DNA from: Magnolia sinica
Taxonomy: Eukaryota > Streptophyta > Magnoliopsida > Magnoliales > Magnoliaceae
DNA: 64,000 nt
Assembly (NCBI RefSeq): GCF_029962835.1
Contig: NC_080577.1
Coordinates: 4,712,001 to 4,776,000 of the forward strand
Direction: 5' to 3'
Positions within the stretch are counted from its first letter, which is position 1; each line of letters opens with the position of its first letter. The position numbers were made by a program, and so were the translations under genes. The notes under the pieces are model-generated. The model had not been told where the DNA came from. It searched no databases and saw nothing but the letters and a program-made list of their open reading frames with translations. Of this stretch, positions 1 to 64,000 are shown in pieces.

Positions 1-3000
1 GATCTAGTTTTTCCAGATCCAGATCCAGCGCCCCTCTGTTCCGATCTAGCTTTTCCCGGTCCCGGAGCCCCTGTTGCTATTCCGCCAGATCCCGAAACTG
101 CAATCCCTTGGGTATCTCCTGCTGTACGGTACATCTAAAACCTTCTTCTGTTGCAACTCTTTGTGTGCTTTACATTACTTCAAATCAATGAACAGGGACT
201 CATCACGTACAGAGGCCCCACGTTGTAGTTTTGATGGTACCAACTATTCTCTATGGGTCATCCATTTTCAGAACTTCCTTAAGGGTCATGGTTTGTGGAG
301 ACTAATTGATGGATCTGTTACTATCCCCACTTCCACAGATGCCGACAAATTAGCTGATTGGGAAATGAACAATGGACGGATTATTACCTGGATTCTCGAT
401 TCGGTCGATCGGTCCATTGCTGTTGGCCTCACACCTCATCGCACTACTAAGGCAATGTGGGAACATCTCCAGACAATTTATCAACAGAGTAATGTGGCCC
501 GGTTATACCGCCTGGAACAGGATTTCGTTAACCTTACTCAGGGTGACGATAGTATTCAATCATTTTACTCCAAAATTGTCACAATTTGGACAGAGATGGC
601 TATGATGGATCCAACATTTCCTCATGACTTTAAGATATTCCAAACTATGTGCGAGAGTGCGCAAGTTCGACAATTTCTTATGAAGCTGTGTCCGAAATTT
701 GAGCATTGTCGGGCTGCTCTCTTGAATCGTAGCCCTACTCCTTCATTGAATTCGGTTCTTAATGATTTATTGGCTGAGGAACAACGACTGAAAGTTCTCT
801 CTTCTTCCTCAACTCCGAGATCATCTGATATGGTGCTTGCCGTGTACACTACTACACCAACACGTGGTTCTACTCCTTTGACTTGTCGCGGCTGCAACAA
901 GGTGGGTCATGTTGTCGCTCAATGTAAAGAATAGTGCGCTTATTGTCGACAGACTGGTAACAGTATTCAAGACTGCCATATACGTGCCTATGCATCTTCT
1001 TTCGACCGTGGACGTGGTGGTCATGGTCTTTCTCTTTCTGCTACTGCTGCCACTATTTCTTCCGAGCCATCTGTTAGTGATTCTGCATCTACTGTTTCTA
1101 CTGAAGGTCTTTCATCACCTTTGACTCCTGCGATGCTCCAGCAAATCGTTCAGGCCCTTTCTACGGCCGGTATGTCAAGCATATCCCCATCTTCTACACG
1201 GTTCTTCGATTTAGGTGCTTCCAATCACATGACTGGTGCTGTATCTCATCTTCGTGACATTCGTCCCTACACCGAAAATCAGGCTATTTCTACTGCGGAT
1301 GGCACTAGACTACCTATTTAGTCCGTTGGATCATTGACTTTCTCTCATTCTGCTCATCGCCAGTTCACCCTTCATGATGTGTTTCATGTCCCTAACCTCT
1401 CCTCCAATTTAATTTCAGTTGGTCAACTCACATCCAACAACTGCTTCGTCATATTTCTTCCCAACTGTTGTTTTGTGCAGGATCTGGCAACGGGGAAGGT
1501 ACTTAGGATGGGTAGGCGGCATGGTCGTCTGTATGTGCTGGACTTTGATCCATATATCACTCCGGCTCGTTATTTCTTTTCTCCATCTTCATCAAATATT
1601 TGTTCGGCAAATAAGTTGTGGAAACTGTGGCACTTTCGCCTGGGTCATCCACATTCTGATCGGTTAATTCAGTTATTTTCTTTGGGCATGTTAGGAAACA
1701 TTTCTCTTAATAAAAAAGATTTGGATTATTCTTGTTCATCTTGTTATCTTTCAAAAAGTAAGTGTATTCCTTTTCCTCTAAGTACTACAAAATCATCTTC
1801 TATGTTTGAACTAGTGCATACAAATGTCTGGGATCCTTCACCAATTATGTCTCTCTCTAAGTTACGATATTATGTTATATTCATTGATGATTTTACACGT
1901 TACACCTGGATTTACTTTCTGCACTCGAAGTCACAGGTTTTTGAAAAATTCAAGATATTTCACTTTATGGTGGAGACTCAATTTTGGGTTCCAGTTCAAA
2001 CTCTCCGCTCTGACTCAGGGGGAATATCTCTCAACTGATTTTTGTACATTTCTTCAGGGTCATGGGATTATTCATCAGACCACCTGTTTTGATACTCCAC
2101 AATAGAATGGGGTGGCTGAACGAAAAAATCGTCATATTGTTAAAACTGCTAACACCCTTATGACAGCTATGAGTGTTCCTCGTTCTTTCTGAGCGGAAGC
2201 AATGTTACATTCAGTCTACTTGATTAACCGGATGTCAACCAATGTTCTGAACAGTAAATCTTCATACTTTGTTCTCAGCGACTTACCTCCTGCATATTCC
2301 ACATTTCGTGTTTTTGGTTGTCTGTTATGTTCACTTAGCTTCACGTAAGCGTAACAAACTATCTCCAAAATCGATCAAATGTATGTACTTGGGATTTGGA
2401 GAAACTCAGAAGGGTTTTCGATGTTATGATCCGGTTTCTCTTCGTGTTCGGGTTTTACGACATGTTGTTTTTCTTGAACATATTGCCTTTTATTCATCTC
2501 TTCCTCCTCCACACGCCCCAAAATCTCCTGGTCTAACCACCTTTCCTGATATTCCTTTTGCCTCGAGTACTCTCCCTCGTCCGTTGCAGGTTTACTCGCA
2601 TCGACCACGTACAGCTCCACCACATATTACTCAACCCGAACCTACTGTACCTGTTGCAGATCCTGAACCTACCTCGATACGTTGTTCCGATTGCGTACAT
2701 TGAGCGCTTGATCACTTGATATGCTCTATGTCTGCCATGAATGTTACTCTGGATACTGTTTCTATTCCTACTTCATACTCTCAGGCAGCCACTCATGATT
2801 GTTGGAAGAAGGCTATGGCAGAAGAACTTGTGGCATTGGATGATAATCATACGTGAGACATTGTCACTTGACCTGCTGACCAACAGCTAATTGGTAGCAA
2901 ATGGATTTATTCTGTCAAGCTCAAGTCTGATGGATCATTGGATTGATACAAGGCTCGACTTGTCGCTCAGGGATACAAACAGGAATACGGAATTGATTAT

Positions 3001-4476
3001 AATGAGACATTCGCTCCCGTGGCCAAGATGAAAACTGTTCGTACACTTCTGGCAATATCTTCCATTCGCTCTTGGCCACTTACTCAGATGGATCTGAAAA
3101 AATGCTTTTCTTCATGGAGACCTCTAAGAAACAATATATTTGAAACATCCTCCTAGCTCTTTAATCCCTGATAATAAGGTATGTTGCCTAAAGAAAGCCC
3201 TGTATGGCCTCAAACAGGCACCTCGGTCATGGTTCGAATGCTTTCACGATGTTGTTACAGGTGCTGGCTTTACTCGAAGTAGTCATGACCCATCCTTATT
3301 TTTGTGCACCACTGCTCACGGAATTGTCATTGTTCTCGTTTATGTTGATGATTTGCTTCTGACTGGTAGTGATGCTACTGGCATCTCGGCTTTAAAGGAA
3401 GTTCTACAATCCTCCTTTAAGATGAAAGACCTCGACCATGTCACATACTTTCTTGGGCTTGAAATTTTACGTTCTCAACTTGGGATCATGGTCAGCCAGC
3501 GTAAATATACCAAGGATCTTTTCGCCTTGACATCATTGACGGATCAGAAGACAGTTTAAACTCCCTTAGAACTGAACGTTCAATATGACCGTGACGATGG
3601 TGATTTACTTGCACAGCCTGACTTATACCACCGTTTGGTTAGGAGTCTGGTTTACTTAACTATGACTCGCCTTGATATTGCCTACGCTGTCCAAGTCGTC
3701 AGTCAGTTTGTTTCTGCTCCTCGGACTCTTCATATGACTGCGGTGTTGCGCATCCTACGGTACCTACATGGAACTCTAGATCGATCATTGTTCTTCTCCT
3801 CCACGACGACTCTGGACCTTCGTGCTTATTCGGATGTAGATTGGGCCGGTTGCGCTCTCACACAAAGATCTACCATTGGCTACTGTGTTTTTCTCAGCAC
3901 TTCTCTCATTTATTGGAAGTGTAAGAATCAGGCTACTGTTTCCAAATCAAGCACAGAAGCTGAGTATTGGGCGATGTCCGCTGCGTGTACTGAGTTTGTC
4001 TGGTTACATGGACTTCTTTCCGACTTGGGCATTCCTCTGCAGAATCCTGCTCCACTCCATGTTGATAATCTAAGTGTCATTCAGATTGCCTCTAACCCGG
4101 TTTTTCATGAACGGACAAAGCATATTGAAGTTGAATGTCACTTTATCCGCGAGAAATTTCAGTCTGGGCTCATTTCTCTTCCACATGTTGCATCCCATGA
4201 TCAGATTGCCGACATTCTCACCAAGTCCCTCACTTCTGCACATCACTCATTTCTAGTTGGCAAACTATTACTTGTCGATGACCAGCATTAGTTTGAGAGG
4301 GGATGTTAGACAGGCTCAGATACCTTGTATAGCTAGTATACCTTGTATAGTTCGTTTCCATAGGTAAAGGATTCTGATTTTATTATTTTCCCTGTATAGA
4401 TGACTATAATCTCTATATATTCAACCCCTTTGGGTTGTCTCAAATACAGAAAAGCTTTCAACTCCTCTCTGTTTAC
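1..4476 (+). mobile_element. Fossil Copia LTR retrotransposon, copy A (left end outside window)
   Basis: Ty1/Copia order is visible: gag (about 0.2-1.1 kb, with a CCHC knuckle), protease and GAG-pre-integrase (about 1.2-1.8 kb), integrase (1.8-2.3 kb), reverse transcriptase (2.8-3.5 kb, with VDDLLL) and RNase H (3.7-4.25 kb). A purine-rich tract precedes the 3' LTR at 4304 (TGTTAGACAG to TTTACA, about 173 bp). It is broken, with roughly ten or more disabling changes. It is the same family as the element at 11292-16326 and clearly older. It lies on the strand opposite to the GMI1-like gene and probably in its intron 6. Confidence 0.9.
4304..4476 (+). repeat. 3' LTR of Copia copy A
   Basis: Begins TGTTAGACAG right after a G-rich polypurine tract and aligns along its length with the two 170-bp LTRs of copy B, sharing CAACCCC.TTGGGTTGTCTC. 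The end is placed at TTTACA by that alignment. Confidence 0.75.
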
Positions 4477-5500
4477 AGCTACTTCCTACCTACACCAACC
4501 CAACAACATGCACCGGCTTACCAACTATGCCAAGGATATCCGATAAATATTTTGTCCACAGTGGTTAGGCCTTCGCCATCGATGAGAATGCCCTACACAT
4601 GTGATGATGGTGGTAAGGTTTCTATGAACATGCGTTGTATAAGAGTGGTGTGTAAATCCTAAAATCCCAATGTCTACATGCAACTGCAAACAAGTTGAGG
4701 AGAGGCATGTAGATTTCTAGTCTTGTGGCGAACCATTCCTCCCTTCGGTTGCTGTTCCTCCACTCTTCTCTTACTACTTCCAAGAAGATGACCCAAGCAA
4801 GATGTAATCCATTCAAATACAGTCTTTACAAATCACGACTGACCTAATACCGTGTGCAACCAATTGTTATATGATTGCCACCTACGTAATTGAAAGTCGT
4901 ACTTATGTAGCACACAACAAGATGCACTCCAGGTTGTTTCACCTAGTCATATGATTGCCACCCACGTAATTGAAAGTCGTACTTACGTGGCACACAACAA
5001 GATGTTTCCAACAAAATATCCAACAACCAACACTCTACTTACATATCAGTTTTACCTTACTGTCTACTTAAATTAGTCAATGCCAAAGTCATATATTGAA
5101 AGGAACTCATTTAAGGACAGAGACAGGAACTTCTGTAAGTATATATTCCTAACTACCAGATTTAGATATATCTCTCACAGTTAACATAGTAATCATTTTT
5201 AACAAATGAATTAGCTATTTTAAAGACTTTTGTAATTTATTATTTTTAATAAAGAATTGCTTTCAGACAATATATTTTAAATCACAAAAATAAATAAATA
5301 AATGGCTAATAACAATCATATGTGTTGCATTATAATATAAGAAAACAGCTAGGCTACAATCTTGTACTGCAGAACTAAAGCAACAGAAACTACACACAAG
5401 GGTTAGAGGGCGGCATGGTTCATTTCACAGAATAAGTAGAATTGCATTAAAAAAAGTATAAAATATAGATCACATATATCAGTATATAGTTTCGCCTTAC
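4477..5500. other. Gene-free stretch, probable intron 6 of the GMI1-like gene
   Basis: No exon was recognised. It contains an 81-bp spaced duplication (4868-5005) and AT-rich DNA around 5200-5330. Confidence 0.5.
4868..5005. repeat. Two tandem copies of an ~80-bp unit with internal palindrome
   Basis: ATATGATTGCCACC.ACGTAA through GCACACAACAAGATG occurs twice, 81 bp apart. Each unit contains opposed CACGTAA and TTACGTG arms around AATTGAAAGTCGTAC. Confidence 0.8.
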
Positions 5501-5573
5501 CATTAAATATGGCAGTTTTCCACCTATAGCTAATCCTTTAGAAGACCTATGATTTGAGGAACCCATCTTTCCC
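5501..5573 (-). CDS. GMI1-like exon 6 (GHKL G2-side motif), last exon visible
   Basis: Seventy-three nt complete the tryptophan, then encode GKMGSSNHRSSKGLAIGGK and LPYLM up to a GTAAGG donor. The acceptor is TTTTTCTAG. The family continues with an FGMFGYGGP block; I could not find it between 4477 and 5500. The following exon is therefore probably beyond the Copia element that occupies the left edge. Confidence 0.85.
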
Positions 5574-8500
5574 CTAGAAAAAGATGAAGACGTCAAAATA
5601 AACACTAGCATGAATCCAGTTTCAACCATATCTCAAAGGAAGGAAAAATATTCAGCATAAAAAACATGACATTCTCCTATTTTCCGTAAGCCCCACAACA
5701 TCCACAAGGGGTCCTTTGGAACCCCTGAATTGGTGTGAATTGGAATCCAAATCAGAATTACCATGGAATCCATATCATTTGGAATCCTCTGTTATGTTTC
5801 GCAGCCTGTAATTGGAACCCACCGGAATCCAAACTTTGTGTTTGGCAGCACGTGATTTGAAGAATGCATAGGAATTTTGTAGTATATTTAATGCGTCCCA
5901 AATTAGTGTACATACGTGAAATTTGACAAAAGATTGTAATATGCCCATTGAAATATATACTTTGTGGCCAAAATGAAGAAACTCCAAGCTTCAGGTGGGT
6001 CACAAATGAAAGGATCTTAGATAACGTGACTCGCCAATCTTTTTTAACCATCCATTACATTGCCAACGTTCGGACGTTTTGGATCATTTTATTAGTTTGA
6101 TTTTCGTGATGCAGCCGATAATTGGATTATTTGAGGTGTCATCTATGTGCCACGTGAATGGCGGATTAGTAGCCTAGCGATGCCCTTGTTACTCCATTTA
6201 CCAGTTGATTCACACCAATTCACAACAAAACAGAGTGATTTCCAAACACAACAAAAAGCACCTTTCCATTTACCACAGATTCACACCAAACAAACAATCT
6301 CACTTTTTCCAATGCACACTAATTCACTCCTGCCAAACAATCCCAAATTGGAGAAGGATACAGAAAACTGTCATTTGGAAGAAGAAATCAAATGTCTGAA
6401 AACAATTTCTTTTAGAAATCAATACATATAAGTTACTAAAGATCAATCTAACTGAGAAACAACACTCCCATCAAATACAATTGCAATAATTGGGCGCATA
6501 ACGACCGTATCGGGGGAGGTAGGCATAACGGTCACAATTTTTTCCACAAAAAAATTTCGAAACAATATAGGAAAAATCGTAAAGGGAATATAGAATAATG
6601 GTTTGGTCATATGCAATGAAGACTAAGATTGGCATCAGTTAGGAGTTAGTACAAGTTGAAGGCTCCAAAAGTGCAAAGGGAAGACCCAAAAGGATGTGTA
6701 TGGAGGTAATGAGAAAAGACTTGATGACCTGTGGTCTAACTGAAGGTCTGGCACTTGATAGAGTGGAACGATGGAACAAGATTCATGGAACTGACAACAA
6801 TTAATTGCGATAAGCCTTCAATGATGGTGATTGTAATTCCTTGGAAAAGTATACTCCAAATATTGTTTATTTTCTTTTCTAACCCTCTCAAGTGTAGCCT
6901 CCCATCACCAAATTATCTCGCAAGGTTCCCCCCTCTAGGTTACCATCATTTTCTTCCTCGAGGCTTCTTGTACAAGGAATCAAAGGCATCCATCTCGTTC
7001 GTCGACACAATGTCTAAAACCGGAACTTTCTACTACCATTTTATTGATAAATCCTTAATACATTTACATGTACAGATCTGCGATTAGACAAGTATCAAAA
7101 TTTTATTTTGATGATTAATTTTTGGGAAGCCGCATCAAACAAGAGCAAGTAAACAACAAGTTCATAACATGCATATCATGGAAACAAAAATTAGCCAGAT
7201 ATTGAATACATGAACATGCACTCATTCTATTCAAGTAAATGTATGGTGGAACTGGATAGTGTAATATATTTACAAATACCACTTGTTAGTGTCCTTAGTA
7301 CAAAAAGATCAATGGAAACTGCATTTGGCTGGGAAACATTGAGTTTGATGCACATCAGGAAAATTTATTGTTGTAAGTAACATACCACTTCACAATAGAC
7401 TTCTCATCACTCCCATCCATTCCTGGGCCAGAATCGAAAATCAAAATCCCTTGATCTGTTACTGCCACACTGTACAGATAACGAGTTGAAAAGAAAGGAT
7501 TAGGTTGAGTAATCTAAGAGACAAAAAAAGATGGATTTATCTACATCTAACCAGTGTAAATCAAATCCAGCAAACCAGGATTCCCCAAGAAAACGCAGAG
7601 TATCAACCAAAGAGAATTTAAAGTCTTCCCAGGAAACACTAACCCAATTATGAGTTTCCACAGGTTACACAAAAATCAAGGAATTCATTCCCTAGCAACC
7701 AAGCAGGCTGTAAGGAACCCACCAAAGCGATTAAGAGACATCGCCTAAACCAAATTCCAGAAGAATCACTCCTAATGCTAGAATCCAATCATAGGAAACT
7801 AAAGAGATCACATTGTTTAACAAGTCAAATAATCAATTATCCATTATTTCATATGAATGACCTCTTGCAAACTTTTTTTATTGGAGAGAACAGCCACTTC
7901 ATCTTGCAAATTTATAAATATAGACAAAAATGCTCTCCTAGGAACTGGTTCTCATGGTAACTTCATAAGAACTTTTGACACTTGATGTGGCACCAAATCC
8001 GGACAGTTCACTAGATGAGTTATCTCGTGAAACCCCTAGGGCTAACTTTTTGGCCTGATCCAAAAATCTAGTAGGCCATAGCAAGGTGAAAAACCCCAAG
8101 CCCTTGATTTGCCTCTCACTTTGCTATGGCCTACCAGATTTTTGGATCAGGCTAAAAAACTTAGCCCTGTGGGTTTCATAAGGTGACTCACTAGTGGACC
8201 ATCTTTGTGTGTGTGTGTGTGTAGAGACAGAGAAACACACACATGTTTGACCTTTTGCCTTTAAATATGCTACAAAACTCATCTAAGACTGAGTCTACAC
8301 TGCCATCATAACTTTCCATGGCTCCACACTTATTACTAATTTAGGTCAAACTTAACTAATAGCAAGTCGTAAATGGGAAAGAATATAAAGGGATCAACTA
8401 TTAAAGATTCCAAAACTTTTACTCAAATGCATATACACTCAACCATAAGTTTCTATAGGGTTGTACCATTAGTACAAAACACAAAAGCATGTATTACGAT

Positions 8501-11500
8501 TTTGTATAAACCCCAAAGGAACCACTCAGATGGCTGTGGGTCCCACAGTCCAATCATTTCCATTAAATGACCCAACAGATTGGACTTGTGGGACCCACAG
8601 TGCAAGTGGACCACTACAACATTACCGGATTGATATTGTCATATTGTGGAGTCCACAAATCAATCAGATGTTCAATTCTTCAATCGGAGTCTCAGACAGC
8701 TAGTGAGATCCATCTTGGACCTCCATTGGTATGATTCCTCGATGACTAGCTGGATGCATAAAGAGCCACAGCCTACACGTTGTGAATTATAACAACCACA
8801 ATATCCATTGATTCATCAAAGGCAAGAGAACTTTCAAAAAGATGTCAAGACAAACCTCATATTAACCAACAGGAGGTTTCCTATGCTCACGAATGTCAAA
8901 GGCACCCCCATCTGCACACCAGTACATGTGCCAATATGGCATATGAGAGCAAGATCCAAACCATCCATCAGGTGGTTCTGACTGTTTATTGACCTGGTCC
9001 AAAAATCAGGCTGTTTCAATGTTAGTGTAGGCCAAAGTTTAGAAACAGGGAGATGATCCAGCGGGAAAAAATTATATTAAGGTTTCAGCCATCCAATTGT
9101 TTCATAAACTCTGTCCAACATAACAAGTGTGCCAGGATATCATTTTTTTTGGCTAGTGCATCTTCAGTGGACCTACATGCTGCATGGACTGGACCTTGTA
9201 TCTCTGCGCCATCAACTTGGGCTGCCTTTTACACGCGTGTGGGCTTACAAAGCTCAACCAATGGTATAGAACAAGCAAACCAATGGGGTCCAAAAAGATA
9301 TTAACAAAGTATTGGTCTTACCTCACCAATCTCCTATCACCCAGAGTATTAGACCATACTGCCTGCAATGAATTATCCTGGTAAAACCCAATCAAATGGG
9401 GAAAACGTGTCAGATGGATCTTAAAGAATACAGTCTGAACCAGCAACCAAATGGACTCCTTAAACAGAGTTAAATACGTGCGACTTACTATTAAATCAGC
9501 AAGAGCTGTTTCAAATGTATATTCTGCAGGAAGCTCCGATAACAAATCGGTATCTGGTGTTAAATCCCACATGTTCTGGAAAGAAAAAATAAATAAATAA
9601 ACAAAAAGCAAAACAAAGTACGATGGCATTTATCCAGACGCTTTCGGAATTGCTTCTGGCAGTGGCAAAGTTGATTGCCAACAAACAACTCTCTGGAATT
9701 GTTTATTGACAATTCTTATGCAAACTTTGATTTACAGCAAGCATGATTGGTAAACATGCACAAGTAAAGAACAATTTCTTACAAAATGTTTAAGATCATT
9801 CAATGGAAGATATTTGAGAGGGATGGGTCATTAAGGGTTGGTCCCACACGAAGGACGTTACATATCATTGACCAGAACAGTAGTAACGGACTGAAATCCT
9901 CAGCACCAAGTCTAGTACAAGGTAAAACAAACTGAGCTCCATGGAGCCCACCGTGTTGTGTGTTCGCAATGGTAGGTCCCCCACAAAAAATAATGGACAA
10001 GCATACAGAAACATCCAAATTCATATGGTGGTCCATATGATGGTTGGATCGGCATATTTTTGGGGCATCCAACTTTCATGGTGTGCCTACCCGGATGGAC
10101 AGGTTGGATGTCATAAACACATCATGGTAGGCCCCACGTCCAAAGCTATTAGGCCCATATTCCTAAATAACTCCCCTATTTTGCAGCTGATCAAATCATT
10201 TAAGATTTCTTTCCCGATAACCGTACGACACATACATGCCAGAGATTGGTCATGCAAAACATGTCAGAGATGCGAACCATTCGACAGGCAGTGTACACCA
10301 TGATTATGCCATACATCCACTTATAAGGTTGGCAAAACTTGTATAAGAAAAAAATGGGCCAATAGAAAAGAGTTCAACAGTCCAGATTCAACATACAATT
10401 GCAGCTCATTTGATAAGTTTGATACCCTCAGTTTCTAAACATGGCATGCTTAAAGTTCAAGCTACCTGATGAACAGCGTGGATCTTTGACATGTGTGTTG
10501 CATGCATGTGAATCTCACCTGTGTTCCACCAACCTCAAATGCCATCCACCCACTAATGCAAAGCGTTATTGGAAACAATTCCAACCCATTTCCATATGTA
10601 GTGCCATTTCAATGCTTGATTTTTAATCACTGATTAATTACATATGCTGACCAAACATATTTGGCTCATAGAAAATCAATTATGAGAATCAGAAGCACCG
10701 AGAAATGCTTAAAATAGCAATGCCAAATAGGGCCTTAGCAATCTAACCTTTCAATGAAGCGCACAAAATCCGATAATAAAGTCAATATAACACCATACAA
10801 CAGAAAATGGCAAACAAAAGAACCGGACATGGGCAAAGAAAATTGATTGACAATTATAAAATGAGTTCTGCTCGAATGCATTCACAAGTATTATAATAAG
10901 ATACATCTAAACTCTAGCCGTTGAATTGGGCCGTTTTCAGTGACACTGACACATTCCGTTTACATGAGAGGGATCCCCTTGTATGGGAATTCTCGAAAAT
11001 AGATTGACAATTATAAAATGATAGTAGAGAATGATTTGATGATAATAATGTGAAGAAAAGAGGAGAATATTGAGAGAGAAGGAGGAGAGTTTGGGAGAGA
11101 TGTTGTGTTAAGCTTGCTTGCCCTAACACATAATATTTTATTATAATAAACCAAATAGTACACCGCAGGAGAAGAGGGAAGTGTGCACATGCATTTACAC
11201 TAAAAGGGACTAAAAAGGCCACTAACCACATACACAATACGCTAGCATTCTCTATACTCCAAAAGCTTAAGCTGTCAGAGTGTGGTGTATCTGTTAGACA
11301 GCTCACATACCTTGTATATCCATACCTTATATATCTTGTTTCTACAGATAGAGAATTCTGCGTTTATTCTTTCCTTGTATATATGATTGTAATATCTATA
11401 TATTCAACCCCATTGGGTTGTCTCAAATACACAGAAAAGCTTCTGCATCTCTTTTCTTTCATGGTATCAAAGCCTCCCTGATCCGAAACCGTCCCTGCGT

Positions 11501-14500
11501 CGTCCGGTCACCACCCCTGCTGCGTCTGGCAACTGCCCCTGCTCATCCGACCGCCCCTGCATCATTCGGCCGCCCCTGCTGCGTCGTCCAGCCATCCCTG
11601 TTGCGTCCAGTCACTGTCCCTGCGCATTCGACCGCCCTGCATCATCCCGCCGCCCCTACTGCATCATCCGGCCGCCCCTGCTGCGTCGTCCGGTCATCCT
11701 TGCTGCGTCCGGTCACTGTTCCTGCGCATCCGACCGCCCCTGCGTCATCCGGCTGCCCTTGCTGCGTCGTCCGGTGATTCCTCTGCTTCAGATCTGCTTG
11801 TCCTGTCCTAGATCTGCTCATCCGAACCCTGTTACTGTTCGAACCCGTTGCTGCTCTAGATCTACTATCCGAACACTGTTGCTGTTCGAACCTATTACTG
11901 CTGCTGGTCTGCTTGTCCAAATCCTATCTCTGTTCAAACCCGTTGCTGTTGCTGTGTTATTTTGCCAGATCCAGAAACTACAATTGCTTGGGTATCTCCT
12001 GCTGTACGGTACATCTTACACTTCTTCTGCTGCAACTTTTTGAGTACTTTAAATTACTTCAAAACAATGCACAAGAACTCATCACGTACAGAGGCCCCAC
12101 GTTGTAGTTTTGATGGTACCAACTATTCTCTATGGGCCATCCATTTTCAGAACTTCCTTAAGGGTTGTGGGACTCATTGATGGATCTATTTCTATCCCTA
12201 CTTCCACAGATGCCGAAAAATTAGCTGATTGGGACATGAACAATGGACGAATTATTTCCTAGATTCTCGATTCGGTCGATCGGTCCATTGCTATTGGCCT
12301 CACACCTCATCGCACTGCCAAGGCAATGTGGGAGCACCTCCAGACAATTTATCAACAGAGTAGTGCGGCCCGGTTATACCGCCTGGAACAGGATCTCATT
12401 AACCTTACTCAGGGTGATGACAGTATTCAATCATTCTGCTCCAAAATTGTCACTATTTGGACAGAGATGGCTATGATGGATCCAACATTTCCTCACGACT
12501 TTAAGATATTCCAATCTATGCGCGAGAGTGCGTAAGTACGACAATTTCTTATGAAGCTGCGTCCAAAATTTGAGTATTGTCGGGCTGATCTCTTGAACCG
12601 TAGCCCTTCTCCTTCATTGAATTCGGTTATTAATGATTTATTGGCTGAGGAACAATGACTGAAGGTTCTCTCTCTTCCTTCCTCAACCCCGGGGTTAGCT
12701 GATATGGTGCTTGCTGTCTACTACGACACCAACACATGGTTCCACTCATTTGACTTGTTACGGCTGCAACAAGGTGGGTCATGTTGTCGCTCAATGCAAA
12801 GAATGGTGCGCTTATTGTCGACGGACTAGTCATAGTATTCAGGACTGCCGTACATGTGCCATGCATCTTTTTTAGGCTGTGGCCGTGGTGGTCGTGGTCG
12901 TGGTCGTGCTCTTTCTGCTACTAGTACCACTATTTCTTCCGAGCCGTCTGTTAGTGGTTCTCCACCTACTGTTTCTACTAAAGGTATTTCATCTCCGTTG
13001 ACTCCTGCGATGCTCCAACAAATCGTTCAGGCCCTTTCTGCGGCCGGTATGTCAGGTATATCCTCATCTCCTACATGGTTCTTTGATTCGGGTACTTCAA
13101 ATCATATGACCGGTGCTGTATCCCATCTTCGTGACATTCGTCCCTACACCGGCAATTAGGCTATTTCTACTGCGGATGACACTAGACTACCTATTTAGTC
13201 CGTTGGTTCATTGACCTTCTCTCCTTCTGCTCATCGTCAATTCACTCTTCGTGATGCGTTTCATGTCCCTAACCTCTCCTCCAATTTAATTTCAGTTGGT
13301 CAACTCACATCCAATAACTGCTTAGTCATATTTCTTCCCAACTGTTGTTTTGTGCAGGATCTGGCAACGGGGAAGGTACTTGGGAAGGGTAGGCGGCATG
13401 GATGTTTGTGTGTACTGGACTTTCACCCATCCATTACTCCAGCTCGTTGTTTTTTCTCTCCTTCTTCCTCAAATATTTGTTCGGCAAATAAAATGTGGAA
13501 ATTGTGGCACTTTCGCCTGGGTCATCCTCATTCTGATCGGTTACTTCAGTTAATTTCATCTGGCATGTTAGGGAATATTTCTCTTAATAAAAATGATTTG
13601 GATTATTCTTGTTCTTCCTGTTGTCTATCAAAAAGCAAGTGTATTCCCTTTTCTTTAAGTATTACAAAATCATCTTCTATGTTTGAACTTGTGCATACGG
13701 ATGTCTGGGGTCCTTCACCAATTATGTCTCTCTCTGGATTACGATGCTATGTTATATTCATTGATGATTTCACACGATACACTTGGATTTACTTTCTTCA
13801 ATCAAAGTCACAGGTTTTTGAAAAATTCAAGTTATTTCACTCTATGGTGAAGACTCAGTTTCAGGCTGCAGTTCAAACTCTCCACTCTGACTCAGGGGGG
13901 AAATATCTCTCGACCGAATTTCATACATTTCTTCAAAGTCATGGGATTATTTATCAGACCACCTATTCTGATACTCCACAACAGAACGGGGTGGCTGAAT
14001 GGAAAAATCGTTATATTGTTGAAACTGCCAACACCCTGATGACAGCTATGGGTGTTCCTCGTTCCTTCTGGGCGGAAGCCATGTTACATTCAGTCTACTT
14101 GATTAACCGGATGCCAACCAAAGTTCTGCACAGTAAATCTCCCAACTTTGTTCTCACCAGCTTACCTCCTGCATATTCCACATTCCGTGTTTTTGGTTGT
14201 ATCTGTTATGTTTACCTGGCTTCACGTGAACGTAATAAACTATCTCCAAAATCAGTCAAATGTATGCACTTGGAATTTGGGGAAACTCAAAAGGGTTTTC
14301 GATGCTATGATCCTGTTTCTCGTCGTGTTCGGGTTTCACAACATGTTGTTTTTTTTGAACATATTGCATTTCATTCCTCTCCTCCTTCTCTGCACACTCC
14401 AAACTCTTCTGGTCTAACCACCTTTCCTAAAATTCCGTTTGCCTCGAGTACTCTCCCTCGTCCGTTGCAGGTTTACTCACGTCGACCACGTATAGATCCA

Positions 14501-17500
14501 CCACCTATTACTCAACCCAAACCTACTGCACCTGTTGCGGATCCCGAACCTACCTCGATCGTCGTTCCGCTCGTGAACATCGAGCGCCTGACCGCTTGAT
14601 ATGCTCTATGTCTACCATGAATGCTACTCTAGATACTGTTTCTATTCAGCCACTCATGATTGTTGGAAGAAGGCTATGGCAGAAGAACTTGCGGCATTGA
14701 ATGATAACCATACATGGGACATTGTCACTCGACCTACTGACCAACAGCTAATTGGTAGCAAATGGATTTATTCTGTCAAGCTGAAGTCTGATGGATCATT
14801 GGATCGATACAAGGCTCGACTTGTCGCTCAGGGATACAAACAGGAATACGGAATTGATTACGATGAGACTTTCGCTCCTGTGGCCAAGATAAAAACTGTT
14901 CGTACTCTTCTGGCTATATCTTCTGTTCGCTCATGGCCACTCTCTCAGATGGATGTGAAAAATGCCTTTCTTCATGGAAACCTCCAAGAAACCGTATATT
15001 TAAAACCTCCTCCTGGCTCTTTAATTCCCGACAATAAGGTATGTCGCCTTAAGAAAGCCCTGTACGGCCTCAAACAGGCACCGCGGGCATGGTTTCAACG
15101 CTTTCACAATGTTATTACAGGTGTCGGCTTTACTCAAAGTAGTCATGACCCATCCTTATTTTTGCGCACCACTGCTTGCGAAATTGTCATTGTCCTCGTT
15201 TATGTTGATGACCTCCTACTGACTGGTAGCGATGCTACTGACATTTCGGCTTTAAAGGAAGTTCTGCAAGCATCATTCAAGATGAAAGACCTCGGCCATT
15301 TAACATACTTGCTTGAATTTTCGCGTTCCAACCGTGGGATTCTGGTCAGCCAGCGTAAATATACCAAGGATCTTCTCGCCTTGGCATCATTGACGGATCA
15401 GAAGACGGTTCGGACTCCTTTAGAACTTAACGTTCACTATGGCCGTGACGATGGTGATCTACTTGCAGAGCCCGATTTATACCGCCGTCTGGTTGGGAGT
15501 CTGGTTTACTTAACTATGACTCGCCCTGATATTGCTTACGCTGTATAAGTCATCAGTCAGTTTGTTTCTGCTCCTCGAACTCTTCATATGACTGCGGTGT
15601 TGCGCATCCTACGGTACCTTCGTGGCACTCTAGATCGATCTCCGTTCTTCTCCTCCACGGTGACTCTGGATCTTCGTGCTTATTCGGATGCTGATTGGGC
15701 TGGATGGGCTCTCACACGAAGATCTACCACTGGCTACTGTGTTTTTTTTGGCACTTCTCCCATCTCTTGGAAGTGTAAGAAGCAGGCCACTGTTTCCAAA
15801 TCGAGTACAGAAGCCGAGTATTGGGCGATGTCAGTTGCGTGTAGTGAGCTCGTCTGGTTACGTGGACTTCTTTCAGACTTGGGCTTTCCTCTACAGAATC
15901 CCACTCCACTCCATGTCGATAATCTCAGTGCAATTCAGATTGCCTCTAACCCGGTTTTTCATGAACGGACGAAGCATATTGAAGTTGACTGTCATTTTAT
16001 CGCAAGAAATTTCAGTCTGGGCTCATTTCTCTTCCACATGTGGCATCCCATGATCAAATTGCTGACATTCTCACCAAGTCCCTCACGTCTGCACGTCACT
16101 CTTTTCTTGTTGGCAAACTATTACTTGTCGATGACCAGCATTAGTTTGAGGGGGGATGTTAGACAGCTCACATACCTTGTATATCCATACCTTATATATC
16201 TTGTTTCTATAGATAGAGAATTCTGCATTTATTCTTTCCTTGTATAGATGATTTTAATATCTATATATTCAACCCCATTGGGTTGTCTCAAATACACAGA
16301 AAAGCTTCTGCATATCTTTTCTTTCACAAGTATTATGATAAGATACAACAGAAAATGGCAAACAAAAGAACCGGACATGGGCAAAGAAAATTGATTGACA
16401 ATTATAAAATGAGTTCTGCTCGAATGCATTCACAAGTATTATAATAAGATACATCTGAACTCTAGCCGTTGAATTGGGCCGTTTTCAGTGACACTGACAC
16501 ATACCGTTTACATGAGAGGGATCCCCTTGTATGGGAATTCTCGAAAATTGATTGACAATTATAAAATGACAGTAGAGAATGATTTGATGATAATAATGTG
16601 AAGAAAAGAGGAGAATATTGAGAGAGAAGAAGGAGGAGAGTTTGGGAGAGATGTTGTGTTAGGCTTGCTTGCCCTAACACATAATATTTTATTATAATAA
16701 AGCAAATAGTACACCGCAGGAGAAGAGGGAAGTGTGCACATGCATTTACACTAAAAGGGACTAAAAAGGCCACTAACCACATACACAATACACTAGCATT
16801 CTCTATACTCCAAAAGCTTAAGCTGTCAGAGTGTGGTGTATCAATGTATATCAAGGGACTTTATCACTTCAACAACTTCTGCTCAAACGCATTCACATGT
16901 ATTATAATAAGATACATCAGGACTCTAGCCATTGAATTGGGCTGTTTTCAGTGACACATTCCGTTTACATGAGAGGGATCCCCTTGTATGGGAATGCTCG
17001 AAAAACTCTTAGCTTGAATATTTCAACCCTTCGATTATACAACGATTATAGACTATAGTGGCTGTTTATTTTCAAATCAAAAGAGCAAAATTATCAAGAC
17101 AGTTGAATAATCCAACTGAGAGCTTTTATTTTTTCTCTTTTCACCATGCAAAGTGAGACTTGTCATACAAACAGTTCGTTTCATTGGAAGATCACCCAGA
17201 TTCAAAGGCTAAAGTTCCAATGTATCGTATTGCAATATGTTGGAATGTAGTCAAGTAAACCTCTTATGAAATAAGAATGTTATAATAATGATAATAAAAC
17301 CCAAAGGAATGAAATATCACCTGAAAAGTATCAACAGTATCTTCAGCTCCTTCCTGAAACAACACGGCTGCATGTTACTCCTTGGGAAGCCGAAGCGAGT
17401 CATAAAAGCCATCAAACTAATAAATTATAGAATGTCTGAGAGAGCTCACACAGTATAAGATAAAGCTGGAGCAAATGGAGCAAAAACTTACAAACAGTCC

Positions 17501-17842
17501 GAGTGTGTGCAGCTTATTGCTTTTAAAGCGGTTAAAATGGATTCTCTTTCTGATCTTATTTTCTGATAGATCTTCAAGATAAATGTCTCCATCCCACATT
17601 ATCTTCTGCTTAATTTCGGGTGTTCTTTTTGCAGATCTCCCAAACTCCATTCTCACAGCATCAACAAATTCATCGATAAACATCTTCTCCCCAGGTCCAT
17701 GTAAAGTTAAGTCTGTGATGGTGCCATTAGGCAATAGAATTCAGAGCTTGAACAGTTCCTCTCCATGTTCATCCGAGGATTCCACAATAGACCTTTTGCG
17801 AGGCCTGCTATATGATGTTTCAGTCCTTTCTACCAGCTCCAT
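5501..17842 (-). CDS. GMI1/SMCHD1-like GHKL-ATPase protein, N-terminal six exons (partial, 3' end outside window)
   Basis: Six exons joined by GT-AG introns give 228 codons: 17492-17842, 17321-17353, 9489-9575, 9322-9377, 7386-7469, 5501-5573. Phases agree at every junction (0, 0, 0, 2, 2, 0). Visible motifs: an N-terminal ubiquitin-like stretch (ILLPNGT, IYLEDLSENKIR), then NMWDLTPDTDLL, the GHKL N-box ETALADLIDNSLQAVW, the ATP-binding G1 box IFDSGPGMDGSDEKS, and GKMGSSNHRSSKGLAIGGK. The conserved E and DN of the N-box and the D-G-G of the G1 box are present. By family knowledge this order is that of plant GMI1, a GHKL ATPase with an SMC flexible hinge that acts in homologous recombination repair in the nucleus. 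The FGMFGYGGP exon and the hinge are not in the window and should lie left of position 1. One in-frame TGA sits in exon 1 (codon 34). Other GHKL proteins (MORC) fit the motif order less well. Confidence 0.85.
5704..6350. mobile_element. MITE-like element in intron 5
   Basis: The left end (GGGGTCCTTTGGAACCCCTG, then AATTGGTGTGAATTGGAA) is an imperfect inverted match of the right end, whose reverse complement starts GGGATTGTTTGGCAGGAGTG and continues AATTAGTGTGCATTGG. The interior has no coding capacity. Such TTTGG tips are common in hAT- or PIF-type plant MITEs; I cannot fix the superfamily. Confidence 0.55.
6640..6803 (+). mobile_element. 3' fragment of an RTE-type LINE
   Basis: The plus strand reads LVQVEGSKSAKGRPKRMCME and then VMRKDLMTCGLTEGLALDR, ending near KIHGTDNN before a stop. 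The GRPK...W/M-EV-RKDL...LALDR...IH signature is the known C-terminus of plant RTE LINE reverse transcriptases. It is a 5'-truncated remnant in intron 5. Confidence 0.6.
7386..7469 (-). CDS. GMI1-like exon 5 (GHKL G1 box)
   Basis: Eighty-four nt encode (S)VAVTDQGILIFDSGPGMDG SDEKSIVK and two bases of a split tryptophan. DSGPGM is the glycine-rich ATP-binding box. The acceptor is CTGTACAG and the donor GTATGT. Intron 4 (7470-9321) holds two strong hairpins. Confidence 0.88.
8001..8200. repeat. ~200-bp foldback (long hairpin) in intron 4
   Basis: Arms 8001-8092 and 8111-8200 are inverted copies, with a core of CTGATCCAAAAATCT and AGGCCATAGCAA repeated almost without mismatch. The loop is about 20 nt. 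It would fold into a stem of roughly 85 bp in the pre-mRNA. It is either a small MITE or a small-RNA precursor. Confidence 0.8.
8202..8222. repeat. Short GT microsatellite
   Basis: About ten GT units directly follow the hairpin at 8001-8200. Confidence 0.9.
8534..8600. repeat. Short hairpin, 22-bp stem with one bulge, in intron 4
   Basis: CTGTGGGTCCCACAGTCCAA (8534-) pairs with its inverted copy ending TGTGGGACCCACAG (8600). One base is bulged and the loop is about 22 nt. Confidence 0.8.
9322..9377 (-). CDS. GMI1-like exon 4 (GHKL N-box)
   Basis: Fifty-six nt encode DNSLQAVWSNTLGDRRLV plus two bases of a split serine codon. The acceptor is TTACCAG and the donor GTAAGA. DNSLQA completes the ATP/Mg-binding N-box begun on exon 3. 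Intron 3, between them, is 111 bp. Confidence 0.88.
9489..9575 (-). CDS. GMI1-like exon 3 (start of GHKL ATPase domain)
   Basis: Twenty-nine codons begin NMWDLTPDTDLLSELP and end ETALADLI. The acceptor is CTTTCCAG and the donor GTAAGT. The conserved glutamate of the GHKL N-box is in ETALADLI; the DN pair is on the next exon. It is separated from exon 2 by a 7,745-bp intron holding a complete Copia element. Confidence 0.88.
9576..10794. other. Left part of intron 2, no gene seen
   Basis: Contains short degraded pieces of the 'GGGCCCACC' foldback repeat (about 9930-10140) and a probable MITE end near 10735. Nothing coding was recognised. Confidence 0.6.
10795..11291. repeat. Repeat X, copy 1, abutting Copia B on the left
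   Basis: About 497 bp, from ATACAACAGAAAATGGCAAA to GAGTGTGGTGTATC. It is about 98% identical to 16343-16842. Its reverse strand ends with CAGCTTAAGCTTTTGG, a motif seen at ends of some plant LTRs, so X may be an older LTR relic. Confidence 0.9.
11292..11461 (+). repeat. 5' LTR of Copia B
   Basis: 170 bp, TGTTAG to TTTCA, directly followed by the primer-binding site. Five substitutions separate it from the 3' LTR. Confidence 0.92.
11490..11780 (+). repeat. GC-rich tandem repeats in the Copia B leader
   Basis: Irregular repeats of units such as CTGCTGCGTCGTCCGG and CCCCTGCTGCGTC lie between the primer-binding site and gag. They raise the local GC far above that of the surrounding intron. Confidence 0.75.
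16157..16326 (+). repeat. 3' LTR of Copia B
   Basis: 170 bp beginning TGTTAGACAG after a GAGGGGGGA polypurine tract and ending TTTCA. Confidence 0.92.
16343..16842. repeat. Repeat X, copy 2, right of Copia B
   Basis: Same orientation as 10795-11291, about ten differences over 500 bp. A 16-bp spacer separates it from the Copia 3' LTR; that spacer resembles the CAAGTATTATAATAAG segment inside X itself. Confidence 0.9.
16885..17006. repeat. Repeat X, third, partial and more diverged copy
   Basis: Matches the X segment containing TCTAGCCATTGAATTGGGC and TGAGAGGGATCCCCTTGTAT, with more differences and one small gap. It lies shortly downstream of copy 2. Confidence 0.85.
17321..17353 (-). CDS. 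GMI1-like exon 2 (33-nt micro-exon)
   Basis: Eleven codons (EGAEDTVDTFQ) lie between a TTGTTTCAG acceptor and a GTGATA donor, in phase 0 on both sides. It fills exactly the variable link that, in Arabidopsis GMI1 as I remember it, joins the N-terminal strand region to the NLWDLTPDTDLL motif. Intron 1 (17354-17491) is 138 bp. Confidence 0.75.
17492..17842 (-). CDS. GMI1-like exon 1, with an in-frame TGA
   Basis: The first ATG (17842) follows an in-frame TAG fifteen bases upstream, so the frame cannot begin earlier without splicing. It reads MELVERTETSYSRPRKRS, an acidic stretch, then ELFKL-stop-ILLPNGT. The TGA is at 17741-17743; a CGA codon (Arg) would be the one-step ancestor. Past it the frame runs on through PNGTITDLTLHGPGEKMF, DEFVDAVRMEFG and IYLEDLSENKIRKRIHF to a GTAAGT donor. 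Continuity on both sides suggests a recent nonsense change, a sequence error, or an alternative first exon. The next in-frame ATG (in GEKMF) would lose the PNGT strand. Confidence 0.75.
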
Positions 17843-18181
17843 TGAACAATTTTTCTAAAAGACTCGGTTGGCTTTATAAGAGCGCGCAATAAGCCTACTA
17901 TATGTTCCTGCCAAACATCACATGACGAGTTGAAGTTCACTTCATTGGGTTAATAACTGGTAAAAATCACATGAGGGATTGGTATGAGGAAATAGACTTC
18001 TTGTAATGATCAATGAGATTATGTGAATCCGCCAAAAATCAGTGAAAGGAAATGAAAATAGAGAATATTGCATTGGTAACCATGTCTTCCTTAAAAGATC
18101 AGGAAACAGTCCAAAACTTCTGCTGATCGGACCTCTATTAGCTGAGAAACTAATGGTACTAGAGAAAAACAATCATCATTG

Positions 18182-18270
18182 TCTAAAGCCTTATCCCAAC
18201 TAATTTGGGTTGGCTACATGAATCTAGCTGTGTGTTTATGCCCTCCCTTGTCTTGTCAATCAAAACTATG
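18182..18270. mobile_element. RTE-LINE 3'-UTR-like fragment
   Basis: GCCTTATCCCAACTAATTTG followed by GGTTGGCTACATGAATCT matches the segment that commonly ends plant RTE LINEs and related SINEs. It is a remnant only. Confidence 0.5.
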
Positions 18271-18946
18271 TACTCGGGAAAAACAATATCACTCAATAAG
18301 TTGAATGATCTTTCGAAGAATGGTAGAAGAAGACAATAGTAGATTTCATAATGATGTCAAAATAAAATAAACAGTTTTACATATTGCTTACGAGGACATT
18401 CCATATACAGAGAACATTCAAAAATTCCATAATCTCCATCTCCCTGTACTCACGAACATGCAGATGGTGATCCAGAACATCCGTTTGCTGGGTCAAACCT
18501 TCAATGGGCCACGCTACAAGCATATTAACCAGTTGGACGATTCTTCCATCTTATTTGGACGGCTGCAAGCAGATGGTTGAACTGGAAAAAAAAAAAAATG
18601 GCCATAGGATGGGAAACAGTCCACATTACATGGGCTAAAGTTAACTGATTGGACGGGTGAGGAGTCTCAGGACCATCTGATCATGCAATTTTTTAAAATT
18701 TAGCAGAGATTAAAAGTCGACCACACCGAATGGACTATCCAGGGAAGCTTATAAGAACTGCCTGCATGCACAGAAGAGACAGAACAAAAGTGGTCCATTC
18801 TCTATCCATGCTTGATGGATAGATAATAGTGTTGGTTTTCGGTAAACTTATCACATGACTATAGTATTGAAAATCCATAAAAGTTCAAAAGCCAAACAGC
18901 AGGCTTGCCTCAAACGTAAATTTACCAGCATTTGATCTCAATCTCT

Positions 18947-19162
18947 ACGGCTGTTTGGATACCACCAAATAATACTTTTTCTATTTACGGCAGTAGATAA
19001 GTAGTTTATTTGAGAAAAGTAAGTTTGATTTATGATCAATTGTAAGAATCCTTTTATTTAAAGCTACTTAATCACTTCAATTTAGTAAGTAGAAATCAAG
19101 ATAAGCTACTGATGGCATAAGTAGCTTATCTTAAGTAACTTATGATCCAAACACCCCCTAAA
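18947..19162. mobile_element. Small MITE (~215 bp)
   Basis: Ends GGCTGTTTGGATACCACC and ATCCAAACACCCCCTAAA are imperfect inverted repeats. The interior is AT-rich with repeated AAGTAGCTTA motifs and no coding frame. Confidence 0.6.
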
Positions 19163-19832
19163 CATCGACTAGAACTGCTCATCCCAGCAAAAGACGGCTT
19201 AAACAATTTATTACAGAACACAGACAGCAAACTAAGGGAGAATGCAATACCAGGCTGGTAAATTTCTGTAGAACACAGCCAAGAATTGTTCAAGAGGTTA
19301 AAAGCTCATATATGCTAGAAACAACAAAAACACAACCATTTTCTCAAAATGTATAAAAGAGCCCACAACCTAACCATAAGGGTCATGATCCCATATGAAT
19401 TCACTGTACCTATGATGGTGACCACAGGCAAGGAGTAGGCACAGCAAATGCGCATGACATGATAACTGAAGCCATCAGATTAAGGGCCTGCAAATTGTAC
19501 AGTAAGTCCATTTTACTCCTACCAGGGCTTTTGCAGGACCTCAACCAAAGGGCTCTGATCACCCAGTCCTTTTGATTTTGGGGCCATGAGTAATCCTCTG
19601 CAGACCCCACCCATCCAATGGTCTTTACCAGGAACTCACACTGGAATCAGGTATAGAGAACTCGTACCAGATCATTACTCTGAACCTAGAAATTAATTCA
19701 TTTTCTCTAAGGTAAGCGTATAATAATGAACTCTCATATGCCCATACACTTGTATGAAGCATACCATCAAGGCATCTAAATGCCAACACATGTCCCAAGG
19801 TGGTCCAACATTCTTCAATTTTTTTTCATGTT

Positions 19833-20152
19833 TAGGTGGTCATGCCTAGCTCTATGGAAGGCCTTTTTAGGGCATGGCAAGCTGGTATGCCAGTGGGAAG
19901 CATTAGGTGAAGTGGAGAATCACTTTGCTTGCCGCCTTGCGGACCATTTGGGGGGAGCGGAACAACCACTGTTTAAGGAATTTCGGGTGTCCCCCATCGG
20001 CAGCAGTCTCTAAGGTGATCTCCCTTTTTAGGGACTGGGATCCTCATTAGTATGTATTTCCTGTTTTTCTGCTTTCTTTTGTGTTGTATTCTTTGCCTTC
20101 AGGCCTCTTCTTAATATAATTCTTTGCCTTTCTGAAAAAAAAAAAAAAAAAA
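19833..20152 (+). mobile_element. 5'-truncated LINE 3' end with poly(A)
   Basis: Ends with CTTCTTAATATAATTCTTTG, a short CCTTTCTG and an 18-A tract. The preceding sequence keeps a short frame ending SPIGSSL. The TTAATATAATTCTTTGCCTT-poly(A) layout is usual for plant L1-type LINEs. No target duplication was found. Confidence 0.5.
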
Positions 20153-20816
20153 CATCTACCAAGGGGGTAGACAGGCACAACTTCCCAGCCATCAATAAGG
20201 TGGGGGTCCCACCACCGAGATGCTTTTGCCCAAAAAAAAAAAAGGCCGGTCCAATCAGCAGGTCAATGGTAGAAATGGGTGGATTAGTTAGTGAAATTTC
20301 TGTCCTTCCTCATTTCATACCTTACAACATTTTTATATGGCCAAGATTGTCTGAGTCATTGTGACTTTTGGTCCATTATCCATTTATGGAGCCTAATAAT
20401 GAAAGAACAATTAAAAGTTCGCATGATGTGGTCGCATTTGGCCCTGCAACAAAACCTTGGTCAGCATGCATGACTTCCCAAGCCAACTTAGTATACTTAA
20501 TGTTTGGGTCATACTTCAATAACCCAATAACTCGACTCGATGTCTAGCAAGGTTGGTTGACTCAAAGACTAGGTCCAGTCTTTTAAATGACTCGACTGGT
20601 ATTTTACAATAAAAATTAAAATATTAGGGGATATTAGCAAATATCTATGACACAAAATGGCAAAAGCTGGCAACAAAATTCATGTTTGGTCAACCGATTA
20701 AGTATATTGCTCTTTTGGGAGATGTCTAGTGCTCGAATCTCCTCACCCGAGTCAGTGCAAGTCAAGTCGCATTGACTTGACTGAGTTTACAAACCAACTC
20801 GACAGTCGAGTGCTGC

Positions 20817-20983
20817 ATGAATCTTGTTCTGCCATTCCACTCTATCAAGGGCCAGACATATGCTCTAAGCACGAGTTTGAGTTTGATTTTCATTTTAACA
20901 TGCATAAATCTTGTTCTGCCATTCCACTCTATCAAGGGCTAGACATACGCTCTAAGTCCGAGTTTGATTTTCATCTTAACATG
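20817..20983. repeat. Tandem duplication of an ~84-bp unit
   Basis: AATCTTGTTCTGCCATTCCA to TTTTAACATG occurs twice in direct order. It lies immediately downstream of the PPR stop codon, so it is probably in the PPR 3' UTR. Confidence 0.85.
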
Positions 20984-20989
20984 GAAGAA

Positions 20990-22915
20990 TTATAATTCCA
21001 CATCAAAACCATGAAAAGTTGGATTTCTCATTTCTGATTCTAGAGATTCTAGTATCATATACATAGCATCCATCATAGGGTGTGAAAGATCCCCAGCTAC
21101 AAATACCATGACATTGTTTCTTACTTCAATCCAACTATAACCAGGCACCTTCTTCACACCCTTTGCAGACATTGCCTTCCTCACCCTCTCAGCTTCTTTC
21201 CACTGCCCACTAGCACAATACAAGTTAGATAACAGAACATAGCCCATCTCCTTCAATGGCTCCATAGCCATCAGATCCTCCCCCACCTTCTTCCCAAGCC
21301 TTACATCCCCATGAACACTGCATGCCCCAAGCAATGTCTCGTAGTAATTAGTGTTCACACCAAGCATTGCCGAACTATCCTCGACAAGCTTACTAGCTTC
21401 TTCCAAGTACCCACCTCGGCCGAGCATATCAATCATGCAAGCCACATGGTCCACCTCATGTGCAAGTCCATAGACCGATTCCATTGATTCGAAGAGCACC
21501 CGGCCTTGCTCGACTAACCCTGAATGGCTACACACTGTCAACAAGCCAATGAAAGTCACCTTATCCGGTTCCACACCTGATGCCACCATGTCTTCGAACA
21601 GCCTTAATGCTTCATGGGCTCGCCCATGTAGCCCGAATCCGAATAGCATGGCATTCCAAGAGACCAAATCCTTGCGTAGAATGTCTCCAAAGGCTCGGTT
21701 ACATCCTTCCATGTCTCCACACTTGGCATACATGTTAATCAACCCATTGCCCACATACATGTAAGAATGAAGACCAAAGCGAATTACACAACCATGGACC
21801 ATTTTACCATGTCCCAAGACTGCTAAGTTAGCACAAGCATGAAGGATGGCACCGAATGTATAATCATCAGGTTGGAGAAGGCTCCTTCTCATGTTAACGA
21901 AGAAGCTAAGGGCCAGCTCTCCGTGCCCATTTCTCGCATACCCTCCAATCATCGCAGTCCAAGAAATCACATTGTTCTCAGTTGCGTGCTGAAATGCGGC
22001 AAGAGCTGCTTGAACATCTCCATTTTTCATGTGGGCATCTATCATGGCATTCCATGACACTTGGGTTTTAATCTTGATCAAATTAAAGATCTTAACAGCA
22101 TCCTCGTGACAGCCTAGTTTAGCGTAGAAGCTCAGAATCGAGTTATTAACCTCCGCTGCTGAGCTCCAACCACTTTTAACAATGCACGCATGGATCACAC
22201 GCCCATAGGAAAATTCAGATGACTCAGCGTATGCATTCATGAGTCCGGCAAATGTCCACAAATCCCCTCCACAACCGCCTATTTGCATCAATTTGAACAA
22301 ATGCATGCACGAATCGATTTCTCCATGTTGACTATAGCCTGTCATCAATATATTGCGTGCGACTTGATTTTGAACGGGCATTTGATCAAACACTCGATGT
22401 GCATTCTCAAACTGCCCCCTTTTCACGTAAGAGTACATGAGAGAGCACCATGAAACTTCATTTCGTGTGCCCATCTCATTGAACACTCTATAAGCATCGG
22501 AAGGAGATGAACACTTTCCATACATATCTATAAGTGAATTGCAAACGGGCAAAAAACATTGAAATCCAAAACTGACAACGAGCGCATGGAATTTCCGTCC
22601 ACGGCTAAGACTGCCAGCATCAGCTGACACGTGCAAGGCTGCGGTGAAAGAGAAAGCATCAGGATTCATGCCTGCAATTCTCATGTCAGAAAACACAGAC
22701 AGGGCTTCTTGAGAAAGACCCAGTCGAGAGTAGCTTGTAAGCATTGCGTTCCAAGTGATTATATCTCTCTGAGGCATTTCGTCGAACAGTCTCCTCGCTG
22801 TGGCGATCATGCCTGATTGTGCAAGAGAGACAATATTCGATGTAGTGCGAAACAAATCTGGGTGCGGCATTTCGTTGAACATCTGCTTTGCTTTGAATTC
22901 AAGAGGCTCCACCAT
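20990..22915 (-). CDS. PLS-class pentatricopeptide repeat protein, E/E+ type
   Basis: 641 codons, intronless. About 15 PPR motifs in P-L-S order start near residue 25 (ARRLFDEMPQRD) and run to about 530, with clear LINMYAKCGDMEGC, WTAMIGGYARNGHGELALSFF and TFIGLLTVCSHSGLVEQG units. E and E+ motifs follow (YYETLLGACSVHGD, GYVLLSNLYCASGQWKEAER, GYSWIEVRNNVMVFVAGDLSHP). There is no C-terminal DYW domain. By family knowledge such proteins bind organelle RNA and guide C-to-U editing with a DYW partner. From memory the closest relative is Arabidopsis At2g36980 (mitochondrial). An in-frame TAG precedes the ATG (22915), and no transit peptide is visible in this frame, which is odd for an organelle protein. 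The reading frame is otherwise intact. Confidence 0.93.
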   Translation of the reverse strand: MVEPLEFKAKQMFNEMPHPDLFRTTSNIVSLAQSGMIATARRLFDEMPQRDIITWNAMLTSYSRLGLSQEALSVFSDMRIAGMNPDAFSFTAALHVSADAGSLSRGRKFHALVVSFGFQCFLPVCNSLIDMYGKCSSPSDAYRVFNEMGTRNEVSWCSLMYSYVKRGQFENAHRVFDQMPVQNQVARNILMTGYSQHGEIDSCMHLFKLMQIGGCGGDLWTFAGLMNAYAESSEFSYGRVIHACIVKSGWSSAAEVNNSILSFYAKLGCHEDAVKIFNLIKIKTQVSWNAMIDAHMKNGDVQAALAAFQHATENNVISWTAMIGGYARNGHGELALSFFVNMRRSLLQPDDYTFGAILHACANLAVLGHGKMVHGCVIRFGLHSYMYVGNGLINMYAKCGDMEGCNRAFGDILRKDLVSWNAMLFGFGLHGRAHEALRLFEDMVASGVEPDKVTFIGLLTVCSHSGLVEQGRVLFESMESVYGLAHEVDHVACMIDMLGRGGYLEEASKLVEDSSAMLGVNTNYYETLLGACSVHGDVRLGKKVGEDLMAMEPLKEMGYVLLSNLYCASGQWKEAERVRKAMSAKGVKKVPGYSWIEVRNNVMVFVAGDLSHPMMDAMYMILESLESEMRNPTFHGFDVEL

Positions 22916-22919
22916 GCAT
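22899..22919 (-). promoter_or_regulatory. Overlapping 6-codon uORF at the PPR start
   Basis: ATGCATGGTGGAGCCTCTTG followed by A: an ATG four bases before the PPR ATG opens a six-codon frame that overlaps the PPR coding start in another frame. If it is in the mRNA it could lower initiation at 22915. Confidence 0.6.
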
Positions 22920-22933
22920 TTTAGCAGCTGCAG

Positions 22934-23092
22934 CTAAGTCAGATTTTGGAACTGGTTTTGATTACTTTGACCGAGAGATATCAATTCGGGGATCGGTGAG
23001 ATGGATGGAAAACTATCCGCTGTCGCGCCGTCTCCTTCGTACAGCATGGCGCTGCAATCCAGACCGTTCATCTGGTAGATCACGCTGTGCAT
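22934..23092 (-). CDS. 52-codon upstream ORF before the PPR gene
   Basis: Starts ATG at 23092 and reads MHSVIYQMNGLDCSAMLYEG, then ends near SNQNQFQNLT with TAG at 22936-22934, 18 bases before the PPR ATG. It is preceded by an in-frame stop. I do not recognise the peptide. It could be a uORF, or part of an upstream exon: a CTGCAG acceptor-like site at about 22929 would put the PPR frame in phase with LLKCMVEP. There is no support beyond the open frame. Confidence 0.3.
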   Translation of the reverse strand: MHSVIYQMNGLDCSAMLYEGDGATADSFPSISPIPELISLGQSNQNQFQNLT

Positions 23093-23110
23093 GAACCACT
23101 AGTTCAGTTT

Positions 23111-23120
23111 CTAGGGTTTT
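23111..23120 (-). promoter_or_regulatory. Telo-box-like AAACCCTAG upstream of the PPR gene
   Basis: Minus strand AAAACCCTAG about 195 bp upstream of the PPR ATG. AAACCCTA boxes are frequent near transcription starts of plant housekeeping and organelle-related genes. Position fits a promoter or 5' UTR. Confidence 0.45.
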
Positions 23121-24196
23121 GAAAGAGCGATGGAGGGGAGAAGAAGCAGTTGGGAGGAACAACTAAAGCAAGGGAAATGAAGTAGAGCTGCCGTTTCGTA
23201 ATTGGCGCTGCGTACTCGACCAGGATGGTAAGTAAGCTTATCTAAGAGAAACTTACCACTGTGGACCCACCTTTTATCCAGCGTCTTCTGTGAATATACA
23301 AAACTTACCTTCCCAACTTAGACCTTTCACGTACGGACAGAGCATTTGAGGACAAAAATGCTACGAAACCTATATCTATAATCCGTAGCCATAGGTCTAA
23401 AGAAAGTGAGGCAAAACCTAGGTCAAGCCCAACCTGATTTCCTAATACATGATCCACAGGCCTTTTTCGCAAACCTGACCCCAATGCCACCTCTAACCAT
23501 TGGGAGTCACGAAATTAACTTGATTTGTCACCACCACTTAACCTTTTCTTCCAACCATACAGTAGAAGAGGCTGATCTTGGCTCGATCTTTTGTTAGTAT
23601 CCTCTTTCTCCGGTTGGGATGGATGTGCACACACGAACACTTCATCTTTTATTGGTGTATGTTTTTGTGTGTGTGTGTGTATTCTCAATTTTATTTAAAA
23701 TATCCTTTTTTGTCTTTTCCATCTTTCAAGTTGTTATATGTTAGATGAACCACTCGTGCTAAGAAAAAAATGTCCGGAAGTTAGAAATATGTAACATAGA
23801 TGTTATTCAATTGTATTTGTGGGTCCACCCATCAAACCTGTGGATCAAGTGAGTTCTGTGATGCCTCAGAAACCAGATCGATACAATAATCAGGTATAAC
23901 CCACACGTGTACTAGTTACTTTTCTGGAAAAGTTCAAAAAGTTATCCTCGTTCCACTAGCACACATGTGCAGGTCACGTACTTTTGCCAAAATGTGCCAC
24001 AGTCGTGAGATCCATGCAGATGCATGTCTGGGCCTAATAGTCAAACCGATTGAATTGGATTCAGACCCTGACCATTATTTCAACCATCAGATGTTTCGGT
24101 ACACATGGCCCCACTTGACGAATGGCGAGTACATGTGCCTCAATTTTCGGGGCATTTTTATATTCTGCACCAGATGTATAGCAAGCTGCTTCTGTC
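23121..24196. other. Gene-free stretch
   Basis: Only a short GT microsatellite (23668-23680) and fragments of the host foldback repeat. No coding region recognised. Confidence 0.6.
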
Positions 24197-24610
24197 TGAT
24201 GTAGAGCAAGTCGGGACAGTTTCATGGCTAAGATGGATCAAAAAAGGCTCGATCAATGACAGAAGTAATCCAGACCATTAGATTTTGAATTGGTCGTGTC
24301 TCATAATCCGAGACGAGTTATCAGGCGTAAAATATATAATTTTTGGAGTTACATTGAGTTGCCCAAGCCAGATTTGCAAAATATCTTAACCGACGGTCAT
24401 TTCCCTATTTTAATTACATTTTTACTATAAATAATAAGTTTTAGTTTAATTATAACCCTTCATCCGTTGAAGTTTAGGAGAACAACTTGGTGAAGCCAAA
24501 CATTCCGTCATTGTAGAATTTATTTTCTATTTTACTTATTTTCTTTATAGTGGATTCAAAAAGTTTAAGGAGCCGAGAAGGTGCTCGACCTCACAACCTC
24601 CTCTGCGTTA
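24197..24610 (+). mobile_element. Solo LTR, diverged relative of the Gypsy LTR at 50246/55405
   Basis: Begins TGATGTAGAGCAAGTCGGGA and ends GTGCTCGACCTCACAACC-TCCTCTGCGTTA. The same blocks occur in the 711-714 bp LTRs of the Gypsy element, in the same order. No element interior is attached. It is shorter and much more diverged, so older. Confidence 0.85.
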
Positions 24611-24872
24611 TTATCTTACACATGTGGCATATGTTTTCACGTGTAAAGTCCAACACTTCATCTACAGCTAGGCTATGTCTATATTCACATACGAGGGAAC
24701 TAACCTATTTTCTTGGGAGGCCCCATCCACTGCAAAGCTTCCTAGGTTAAGCTTAACGGACAAGATGATGTTGTTGAAAATCAGTGGTTTTAAAAAAAAT
24801 TTAAAAAAATTAAAATTTCAAAATTTCAAGAATTTTCCACCAAAACGCCTTTTAAAAATTTTGAATTAAAAA

Positions 24873-25730
24873 GTGTGGTGTGATAGCTTTGTCCTATATC
24901 GAAAATGCAAAGAATAGTTGTGTGGTTTATACGAGATGTTGTGAAGAGTATTCTTACTTGGAGTTTTTTGAGGAGGTAATACTCGAGCGTGCGCACTCGA
25001 ATTTGGGCACGGGAATAGGTAGTGTGGCTGTAGTGGCACTAGATGACGCATTTTGCACTTCGCACGTGCGCTCCCTCACGCAAGACGGTGCGATAGGTCT
25101 GATCAATGCTTGTGTGCAGTGGGGTCTGAAATGGTCTGAGTTTTATAAAAGACTAAGAAGGGTCGGATCATAAATCCGAAACATTCAGCAGTTTCTGAAA
25201 ACGGCTCTCTGCCTTGAAAGTCAAGCAGTCCGAAAACGGACGGACGATGATGATCCAACGGTCAGATGCTTTCATTTGACGACCAAAAACGGCTGGAGTT
25301 AATGATTAACGGTCAGAAACGTAATCCAAACGTTATGAACCATTGATAGCCGTCTAGCAACGGTTCACTACCTGATGCCTATATAAATTAGACCATTCCA
25401 GTCTAATTTCATTATCTTAACACACCATCTCTCCCATCAAATCAGATACGATCCATATCTCTATTATACAATACTTTAAACATTTCTACCGTCTGAGTCT
25501 GCCAGGAGAGATCTGCTGCTTTAAAACTGTTCCATAGTGGACCTATCGTGGTTGTTGCGCGCTGGATCTAGATAAGGCTTGTCTTATCCTGGAAGCAATT
25601 CACCTATAACCCATCAGAAGTTGATAAGGGGACGAATCACGCTTTAAGGACAACGTATTTTATACATAATTCAGCCTAGTGAAATAATTTTTCAAATTTT
25701 TTTATTTTTTATTTTCAGTGTATCCAAACA
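24873..25730 (+). mobile_element. LTR-like fossil relic
   Basis: Starts near TTTGTCCTATATCG (a block common at the start of plant LTRs), has a TATA box in GCCTATATAAATTAG (about 25378) and a T-rich end. It resembles the start and end of 49230-50044. No coding interior. Boundaries are approximate. Confidence 0.45.
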
Positions 25731-26377
25731 TCAATTACTAACAGATGTGTAGGGCCACTGTGATGTGTGATGTGTGAATGACATACAAGCAACCCAACTT
25801 TGTTCTCTCATGCTCGCCATGACATCCAAAATCTGTTAACCACTCATCCTCATGATCTCCCCAAAACCTTTGGACGGTTAACATTTTATCTACAGCAAAT
25901 TCAAATTTCAAATACATGTTAAATTTGTATTTGTTCAAAATTCTATTGTAATTTATTTTCTATAAAATACAAAATATATTTTAAATTTATTTACCTTCAA
26001 AATTCTGTTATAATCCATCCAAAACTCAGGTGGGCCATGTAACAGGGACGGGTTTAGGATGATCATATGCACAAATCCATCAAGAAGATAAGCATGATAT
26101 CTAAAAAATTAAGATATTCTAAAAGTCATGTGGGCCGCACCATGTGATTTAGAGGTTCTAGGCATGATTGTACATGGTCTCACCCGCCATGATTTGTATC
26201 AGCCTGAGTTTGAAATCCAAGGAGACTAATGGGCGCACATGATGATGGATAGATTGGATGTAGCCATACATCATGGTAGGCCCACACATCACTTAACCTA
26301 CAATGCTTCATGGAGGATCATTCAGCCTCTGTGGTAGTACAATGCTTCGGGGAGGATCATTCAGCCTCCGCAGTAGC
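25731..26377. other. Gene-free stretch with a 39-bp tandem duplication at its end
   Basis: ACAATGCTTC..GGAGGATCAT and TCAGCCTC.G..GTAG occur twice (about 26301-26377). The rest is diverged foldback-type repeat sequence. Confidence 0.7.
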
Positions 26378-26386
26378 ATTCACGGC

Positions 26387-28522
26387 GAGAAGTTTCCTCC
26401 AATACAACCTATTTATTGGCCAATATTCTTTTTAAGCCCACTTATTTTTACATCCCAAGAATAAGTCCCTGTTGGACGAATGACTTTTCATAAGTCAAAA
26501 ATGCCCCTGCTTTATCGATTTCACTCCATTCAATCCCTTACACTCAGGAACACGTCTGAACTCATCTCTGTCATCCCTATTCCTTCTTTTCACCCACTTT
26601 TTTCGATAAATCTCCATAGAATCTCCTTCCTACTATCACGATACGTCTTCCATGTTGCATTCTATTCAAGGCTAAGTGTATTCTTTTTCTAAGAGGACGA
26701 GGATGCATTGATAAATGTGAAATCTTGAAGACTTTTCTTTGAAGAACGTGTTTCACATCAACGTAGTCTTATTCTTTTTTCTCGAACATAAATTTCACTG
26801 AGTGTAAGGGAGTAAATGGAGTTTGAGGTCAATTACCTAGAAGTTTAAATTCTAGATAAATTCTTAAGAAATTACCTAGAAGTTTGTGGTCAATTTAAAA
26901 TGGTTAATTTCATGCATTGCTAAGTCAATTTTATGTGGTTATCTAATAAACTTTAAGAAGTTCGCAGTTAATTTCATTTAGTTCCCGGTCAATTTATTGA
27001 ATTGATCGATCAACTTCATGCACTACTTGGTCAATTTTATGCATTTTACCATCAAATTATAGTGCATTTTTGTAATACAACTGTAATTTTATAGTGAATT
27101 TTTTGTAATACAACTGTGAATGTTATATATTGAATACACTTGTTGTTTTTTTTTTTTGAAATTTCGAATTTCTTACTACTATGGTTTAAATTTTCAATAA
27201 GACATTTATTTCACGGTCAATTTCATGCATTTCACGGTCAATTCCCTTCATTTAACAGTCAATTCCATGCATTTTATGGCTAATTCTATGCGATTCTCCC
27301 TCACTTCATGGTCAATTCAATTCATTTCGTGGTCAATTCTCTTCATTTCACGATCAATTCAATATATTTCACTGTTATTTTCCTTCATTTCATAGTCAAT
27401 TCCATGCATTTCACGATCGATTCCGATAATTCCCCTTCACTTCATGGTCAATTCAATTCATTTCACGGTCAATCCCCTTCACTTCATGGTCAATTCAATT
27501 CATTTCACGGTCAATCTCCTTCACTTCACGGTCAATTCCATGCATTTCATAGTCAATTCTATGCATTTCACGGTTAATTCACTTCGCTTCACTTCTTGGT
27601 CATTTCCATTCATTTCACAGTCATTTTCCTTCACCTCACGGTCAATTCAATTCATTTCACGGTCAATTCAATTCATTTCACGGTCAATCTCCTTCACTTC
27701 ACGGTCAATTCCATGCATTTCACGATCAATTCCCTTCACCTCACGATTAATCCCCTTCATTTCATGGTCAATCCCCTTCACTTCATGATCAATTCCATGC
27801 GTTTCACAGTTTATTTCCCCTTCACTTCACGATCAATTCCATTCATTTCACGGTGAATTCCCCTCACTTCATGGTCAATTCTTTTCACTTCTTACGGTCA
27901 ATTCCGCCGTTTCCCCTTCACTTCATTGTCAATTTAATTCCCTTAGGGCCTGTTTGATTTTCCATGATACAGGTAAATTATGTATCAAGACATTTTGAGC
28001 ATTGAATTTGTTCATTTATCAGGACATGTCATACCATATAGTGATTTATTTTTTGTAATGGATTGTGGACCATGTGCATATATGGTATGATATACAGTTA
28101 CAGTGGGGCCTATAAAAAGAAAGCAGGGATTTGAATATACCTGTCGTTCGAGGCTTCTTAAATGGGGGGACCATTTTCGTCTTATCTTAGGCTCACAAAA
28201 GTAAAAAAGAATATATGTTCATATTCTCGACTAGATAAAGGGGAAAGAAGAAAGCGGTAAAATGAGAATTTTACTGTTAAGGTGGACAGTCACATAGAGG
28301 GAGAAGTAATCAAAAAATGAGATTCTTCAACTAGGATGAAAGAACAGGGAGAGAAAAGAAGAAACTAAGTTATGTGAAGAAGGTATGTTTGGTAAAAGCA
28401 GGGGCATTTTTGACATGTGAAAAGCTGTCTATACAGCTGGGGCTTATTATTGGGAACTGAAAATAAGTGGGTTTAAAAAGGTTGGTGGGCCATAAATAGG
28501 CTGTACGGTAGGAAATTTCTCC
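26387..28522. mobile_element. Mutator-type non-autonomous DNA transposon (2.1 kb)
   Basis: About 130-bp terminal inverted repeats: the left begins GAGAAGTTTCCTCCAATACA and the right, reversed, GGAGAAATTTCCTACCGTAC. Both continue through a shared CCCACTTATTTT block and TCAAAAATGCCCCTGCTTT. Flanks ATTCACGGC (26378-26386) and ACTCACGGC (28523-28531) match at 8 of 9 bases, as expected of a MULE target duplication. No transposase; the interior is mostly a 21-bp minisatellite. Confidence 0.8.
27196..27940. repeat. 21-bp minisatellite (~35 units)
   Basis: Units like GGTCAATTCAATTCATTTCA and variants (CCCCTTCACTTCATGGTCAA) repeat head to tail with 21-bp period. More degenerate units extend left to about 26870. 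Because 21 is divisible by three, long open frames of a heptapeptide (VNSxHFT) arise on the plus strand. I regard these as incidental. Confidence 0.92.
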
Positions 28523-28541
28523 ACTCACGGCCTACAATTTG

Positions 28542-28978
28542 GGACGCGGATTGCGTCCTATCCCCGCCTGTCTCCAGCTGGGAACGCCAGCGGCTTTGAG
28601 TGGCCATCGCGATGTATGGGTCTTATCCACAGTGTTCATTCTTTTTTTCCTACCATTTCAGGGGTATAAACCCAAAAATGAGGCAGATCCAAATCTCAAG
28701 TGGACCACACCACACAGGAAGCAGCAGTGATAAAGATTCCCACCATTGAAGATTTTCTTGGGCCCACCATGATATTTATTTCTCATCTAACCCATTCATA
28801 AAGTTACGTGGACCTTGATGAAAAGAAAACACAAATATCAGCTCCATCCAAACCTTCTGTTGTTCCCAAGGAGTTTTCAACGGTAAGAGTTTAACCACCA
28901 TTTTGTAGTCCACTTGAGCATTGTATCTTCCTCGTATTTGGGCTTATACCCTGAAATGAAATTGAGCAATCCGCGTCC
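28542..28978. mobile_element. Foldback MITE with GGACGCGGATTGC ends
   Basis: Perfect 13-bp ends GGACGCGGATTGC and GCAATCCGCGTCC flank the palindromic body with ATGAGGCAGATCCAAATCTC and its inverted copy. No coding. Confidence 0.8.
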
Positions 28979-29054
28979 TGCATTTTGCAGCCACATCTGT
29001 TTAAGTTACCTGGAATCAACATAGCTGCAATTTTGAGCCGCAACTATCGACACC

Positions 29055-29999
29055 GGAAACGGAGTGACCCCACCATGATGTATGTGTTTCATACGTTTCG
29101 TCCATATATTTTTCTAGATCATTTTATGGTATGAGAGCAAAAATGAGGTATATCCTAATCTCAGATGGGCCACATTATGGGAAACAATGTCAAATGAACA
29201 TGGACCGTTAAAAACATTTCGGGGCTATAAAAGTTTTATAACAAGCTGATCTTTGTTTTTTCATTTCATCTAGGTACGTAGGACCTAGGAAATCAAATAA
29301 ATAGAACAGTGGGCCTTAGGAGTATTTTAATGGTCGATATCTAGTCACTAATGTTTTCCCTAGCCAACCTGAGATTTATATTCCTCACATTTTTTAAACA
29401 ACTGCTAAAATGATCTTTAAAAAATGGCTGAACAGACCGGATGGAACAAATACATCATGGTGGGACCTACAGAGCACCGACCAACAACCACGGGGCTGGT
29501 GGAACGGATTGGCTACCTACCAGCCCGTGGCTGATGGTCGGTGCTCTATGGGCCCATCATGATGTATGTGCTTCATCCATTCCGTTTATCCAGTTTTACA
29601 GATTATTTTAGGGTTTGATCCAAAAAATCATAGGAATATAAATCTTAGGTGGACTACACCACAGGATAACAATAGTGATTGGATATCCACCATTAAAATT
29701 CTTCTAAGGCCCACCGTACTGTTTATTTGACATCCAGTCTGTTGGTTTGGTCATTGAGACTCATATGAAAGGAAAAAACAAAGATCAGCGTGATCAAAAA
29801 CTTTTATGGCTCCCAAAAAGTTTTTAATGGTAGCTGTTTCCTGTAACGTCGTCCACTTGAGATTGGGATATAACTCAGTTTTGGTCATACCATAGAATGA
29901 TCTAAAAAAATAGATGGACGGCATGAATGAAACACATACATCCATTCAACACTGTAGCCAATCCGTTTCCGTGGCAGGGGGAGTAGCCAATCCGTTCCC
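29055..29999. mobile_element. Dimeric foldback MITE with a 9-bp target duplication
   Basis: Flanked by perfect ATCGACACC repeats (29046-29054 and 30000-30008). Ends GGAAACGGAGTG and (reversed) GGGAACGGATTGG. Two full bodies stand in tandem, joined by an inverted junction around 29471-29548 (AGAGCACCGACCA ... TGGTCGGTGCTCT). The 9-bp duplication points to Mutator-like transposition. Confidence 0.82.
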
Positions 30000-30262
30000 A
30001 TCGACACCCAGTTCTAAGGAAAAAAGTATCCGGTAGCATTTAATCTATTTACCCAACGATTGCAATTTGATTCAACAGTGCATCGGGACGCACTCAAAGT
30101 CGACCATGACTCTACGTTCTCACGCAAAAACGAAAGCGACACGCCGGATCGAAAAACATCTCTTTTATACAAAATCACACACCTTAGCATATATTACATG
30201 TAAGATCATGCAACCGAAGCCTAGTCCATGCAATGTAAAGATAGGAACTGAAATAGCGCATG

Positions 30263-30847
30263 CTAGACACAGCCCTCGGCTGGCAACTTGCACATGCTCG
30301 AAACGCCTGCCCTCCAACCTACACTCCAAGTCCCCTTGTCCCGCTTCGGTGTGGCTCCGCTCGTGCTTGCGGCCGTCCTCATCCTCTCGATCAAGGCCTG
30401 CGTATTGCTCTGCTCCGACAATATCTCCGCCAATTGATCGGTATTGATCACCAACTTCACTTTCCAGACGCCGTTCCCAGGCGAAGGTAAGACCTCAAGA
30501 GCGGGCCCCACTGTCAAGTTCGTCAGTAGATCAGACGCCGTCCCAGAAGACAACCTTGATGATCCGGTCAGCGTTTCGGACCCCGCATCGGATTCCTCCA
30601 TAACTTCCGCATTTGATCCAATCCGCATCATATCCACCGGAAGGAGATAGTATAATCTGCCGTTGAGAAGTTGATCGTGGCCGGATAATGGCGTCGACAC
30701 GTTGCCTTGCCGGAAAATTCCATATCCGGGGAAGTCGATCACGACGGTCCGAACTTGGATGGGCCCTTCCAACTCTATGATCCCGCCAGAGTCCGTCATG
30801 ATCCGTACAACATCGCCACCCACATCTCCGGCCATGCAATTCCCCAT
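30263..30847 (-). CDS. PADRE (DUF4228) domain protein, single exon
   Basis: 194 codons. It opens MGNCMAGDVGGDVVRIMTD, where MGNC is a typical N-myristoylation/palmitoylation start. The PADRE core follows: GIIELEGPIQVRTVVIDFPG (about 21-40), PLSGHDQLLNGRLYYLLP (about 53-70), an acidic low-complexity stretch (75-105), and the C-terminal WKVKLVINTDQLAEILSEQ plus ALIERMRTAA (127-160). By family knowledge these plant-specific proteins are induced by pathogens, cold, salt and cadmium; the molecular role is unknown. Length fits the family (150-220 aa). A MITE (31145-31522) lies about 300 bp upstream. The frame is intact. Confidence 0.92.
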   Translation of the reverse strand: MGNCMAGDVGGDVVRIMTDSGGIIELEGPIQVRTVVIDFPGYGIFRQGNVSTPLSGHDQLLNGRLYYLLPVDMMRIGSNAEVMEESDAGSETLTGSSRLSSGTASDLLTNLTVGPALEVLPSPGNGVWKVKLVINTDQLAEILSEQSNTQALIERMRTAASTSGATPKRDKGTWSVGWRAGVSSMCKLPAEGCV

Positions 30848-31144
30848 CTCATAATCTTCTTCTGAGCAGAGGCGTTCCTTGGTAATTGCTATTTAAGATT
30901 ACTTAAGAGCAGAGGAATATAAGTAGTTCATAGTACAAGGGAGAAGAAGACAAAAGATTGGTGACTTTTTCCTCCCATCCTTTTGAATTTTTGAACCGTG
31001 GCCATATGGCAATTTGGACCGTTGCAATTCAAACCGTTGGGATCTTCTGGTTTTTTAATTTTCAATCGACCCCGACACAGAGCGAGCATCTTGTAAGGAA
31101 TCGAGGGGATAGAAGACACGGAGTGCTATAAAATAGAGGTAGTT

Positions 31145-31522
31145 GAGTTATTTGATACTCTAGCTGCGTATGATGCTTGATCTTCTAAATGGTACACGTG
31201 GCATACATTAAGCCAGATTAGACCGGGTAAACCGTGGAACTTACAAATAAATGGTTGCACCAATCCTAACCTTTGATTCCTGGACACTTGTTGGATTAAA
31301 TAAGACTATTATATAATTTTTCATATTTAGCCGTCCAACAAATGTCCACAAATCTTATATTAAGAGAATAAAATAAGCTTACGTTTTCAGTTTGTACCAC
31401 ATCTAAACTTGTATACATAAAATAGACGGTTTAAATTTAATTACTTCAATGCCATATATGCAATCTCAAAGTAATTTATAAGTACCTGCATATCATCCGT
31501 CACACTCTGCAAGAGTATCAAC
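31145..31522. mobile_element. MITE, 'TTTGATACTCT' family, copy 1
   Basis: Ends TTTGATACTCTAGCTGCGTA and (reversed) TTGATACTCTTGCAGAGTGT. The interior includes GTACACGTGGCATACATTA. Three relatives occur at 41704-42052, 58160-58496 and 59358-59745. Confidence 0.72.
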
Positions 31523-32288
31523 GCGTTTCAAGTAGAAAAAGGGTACCGGCGAAACGGGAAATTGTCCAGGCCCGGAAATTCGTAATTGCTAGGCCTACAC
31601 CTAGTTGAGAGGATTCGATGCTACTTCACAAATGGCAGGACCAGTTCAAAATCCAAGCCCGGGTAGAGCGGTCCAGCCCAATTCTAGGGTTATCCGAGTT
31701 CAGTGAGTTCTATGCTACTTCACAAATAGCGAATTAAAAAAGGTGCATTGGAATGAGTAGCACATGGCTTCCATAATCCACTAATGGATTCTGAGAATTG
31801 GAGGTTTGCTCGCTCCGGAAGATGAGTATGATACATCAGTCTATCCATGATTCAATCAGGACGGTTCATCTAGTGAGGTGTACCATTTATCTTCTGCAGT
31901 TCAAAAACTACACCTATCGAACAGTCGTGCCCGTCACATTGTAGTACATTGCTTTACAGAATGCCGACCGTTGATGGTTTCTGTTTTCTACTTTTCACTT
32001 TGAAGGACACTGATCGGATGGCTAGGATCACTTATTGAAGTGTTTTCATAATCGTTTGACATCCATCACATCACAAGGCACTTACATGGATTGCCACCTC
32101 TACATAGCTGTACATGAGTCGAGTTAGCTCGGTCAGCTCGCTCCACTCAACTTGCATGGGCTCAAAATTGAATTCGGATTGAGCCGCGCTGAATTTTGAA
32201 GGTTGAAATTTTTTTGACCTAAGTTGAAATTACTCAATGAAGCATTGTTTCAGTGTGTATATTCTTCGCTGGATCAAGTAATTGTAAG
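31523..32288. other. Gene-free stretch
   Basis: No gene, no clear repeat boundary; low-copy-looking intergenic DNA. Confidence 0.5.
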
Positions 32289-33360
32289 AAAAGGTAGTAT
32301 GCGCTCTACCTCACGAGTTCGTCCCATGAGGTTGAGTTGTGTGGGCCCCACCGTGATGTGTTTCGAACATCTAACCTATCAGTCAGATGCATCATTCCAT
32401 CATGGGCCTAGGTCTCAAAAATTAAGTCAATTTGTGACTTGTATGGGCCACACTACATACAGAATTGGGGAGGGGCCGTGCATCATTAAAACATTCATAA
32501 TCAGTTTTTTGGACCCACAAAGATGTGGTTTGCAAATCCAGCCCATCCGTTATGTGTGTCCCACTTTCATGAGGGTCCAGACCAAGTTTCAGCAGAATTA
32601 AAAACTCAGGTGGGCCTCACCTAGTGCTTTTATATGTTTTAACAGTGTTTCACATGATTTTAGATGGTATGGCCCACTTGAGTTCCATATATGACTGATT
32701 TTTGGGATATCCCATAATTTAGAGGGTACCCATCAAATGCACGGTGTTGATGGTCAACACGCATCATGGTGGGGCCTATATAACTTAACCTCACGGGAGC
32801 TAATCGCGAGGTCGAGCGCGTAGTAGTACTGTGCGCTCGACCTCACAAGACCGTCCCATGAGGTCGAGTTGTGTAGGCCCATCGTGATGCGTTTCGAACA
32901 TCTATCCCATCAGTCAGATGCACCATTCCATCTTGGGCTTAGGTCTCAAAAATCAAGTCAATCCGTGACTTGTGTGGGCCACATCACATACAGAAGTGGG
33001 GAGGGGCAATGCACCATTAAAACATTCATAATCATTTTTTGGGCCCACCGAGATGTGGTTTGCAAATCCAGCTCATCCCTTATGTGTGTCCCATTGGATG
33101 AGGGTTCAGACAAAGTTTCAGCAGCGTTCAAAACTCAGGTGAGCCCCATCAAGTGCTTTTTATGTTTTTGGCATGTCTTCACATGATTTTAGATGGTATG
33201 GCCCACCTTAGTTCCGTATACGGCTGATTTTTGGGATATCCCATAATTTAGAGGAGACCCATCAAATGCACGGTGTTGATGGTCGACACGCATCACGGTG
33301 GGGCCCACACAGCTTGACCTCACGAGAGCTTATCGTGAGGTCGAGCGCATAGTACCTTTT
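32289..33360. mobile_element. Tandem dimer of a ~535-bp inverted-repeat MITE
   Basis: Two direct copies meet near 32825. Each begins GTACTGTGCGCTCGACCTCA or similar and ends with its inverted form (TGAGGTCGAGCGCATAGTAC). Terminal inverted repeats are about 70 bp and run into CCCCACCGTGATGCG. The outer ends are AAAAGGTA.TATGCGC on both sides. No coding. Confidence 0.85.

Positions 33361-33363
<3 letters not shown>

Positions 33364-33420
<57 letters not shown>
33364..33420. repeat. (TA)n microsatellite
   Basis: About 28 uninterrupted TA units directly next to the right end of the dimeric MITE. Confidence 0.98.
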
Positions 33421-33422
<2 letters not shown>

Positions 33423-33829
33423 TTGCCATGCGTTTGGTAAAATACATGTAAAGTATTTTTACGTGTATAGATCTATTCTATGCTTGAGAAAATGCATGCG
33501 GTGAGAAATTATAGATATATTCTGTGTTTGGGAAAATGTCGCCTTAGCTTGAAGTCTGCTCGAACTGGCCTGAGTCGTTGGCCGAACCGAGCTTGCCAAG
33601 CTGGCGAGTTGAGGTTAGCCACTGGTCGAGCTAAGTCTAGCTGTGCCTGATGAGTGAACGGCCCTGATATTGGCATCAGGTCAACTGCACAGTGGGGTTC
33701 ACGTGCATCTGAAATCCCTCACGGGTTCGTTTACATGTGCCGCCTTAATCTCGTGTGGGCCAGCGAACCTCTATGAACCGTTGTAATATAGCGGGCACGC
33801 AAGCGATTTCATAAAACCCAAAGCACTGA

Positions 33830-36710
33830 GTGGAGGGCCCACCAAGGCATCCACTCCCTCCATCAGTTTCACCGGACCCTGTTAGGGTGTGCACTTAAAA
33901 ATGGGTCAGACGCAAAACTCAGGTGAGCCATACCATAAGAAACCTTGGGAGATTGAAATGCCTACCATTGAAACTTTCCTGGCCCCCACCATGATGCATG
34001 TATGCCATCCAACCCGTCCATAAGGTGCTTACCAACAGGATGAAGGGAAAACACTTATGGCATGATAAAAAACTCTTATGGGCCCTACAAGGTTATTGTC
34101 GCGCGTTCAATCACCACCATTTCCCGTGTAAACTACTTTAGTTTTGCATTACCTCATTTTTAGACTCCTATGCTAACATATGCTAACATGAGCCAGCGAA
34201 ACTGATATGAAGGAGAGAGTGGATGTCAAAGGGATATTGTGGTGGGCCCAGTGAGCTCTGGATACAGGAACTTGGTGGCACATGTATCACGGGAAGATTG
34301 CTTCCAGCAGTGGCTGAGAGGGAGACTTTGGAGGGTTTTGGCCAGCATCAGCTACACCGTGTCCTGTGATGGGGACGCTAATTGCGGGCGCGGATTTGGT
34401 GAGTCCGGGGATTGCGAATTCAGGATCTCACTATGCTTAGCGTACGGAGTAAACTCTGTGAGGTTCACCATGATTTTTGTATTTTATCCGCACCGTCCAT
34501 CCATTTTAAAATATAATTTTAGGGCTTGAGCCCAAAAACGAAGCATATATAATGTTTAAATGGACCACACCACAGGAAACAGTTGAATTAAACATCTACC
34601 ATTGAAAAAATCTTGGGGCCCAGAAGTTTTGGATGAAGATTATATTTGTGTTTTCCCTTCATCCATGTCTGTATGATCTTATGAACAGGTTGGATGACAA
34701 ATAAACATCACTGTGGGGCCTAGAAAGGTTTCAATGGTGGAAATCATTATCCCCACTGTTTCCTGTGGTATGATCCACTTGATCTTTGGAACCCCTTAAA
34801 TTAGAAGAAAAAACAGATGGACAGTGTGGATAGACCACATACATTTAAGGTGGGCCCAACTGAGTTTACTCAGTATAATAAGATTTAACAGCTTAGTGGG
34901 TGAGTCGCTGACCCTGGGCCCACCCGGATGTACGCTGTATATCCACACTGTTCATCTGTTTTGCCATATCATTTTCGGGCATGATCTCAAAACTAAAGAA
35001 AATATAAATCTCAAGTGGACCACACCACAGAAAACAGTAGTCATTCAATGTCCATCATTAAAAATTTCCCAGGATCCACCTTAATGTTTATTTACCATCT
35101 AAGCATGTTGGTTAATTTACATAGGCTTGGACGAAGGGAAAACACAAATATCAATGTATCCAAAACTTTCATGGCTCACAAAAAGTCTCTAATGGTCAAT
35201 CACTACTTTTTCCCGCAGCGTGATCTACCTTAGATTCGGATCTACTTCACTTTTGAGTCCATGCACTAATTAACATCTTGGTGGGCCACATTCAGGGACT
35301 CATCATGGAGTAGGTTGTTACCCCTACTCACCTCCTAGCGGTTTGGTACTGAGCTGAGTAAACTCTGTGGGATCACCATGATGCATGTGTCGCTGTTCAT
35401 CGGTTTTCCAGCTCACTATATGGCATGGGCTCATAAGTGAAGCATATCCAAAGCTCCAGTGGATCCCAGAACAGTACATATCCAAATCTAGCAGACGTTG
35501 GTTTTGTAAAATCAGGAAGGGTTGTGAGTTTCGCTGACATGGATGGAACCAGCTCATGTGGAGATCCACCCTGTCCATCAGATGGCCACCCATTCTTTGG
35601 ACTGGGGAAGAAAAATCAGGTGGGCCATACCACAGGGAACATTTGAAGTGGGAAATCGTCCAATTTATGTGTAGAGTCCACCATAGTGTATACATACCAT
35701 CTAATACATTCACCTGACGTGGCCCAACGGGCGAATAAATACCCTGGAAATCAGGACATTCCAACGGCCAGGTTGGCTGCATCAGGTGAATTTAAAGGTT
35801 CTAGGTGAGATTTTCTACACAGTTGCTTCACACCAAAGTCTTCGACCGTACCGATTTTCAGGATCATAGCATTTAGCTAGGTAGGTTTTTTTGCACACCG
35901 TTTAATTTACATAGGTTAATGGGATTTGCACTTGTTTGTTTGTTTATGAGGGACGCCGTTTAGCTACTGATGCTGCCAGTAGCCAGCGGCTATTGGTTGG
36001 TGGTCTGTGGGCCCACCATGATGTATGTGTTTTATTCATGTAGTCCATCCATTTCTTTCGGATCATTTTAGGGCTTCAGCCCAGAATGTGTCAGATCTAA
36101 ATCTCAGGTGGACCATGCCACGTGAAAATAGTAGCGATTGAATGCCCACCATTAAAAACCTCATAGGCCCATATAATGTTTATTTGACATCCAACCTGTT
36201 GATTAGGTTATACGGACCTCGATGAAGGGAAACTTTCGTGGCCCTAAGAAGTTTTTAATGGTGGGAGTTCAATCAGCATTGCTTCTTGTTATGTGGTCCA
36301 TTTGAGATTCAGATCTACTTCATTTTTGGGCTCACACCATAAAATGATTTGTAAAAATGGATGGACAGCGTGGATGAAACACATAAATCACATGGTGGGA
36401 GCCATAGAGCACCGACCAGTAGTCACTTAGCTACTGGCAGCGTTACTAGTCAATCCACGTCTATGAGCTTAAAATAACGTCTGGGTGGGATCCAAACCAT
36501 TCAGCAGGTGAGGCCCACCATGGGGAAGGGACAGCCCAAAATCAGGCCGACCCAAAACTCAAGTGGGCCATGCCCTAGGATACAATGGACGAAAGGAACC
36601 AAACCTTTAATTTCAAGTGGTGTGGCCCATTTGTGGTTTGGATTGGCTTGATTTTGGGGGGTCTCCCTTTTCTTAGTTTGGCACACCTGTGATTTGAACA
36701 ACCATACCCT
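33830..36710. repeat. Cluster of foldback MITE copies, 'GGGCCCACCATGATG' body
   Basis: At least five adjacent bodies (about 33.83-34.25, 34.45-34.88, 34.91-35.31, 35.36-35.80 and 35.95-36.46 kb) and a fragment at 36.48-36.71 kb. Each shows the inverted pair of CATGATGTATGTG and its complement, TCAAGTGGACCACACCAC, and a central ATGAAGGGAAAACAC. No genes. Confidence 0.8.
35950..36461. mobile_element. Foldback MITE with subterminal palindrome
   Basis: Tip GGGACGCCGTTTAGCTACTG followed by ATGCTGCCAGTAGC. The right tip is the inverted form (GCTACTGGCAGCGTTACTAG). The body is the common foldback. Confidence 0.7.
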
Positions 36711-37319
36711 GGCTTGTTAGTTGGAGATCTAGGTTCAGCCCAGACCCGCCAGCCCACCACTCACTAATCGAGCCCAAAAAGCTATACAGTCCCACTTCAC
36801 CATCTTAAAGTCTCAGCCCAAGTCCAGACCGTCGGCCTAGTTTCATTGCTATGCTGGCCGTCCATCAGTCTCCAACAAACATAGCCTGATCTGCTCGGGC
36901 CTGGCCCGTTTAACAATTTGGCCAGCGACTCTAATCTTAATAGATATTAAAATTTAAAGTTCATTTATTAATTTATAATATATATATTTTTAGCAAAATT
37001 TTCTTGATAATATCACGAGAAAACCCTCAAAATGTAAAAATCTCCTCCCGAGCCAAGAAATTCCTTATAATAAGGATTCTCACCGATCTAGCTATTGTAA
37101 TAATCATTTGAGACGAGCTTCCTGTTTGCAATGAATAGGGAATTTCCATGTTATGCATTTAGTTTGTATGTGTTGAAGCCTACAGTCGTTATATCCAAGA
37201 AGTTGATACGATAACTGCTGGATGGATCATAGCCAAAATAACTATTGTAAGATCCTAACAATTGTATCTTTAGTCTTTTTCTAATGAATGGATATTATTG
37301 GTAGGGGTGAAGCTCAAGT
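36711..37319. other. Gene-free stretch
   Basis: AT-rich intergenic DNA; no gene recognised. Confidence 0.5.
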
Positions 37320-37335
37320 AGGTTGGGTTAGGTTG

Positions 37336-37497
37336 GATCCTTACTCTTGCTCCGGTGGTGGTAGACTCTAAGGAGTTTCAACACCCGGTCAAGGGTTCGA
37401 GTATCTATTGGTGGTGAAATCCCACCATGGTGTAAGTGTGTGGCGGGTGTGCATATGTGTGTAAAAATTAAAAAATTAAAAAATTAAAAAAAAAAGA
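37336..37497 (+). mobile_element. tRNA-derived SINE with 16-bp target duplication
   Basis: Flanked by identical AGGTTGGGTTAGGTTG (37320-37335 and 37498-37513). It contains GGTGGTGGTAGACTC (box A-like) and GGTCAAGGGTTCGAGTA (box B), then a body and an A-rich tail of AAAAATT units. The intact flanks indicate a recent insertion by LINE-type target-primed reverse transcription. Confidence 0.82.
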
Positions 37498-37593
37498 AGG
37501 TTGGGTTAGGTTGAGAGTCAACTCGAGCCTAACCGGACCTCTAGAGGACTGGAACCTATAATCCAACCCAACCTGAAGTGGGTCCTGTTTGTT

Positions 37594-38145
37594 GGACGCC
37601 GATTAGCTACTGACAACTCGAGTAGCTATCTTGCTTGCTGCTCAAGTGATGTCACTAAGTTCTGTGGGCTCTGCCACGATGTATGTGTTGTATCCATGCT
37701 GTCTGTCCATTTGATGAAATCATTTTTAGACCATGAACCAAAAACTGAAGCAAATCCAAAGCTCAAGTGGACTCATCATGGATACAGCAGGGACAATGAC
37801 ACCCACACTTGAAACCTTCCTAGGGCCTATCATGATGTTTATTTGAGATCCAACTTGTTCATAAGTTCACAAAGAGATAGACGAAGGGAAAGCACAAGTA
37901 TTAGCTTGATTGAAGACTTTGGTGACCCTCGATAAGTTTTTAATAGCAGGCGTTTAATCCCATTGTTTTTTGTGGTGGGATCCACTTTAGCTTTAGATCT
38001 GCCTCATTCTTTGGCTCATGCCTTAAAATGATCTCTCCAAGTGGTGGACAATGTGGATGCAACACATACATTATAGTGGGGCACATAGAGCTTGGTGAGG
38101 TCACTTCAACAAGGGGATAGCAAATTGGCCATTAGCCAATACCCA
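37594..38145. mobile_element. Foldback MITE, GGACGCCGATTAGCTACTGA tip
   Basis: Left tip GGACGCCGATTAGCTACTGA; right end near GGCCATTAGCCAATACCCAT is more eroded. Common body with CACGATGTATGTG and its inverse. Confidence 0.65.
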
Positions 38146-38314
38146 TCCTAGTTTCTTTGGCCAAATACCTTGATGAGGTATTATCATAAAAATTTCCAAT
38201 GAAACTAGCCGCATCAATCGTGATTAAAAAAAAAGGTATTGATACTATTACTGAAAAGTTCATATACCCTTAAATCACTACTTTCACTAAAAGCTTGAGC
38301 ATATTTGTTATGTA

Positions 38315-38425
38315 TAGGATTCAAACCATCTGCCTTAATATCATGTTAAATCACCATTTGATCTAAAAGCTTAAGCTATCAAAGGATGGTATATTAATGT
38401 ATATTAAAGGTCTTAACATTCCAAC
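38315..38425 (-). mobile_element. LTR-end/primer-site fossil relic
   Basis: The minus strand reads GATAGCTTAAGCTTTTAGAT and then GGTGATTTAACATGATATTA, the usual junction between a plant Copia LTR end and its primer-binding site. It is a small remnant. Confidence 0.35.
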
Positions 38426-38578
38426 ATTTAGAAAGATCTCTTATATGACTTACATCAGTCCCAAACCTTGAATTTGTAGCTTTCTCAAAGATATAAACTT
38501 TTTAATAAAATAGTAAAGGACTTCTTAGACCTAAATACTTTGTCATGACTTAAAAAGTCTTCAACCTGTTACAAATAG

Positions 38579-39787
38579 GCCCAAGGGGTTGTTTGGTACC
38601 CATAGATTTGGGGGGATTTGAGGGGGTTTCAAATTCCCCGATTGTTTGGTAGTGTAGGGGGTCGTTTGGCACTGTGGATTGGAGGGGGTTTCAAATCCCT
38701 TTGGTTGTTTGGCAACATAAAGTAATCTAGGGGGTTTCTAATCCCCTCTGGGGTTTGCAATCCTCGGTAAGAGCGTGGATTACAACTAAAATCATTTCAA
38801 TAGTTGCAGGTGTAACATGTGTGTCATTGTACACTATCATTCTATTGGGTACATGGCCCACTAATGATGATCAGCACCGTCCAAATATTGTCCATGTAAA
38901 TTAGCACCATCCAAACATTGTCCATATTAATCAACTATTAAAAATCATTGGTTAGTCACTTAAACATGATCTTGTGCTTGCGGTCCATCTGAGATTTGGA
39001 ATTTCATTTTCACGCAAAGCATATATTTCAGTAGGCTTATCACAACTATAGTGTTAAAAATTATATATCTCACTAATTAGGGATATTAAAGTTAATTTAG
39101 TAATTAAATTCAAACCCCTATAAATATACTATACATAGGTATTTTTGAATTAAAGTTGATTCACACTCTACGGTGCTAAACACGTCAGGAGGATTGCCAA
39201 TCCAGGGGGTTTCTAATCCTAAGGGTTCGAAATCCACACTCCCAAACTGGCCCTAAAGTAACAGGGGGTTTCAAATCCATCGTGAGAGCTTGGATTACAC
39301 CTAAAATCATTTCAATAATTGCATGTGTAACATATGTGTCACCGTACTATGATTCTATTAAGCACATGGCCCACTAATGATATCCAAAAACAGTTAGATT
39401 ATTAATGGTATCACAATTAATTACTTTAATATGATGACCAACACCATCCAAATATTGTCCATGTAAATCACTGTTAAAAATTGTTGGTTAGTCACTCAGA
39501 CGTGATCTCGCGTTTGTGGCTCATCCAAGACTTAGAATTTCATAATTTTCTAGAAAAGCATATATTTCAGTGGGCTTATTACAACTATCGTGTCAAAAAA
39601 TACATAAGTTCACTAATTAGAGATGTTAAAGTTACTTTAGTAATTAAATTCAAACCCCTGCAAATATACTATGAATAGCTACTTTTGGATTAAAGTCGAT
39701 TCTCAATCTATGGTGCCAAACACGGCAAGAGGATTTCAAATCCATGGGGTTCCGGGGTTTCAAATCCATGCTCCCAAATAGGCCCTA
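38579..39787 (-). mobile_element. Two adjacent MITEs of a 'GGGCCTGTTTGG' family
   Basis: Two head-to-tail copies meet near 39255. Each ends CTCCCAAA..GGCCCTAA and shares AATCATTTCAATA.TTGCA and ATGGCCCACTAATGAT. The same element occurs in the other orientation at 46365-46983. The tips are of hAT/PIF type; no coding. Confidence 0.75.
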
Positions 39788-40903
39788 AGTCTTAAACTAC
39801 CTTAAAATAATAAAAACCATAACTTATTAAAAATTTATATTTTAACTTTAAACTCAAGCTTAACTTGTAAAATGACTTACCTTTGAAAATCTGTTTTTGA
39901 CTGTGGCTAACCTGCAGAGTCCATCAATAACTTTCCAATGACATGTTATATATATTAAATAAATAACTAGTTGCAAAGTCAAGACTATTGAAAGCTATAT
40001 ATGCATGTCAGATCCTTGATCAAACTTTACAGCTCCATTTATTTTTTTCACAGTCGTCTAATATAATACTCCATAGTTATGTCATTACATCAGTTTCTTA
40101 ACTTGAACTGAACCCAAGGATCCTAACAATCCAACCTAACCCAACCCAATTGGGTTTGGGTTGACCGGAACCCAAATTACAGCCCTAGTTGTTGGTGCAT
40201 TTCTTCTTAGTCCTTTAAGAGTTGGCCAATTGAGGAGATCTTTGTGGGGGAGTTTTGGGCATAGTCTCCACATAGGCCCACACGTGCAAATTCAGGCCCA
40301 AACATAGACGGTCTTGATCTTCCATGGCCCATATCCTCCCAACAACAAGATATTTCAAAATCCACCCAAACTTGTGGTCATTAAGTGCACATAGAGACAA
40401 AAGGAGGGCCGTTGTCCCCTTTGAGATAATCGATTCATCTGCCATGTTCATTCTTAGGACAGGTCTATGTCCTTCCTTGCCTTTACGAGCGGGCACACGC
40501 TCGCTTTTCTCCGAGTAGAACAGGGCCCACCATGATGTCCGTGAGACAGCCACTCCATCCATTAATTGCAAAATTCAAGTGGCCACCCATCAAGAAACAA
40601 CGGTGATTTAATGCTTACTATCCAAACCTTCTTGGGTCCACGGAAGTTATCGATCAGGCTGGTATTTGTGTTTTACCTTCATCTCAGCGGAAATTACTAT
40701 ATGAACGGGTTGGATGGCATATAAACATCATGGTGGGCCAGGAAGGTTTCAATGGTGGGTGTTTTCCTGTGGTGTGGTCCACTTGAGTTTTGGATTGCCT
40801 TAAGGCTCACATGATAAAATGAGTTGGCGAAATTGATGTACATGGTGGATGTTATCCGGACATAAGGTGGGCCAAAACTCTTCCCTCGGAGAATCACTTT
40901 TCT

Positions 40904-41428
40904 GGGACGTTGATTAGGTGACTCCCTGGTAATAGCATAGTGGGTGAGTCCCTGGCCATGGGCCCACCTTGATATATTTGTTATATATCTACTCCGTTCA
41001 TCAGTTTTTTCAGATCATTTTAGTGCATGGTCTAAAAAACGAAATATATGTATATTTCTAGTGGACCACAACACAGTAAAAAGTGGTGATTGACCATAAA
41101 AAACTTCTTGTGGGCCAAAAAAGTTTTTTATGAATCTGATATTTATGTTTTACCTTCATCCAGGTTTATGTAACGTTATCAACAGGTTGGATAGAAAATA
41201 AACATTACTGTGGGCCTTATGAATTTTGAATGTTAGGCATCCAATCACCACTCTTTCCTATGGTGTGATAGATTTGAAAATTGAATATGCGTCATGTTTT
41301 GGATTATGAGCTAAAATGATCTGGAAAAACTGATGGACGGAGTGGATATACAGATGATATATCAAGGTGGGCCCCACGGTCAGAGACTCACCTACTAAGC
41401 TCCTCCCCTGGACTCACCTAATCGGCCC
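40904..41428. mobile_element. Foldback MITE, GGGACGTTGATTAGGTGACT tip
   Basis: Left tip GGGACGTTGATTAGGTGACT; right tip TCACCTAATCGGCCC is its imperfect inverse. The same foldback body with CACCTTGATATAT and its inverse near 41360. Confidence 0.75.
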
Positions 41429-41703
41429 GGACCGACGTCTCGCGAACCATGCCATGAGGCCATGTGGGTGCACCCCACACATTAGTCTTTTGTGTCAGGT
41501 TGCCAACATAACAGTACGCCTTGTGCCTATCATCCTCTACACTGTCAGGGTGTCATGTGGGCCCACCATCACGACATGTGGTTTTCAGCCCATCGAACGT
41601 TAACCATAGCCATGTATGCATCCCGTATACAATGAGTGGCTATGATCCCTGCCTTAGGATGATGCACCCCACTTTTGAGAAAAGCAAAGATGACGAGGGG
41701 GTC

Positions 41704-42052
41704 ATTTGATACTCTGGCAGAGTATGATGGTTGATACACTTATACGCTTGGAAATCGTATACGTGACATTAGCTGACTAAATCAAACGGTCGAAATTGTT
41801 GAACCCACTGGAACTAAATCACAGCCCCAAAAAGGGATTCGTTGCACAATCCTCGCCTCTGATTCGTGGCCACTTGTTTGCTGAAATATAGCCATTTGGT
41901 AATTTTCTTTCATCAGTACAGTAGATGTCCAACGATACGATAGTTAGGTGAGTAGATCTAAACTGAGATAGGAAATTTTCGTTGTGTTACCTGAATGTCA
42001 CACGTACAGATCTCTGCCTGCGTATCATCATCATACTCTGCCAGAGTATAAA
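41704..42052. mobile_element. MITE, 'TTTGATACTCT' family, copy 2
   Basis: Ends TTTGATACTCTGGCAGAGTA and the inverse TACTCTGCCAGAGTATAAA. Size is close to copy 1 and the interior is related (ACGTGACATTAGCTGACTAA). Confidence 0.78.
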
Positions 42053-42423
42053 AAGTTCCTCCCAAGATGAAGGACGCGGATCAGGTGGTGTTGCGACCCT
42101 TTACCCGCGGTGTGTTGATGTGTTGGGCGATGTGGGGCCCAACATGATCTATGTGTTTGATATCCTCTCCATCCATCCGTTTTTACAGATCATTTAAACG
42201 AAAATGGGCCACACGGCAGGAAAGAGTGGAGATAATGACACCCACCATTGAAAACCACCACCTAAGGCTTGGTTGGACGGTCGCCCTTTCGCAAATAGGC
42301 CAATCCCAGCATCCTCTTATATTCGAGTTGTAAATTGTAGCCGAGCAAGAGTTGTTTGTAGGACCAGTTTGGGCCCACTTCCCGTGGCCCACATCACCAA
42401 CCCCAAACTGACACTCACAGATA

Positions 42424-42856
42424 GGAACGCGGATTGCCTACGACCCCAGGTCGGAAGCCATGTAGGGCCCAACGTGATGTTTGTGAGACATCCACCCCGT
42501 CCATCCGTTTTTCCAGCTCATGTTAGTATATAAACTAAAAAATGAGGAAGATCCACAACCCAAATGAGCCACGCCTGAGTAAAAAGCGGGGAGGGAAATG
42601 CCTATCGTTGAAATTTTCCCAGGTCTACCGTGATGTTTATATGACATCCAAACCGTTCATAAGGTCATTCCCACTGGGATGAACTGAAAACACAAAAAAT
42701 ATTAGCGTGATTCAAAACCTCTGTGGGCCCATGAATGCTTGAACGGTGAAAGTGCAATCACCACTGTTTCCTGATGTGGGGCCCACCTGATGGATTTCTC
42801 ACAACCATCAAGGCGGCTCCACCTAGATTCCGACCGCAAGCTGGCAATCCGCGCCC
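42424..42856. mobile_element. Foldback MITE with GGAACGCGGATTGCC ends
   Basis: GGAACGCGGATTGCC and GGCAATCCGCGCCCC flank the body. An incomplete relative sits just left (about 42072-42400). Confidence 0.75.
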
Positions 42857-45800
42857 CACAAATGGAGCTGAGGAACTACGAAATCATGATTGAACACTCC
42901 AAATGGACACCTGTTTTTTATTTAATTTTATAATTTAGGGACTTCCAAATTCTAATATTGATATTTCTGTCTATTCTTTTGGAAAGAATGCCGACCTTGA
43001 ATAGTATATGATGAAAGGTAGGCGACACCAACCCTATCAAAAGTGTCACTAGAAGACAGCCCTCCTAATGCATCTACACCCTTCATTTTCACGTAGAAGC
43101 GAAGCAAAAAACCATTTTAGAACTCTCACATCTACCCTCATTAAATGCATCAGCAGTTCCTAACCGTTAGATCTAGTAAGGTGGGGGTATCTGTATAAAT
43201 CGGAAGTGAACTTCGGGAAGTGCACCCCATTCTGAACTTGCTTGTCACACGTGCCAACCTATAATACGTGTATGAGATCCAAGCTGCTTATCAAATGCGA
43301 CCCACCATTTAGAATGATCCGAGTAAAAGATCATAAGATTGTCTGACCTGGGAGGCCACACGTACATTGAATATGGACCACAGGTCGAATTATTTTAATT
43401 TCCATTTCTTTTGTACATGTTTAGCCCATATGTTGATCACAAAGGCCAGATTTTCAGATCTAGTAATCTACATACCAGGATCTGCATGATGAACGGATTT
43501 GATCTTGGTCACACGTGTCGCATTTGCACGCGTGCCGCGGGCACCTGAAAGTGCACTTGCACGAGTTCACGAGTTGCATATTGTACAGCTTGTCAATCAC
43601 GAAAGCACTTTATCATGTGGCGGTGACGGATTGCCTTCAAAGGAAGGCTCCAAGGTGCTGACGTCCCTCAAATTGTATTATCATACTCACACATGAACAC
43701 GTACAAACGTTTTACGCAGCCAACGTGTCACGCGTGTAAGAAATCCAATCCTTTAACGAGGTGGGCACCCTCCCAAAGATCAGTCAGGTGGGCCACACCT
43801 ATAAATTGAGTCATACAGTCACCTCCAAATTGATGTTGATATTGTATCCCGCCCAGCTTATCATCATGCTGTGGCCCACCTTTTGCATTCGTAGCGAATT
43901 TCCATGAAAGAAAAGGTTGGATGTTAAAAGTTCACAGATTAGGCCTGTATATGATCGTGTGCACGAGGTTCTAATTGAAAATGTTGGAAAATAGGCCTAA
44001 AACCATAGGATCTTATTATTGAGAGGCTTGGATAACTTACCTTGAAAATGTTTTATGGTCCCCAGTAGCTAAAATATCAAAATTTATAATAGGCTATGGC
44101 AGTAGAACCACAATGACCCAAGAGCCAAGATCTGCAGTTTAAATTAACTTTATAGTCTAAATTCACAAATTCTGAGTGAGGGCTCCTGTCACGCAAATTA
44201 GAAAGCGCGAGGCATCCTCCTTCCCATACAAACTTACAACCTTTACCTTATAGGAATTGAGATTATTTAGAATTGTAATTTTAAATTAATTATTTTTTTG
44301 AAAATAAGTAAATGATAAAGTAAGAAAGACAGTGGATTTGTATATAACAAGGCGTATGTGAAAGAGGTGATGAGAAAGTAAAAATAATACACCGAAGGAA
44401 ACGAAGAAATTTAAGACATTAAATTTATAAGTTTAGTCTTGACTTCAATAATCAATATCTCAAAATGAATTTGTTTCTTTTTTTCTAATATTCTAATAAG
44501 TGCAAAAGAAGGAAGATAGCAAATGGTTTTCAAGATAGAATAAATTCATATGTCTGTAATTTAACATGAAGATTTGTATCTCCAAGTATTGTATAGATGT
44601 CTAAGAATTAACACTATTATAACTTACAAAAATGTTGTCAAAATGACAAGCGCACCAGAGTAGAGATGAAGGTACAAGGCTATTGATATCAGAAAATCTC
44701 TAAACTACAATATCCAATATACATAGAACTTAATTATAGCGAAATAATTTCTTTCCTAGAACGGCATTCTTGTCCTTAAAGACATCCACACACCAATTCA
44801 CATATAATAATCATATTTGCAATGAATAGATATCCATTCTTGTTGAAGTTATTCTTATTTCTTTTGGATAAAGACAGTTAGACAACCAATATAAAACTTT
44901 TTATCACCACGTGAAAAAAGATATTATTACCACCCATATCTTAATTAACCCAATTGCCATCATGGGTATGGCATATATCACATCAATGCTACGTGCACAA
45001 TCATATGCCAAGCATACTCAACTGATACTACAGTTATAACCTTAGACGATAATGAGGTCAACCTCTGGCTAGACCTTAGTTCACTCTCCAAGTGCATTAT
45101 CGTCTAAGTGGTTTAAACCAAGTGCAAAAAAGATTAAGCTCTTTACACTCATAATGATTATGCATATATATGAAGTGTAATGTGCACTTAATAAAGTGCC
45201 AAAAAGTGGACAAGTACTCATGCCATGCGCATGTAGGTTTTTGTTGCAAAAATTCTTCCTCTTACCACTAATGCATACGAGTATTTTTAAAATTTTTGTA
45301 TAAATATATTTATTTTCATTCTAAAATAAAATATTTTAATTTTAAAATTATTTTTCTTATAAAAACACAACAACCACACCTTGGGATCATTCCCAAAAAC
45401 AAATTTGCTAAATAATGGAAGCTTGCACGGATAGCATCTCTCCCTTACATTTGGATAATATATATTTAAGATGAATTATTGATCTAATTGGTTATTCTAT
45501 AAAGAGGCATGGTCTCAAAATCATAGACGTTGAATTTCAGCCGTTAAGTAACATAGATTGGATGGGTAAAGAATAGTTATGCAGAAAATGATCAATGGCC
45601 CACATTTATTAAGTGAATGTGCTACGTTTGAGAGCTAAAATTGTTCTATAGTTGTTTAGGTTGTTTCTTATGAACATGACAACTCATTAGATCACCTGAT
45701 CCATAGCACCTCAGAAATGTACTAAAGTCAAATCCATGTTCGTCATTCAGATTATTGATTTGATGAGCCCCTTCACCAAATAGTACCCTTCACCAAATAG

Positions 45801-46364
45801 TACAATAAAAAGCTCCCATGTAGAAAGATCCAAACCCAGTGGTTCAAAACAACAGCCATGGACAAAAATAAAAAATAAAAACAATGAAGTGTTAGAAAAT
45901 AAGCCGAATTTTGTGAACCGGGATCTTAACATTTGAAAGCCCATTTATGGTGCTAGATCAAATCAACATTCTACGGTTTCAATAAAATGCCAATATGAGC
46001 ATATTAGATACGTTGTAAGTAATACTTTCCATTAATAAAAACTTGGTTGAAAATTTAAAATTGTTTTGCGCTTATACCCATCCTTCACACATTTGGTCTA
46101 CAATTGCACGAATCATTTTTAACTTTTGCTTTCAAAATCATGCAATGTGTAATATTGAGCAGCTAAAAATAGAAAAGAGTAGGTGTTTCCATCAATGAGG
46201 GTCAATAGTGTGTATGAATTGAGACTCGATGGGTCTGCCCAAATGGTTCGTCTTTAGTAATCAATGGTGAATTGTCCCGTCTGTCGAGTCAGAGTGAATC
46301 ACTTAGGTTACCCGCAGGTTGAACTGGGTTGGGTTTGACTAATTCCAAGACGAGTAGGATGAGT
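42857..46364. other. Long gene-free, partly AT-rich stretch
   Basis: No gene recognised. It contains a short hairpin (45037-45112) and AT-rich tracts (about 44.2-45.4 kb). Confidence 0.55.
45037..45112. repeat. Short inverted repeat
   Basis: CTTAGACGATAATG and CATTATCGTCTAAG form a perfect 14-bp stem around about 43 nt, with an inner AGGTC/GACCT pair. Confidence 0.8.
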
Positions 46365-46983
46365 GGGCCTGTTTGGGAGCATGGATTTGAAGCTGCCTGG
46401 ATTTAAAATCCTCTTATTGTGTTTGATACCCTAGAGTGAGAATCAACTTTAATCCAAAAGTAGCTAGTCATAGAATATTTATAGGGATTTGAATTTAATT
46501 ACTAAATCAATTTTAATATCTCTAATTAGTAAACTTATGTAATTTTTGACACATTGGTTGTGATAAGCCCGCTGAAAAAAATACTTTGCTAAAAAATGAT
46601 GAAATTCTAAGTCTAGATGGGCCACAAGAACAAGATCATGTTCGAGTAACTAAACAACGATTTTTAACCATTGATTTACATGGATAATGTTTGGATGGTG
46701 TTGATCATCGTATTAAAGTAATTATAGTAATGCAATTGATAATCTAATTATTTTAGGATATCATTAGTGGGCCATGTGTCCAATAGATTAATAGTCTAGT
46801 GATACACATGTTACAAATACAACTATGGGAATGATTTTATATGTAATCCAAGGTCTCACCTTGGATTTTAAACCCCATGATTGAGGGGATTTGAAACCCC
46901 CAATTGCTTTATGGTGCCAAATAATCTAGGGGATTTGAAATCCCCTCAAATCCCCCCAAATCTATGGTGCCAAACCATCCCTA
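46365..46983 (+). mobile_element. MITE of the 'GGGCCTGTTTGG' family
   Basis: Same element as the pair at 38579-39787 in opposite orientation: GGGCCTGTTTGGGAGCATGG at the left and TGGTGCCAAACCATCCCTAA at the right. Confidence 0.72.
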
Positions 46984-48630
46984 AGATCGTCAGTGATATC
47001 TGATTTCCCAATCCAATGTGCAAGGTGCCAGCCCAGCTGCCCATCCTATACAGACGGCACAAAAGTAACTTGTGTACATTGGAGGTAGAACTTTCTCCAA
47101 TGAAGCAGCAGGTAGCGGAATCGAAGGGATAGCCCCTTTATTTTAGAACTGTATACAGAAAAATAAACTGTAGTGATTCATCTCCCTCTGCCAACACACA
47201 ACTATCCATTATGTTCAAATTGTGGTCCCATGGTGGATGGAGAAAAAAAAATAATCTAAAATCCCAATGATACGTCAATCCTAACCATCCAATTAATGGA
47301 TATCCAACAAATGTTTTAACTTAAAATAGTGAACACAACAAATTTAAAAGAAAACAAATGTTGTCCGTGTAATTGTTTCAGTTAAACATTCTATGAGTTC
47401 CATTGTGGATGAACCACACCTTTGTGGCTAACAGGAAATTTCCCTTTGATGTACAAAGTTTGTACATGGATGAACTTCTGTTAGCCCTGTGCGCATTTCC
47501 TTCCCATCACCACTGTCGTTTTCTTCCATCTTCACACGTGTGGAATGTGTGGGGTTCACTTTGTGGATAATATGCATCTCCCTCGACCTTATACGAGAGG
47601 TGTAGATAACGGTTTTGCATTAGCAATTTACATCGCGGAAATTGTCTATGCAGTTCATTGTGTTTAGCTATAATGTAGACTATCCTTTTTAATTTTAGTC
47701 ATGGTGAATTAATTAATTATGTTAGATTTTTCAAAAGCCATACCTTTTTTGTGCACATTAATAGTTATGGTCTATCACCTTCAAGGATAATTATAATCTT
47801 AGAGTTTTCATACTGGATTTTTATGATGAAGGGTGTAGATTGAATTTTATTATTAGAAAATAGTATGGTAATTTACTACACTTCATTACCACGATAACAA
47901 AAGAGATGTTGGAGTTAATCTCTAATTAGAATTTCTCTACAATGAATGTTTGTGAATATAGGTGTGGGATTTTTGTTTGAGAGATTCTCCCTCCTCTTTG
48001 ACTCTAGTCTAGAGAAAACTTTTCTCTTAAAAATCTTCATCCATTGGATCTAGACAATCCCATAGCATGTAGCTTTTTCTTCTCTTATAATTAAGAATTT
48101 ACATCTCTTGTTGGAATTTTTTTTTCTCCATGCATATTTTCATACAATGAAGAAAATGATTGTGGTTTCACATTCAAGACAATCTCACTTAATAAAAAAT
48201 AAATAAATTAGCATATCTTATACTTATATAAATTAATAATCTCTATTAGACAAATCACATTCTATTCAATTCTATTGATGTACCACAACCCTCACTTTTT
48301 ATTTTTTAAATTGAAGCTACAAGTTTTTTTTTTTTTTTTTTTAATAAAATGATTTTGATGGAAAGAAAGTGTTTAATTCAGTTTGCTAAAAAATTGTGTT
48401 ACCTATGGTTAAAAAGGTATATAATTTTTATCATATGATTAATTATACAAGTTTTTCTTATAAAAGCTTTGAAGTTTAAAACAAAGTTTTGCTAATTAGG
48501 GAATTGACTTAGACCAAATTAAGTCGGTCCAAGTCACAAGTCCTCAATCCTCATATATTGGTTAGGATTTGAGGATGGATTCATCATATTTTTTCTAATT
48601 CTTTACTTTAGAACTCTGTTTGGATTATAA
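46984..48630. other. Gene-free AT-rich stretch
   Basis: No gene recognised; a poly(T) run lies near 48325. Confidence 0.55.
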
Positions 48631-49135
48631 TCCATGACTCAGTGGTAGAGAGAGTGTGTTTCAATGCTAAGCTCATGAGTTTGATTACCGATGTGGGGTG
48701 GGCCCATTGTGCTGTATATATTTTATCCATGCGGTGCATTCATTTTGGCATATCATTTCATGACTAAAAAGGAGAAAGATGGAAAGTTCACGTGAACCAC
48801 ATCACAGGAAAGAGTGGGGATTGAAAGCACACCGCTGAAAACTTCCTTGGAGCAACATAAGTTTTGGATCAAGTTGATCTTTATGTTTTCCCTTCATTCA
48901 AGTTTATAGGACCTTATGAACAGGTTGAGTGGCGAATAAACACCAAGGTGAGTCTGAAAAGTTTTCAATAGTAAGAGTTAAATCCCCTCTTCTTCTTATG
49001 GTGTGGTCCACTTGAGCCTTGAATGTCTCTTTTTTTGAGTAACATGATCCAAAACTACCGTGGCTTCTAAGAAGTTCTCAATAGTAGGCTTTCAATCCCC
49101 ACTTTTTACTGTGGTTTGGTCTACTTGAGCCTTTG
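48631..49135. repeat. tRNA-like head joined to a foldback MITE body
   Basis: ATGACTCAGTGGTAGAGAGA and CATGAGTTTGATTACC resemble tRNA boxes A and B (48635-48690). The sequence then runs directly into the common foldback body (TGGGCCCATTGTGCTGTATA). It may be a SINE fragment or chance. Confidence 0.35.
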
Positions 49136-49229
49136 ATCAACCTCCTTTTGTTGTATTTGTTTCAAAATTTATATTTAAATTTGAATTTAAAATATTTTCA
49201 TTTCCCTCCACATTTGAAATTTATAATGT

Positions 49230-50044
49230 TTTGGGTTATGCGTTTTGTCCTACATCGGATTTTCTAAAGAAAATTTTCTTATATCAAAATCTTCTTGTAT
49301 ATAAGATAAGCTTTTTTGCTTTGGGGCTTGAGCCTCATTCAGGGGGCATGTGAATTTGGACCTGTAGGGGGTTATACCAATAGTTTTAATCTATGTTATT
49401 GACCACACACATGTGAACTTTGCCGTGCCGAGTCCAGCCAAGTTCGTGTGCATGTGCACGACGGGACGGGCTGAGCTGGGCACAGGTACAGGTGTCAGTG
49501 CGGGTGCGAGTGTACTCGCGTGGATGTGTGTGTGTGTATATGAGTACTTACGGGACTTTATTTGCGAGAGTCCGTTCGGTTGATCGTACCTGTTAGGTTT
49601 AAATCTAACGGACCTAACCCTTTCAAAAGGGTGCTTAATGCACCACTTCGGAGTTTATATAAAGACTTCCGTTTTAGTTTCCAAGTATGAAAAAATCATT
49701 TTTATTCTCCTCTTCTAAAAAATTCTCTTTGTTTTTCTGATTTTGGTTTTAAGTTTTTTGCTAAGTCAGCTCAACACTTTCGGGTTAAACTGCATGTGGT
49801 TCAAGCCCACGTACAGTGAGTGCACCACTGGGACCGGGTTATAGTCGTTGTATCCTGAAGGTCGATTGCTCTGGAAACCTATTACACTTGGACATTGTCC
49901 AAGGGGAGCAAATTTGATTTCAAGCCGAGTGACTCACATCACGTTTCGACTTAATTTAATAAGTATTCTTTTTCAAATTTTATTTTCTTTTTTTGGTTCT
50001 CAAATTTTTAATAGTTTATTTAATTTAACCAAATATTCCAACAC
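49230..50044 (+). mobile_element. LTR-like fossil relic, relative of 24873-25730
   Basis: Starts around TTTTGTCCTACATCGGATTT, has a TATA box (GAGTTTATATAAAGAC, about 49655) and ends near AACCAAATATTCCAACA. No interior coding domains. Boundaries are approximate. Confidence 0.5.
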
Positions 50045-50240
50045 CTTTTTAGTCTCATGCCCACAAAAAATGATTTGTCAAAATGGATGTGGGCCATGTT
50101 GATAAAACATATACGTCACGGTGTTCCCCAACTAGGTCCCCTGGTGGGTCCAGTACCCAATCCACTCCCAATCGTCTAGTACAATTGTTGTTCATCCTTC
50201 CACGTACCTTAGCATGTGAATGGTTCTGATCATTCACACA

Positions 50241-50245
50241 TTTTC
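50241..50245. repeat. Target-site duplication, left (TTTTC)
   Basis: TTTTC precedes the 5' LTR and recurs at 56116-56120 after the 3' LTR. Confidence 0.85.
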
Positions 50246-50959
50246 TGATGTAGAGCGGGTCGCGGACAGTTTCATGGCCAAGATGGATCAGAAAAGGCCC
50301 GGTCGACGACAGAAGTGATCCGGACCATCGGACCTTAGATCGGGCGTATCTCGCAATCCGGAATGAGTTAGCTGACGTAAAATATATGATTTTGGGGTAG
50401 AACGAGCTACTTTAGCCAACCAACCCCTCTACACTGGGTTGCGCAAGCCGGATTTGCGAAATACCGGTCATTTCCTTATTTTGATTCCGTTTTTACTATA
50501 AATAGTAAGTTTTAGTTTGATTATAACTCTTCATCCGTTGGGCTTTAGGAGTTGCGCCCAACGTGAAAAGAGCTTAGAATAATTAGGGGAACGGTTTGGT
50601 GAAGCCAAATAGGACACTTACTATTTTTGGCCGAAAACCTTGCGCACTAGTAGACATCACGACCGTCTATAAATAGTAAGTTTACTATTTATAGTAAGTC
50701 GCGGATTCTAGGAGTTTGAGTTGTAGTTTGATTATGATTTCTTTCCCATTGCTTGATACCCTTATTTAAAGGGTTGTGAACTCGATTTTAATGATTCATC
50801 AATCAATTTCGATTTTATTAGAATTTATTTCTATTTTCTGCTTTTCTTTCCTCGTGGATTCGAGAAGTCTCTGTGAGGAGTCCAGAGAAGTTCCGTGGAT
50901 TCGGAATAGTTATCCTCTTGAGGAAGACGGTGCTCGACCTCACGTCCTCCCCTGCATCA
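50246..50959 (+). repeat. 5' LTR of the Gypsy element (714 bp)
   Basis: TGATGTAGAGCGGGTCGCGG to CCTCCCCTGCATCA. It has a near-palindromic double TATA region at 50667-50694 (CTATAAATAGTAA and its inverse). Confidence 0.9.
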
Positions 50960-51065
50960 AAAAGACAATTATCAGCTTGACCCAAAACTTTTGCGACCCA
51001 TTAATGATCAATCACCACTGTTTTTATGGCATGGTTCACCTGATAATTTGCTCAAGATTCATATA
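50960..51065 (-). repeat. Fragment of the host foldback repeat in the Gypsy leader
   Basis: ATCAGCTTGACCCAAAACTT and CAATCACCACTGTTTTTATG match the body of the dispersed foldback MITE. So the leader between LTR and gag carries a piece of another element. Confidence 0.6.
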
Positions 51066-54000
51066 AGCTTTGACGCTCATCCCATTAAAATCTATCTCTA
51101 AGTAATTGACTTTGTTTTACTCAAGTGTTTTTAATAAAAAGTCCCAATTAATCGCCCGGATCGTAGGATAGTACTGACGGTGCATCCAAGGGTCATTCCT
51201 GGGGGCTCCGGTGAGGAGGAAATTGACGACATACTCTTCCAACATCCCAGACATGGCGGTGATCGAGTAGATCGAGCGGATCGAGAATTCAAGATGAGGG
51301 TTGATATTCCTAGCTTGATGGTCAATTACACATTGAGGATTTCCTCGATTGGCTTTCGAAAGTTGAGTGATTTTTGACTATATGGACATCCACGAAGTAA
51401 AGAAGGTCAAGCTTGTGGCCTATAAGTTGAAAGGAGGAGCTTCACTTGGTGGGAACAATCGCAACTCGCGCGAACCAGCACGAAAGCACCAATCCGCACT
51501 GGCAACGGATGGATGAAGAGCTACTACGTGCCCGATTCCTCCCTAGCGATTACGATCGGTATTATTCCAACAATACCAAAATTGTCGGCGGGGTAGTCGG
51601 TCGGTGAGAGAATACGCAGAAGAATTTTACCGCTGGCGCGTAACGATTTGGTCGAGACTGAATCGCAGCAAGTCGCCCGATTCAACGGTGGATTGCGTAT
51701 GGCTATCCAGGATCGGGTCCAGATGCAGTCCGTCTGGACGATGAATGATGCGATCAAGTTGGCTACTCGTGCAGAAGTGCAACTTGAACGTCCTAACACA
51801 CGGACCTATCCTACTGCAAGGATTCCTGTGGCAGGTCTGCCCCAGGGAACTGCACAGCCTAAAGGGAAGGAGCCCGTAGGAGCACGCACTCAACCTCCTA
51901 CGTTTGAGAACCGAGATCAGGGAAGTGGGCAAGCTAGACCTCAAAGGGGCGTATCGACTGCTGCTGGCCCAAGTAGAATCCCGAACCCCTATGCTCGGCC
52001 AAGGCCCGATAACTGCTATCGTTGTGGCCAACCGGGCCACCTATCAAATACTTGTCCCCAGCGAAAAGTGGCAAACCTCGCCATCAATGATGGTAGTGCT
52101 GATAACGCTTATGAAGATCCAGATATTGAAGAACAGGAGCATACCACCGAGGACGAAGCAGATGATTCAGGTTGGGTTCAGCAAGATCACGGCGAGTCGC
52201 TTGTCGTGAGGCGACTTTTATATGCGCCAAGAAAAGAAGTGCATCCACAGCGGCATAACATCTTCCGCACTAGGTGTACGGTGAATCGAAAGGTTTGCGA
52301 CGTGATCATTGATAGTGGGAGTAGCGAGAACATCGTTTCCAAGGTCATGGTGGAAAAATTGCAATTGAAAACGGAGCGTCATCCCTCTCCATATACAATC
52401 GGTTGGATCAAGAAGGTCAGCGAAACAAAGGTAACTGAACGGTGCACCATATCCTTTTCAATTGGCAAACATTATAAGGATGAAGTAGTATGCGATGTGG
52501 TCGACATGGAAGCATGTCACATACTACTCGGTCGGCCCGGGATCCGACCGTGATGCCACTCATAAAGGGCGAGATAATATATATATCTTCGTCAAGGACG
52601 GCCGAAAGACCATATTGGCCCCTATGGATCCAGAGGGACCACCTGAAACTTCTAAAGTGGAGGGCCGTTTTCTCTTAACCATACGGGACTTCGTGGAAGA
52701 ATCAAAGGAAACAGGACAGACTTATGCATTAATTGTAAAAGGGGAAGAACTCGAGCCTACCAACATCCCTGAAATACTAAGGCCCCTGCTACATGAATTC
52801 AAAGAAATCTGGCCCGATGACCTTCCCGATGGGTTACCCCCATGCGGGATATCCAACACCATATCGACTTTGTCCCCTGGGTCCAATTTACCGAATCGTC
52901 CCCATTATCGAATGAGTCCGAATGAGTGCGAGATTCTGCAGGGGACAAGTAGAGGAGTTGATCCGTAAGGGTCTTATTCGGGAGAGCATGAGTCCATGTG
53001 CTGTACCAGCTCTATTAACTCCTATGAAAGTTGGGTGTTGGTGCATGTGTGTTGACAGCAGTGCCATCAACAAAATCACCATAAAATACAGGTTTCCTAT
53101 ACCACGGTTGGACGATATGCTGGACATGCTAGAGGGTGCAAAAATATTCTCTAAATTGGACCTAAGGAGCGGCTACCATCAGATTCGAATACGGTCGGGT
53201 GATGAGTGGAAAACAGCCTTTAAAACGAAGGAAGGATTATACGAATGGATGGTCATGCCCTTCGGGCTTTCGAATGCGCCTAGCACATTTATGAGATTGA
53301 TGAACCAAGTTCTGAAACCTTTCATTGGGCGGTTCGTTGTGGTTTACTTCGATGATATTTTGATATACAGTCAAGACGAAACCACCCATATGGAACACCT
53401 CAAGAAGGTCCTTCAAGTGCTCACTAAAAATAAACTGTATCTCAATTTAAAAAAGTGCAGCTTCATGACTGATAGCCTATTGTTTCTGGGTTTTGTCGTC
53501 ACATCCACGGGCATTCGGGTGGATGAGGAAAAGGTGAAGGCAATCAGAGAATGGCCGGTTCCTACAAATATTCACGAAGTGCGAAGTTTTCATGGACTGG
53601 CGACATTCTATCGTCGGTTCGTGAAAATTTTCAGTACCATTGTGTCACCAATCACAGATTGCATGAAGAAAGGGCAGTTTCAGTGGACTGACGAAGCCGA
53701 CAGGAGCTTTGCCGAAATCAAGCGCAGATTATCTACGACCCCGGTTCTTGTACTTCCCAACTTCGACAAACTATTTGAAGTCGAATGTGATGCCTCATAT
53801 GTCGGAATTGGAGGAGTTTTGTCTCAAGAAGGTAGGCCGGTAGCCTTCTACAGCGAGAAACTTAGCGATGCACGTAAGAAGTGGTCCACATATGAGATCG
53901 AGTTATACGCGGTGGTCCAAGCACTGTGGCATTGGCGACATTATTTGATTCAAAGGGAATTCATACTTTACACGGACCATCAAGCTCTCAAATTCATTAA

Positions 54001-55404
54001 TAGTCAAGCTAACATTAACCGTGTGCATGCTAGGTGGATCTCGTTTTTGCAGGAATTCACGTTCGTACTAAAACATAAGTCAGGGCAACAGAACAAGGTA
54101 GCTGATGCACTGAGTCGCCGCGCAACTTTGTTAGTCACCATGAGCAATGAGGTTGTCGGGTTCGAGCGCCTCAAAGACATATATGCCGATGACGACGACT
54201 TCAAGGACGCATGGGTTAGATGCCAAGAAGGTCACCCCGGTGACTTACATATGCAAGATGGGTTCTTTTTCAAGGGAAATCGATTGTGCATCCCAAACAG
54301 TTCGCTAAGGGAACAGATAATCCAAGAGCTACATGAAGGTGGCCTTAGTGGACACCTTGGGCTAGACAAGACGCGAGCTCTTGTGGAAGAACGGTATTAC
54401 TGGCCGCAATTGGTACGTGATGAGGCAGTCCAACGTTGTTATATTTGCAAGACCTCTAAGGGGCAATCTCATAATACAGGCCTTTACACTCCGTTACCCG
54501 TGCCTGACGGCCCTTGGGAGGATTTATCTATGGACTTCGTGCTTGGTCTCCCACGAACACAACGCGGCATGGATTCAGTGTTCGCGGTAGTAGATCGTTT
54601 CTCCAAAATGGCGCACTTTATTCCATGCAAGAAGACTCTCGATGCAACACACGTGGCGAATCTATTCTTCAGAGAAATTGCGCGGCTACATGGGGTTCCT
54701 AAGACTATTACTTCTGACCATGACACGAAGTTCATAAGCCACTTTTGGCGGACTTTGTGGACTCGATTCGATACACGACTTCAGTTCAGCGGCGCCTACC
54801 ACCCACAGACTGACGGTCAAACTGAGGTTGTGAATCGCACGTTGGGAAACCTCCTTCGATGTATTTCAGGAGAAAAACCGAAGCAGTGGGATTTGGCTTT
54901 GTCTCAAGCGGAGTTTGCGTTTAACAACATGGTGAACCGCTCGACAGGAAAATTCCCGTTCCAAGTTATTTATGGACGAGTCCCTCGCCACACACTAGAC
55001 TTGGTCCCTCTGCCCAAGCTCCTAGGCATGAGCATTGCAGCGGAACATATGGCTGACAAGATCATGGGCATTCATGCGGAAGTACAAACCAAGTTACATG
55101 CCTCGAACGAAAAATACAAGGAGCAAGCCGACAAGCATCGGCGACAAAAAGTGTTCGAGGTGGGTGACCAAGTAATGGTCCATCTGCGCAAAGAACGATT
55201 TTCGACCGGAACGTACAACAAGTTGAAGAATAAAAAGATTAGACCGGTACCAATCATCCGAAAGATCAATGACAACGCTCATGTTGTTGATCTTCCAGAT
55301 GACATGGCGATCTCACGGACTTTCAACGTCGCGGACTTGTTCGAGTATCATGAACCAGCGCATGATGAGAACTCGAGGACGAGTTCTTTTGAAGTGGAGG
55401 GGCT

Positions 55405-56115
55405 TGATGTAGAGAGGGTCGCGACGGTTTCATGGCCAAGATGGATCGAGGAAGGCCTGTCGACGACAGAAGTGATCGGACCATCGTACCTTAGATCGGG
55501 AGTATCTCGGATTCCGGAATGAGTTAGGCGACGTAAAATATATGATTTTGGGGTAGAGCGCAGCTACTTTAGCCAACCAACCCTCTACACCAGGTTTTGC
55601 AAGCCGGATGTGCGAAATACCGGTCAGTTCCTTATTGTGATTCCGTTTTTACTATAAATAGTAAGTTTTAGTTTGATTATAACTCTTCATCCGTTGGGCT
55701 TTAGGAGTTGCGCCCAACGTGAAAAGAGCTTAGAATAATTAGGGGAACGGTTTGGTGAAGCCAAATAGGACACTTACTATTTTTGGCCGAAAACCTTGCG
55801 CACTAGTAGACATCACGACCGTCTATAAATAGTAAGTTTACTATTTATAGTAAGTCGCGGATTCTAGGAGTTTGAGTTGTAGTTTGATTATGATTTCTTT
55901 CCCATTGCTTGATACCCTTATTTAAAGGGTTGTGAACTCGATTTTAATGATTCATCAATCAATTTCGATTTTATTAGAATTTATTTCTATTTTCTGCTTT
56001 TCTTTCCTCGTGGATTCGAGAAGTCTCTGTGAGGAGTCCAGAGAAGTTCCGTGGATTCGGAATAGTTATCCTCTTGAGGAAGACGGTGCTCGACCTCACG
56101 TCCTCCCCTGCGTCA
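55405..56115 (+). repeat. 3' LTR of the Gypsy element (711 bp)
   Basis: Preceded by the polypurine tract GAAGTGGAGGGGCT. About 26 differences from the 5' LTR fall in the first ~245 bp, and only one in the remaining ~468 bp. Confidence 0.9.
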
Positions 56116-56120
56116 TTTTC

Positions 56121-56460
56121 CATGCTGGCACATGTGCGATGAAAATTCACATTCCAAGTAATCGAGCATACGTAGCAGTCTCAAGTAACGAAACGTTACA
56201 TCAATTGGACAGATGTTTCCACCGTCCGTGCATAGACAGTTCAACAGGAACGGCCGCAGATTGCGTCCTGCCCTTGTAAGGACGGACTTAGTCCTCGATC
56301 ACTGTAGGGTATATCCATTCAATGTACCACCATATTACCAACAAAGCATGGCATTAATCTTATCCCATGGCAACAGAGGATAATCCCTGCCATGGGTAAT
56401 AATTATGTTTTTTGAATCCCATCCCACCTAATCCCTTTTAATCCCACTGCCCAAACACGC
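56121..56460. other. Short gene-free flank of the Gypsy element
   Basis: Contains a foldback tip (GCAGATTGCGTCC at about 56253) and a MITE end CCCAAACACGCCCTTAG (about 56448-56464). No gene. Confidence 0.5.
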
Positions 56461-58060
56461 CCTTAGTTCATGAGCATGAAAAAGAGGGAGATCTAAGGCT
56501 TAAGTGGGCCACACCATGGTAAGCATTGGTGATATGATGCCCCCTGCTGAAACCTCCGTGGAGTCTTCCCTGATTTTTATTTTCCATCTGCCGTGTTCAT
56601 TGGGGTATACAGACGTTGATGAAGAGAAAACACAAATATTAGCTGGCTCAAAACTTTCTATGTTTTTACCTAGTTAAACTCTACTATGTGGTCTACCTGA
56701 CCCTTGGATCTGCCTTATTTTTGAACTTGTATTATAAAAGAATTTATCAAAATTGATAAAACACACACATCACTGTGGGCCCCACAGAGCCCCTGCAGGG
56801 CAGGACAGAACAGAACAGGCCAATTTCTTTTAAGAAGAGGATTGCGTGGTGGCTCGCACCTCTTAACCACATCGTCCCAGGACTTAGGGAGGTCCACTGT
56901 GATGTATGTGTTTTATCCATGCTATACATCCATTTTGTTGGATTATTTTAAAGCATTAGTCCAAAATTGAGTACATCCAAAGTTCAAGTGGACCACATAA
57001 GCGGTAAGGATTGAACTTCTATTTTGAGGCATTAGTTCAAAATTGAGCATATGAAAAGTTCAAGTGGACCACGACACGGGAAGACGGTGGGGATTGAACT
57101 TCTACTGTTGGAAACTTCTAGCCATGTAGAATTTGGACCGAGCTTATATTTATGTTTTCACTCCCGTCTTGACACGTATGACTTTAGAAATAGATTGGAT
57201 GACAAATAAATATTAATGTGGACCTGCGAAGGTTTCAACGGTGGATGTCATTATCCTACCTGTTTTCCGTTGTGTGGTCCAATTGAGCTTTGTATGCTTA
57301 AATCTCTAGCATGGCACCATGTAACCACGTGGATAGAGCACCTCCATCATGGTCGGCTCCAGGCATCATGTAACCTGGCATTGTGGTCACCACGCAATCC
57401 GTATCCTTTTTTTTTTTTTTGTTAACCATCAGATTATCGGCCGTTGTGTTTCAAAGGACGCGATGATGAAAATTGATGGGCGGGCAGGATGGTCCATTAA
57501 ATGCGATTTGAAGCCGTGGGCCATCTCGAGATGAGAGCCAACCGTACTTGCCTTTAACCCGGGGCATGTAACTCCAAGCACTGGGGCCGACGGTGATGTT
57601 TGTGCCTCGTGTAAATCCAAGCTCTGTGGGCCCATCATGATGTTTCTGCTATATTCTCTCCGTCCACGAGTTTCGTTAGTTTATTTTTGGACATGAGCCC
57701 AAACATGAAGGAGATCCAACACTCCAATGAGCCACGTCAGAAGAAACAGTGGCGGTTGAACAACTACCATTGAAACTTTCTCGGGGAAAATAAGTTTAGT
57801 ATGAGGCTGATATTTGTAATTTCCCGCATTCCCATGGGAATCAGCTCATGAACGGTTTGGATAGCAGTTCCCCAGGCAGGTTTCAGAGTAGAGCTTTTCC
57901 ATCTTCCCCTATGTGGCCCAGTTGAGTTTTGGATCTCCTCCATGTTTGAGATCGTCCGAAAATGAACTGGCAAAACATACGGGCGGTGTGGATAAAAAAA
58001 CAAAATTATGGTGGGCCCCACTTATTTGGGAGTGCAGGAGATTGCCGTAACCCCGAGTCA
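56460..58060. repeat. Three foldback MITE bodies
   Basis: Bodies at about 56.46-56.80, 56.89-57.30 and 57.60-58.05 kb, each with TCAAGTGGACCAC and CATGATGT-type arms. A poly(T) run lies at 57408-57421. No gene. Confidence 0.72.
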
Positions 58061-58159
58061 CTGACAAGTCGCATCCCACGAGATCCACAGCGTCAGCTGC
58101 CACATGCCTGGCAGACAAAAGGCCCCTTGTAGATCCAACGCGTCGGATCAGATAAGCCC

Positions 58160-58496
58160 TTGATACCCTAGATGTTATGAAGAACACATGCACACGTTGG
58201 TTCTACAGGTGGGTGATGGACCGCGTACCTACGTCTAAACTGTCCAGATTGTTACTCCATTCGCTGATCAGTGGAAAGCTACTATCTGAATTAGGACCGT
58301 GGCCTGCTTTGATTTTAATCTACCAGATTACGTCCACGATCGTACACGTACCGAATACATCACCATAATTACCTGTTTCTAATACAAATACAGTTGTTCC
58401 CGCTATTTGGACGGTTCAGATTGAGTTAATCCGTGCTACGTAGACAGTGACGAGTGCATGCGTGTAGAATGCTCACAGTCTACCAGAGTATCAATT
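58160..58496. mobile_element. MITE, 'TTTGATACTCT' family, copy 3
   Basis: Left end TTGATACCCTAGATGTTATG; right end the inverse GTCTACCAGAGTATCAA. More diverged than copies 1 and 2. Confidence 0.55.
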
Positions 58497-59357
58497 GATT
58501 TTATTTTTAAATTTTAGATGCCACCTTTTACCCGGCGTCTTTTAACAGCGCTCCCAAATTTTACTTTTCCAAAGTAGGCCATTCTAGACGGACATACTAT
58601 TTGCAGGCGAAAATACCGCTGCATTTATAAACTATGGCTACGAATTATAACCGTAGCCATAGGTGTTTAGCCACCGTTAATACAAGGTATTTCGTTTGCA
58701 ATCGTGTGTCCGTACAGGATGGCTTACTTTGGCAAAGTAAAGTTTGGGAGTGCTGTAAAAAGTCGTCGGGTAAAAGGTGGCGTCTACAATGGTCAATTTC
58801 TCTTTTACCTTCTTTCTTGTTTTGCCATTTTGCGTGAAGTAAACTGGAAGCTCGTCTCCGGCTCGTTAGCTGAGGGTTTTTCTTTTTTAATAAATAAAAT
58901 AATAAATCTTAGTATTCTCGTACGTGTGAGATGGAAGAGAATGCACGGTTGTACGCAACTACGCATATAAAACACTTATCACGGATGTAAGATCCAGACC
59001 GTCCAACATTTAGACCGTACTGTGTTTATTCGTTTCACTTGTGATGGAACCAAAATAATATGACAAAAATGGACGGGTGGAAAAGTATCAACGGTTCATA
59101 TTCAATTATATCATTAGCATACCAGTAAAGCCAACTTCCACTCTACTTTCCCCATCTGATTTAGCTGTTGGGTCCCATCATATGAATAATCAAATCTTCC
59201 ACACAAGAAGCACGTGTATACTTTGATGCTCCACGTCCATCTCATGCGAGCGGTTACACTAAACATTCCATGGGGCCAAAAAGGGCTACCAACTGCTGGA
59301 CACGCGTCGATTTCCCATTCGCTAATAGTGGGGAAAGTCCGTGAGGAGAGAAGAAGT
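58497..59357. other. Gene-free stretch upstream of the IQD exon
   Basis: No gene recognised. Confidence 0.5.
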
Positions 59358-59745
59358 TCGATACTCTGTCAGGAAGTGATATATGGTACGCAGGCACTAA
59401 GATTTTACTTAGGAAATATATGCACCGGAGAAATTTGATTAAAAATAACCCGTCCAAAATGTGTGTAACCGTTCACATGTATCTTGAAAAAGAAATTAAG
59501 CTTTTATTTTCATGTAATTATTAAATTGATGGGAATTCATTGGACGGCCAGCAATGGTTTTTATTCCAAAGAAACAATGGCTACGATTCGGAGAGAATAT
59601 TTTTCAACCAATCTAATTTTGTTACTGTAAATTATCAAAACTGTTTAATACAAACTTTTCAGTTCAATGTGAGTTAATATATGCCACGTGTACCGTTTCT
59701 ATGTGCATGCGTATCAAGTGTCATACACCGCCAGAGTATCAAATA
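59358..59745. mobile_element. MITE, 'TTTGATACTCT' family, copy 4, abutting the IQD 5' region
   Basis: Left end CGATACTCTGTCAGGAAGTG; right end the inverse CACCGCCAGAGTATCAAA. The right end lies a few tens of bases before the pyrimidine-rich presumed 5' UTR. Confidence 0.65.
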
Positions 59746-59761
59746 ACTCCCCCGTGAAAAA

Positions 59762-60208
59762 CGATAAATACGATCGGCGACTGCTCGCAGTTGCAGTTAA
59801 TACTCTCTTCCCTTCCATCCCTCTTTCCTCTCCAGCGCCCTTCCCGTCAAAATCCTGACACCCCCCGTCAAAATCCTGACGCCTCCTGTCGACACGCAAT
59901 ATATACCTCCGTCGCTGCAAGAAAAAAAATCGGTTTCCCAAACTCGGCCAGAAATGCTCTCCCAATCGCATCTCGCGATTTCTTCCCCAGAAATTATTCG
60001 TTCTCACGCGATACACGAATGACCGTACAATGGAACTGGAAGGAGAGTCTCTGTAAATAATATCCTAAGAAGTTCGGAATTCTTTCCAGGTCGATTTCTG
60101 TTTTTGTATTTGTGAAATTCCCGATAAATTGATGCGGTTTTCGTGATTTTCTCGCGCCAGATGCTTCAGTTATCGGAATTTTTTGTCGTTTTGTGGATGC
60201 AGATAAGA
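59762..60208 (+). promoter_or_regulatory. Presumed core promoter and 5' UTR of the IQD gene
   Basis: A TATA-like CGATAAATACG (about 59761) is followed by a CT-rich leader (TCTCTTCCCTTCCATCCCTC) with a duplicated CCCGTCAAAATCCTGAC. An AG acceptor-like TTGTGGATGCAG lies seven bases before the ATG, and a possible donor (CTCTGTAAATAA) near 60050 suggests a 5' UTR intron. This is inference from layout only. Confidence 0.4.
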
Positions 60209-60277
60209 ATGGGGAAGAAGGCGAACTGGTTTAAGAGAGTCTTCAAGTCGTCGTCTTCTAAACGCTCGGAAAAGAAG
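60209..60277 (+). CDS. IQD (IQ67-domain) protein, first coding exon
   Basis: Twenty-three codons read MGKKANWFKRVFKSSSSKRS EKK and end at a GTAAGG donor. The MGKK..WF..V.K.FKSS start ending in basic EKK at a phase-0 donor is the hallmark of the first exon of plant IQD proteins, calmodulin-binding scaffolds at microtubules and the plasma membrane. The IQ67 motif exons are not in the remaining 3.7 kb. Either intron 1 is long and filled with MITEs, with the rest beyond the right edge, or this is an orphaned exon. Too short to exclude chance entirely, but the spliced context supports it. Confidence 0.7.
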
Positions 60278-60719
60278 GTAAGGGAAATCTCATCTTTTTT
60301 TATGACGTAAATGCCCCTCATCGGTTATCTGAGGAAGGTTGATTATGGAAGCGAAATTCTGGCTAGATCAAGGTCTCTGACCATCGTAGTTACGGTTTGT
60401 TGCGGGCTGTTGAAAAGAAAAAAAATAAAAATCAGTGGCTTAAATTCAACTCATTAAATCGTTGGTCAGATTTAGAACATGGCACATCAACAATAGCGGC
60501 CAGAAGATGGACGGTCACAATACCCCGGTGATCTACGCGTGTGGGTCAATACGGCAACACATGAGTATCACTCCAAATGGCGACTCGCAATACTTGCTGT
60601 TGGTTTTTCTTGGTTATTAAGAAAGTTTCAAGCGCTAGACGTTAATAATGCGTACGTTGCGTATCAAGCATAGTATCATACCAGTATTCTCGACAATGCA
60701 TGTTTTACGCAGTGCGTAC

Positions 60720-61400
60720 AACACCCAAGTTCCTTGGGGCCCACCGTTCTGTATATTTGAAATTCACTCCGTCCATCAGGATCTGTTCTCGATACTATGG
60801 CATGTGCTAAAATAATTAGCGTAACTCAGTGCTCAGGTGGGCTACACCATAGGGAACAATGGAGATAGAATGCCAACCATACGTTTGTGTGTGGGGCCAC
60901 CATGGTTTGTATCTCTCATCAAACTGCAGGGCGTACAACACCCAAGTTCTGTGGGGGGCACCATTTTTAATATTTGAAATCCAGCCCGTCCATCTGGATC
61001 TGTTCTTGATACTATGGCCTGCCGAGAAATAATTAGCGCGACTCAGTGCTAAGGTGGGCTATACCATGGGGAACAATGGAGATGGGATGCCAACCATAGG
61101 TCTGTGTGTGGGGCCACCATGGTTTGTATCTTTCATCAAACCTGTTAATCACGTGTAACTCACAATGATGAATTTAGATTGAAAATAATCCTGTTGATCC
61201 AAACTCAGGTGGGCCACACCTTATGAACTACAGGTTTTAGGAGAAATTTTACATTGGTCCCACTGATGTGGCCAATTGGATTTTCTCTCATTGGGCAGAT
61301 GTTTTTCATGTACGGTTCAGATCAGGTTTCTCATATGATGGACGGCGCGGATATAAATAGACAAATAGTGGGTCCCGCAGAGTTGGGTGCGGTTTACGTG
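60720..61400. repeat. Two tandem foldback-repeat segments
   Basis: GCGTACAACACCCAAGTTC and the following block (GGGCCCACCGTTCTGTATAT, TACACCATAGGGAACAATGG) occur twice, at about 60715-60920 and 60930-61140, followed by an inverse-body part. Confidence 0.75.
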
Positions 61401-61420
61401 GCCGGTTAAACAGGTGTTCT

Positions 61421-61988
61421 GGGCGCGGATTAGATACTGACAAGGTCAGTATCCAAATCGCTATGAAGTGACGTCATCATGCTCTGTGGGCCCTACCATG
61501 ATGCATTTGTTATATCCATACCGTCCATCCATTTGGAGAGATCGTTTTATGGCATGATAAAAATAACAAGATAGATACAAGTTCAAGTGGACCTCACCAT
61601 AGAAAACAGTGGGGACAGTGACATCCACCGTTCAAAACTTCTTAGGGGCCACAGAAGTTTCCGAATGAGCTTATATTTTTGTTTTCACTTCATCTATCTC
61701 TATGTTAATTTCTATGTTAATTTATGAATAGGTTGGATCTAAAAAATAAATCATGGTCGGCCCTATAAATGTTTCAACGGTGGGTGTGACTGATCCCACG
61801 GTTTTCTGTGGTGGGTCCACTGGAATTTTAGATCTATATCATTCCTTTTCTAATGACATAAAACGTTCTCTACAAATGGTTGGACCGTATGGATACAACA
61901 CATGCATCATGGTGGGGTCCACAGAGCTTGGTGACGTCACTTCAGTAGCGTTTTGGCTACTGACCTTGTCAGTATCTAATCCGCGCCC
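61421..61988. mobile_element. Near-intact foldback MITE (568 bp) in the presumed IQD intron 1
   Basis: Tips GGGCGCGGATTAGATACTGA and its exact inverse. The arms stay nearly identical for about 95 bp and the whole body folds back. Flanks GGTGTTCT (61413-61420) and GGTGTTCC (61989-61996) look like an 8-bp target duplication with one mismatch. No coding. Confidence 0.85.
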
Positions 61989-64000
61989 GGTGTTCCACCC
62001 GATTCCGGTCCCCTAGTCTCCGTATACGTCGCAGAGATGCGGAGAAACCGGTTATTCAGTGTATTTACGACACGATGCGTAGATCCTGACCATCTATTGG
62101 AGGAATCTTACCCATTGAATGCTGATCGCTGGTTTTTTTGCTAGCCAACCTTACTTCTCAAGAGTCCTCCGATCAGGGCTAGATCGCCCGGTGCGTGTAA
62201 GGTGAAAGGTCCGGATCTCCTGCATGTGTACTGCATCCCGTGTACTTTTACAGGCAGAACGCAGGCCAGCCTGGAAAGTGTGTAGGACATCCGAGTGGTT
62301 GGTAAGGTGGCACACACTGCGAAGATCACCACATATAAAAAATTCATTTGGTCCGCTCATCAGGCGGTTCACACGTACTTTGGATGTGAGCCGTTTATCT
62401 AAACCGTTCCCTATTTCTAATAACAGTGGCCCACCTGATGAGCCGATTCTCACGATTTTTGCAAATGGTCATCTTGACGATGGGGCCAACTTATGCTCTG
62501 CTCAGATGTCCAACGCACGTGCCAGGTTGGCATGCGTGCTGGGTGTAAAGGTGCGTGTGTGGCAAGCAAACGTGTGAACGGAGTGACCGAGTCCATGTAT
62601 TACTCATCTTTTCTCTTCGCGGTTTTGCCAGTGTTTTATTAATTTATTTATCTCGTTTTTGTGGTTTTGCTTGTGTTTTATTTTCTTTTGATTTCGTTTT
62701 TATCACGACTCACGATCCAACGTGTTATTGTAAATAAGCTATTATTCCGTAATCTGAGCCATTGAAAGATGATGATGGCTACCGAGGCAAAAAGCATGCT
62801 TCTGTACCCAGCTCGATGTGAAAATGTAACTGTATTAATCATCGCTATATAGTTTAAATCAAGACAATTAATCACTTTCTCTGAAATCATGACAAATTAG
62901 CCGAGGCCCACTTTGACTACTTTATGGACCACATCACGTGCCTCACATGGGTCATCCATCCTCCCACAGGTCACCCCACCCGAATCCATTGTGAAAATAT
63001 CCCTACAATATGTTGTCTTTGGGTCATCTACTCCATCGATCAGTTGAGGCTAAGCCCTGAGATTAAAAATCGGCCTCATCCACAACTGAGGTGGCCCACA
63101 CGACAGGGAATCTAACCCTTGGTTTTATTTATTTATTTATTTTATTTTATGTGCGGCCATTCGTTAGAACCGTTCATTAGCTGTGCCCAACAGGATGAAG
63201 GGAAAATATAAAAGTCAGCCTGATCCAAAATTCAGGCGGGCCATAGGTTTTAGGTTCAATTTACATTGTTCCTAGTGGCGTGGCCCATATGAGTTTTGTA
63301 TTGAGCTGTTCGTTCACTATTTATAATGGACATAAGAGCCCTCACCTGATTAAGGGAGTAGATGTCAAACCTACGATATGGTGGGCCTCACAAAGCTGGG
63401 CTGCTGTGCCCCGTTCGTAAAACAGCTGATTCCGGTTCACGAATCTGGAAGAGCCTCATTAATTCCGGTTCCAATGCTAGTGATAACCATGATGCCGTCA
63501 CTGGAATCTCCATCATATGTGTGGTAATGGTCTTAGGGTGATCTGGACCTTTAATCTGGTAGGGCAATCATTTCTATGGAATCTAACCCACAAAATCGTT
63601 GATAAGGCAGTCTTATCCGTTTGATCAATCTATCTAATTTGCTCAATGCTCTTTTTTTCTCTCTGTTTTCTTTTTATGTAAACCGCCCATTCGCGCTTGG
63701 GCCTAGCCTCAAATAAATTGTTACTCAAACATACTTGGGCCCCAAAAGGGGCCGAATGGTGCCCATTATAGGTTTTTTAGGCCCAGATGCCAACGGCCGT
63801 CCATTTAATATCTTGGCTAACGTAGTTGGAAAAGACCTTGATGCTTAGTCTGTGACGAAGGCAAGCACGGTCGTCCACCAAATCAACCGACCCTACCACC
63901 CTACAAGTGCAAGTTTGCCATGTTTAGTCTATGACGCCCGTTTTAATCAGCTTGTAAAAGGCCCAAGCTGTGGGGTCCACCATTTTTTATATGTAAAATC
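61989..64000. other. Right end of the window, no exon recognised
   Basis: Presumed IQD intron. One more foldback body at about 62.90-63.40 kb (TTATTTATTTATTTTATTTT in its middle). Nothing else coding. Confidence 0.5.

Follow-up and report, generated by a model that had tools for sequence, protein, structure and literature searches.

The question raised by this locus is whether a chain of six small exons belongs to an intact gene that annotation would easily miss or to the remains of one. The exons lie in the 64,000-nt stretch of DNA analysed here (the window, C5:4712001-4776000), and searches were run against the genome of 1.84 Gb in 127 contigs. A sequence-only reading had placed six small minus-strand exons between 17842 and 5501, with GT-AG borders and agreeing phases, and every one of them was recovered where that reading had put it (Table 1). 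Together they comprise 684 nt, or 228 codons, a count that includes a TGA at codon 34. GT-AG was present at all five introns among exons 1 to 6, and a GT directly follows exon 6. The unusual dimensions that had been pointed out, an intron of 7.7 kb and an exon of 33 nt, correspond to intron 2 (7,745 nt) and exon 2. The translation contains DLIDNSLQAVW, DSGPGMD and GKMGSS..IGGK, so that the three announced blocks are all there; the first two are what we take to be the N-box and the G1 box. In the 194 residues past the stop, Pfam HATPase_c_3 (PF13589) scored 28.9 bits against a cut-off of 25.

Table 1. Positions of the gene features, repeats and duplicated stretches (window positions unless stated otherwise).
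Feature	Position	Strand	Remarks
Exon 1, copy B	17492..17842	-	351 nt; encodes the N-terminal region; contains the TGA listed next
In-frame TGA, codon 34 of exon 1	17741..17743	-	sense codon in copy A
Exon 2, copy B	17321..17353	-	33 nt
Intron 2, copy B	9576..17320	-	7,745 nt vs 1,744 nt in copy A; enlarged by retroelement
Exon 3, copy B	9489..9575	-	87 nt; MWDLTPDTDLL..ALADLI
Exon 4, copy B	9322..9377	-	56 nt; DNSLQAVW, remainder of presumed N-box
Exon 5, copy B	7386..7469	-	84 nt; IFDSGPGMD (presumed G1 box)
Exon 6, copy B	5501..5573	-	73 nt; GKMGSSNHRSSKGLAIGGK
Copia-type retroelement inside intron 2	11292..16326	+	ends in direct repeats of 170 bp (97%); encodes rve, SH3_retrovirus and RVT_2 domains in its ORFs
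Second similar retroelement, left of exon 6	1..4460	+	86-95% to the first in 11 matched pieces; right edge approximate; extends past the left end of the window
In-window part of segmental duplication	4477..20298		partner C5:4631774-4645839; 77-95% identity in collinear pieces; insertions interrupt
Stretch with dispersed copies	17563..18338	-	776 bp on C2, 704 bp on C13; 17820-17563 or less at the other six examined loci
Putative MULE-like element on C2	L021 4877-11044 (fetched C2 locus)		holds 776-bp fragment (from window 18338)

When exon 1 was searched against the genome, a sequence 85 kb further left and in the same orientation matched at 94%; it is referred to here as copy A, the window copy being copy B. 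Copy A retains exons 1 to 6 with unchanged borders and frame and has a sense codon at position 34. Exons 7 to 10, which include FGMFGYGGP, follow, and the ten exons form 334 open codons with GT-AG at the nine intervening introns; PF13589 scored above its cut-off for this translation as well. Since a separate copy 85 kb away has the same exons, borders and frame, and since HATPase_c_3 is above cut-off, the exon chain is beyond chance.

Copy A spans about 80 kb of the minus strand, from C5:4644400 to about 4564002. GMI1 is the Arabidopsis protein AT5G24280, a plant SMC-hinge GHKL protein, and an approximate GMI1-like protein sequence served as a probe only. Between 4644.4 and 4564.0 kb copy A matched this probe in 27 blocks, all in order, with the hinge-like exons last; the count covers minus-strand rows with E under 0.05 or late in the probe, and omits a weak row that falls out of order (E 0.68) as well as three that belong to a neighbouring DMS3 gene. 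The C-terminal SMC-type hinge appears to belong to the copy A gene, whose hinge-like exons (4564941-4564019) lie on the same strand and in order. Their best PDB match was Arabidopsis DMS3 (E 1.6e-51), and the Pfam SMC_hinge model gave no match to the hinge stretch of copy A. When copy A was aligned to this probe with splicing, the alignment crossed 11 stops where the match is weak, left out exon 2 and ended in doubtful exons; it is a guide to exon order only. By the arrangement of its exons copy A is full-length, and it may have a complete reading frame.

The six window exons had been thought to give one continuous protein. This does not hold, as codon 34 of copy B, a sense codon in copy A, is an in-frame TGA (17743-17741). 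The FGMFGYGGP exon predicted to lie left of the window was indeed located, about 13.3 kb to the left (exon 7, C5:4698657-4698602), but it reads FGIFGYGGP and its donor is destroyed. The donor of intron 7 is CT in copy B (GT in copy A) and the acceptor is AT (AG in copy A); if intron 7 is retained, a stop follows after 10 codons. Exons 8 to 10 come next, exon 10 at C5:4683264-4683178, and past it the GMI1-like probe found no copy B exon in C5:4592001-4776000. A whole-genome query with three middle exons of copy A returned 3 matches, all within copy A. Matches to the hinge exons were confined to copy A and two DMS3 genes, and no C-terminal hinge was found for copy B. The full GMI1/SMCHD1-like gene was found once in the genome, as copy A.

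Interrupted at codon 34 and deprived of the two splice sites of intron 7, the window copy has no continuous open reading frame and is best read as a truncated, disabled duplicate of a GMI1-type gene. Very probably, then, the copy B exons are what is left of the 5' part of a tandem, unprocessed duplicate of a GMI1/SMCHD1-like gene, truncated and decayed, with copy A as the full version. A segmental duplication copied exons 1 to 10 together with their flanks. Copy B has no 3' half, retroelements have swollen its introns, its first exon carries the stop, and neither splice site of intron 7 is preserved. We infer that copy B yields no working protein today and that copy A is the working gene.

The duplicated segment comprises A 4613823-4648279 and B 4680819-4735245, matched in 13 collinear rows. 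Copies A and B differed by 730 substitutions in 13,924 aligned sites (5.2%) in six of these rows, namely the longer ones minus one at 89% and one at 90% identity; the six are mostly non-coding with some exons, and about 140 bp of copy A is counted twice. Besides intron 2, intron 6 is longer in copy B (18,843 nt vs 5,401 in copy A), whereas for intron 5 the relation is reversed (1,812 nt vs 7,340). The Copia-type element in intron 2 encodes reverse transcriptase and integrase domains, and insertion of the second retroelement sets apart two stretches collinear with copy A. A direct repeat of about 506 bp (97-99%) flanks the intron 2 element at 10786-11291 and 16334-16842, a length well beyond that of a target duplication. 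Copy B also has an insertion of about 7.4 kb outside the window (C5:4684460-4691863), which is bounded by 97% identical direct repeats of 1.2 kb and looks like a young LTR element. The window also contains an intronless ORF of 641 aa with pentatricopeptide repeats and an E motif, upstream of copy B at 20990-22915 (-), for which the region near copy A (C5:4645000-4680000) gave a 31-bp match only. An ORF of 194 aa with a PADRE domain lies at 30263-30847 (-), and two ORFs at 51648-55522 (+) carry gag-protease, reverse transcriptase, RNase H and integrase domains, which by reading of the domains would be Gypsy-type.

The timing of the decay was approached through the differences between the copies. 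Across 776 bp of exon 1 and flank, 45 A/B differences were polarised with nine dispersed sequences as the outgroup, which were tied or split at several sites, all kept. The 280 coding bases of exon 1 had 12 changes assigned to copy B and 6 to copy A, and the 5' flank had 11 and 16, respectively; copy B is thus not faster overall, as the flank changed more on the A side. Of the coding changes, 11 of the 12 on the B side alter the protein, one of them being the stop, vs 2 of 6 on the A side (Fisher p 0.02; 0.03 without one site tied 4:4). The dN/dS between the copies was 0.69 for exon 1 and 0.12 for exons 3 to 10 (5 nonsynonymous and 11 synonymous changes). If copy B had evolved neutrally ever since it was duplicated, the rate seen in the collinear pieces would predict about 13 nonsynonymous changes in exons 3 to 10 for the B branch by itself, and the probability of 5 or fewer is 0.01. 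So few nonsynonymous changes indicate that copy B was under constraint during much of its existence, or that it retained a role of some kind. Copy B was likely under selection for part of its life and broken later, and its decay is best read as fairly recent. Gene conversion is not favoured as the cause of the low dN in exons 3 to 10, where synonymous divergence is not low.

The same contrast could also arise if copy B is transcribed into a short ATPase fragment or a regulatory RNA, starting at an inner methionine and ending in retained intron 7, with exon 1 decayed as unused and the later exons constrained. The mostly amino-acid-altering B-side changes and the dN/dS of exon 1, the low value of exons 3 to 10 and the defined end of the read-on into intron 7 are consistent with this, but we consider it unlikely: nothing past exon 7 would be translated, yet the 4 changes between the copies in exons 8 and 9 are all synonymous, so the constraint may predate the lesions, and half a GHKL fold would probably not work. 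An intact, expressed GMI1-type gene missed by annotation, as the sequence-only reading had implied, would account for the borders and phase kept in six exons and for the low dN/dS of exons 3 to 10, but the TGA, the lost splice sites of intron 7 and the lack of any exon found past exon 10 make it very improbable. Equally improbable is a misplacement in tandem of two haplotypes by the assembler, as might be suspected of copies 85 kb apart on one contig with 5.2% substitutions in six collinear pieces, since copy B lacks the 3' half and has its own insertions, and since the divergence looks high for alleles of a single tree. The tandem duplicate, truncated and decayed, is therefore the preferred reading, and it carries a caution: where a plant genome is rich in repeats, a chain of exons that looks clean may be a decayed duplicate. 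Here a full-length copy lies nearby.

The surroundings proved more informative than the window itself. A DMS3 gene (C5:4555.9-4552.6 kb), outside the window, follows copy A directly downstream on the same strand, about 8 kb beyond the last hinge exon of that copy. DMS3 is a protein of RNA-directed DNA methylation. The hinge of the C5 gene matched Arabidopsis DMS3 (PDB 6ois_C) with E 1.1e-70 over residues 156-337, and the ORFs flanking it on both sides resemble what we take to be the DMS3 coiled coils. No ATPase-exon match occurred near this gene among the 120 of 130 candidates scored in a protein search with copy A exons 1 to 10; it thus has a DMS3-similar hinge without an ATPase. A second DMS3 hinge, at C3:125989001-125990400, is 81% identical to the C5 one. 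The hinges of copy A and the C5 gene are 57% identical and, read by eye, have two introns in common at the same position in phase 2.

That GMI1 copy A and DMS3 are adjacent in tandem suggests the 3' half of GMI1 as the source of DMS3. We tentatively put forward, as a serious possibility, that DMS3 was born at this locus: GMI1 would have been duplicated partially and in tandem, which set its hinge half free as DMS3, and another partial duplication there, much later, would have left the decaying ATPase half, copy B. Passages of one study describe DMS3 as restricted to angiosperms and its gymnosperm relatives as indistinguishable from SMC-related proteins like GMI1 (PMC4607528). The adjacency of GMI1 and DMS3 was not found stated in the titles, abstract openings and passages that made up the mainly open-access literature searched. 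Adjacent genes with common hinge introns in one plant genome give a testable origin for DMS3.

Exon 1 has a history of its own. The protein search with copy A exons 1 to 10 gave at least 93 matches, 15 of them in copies A and B. Outside these copies were at least 78 exon 1 matches on at least 17 contigs and in at least 56 clusters (lower bounds, with 120 of 130 candidates scored and clusters defined by a 20-kb rule), and all scored matches there lie within residues 1-109, which correspond to exon 1. The scattered copies thus represent a gene fragment multiplied genome-wide. Close reading of eight loci showed arrays of a 21-bp unit at each, with the fragment either inside them or no more than about 1 kb away. 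On C2 the fragment is situated between inverted ends (116 bp aligned, 72% alike) with a 9-bp direct repeat, CCCGGACTC, as target site duplication (TSD). A single end of the C2 type was found at six further loci, and none close by at the eighth, the 3.3-kb L008. The terminal inverted repeat (TIR) region of the C2 element had at least 40 matches in the genome among scored candidates (780 candidates). As both ends and the TSD occur at C2 and at most one end at the other loci examined, the label MULE-like may fairly be given to this one element, the others being candidates. A Helitron reading of the dispersed copies was dropped given the inverted ends and TSD at C2. An origin of exon 1 from a transposon was dropped as well: two cores of the 21-bp repeat, of 11 and 13 bases, are absent from C5:4552001-4776000, and exon 1 matches the N-terminal part of the GMI1-like probe.

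An unrooted tree of eleven sequences united A with B (0.87) and kept the dispersed copies separate from them, which weakly suggests that exon 1 was captured before the A/B duplication. Exact 24-mers common to copy A exon 1 and the fetched dispersed loci numbered 91 of 328, and no 21-mer of four other copy A exons was shared with these loci. A small-RNA effect on GMI1 is testable owing to these exact 24-mers.

The assignment to the GMI1/SMCHD1-like GHKL-ATPase family made from the letters alone was borne out by the PF13589 scores and by SMCHD1 (PDB 6mw7) as the best solved relative of copy A exons 1 to 10 (E 0.0018, with the ATPase aligned, query 150-281). With the window exons alone, phmmer gave no convincing solved relative (best E 0.32). 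SMCHD1 carries a ubiquitin-like N-terminal domain; a single-sequence fold of exon 1 was of low confidence (mean pLDDT 41). Genome scans with Pfam SMC_hinge and with PF13589 gave 4 matches each and none at the GMI1 A/B locus, which the PF13589 scan missed probably because the exons are short and split.

Among known systems, the likeness to DMS3 (6ois_C) concerns the gene adjoining copy A and not the window, and that to SMCHD1 is distant, its E value being near the usual limit of significance. MULEs differ from other DNA transposons in their target duplication of 9-11 bp, and they have TIRs of typically 100-500 bp, for which 80% similarity was demanded (PMC3310237). Like Pack-MULEs, the C2 element encloses a gene fragment (exon 1 with 5' flank) between inverted ends with a 9-bp TSD. 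Unlike them, the fragment lies amid arrays of the 21-bp repeat, both ends occur at one of eight loci examined, and the C2 ends, 72% alike over 116 bp, fall below the 80% of that source. For GMI1, passages of PMC5651269 give an architecture of N-terminal GHKL ATPase and C-terminal SMC-type hinge and suggest a role in double-strand-break repair, and a passage of PMC3707822 calls it the likely ortholog of Smchd1. Unlike GMI1, the window has only exons 1 to 6 of a disrupted copy that ends after exon 10. Copy A, in contrast, resembles GMI1 in having the GHKL ATPase at its N-terminus and the SMC-type hinge at its C-terminus, as seen in 27 blocks against the approximate GMI1-like probe.
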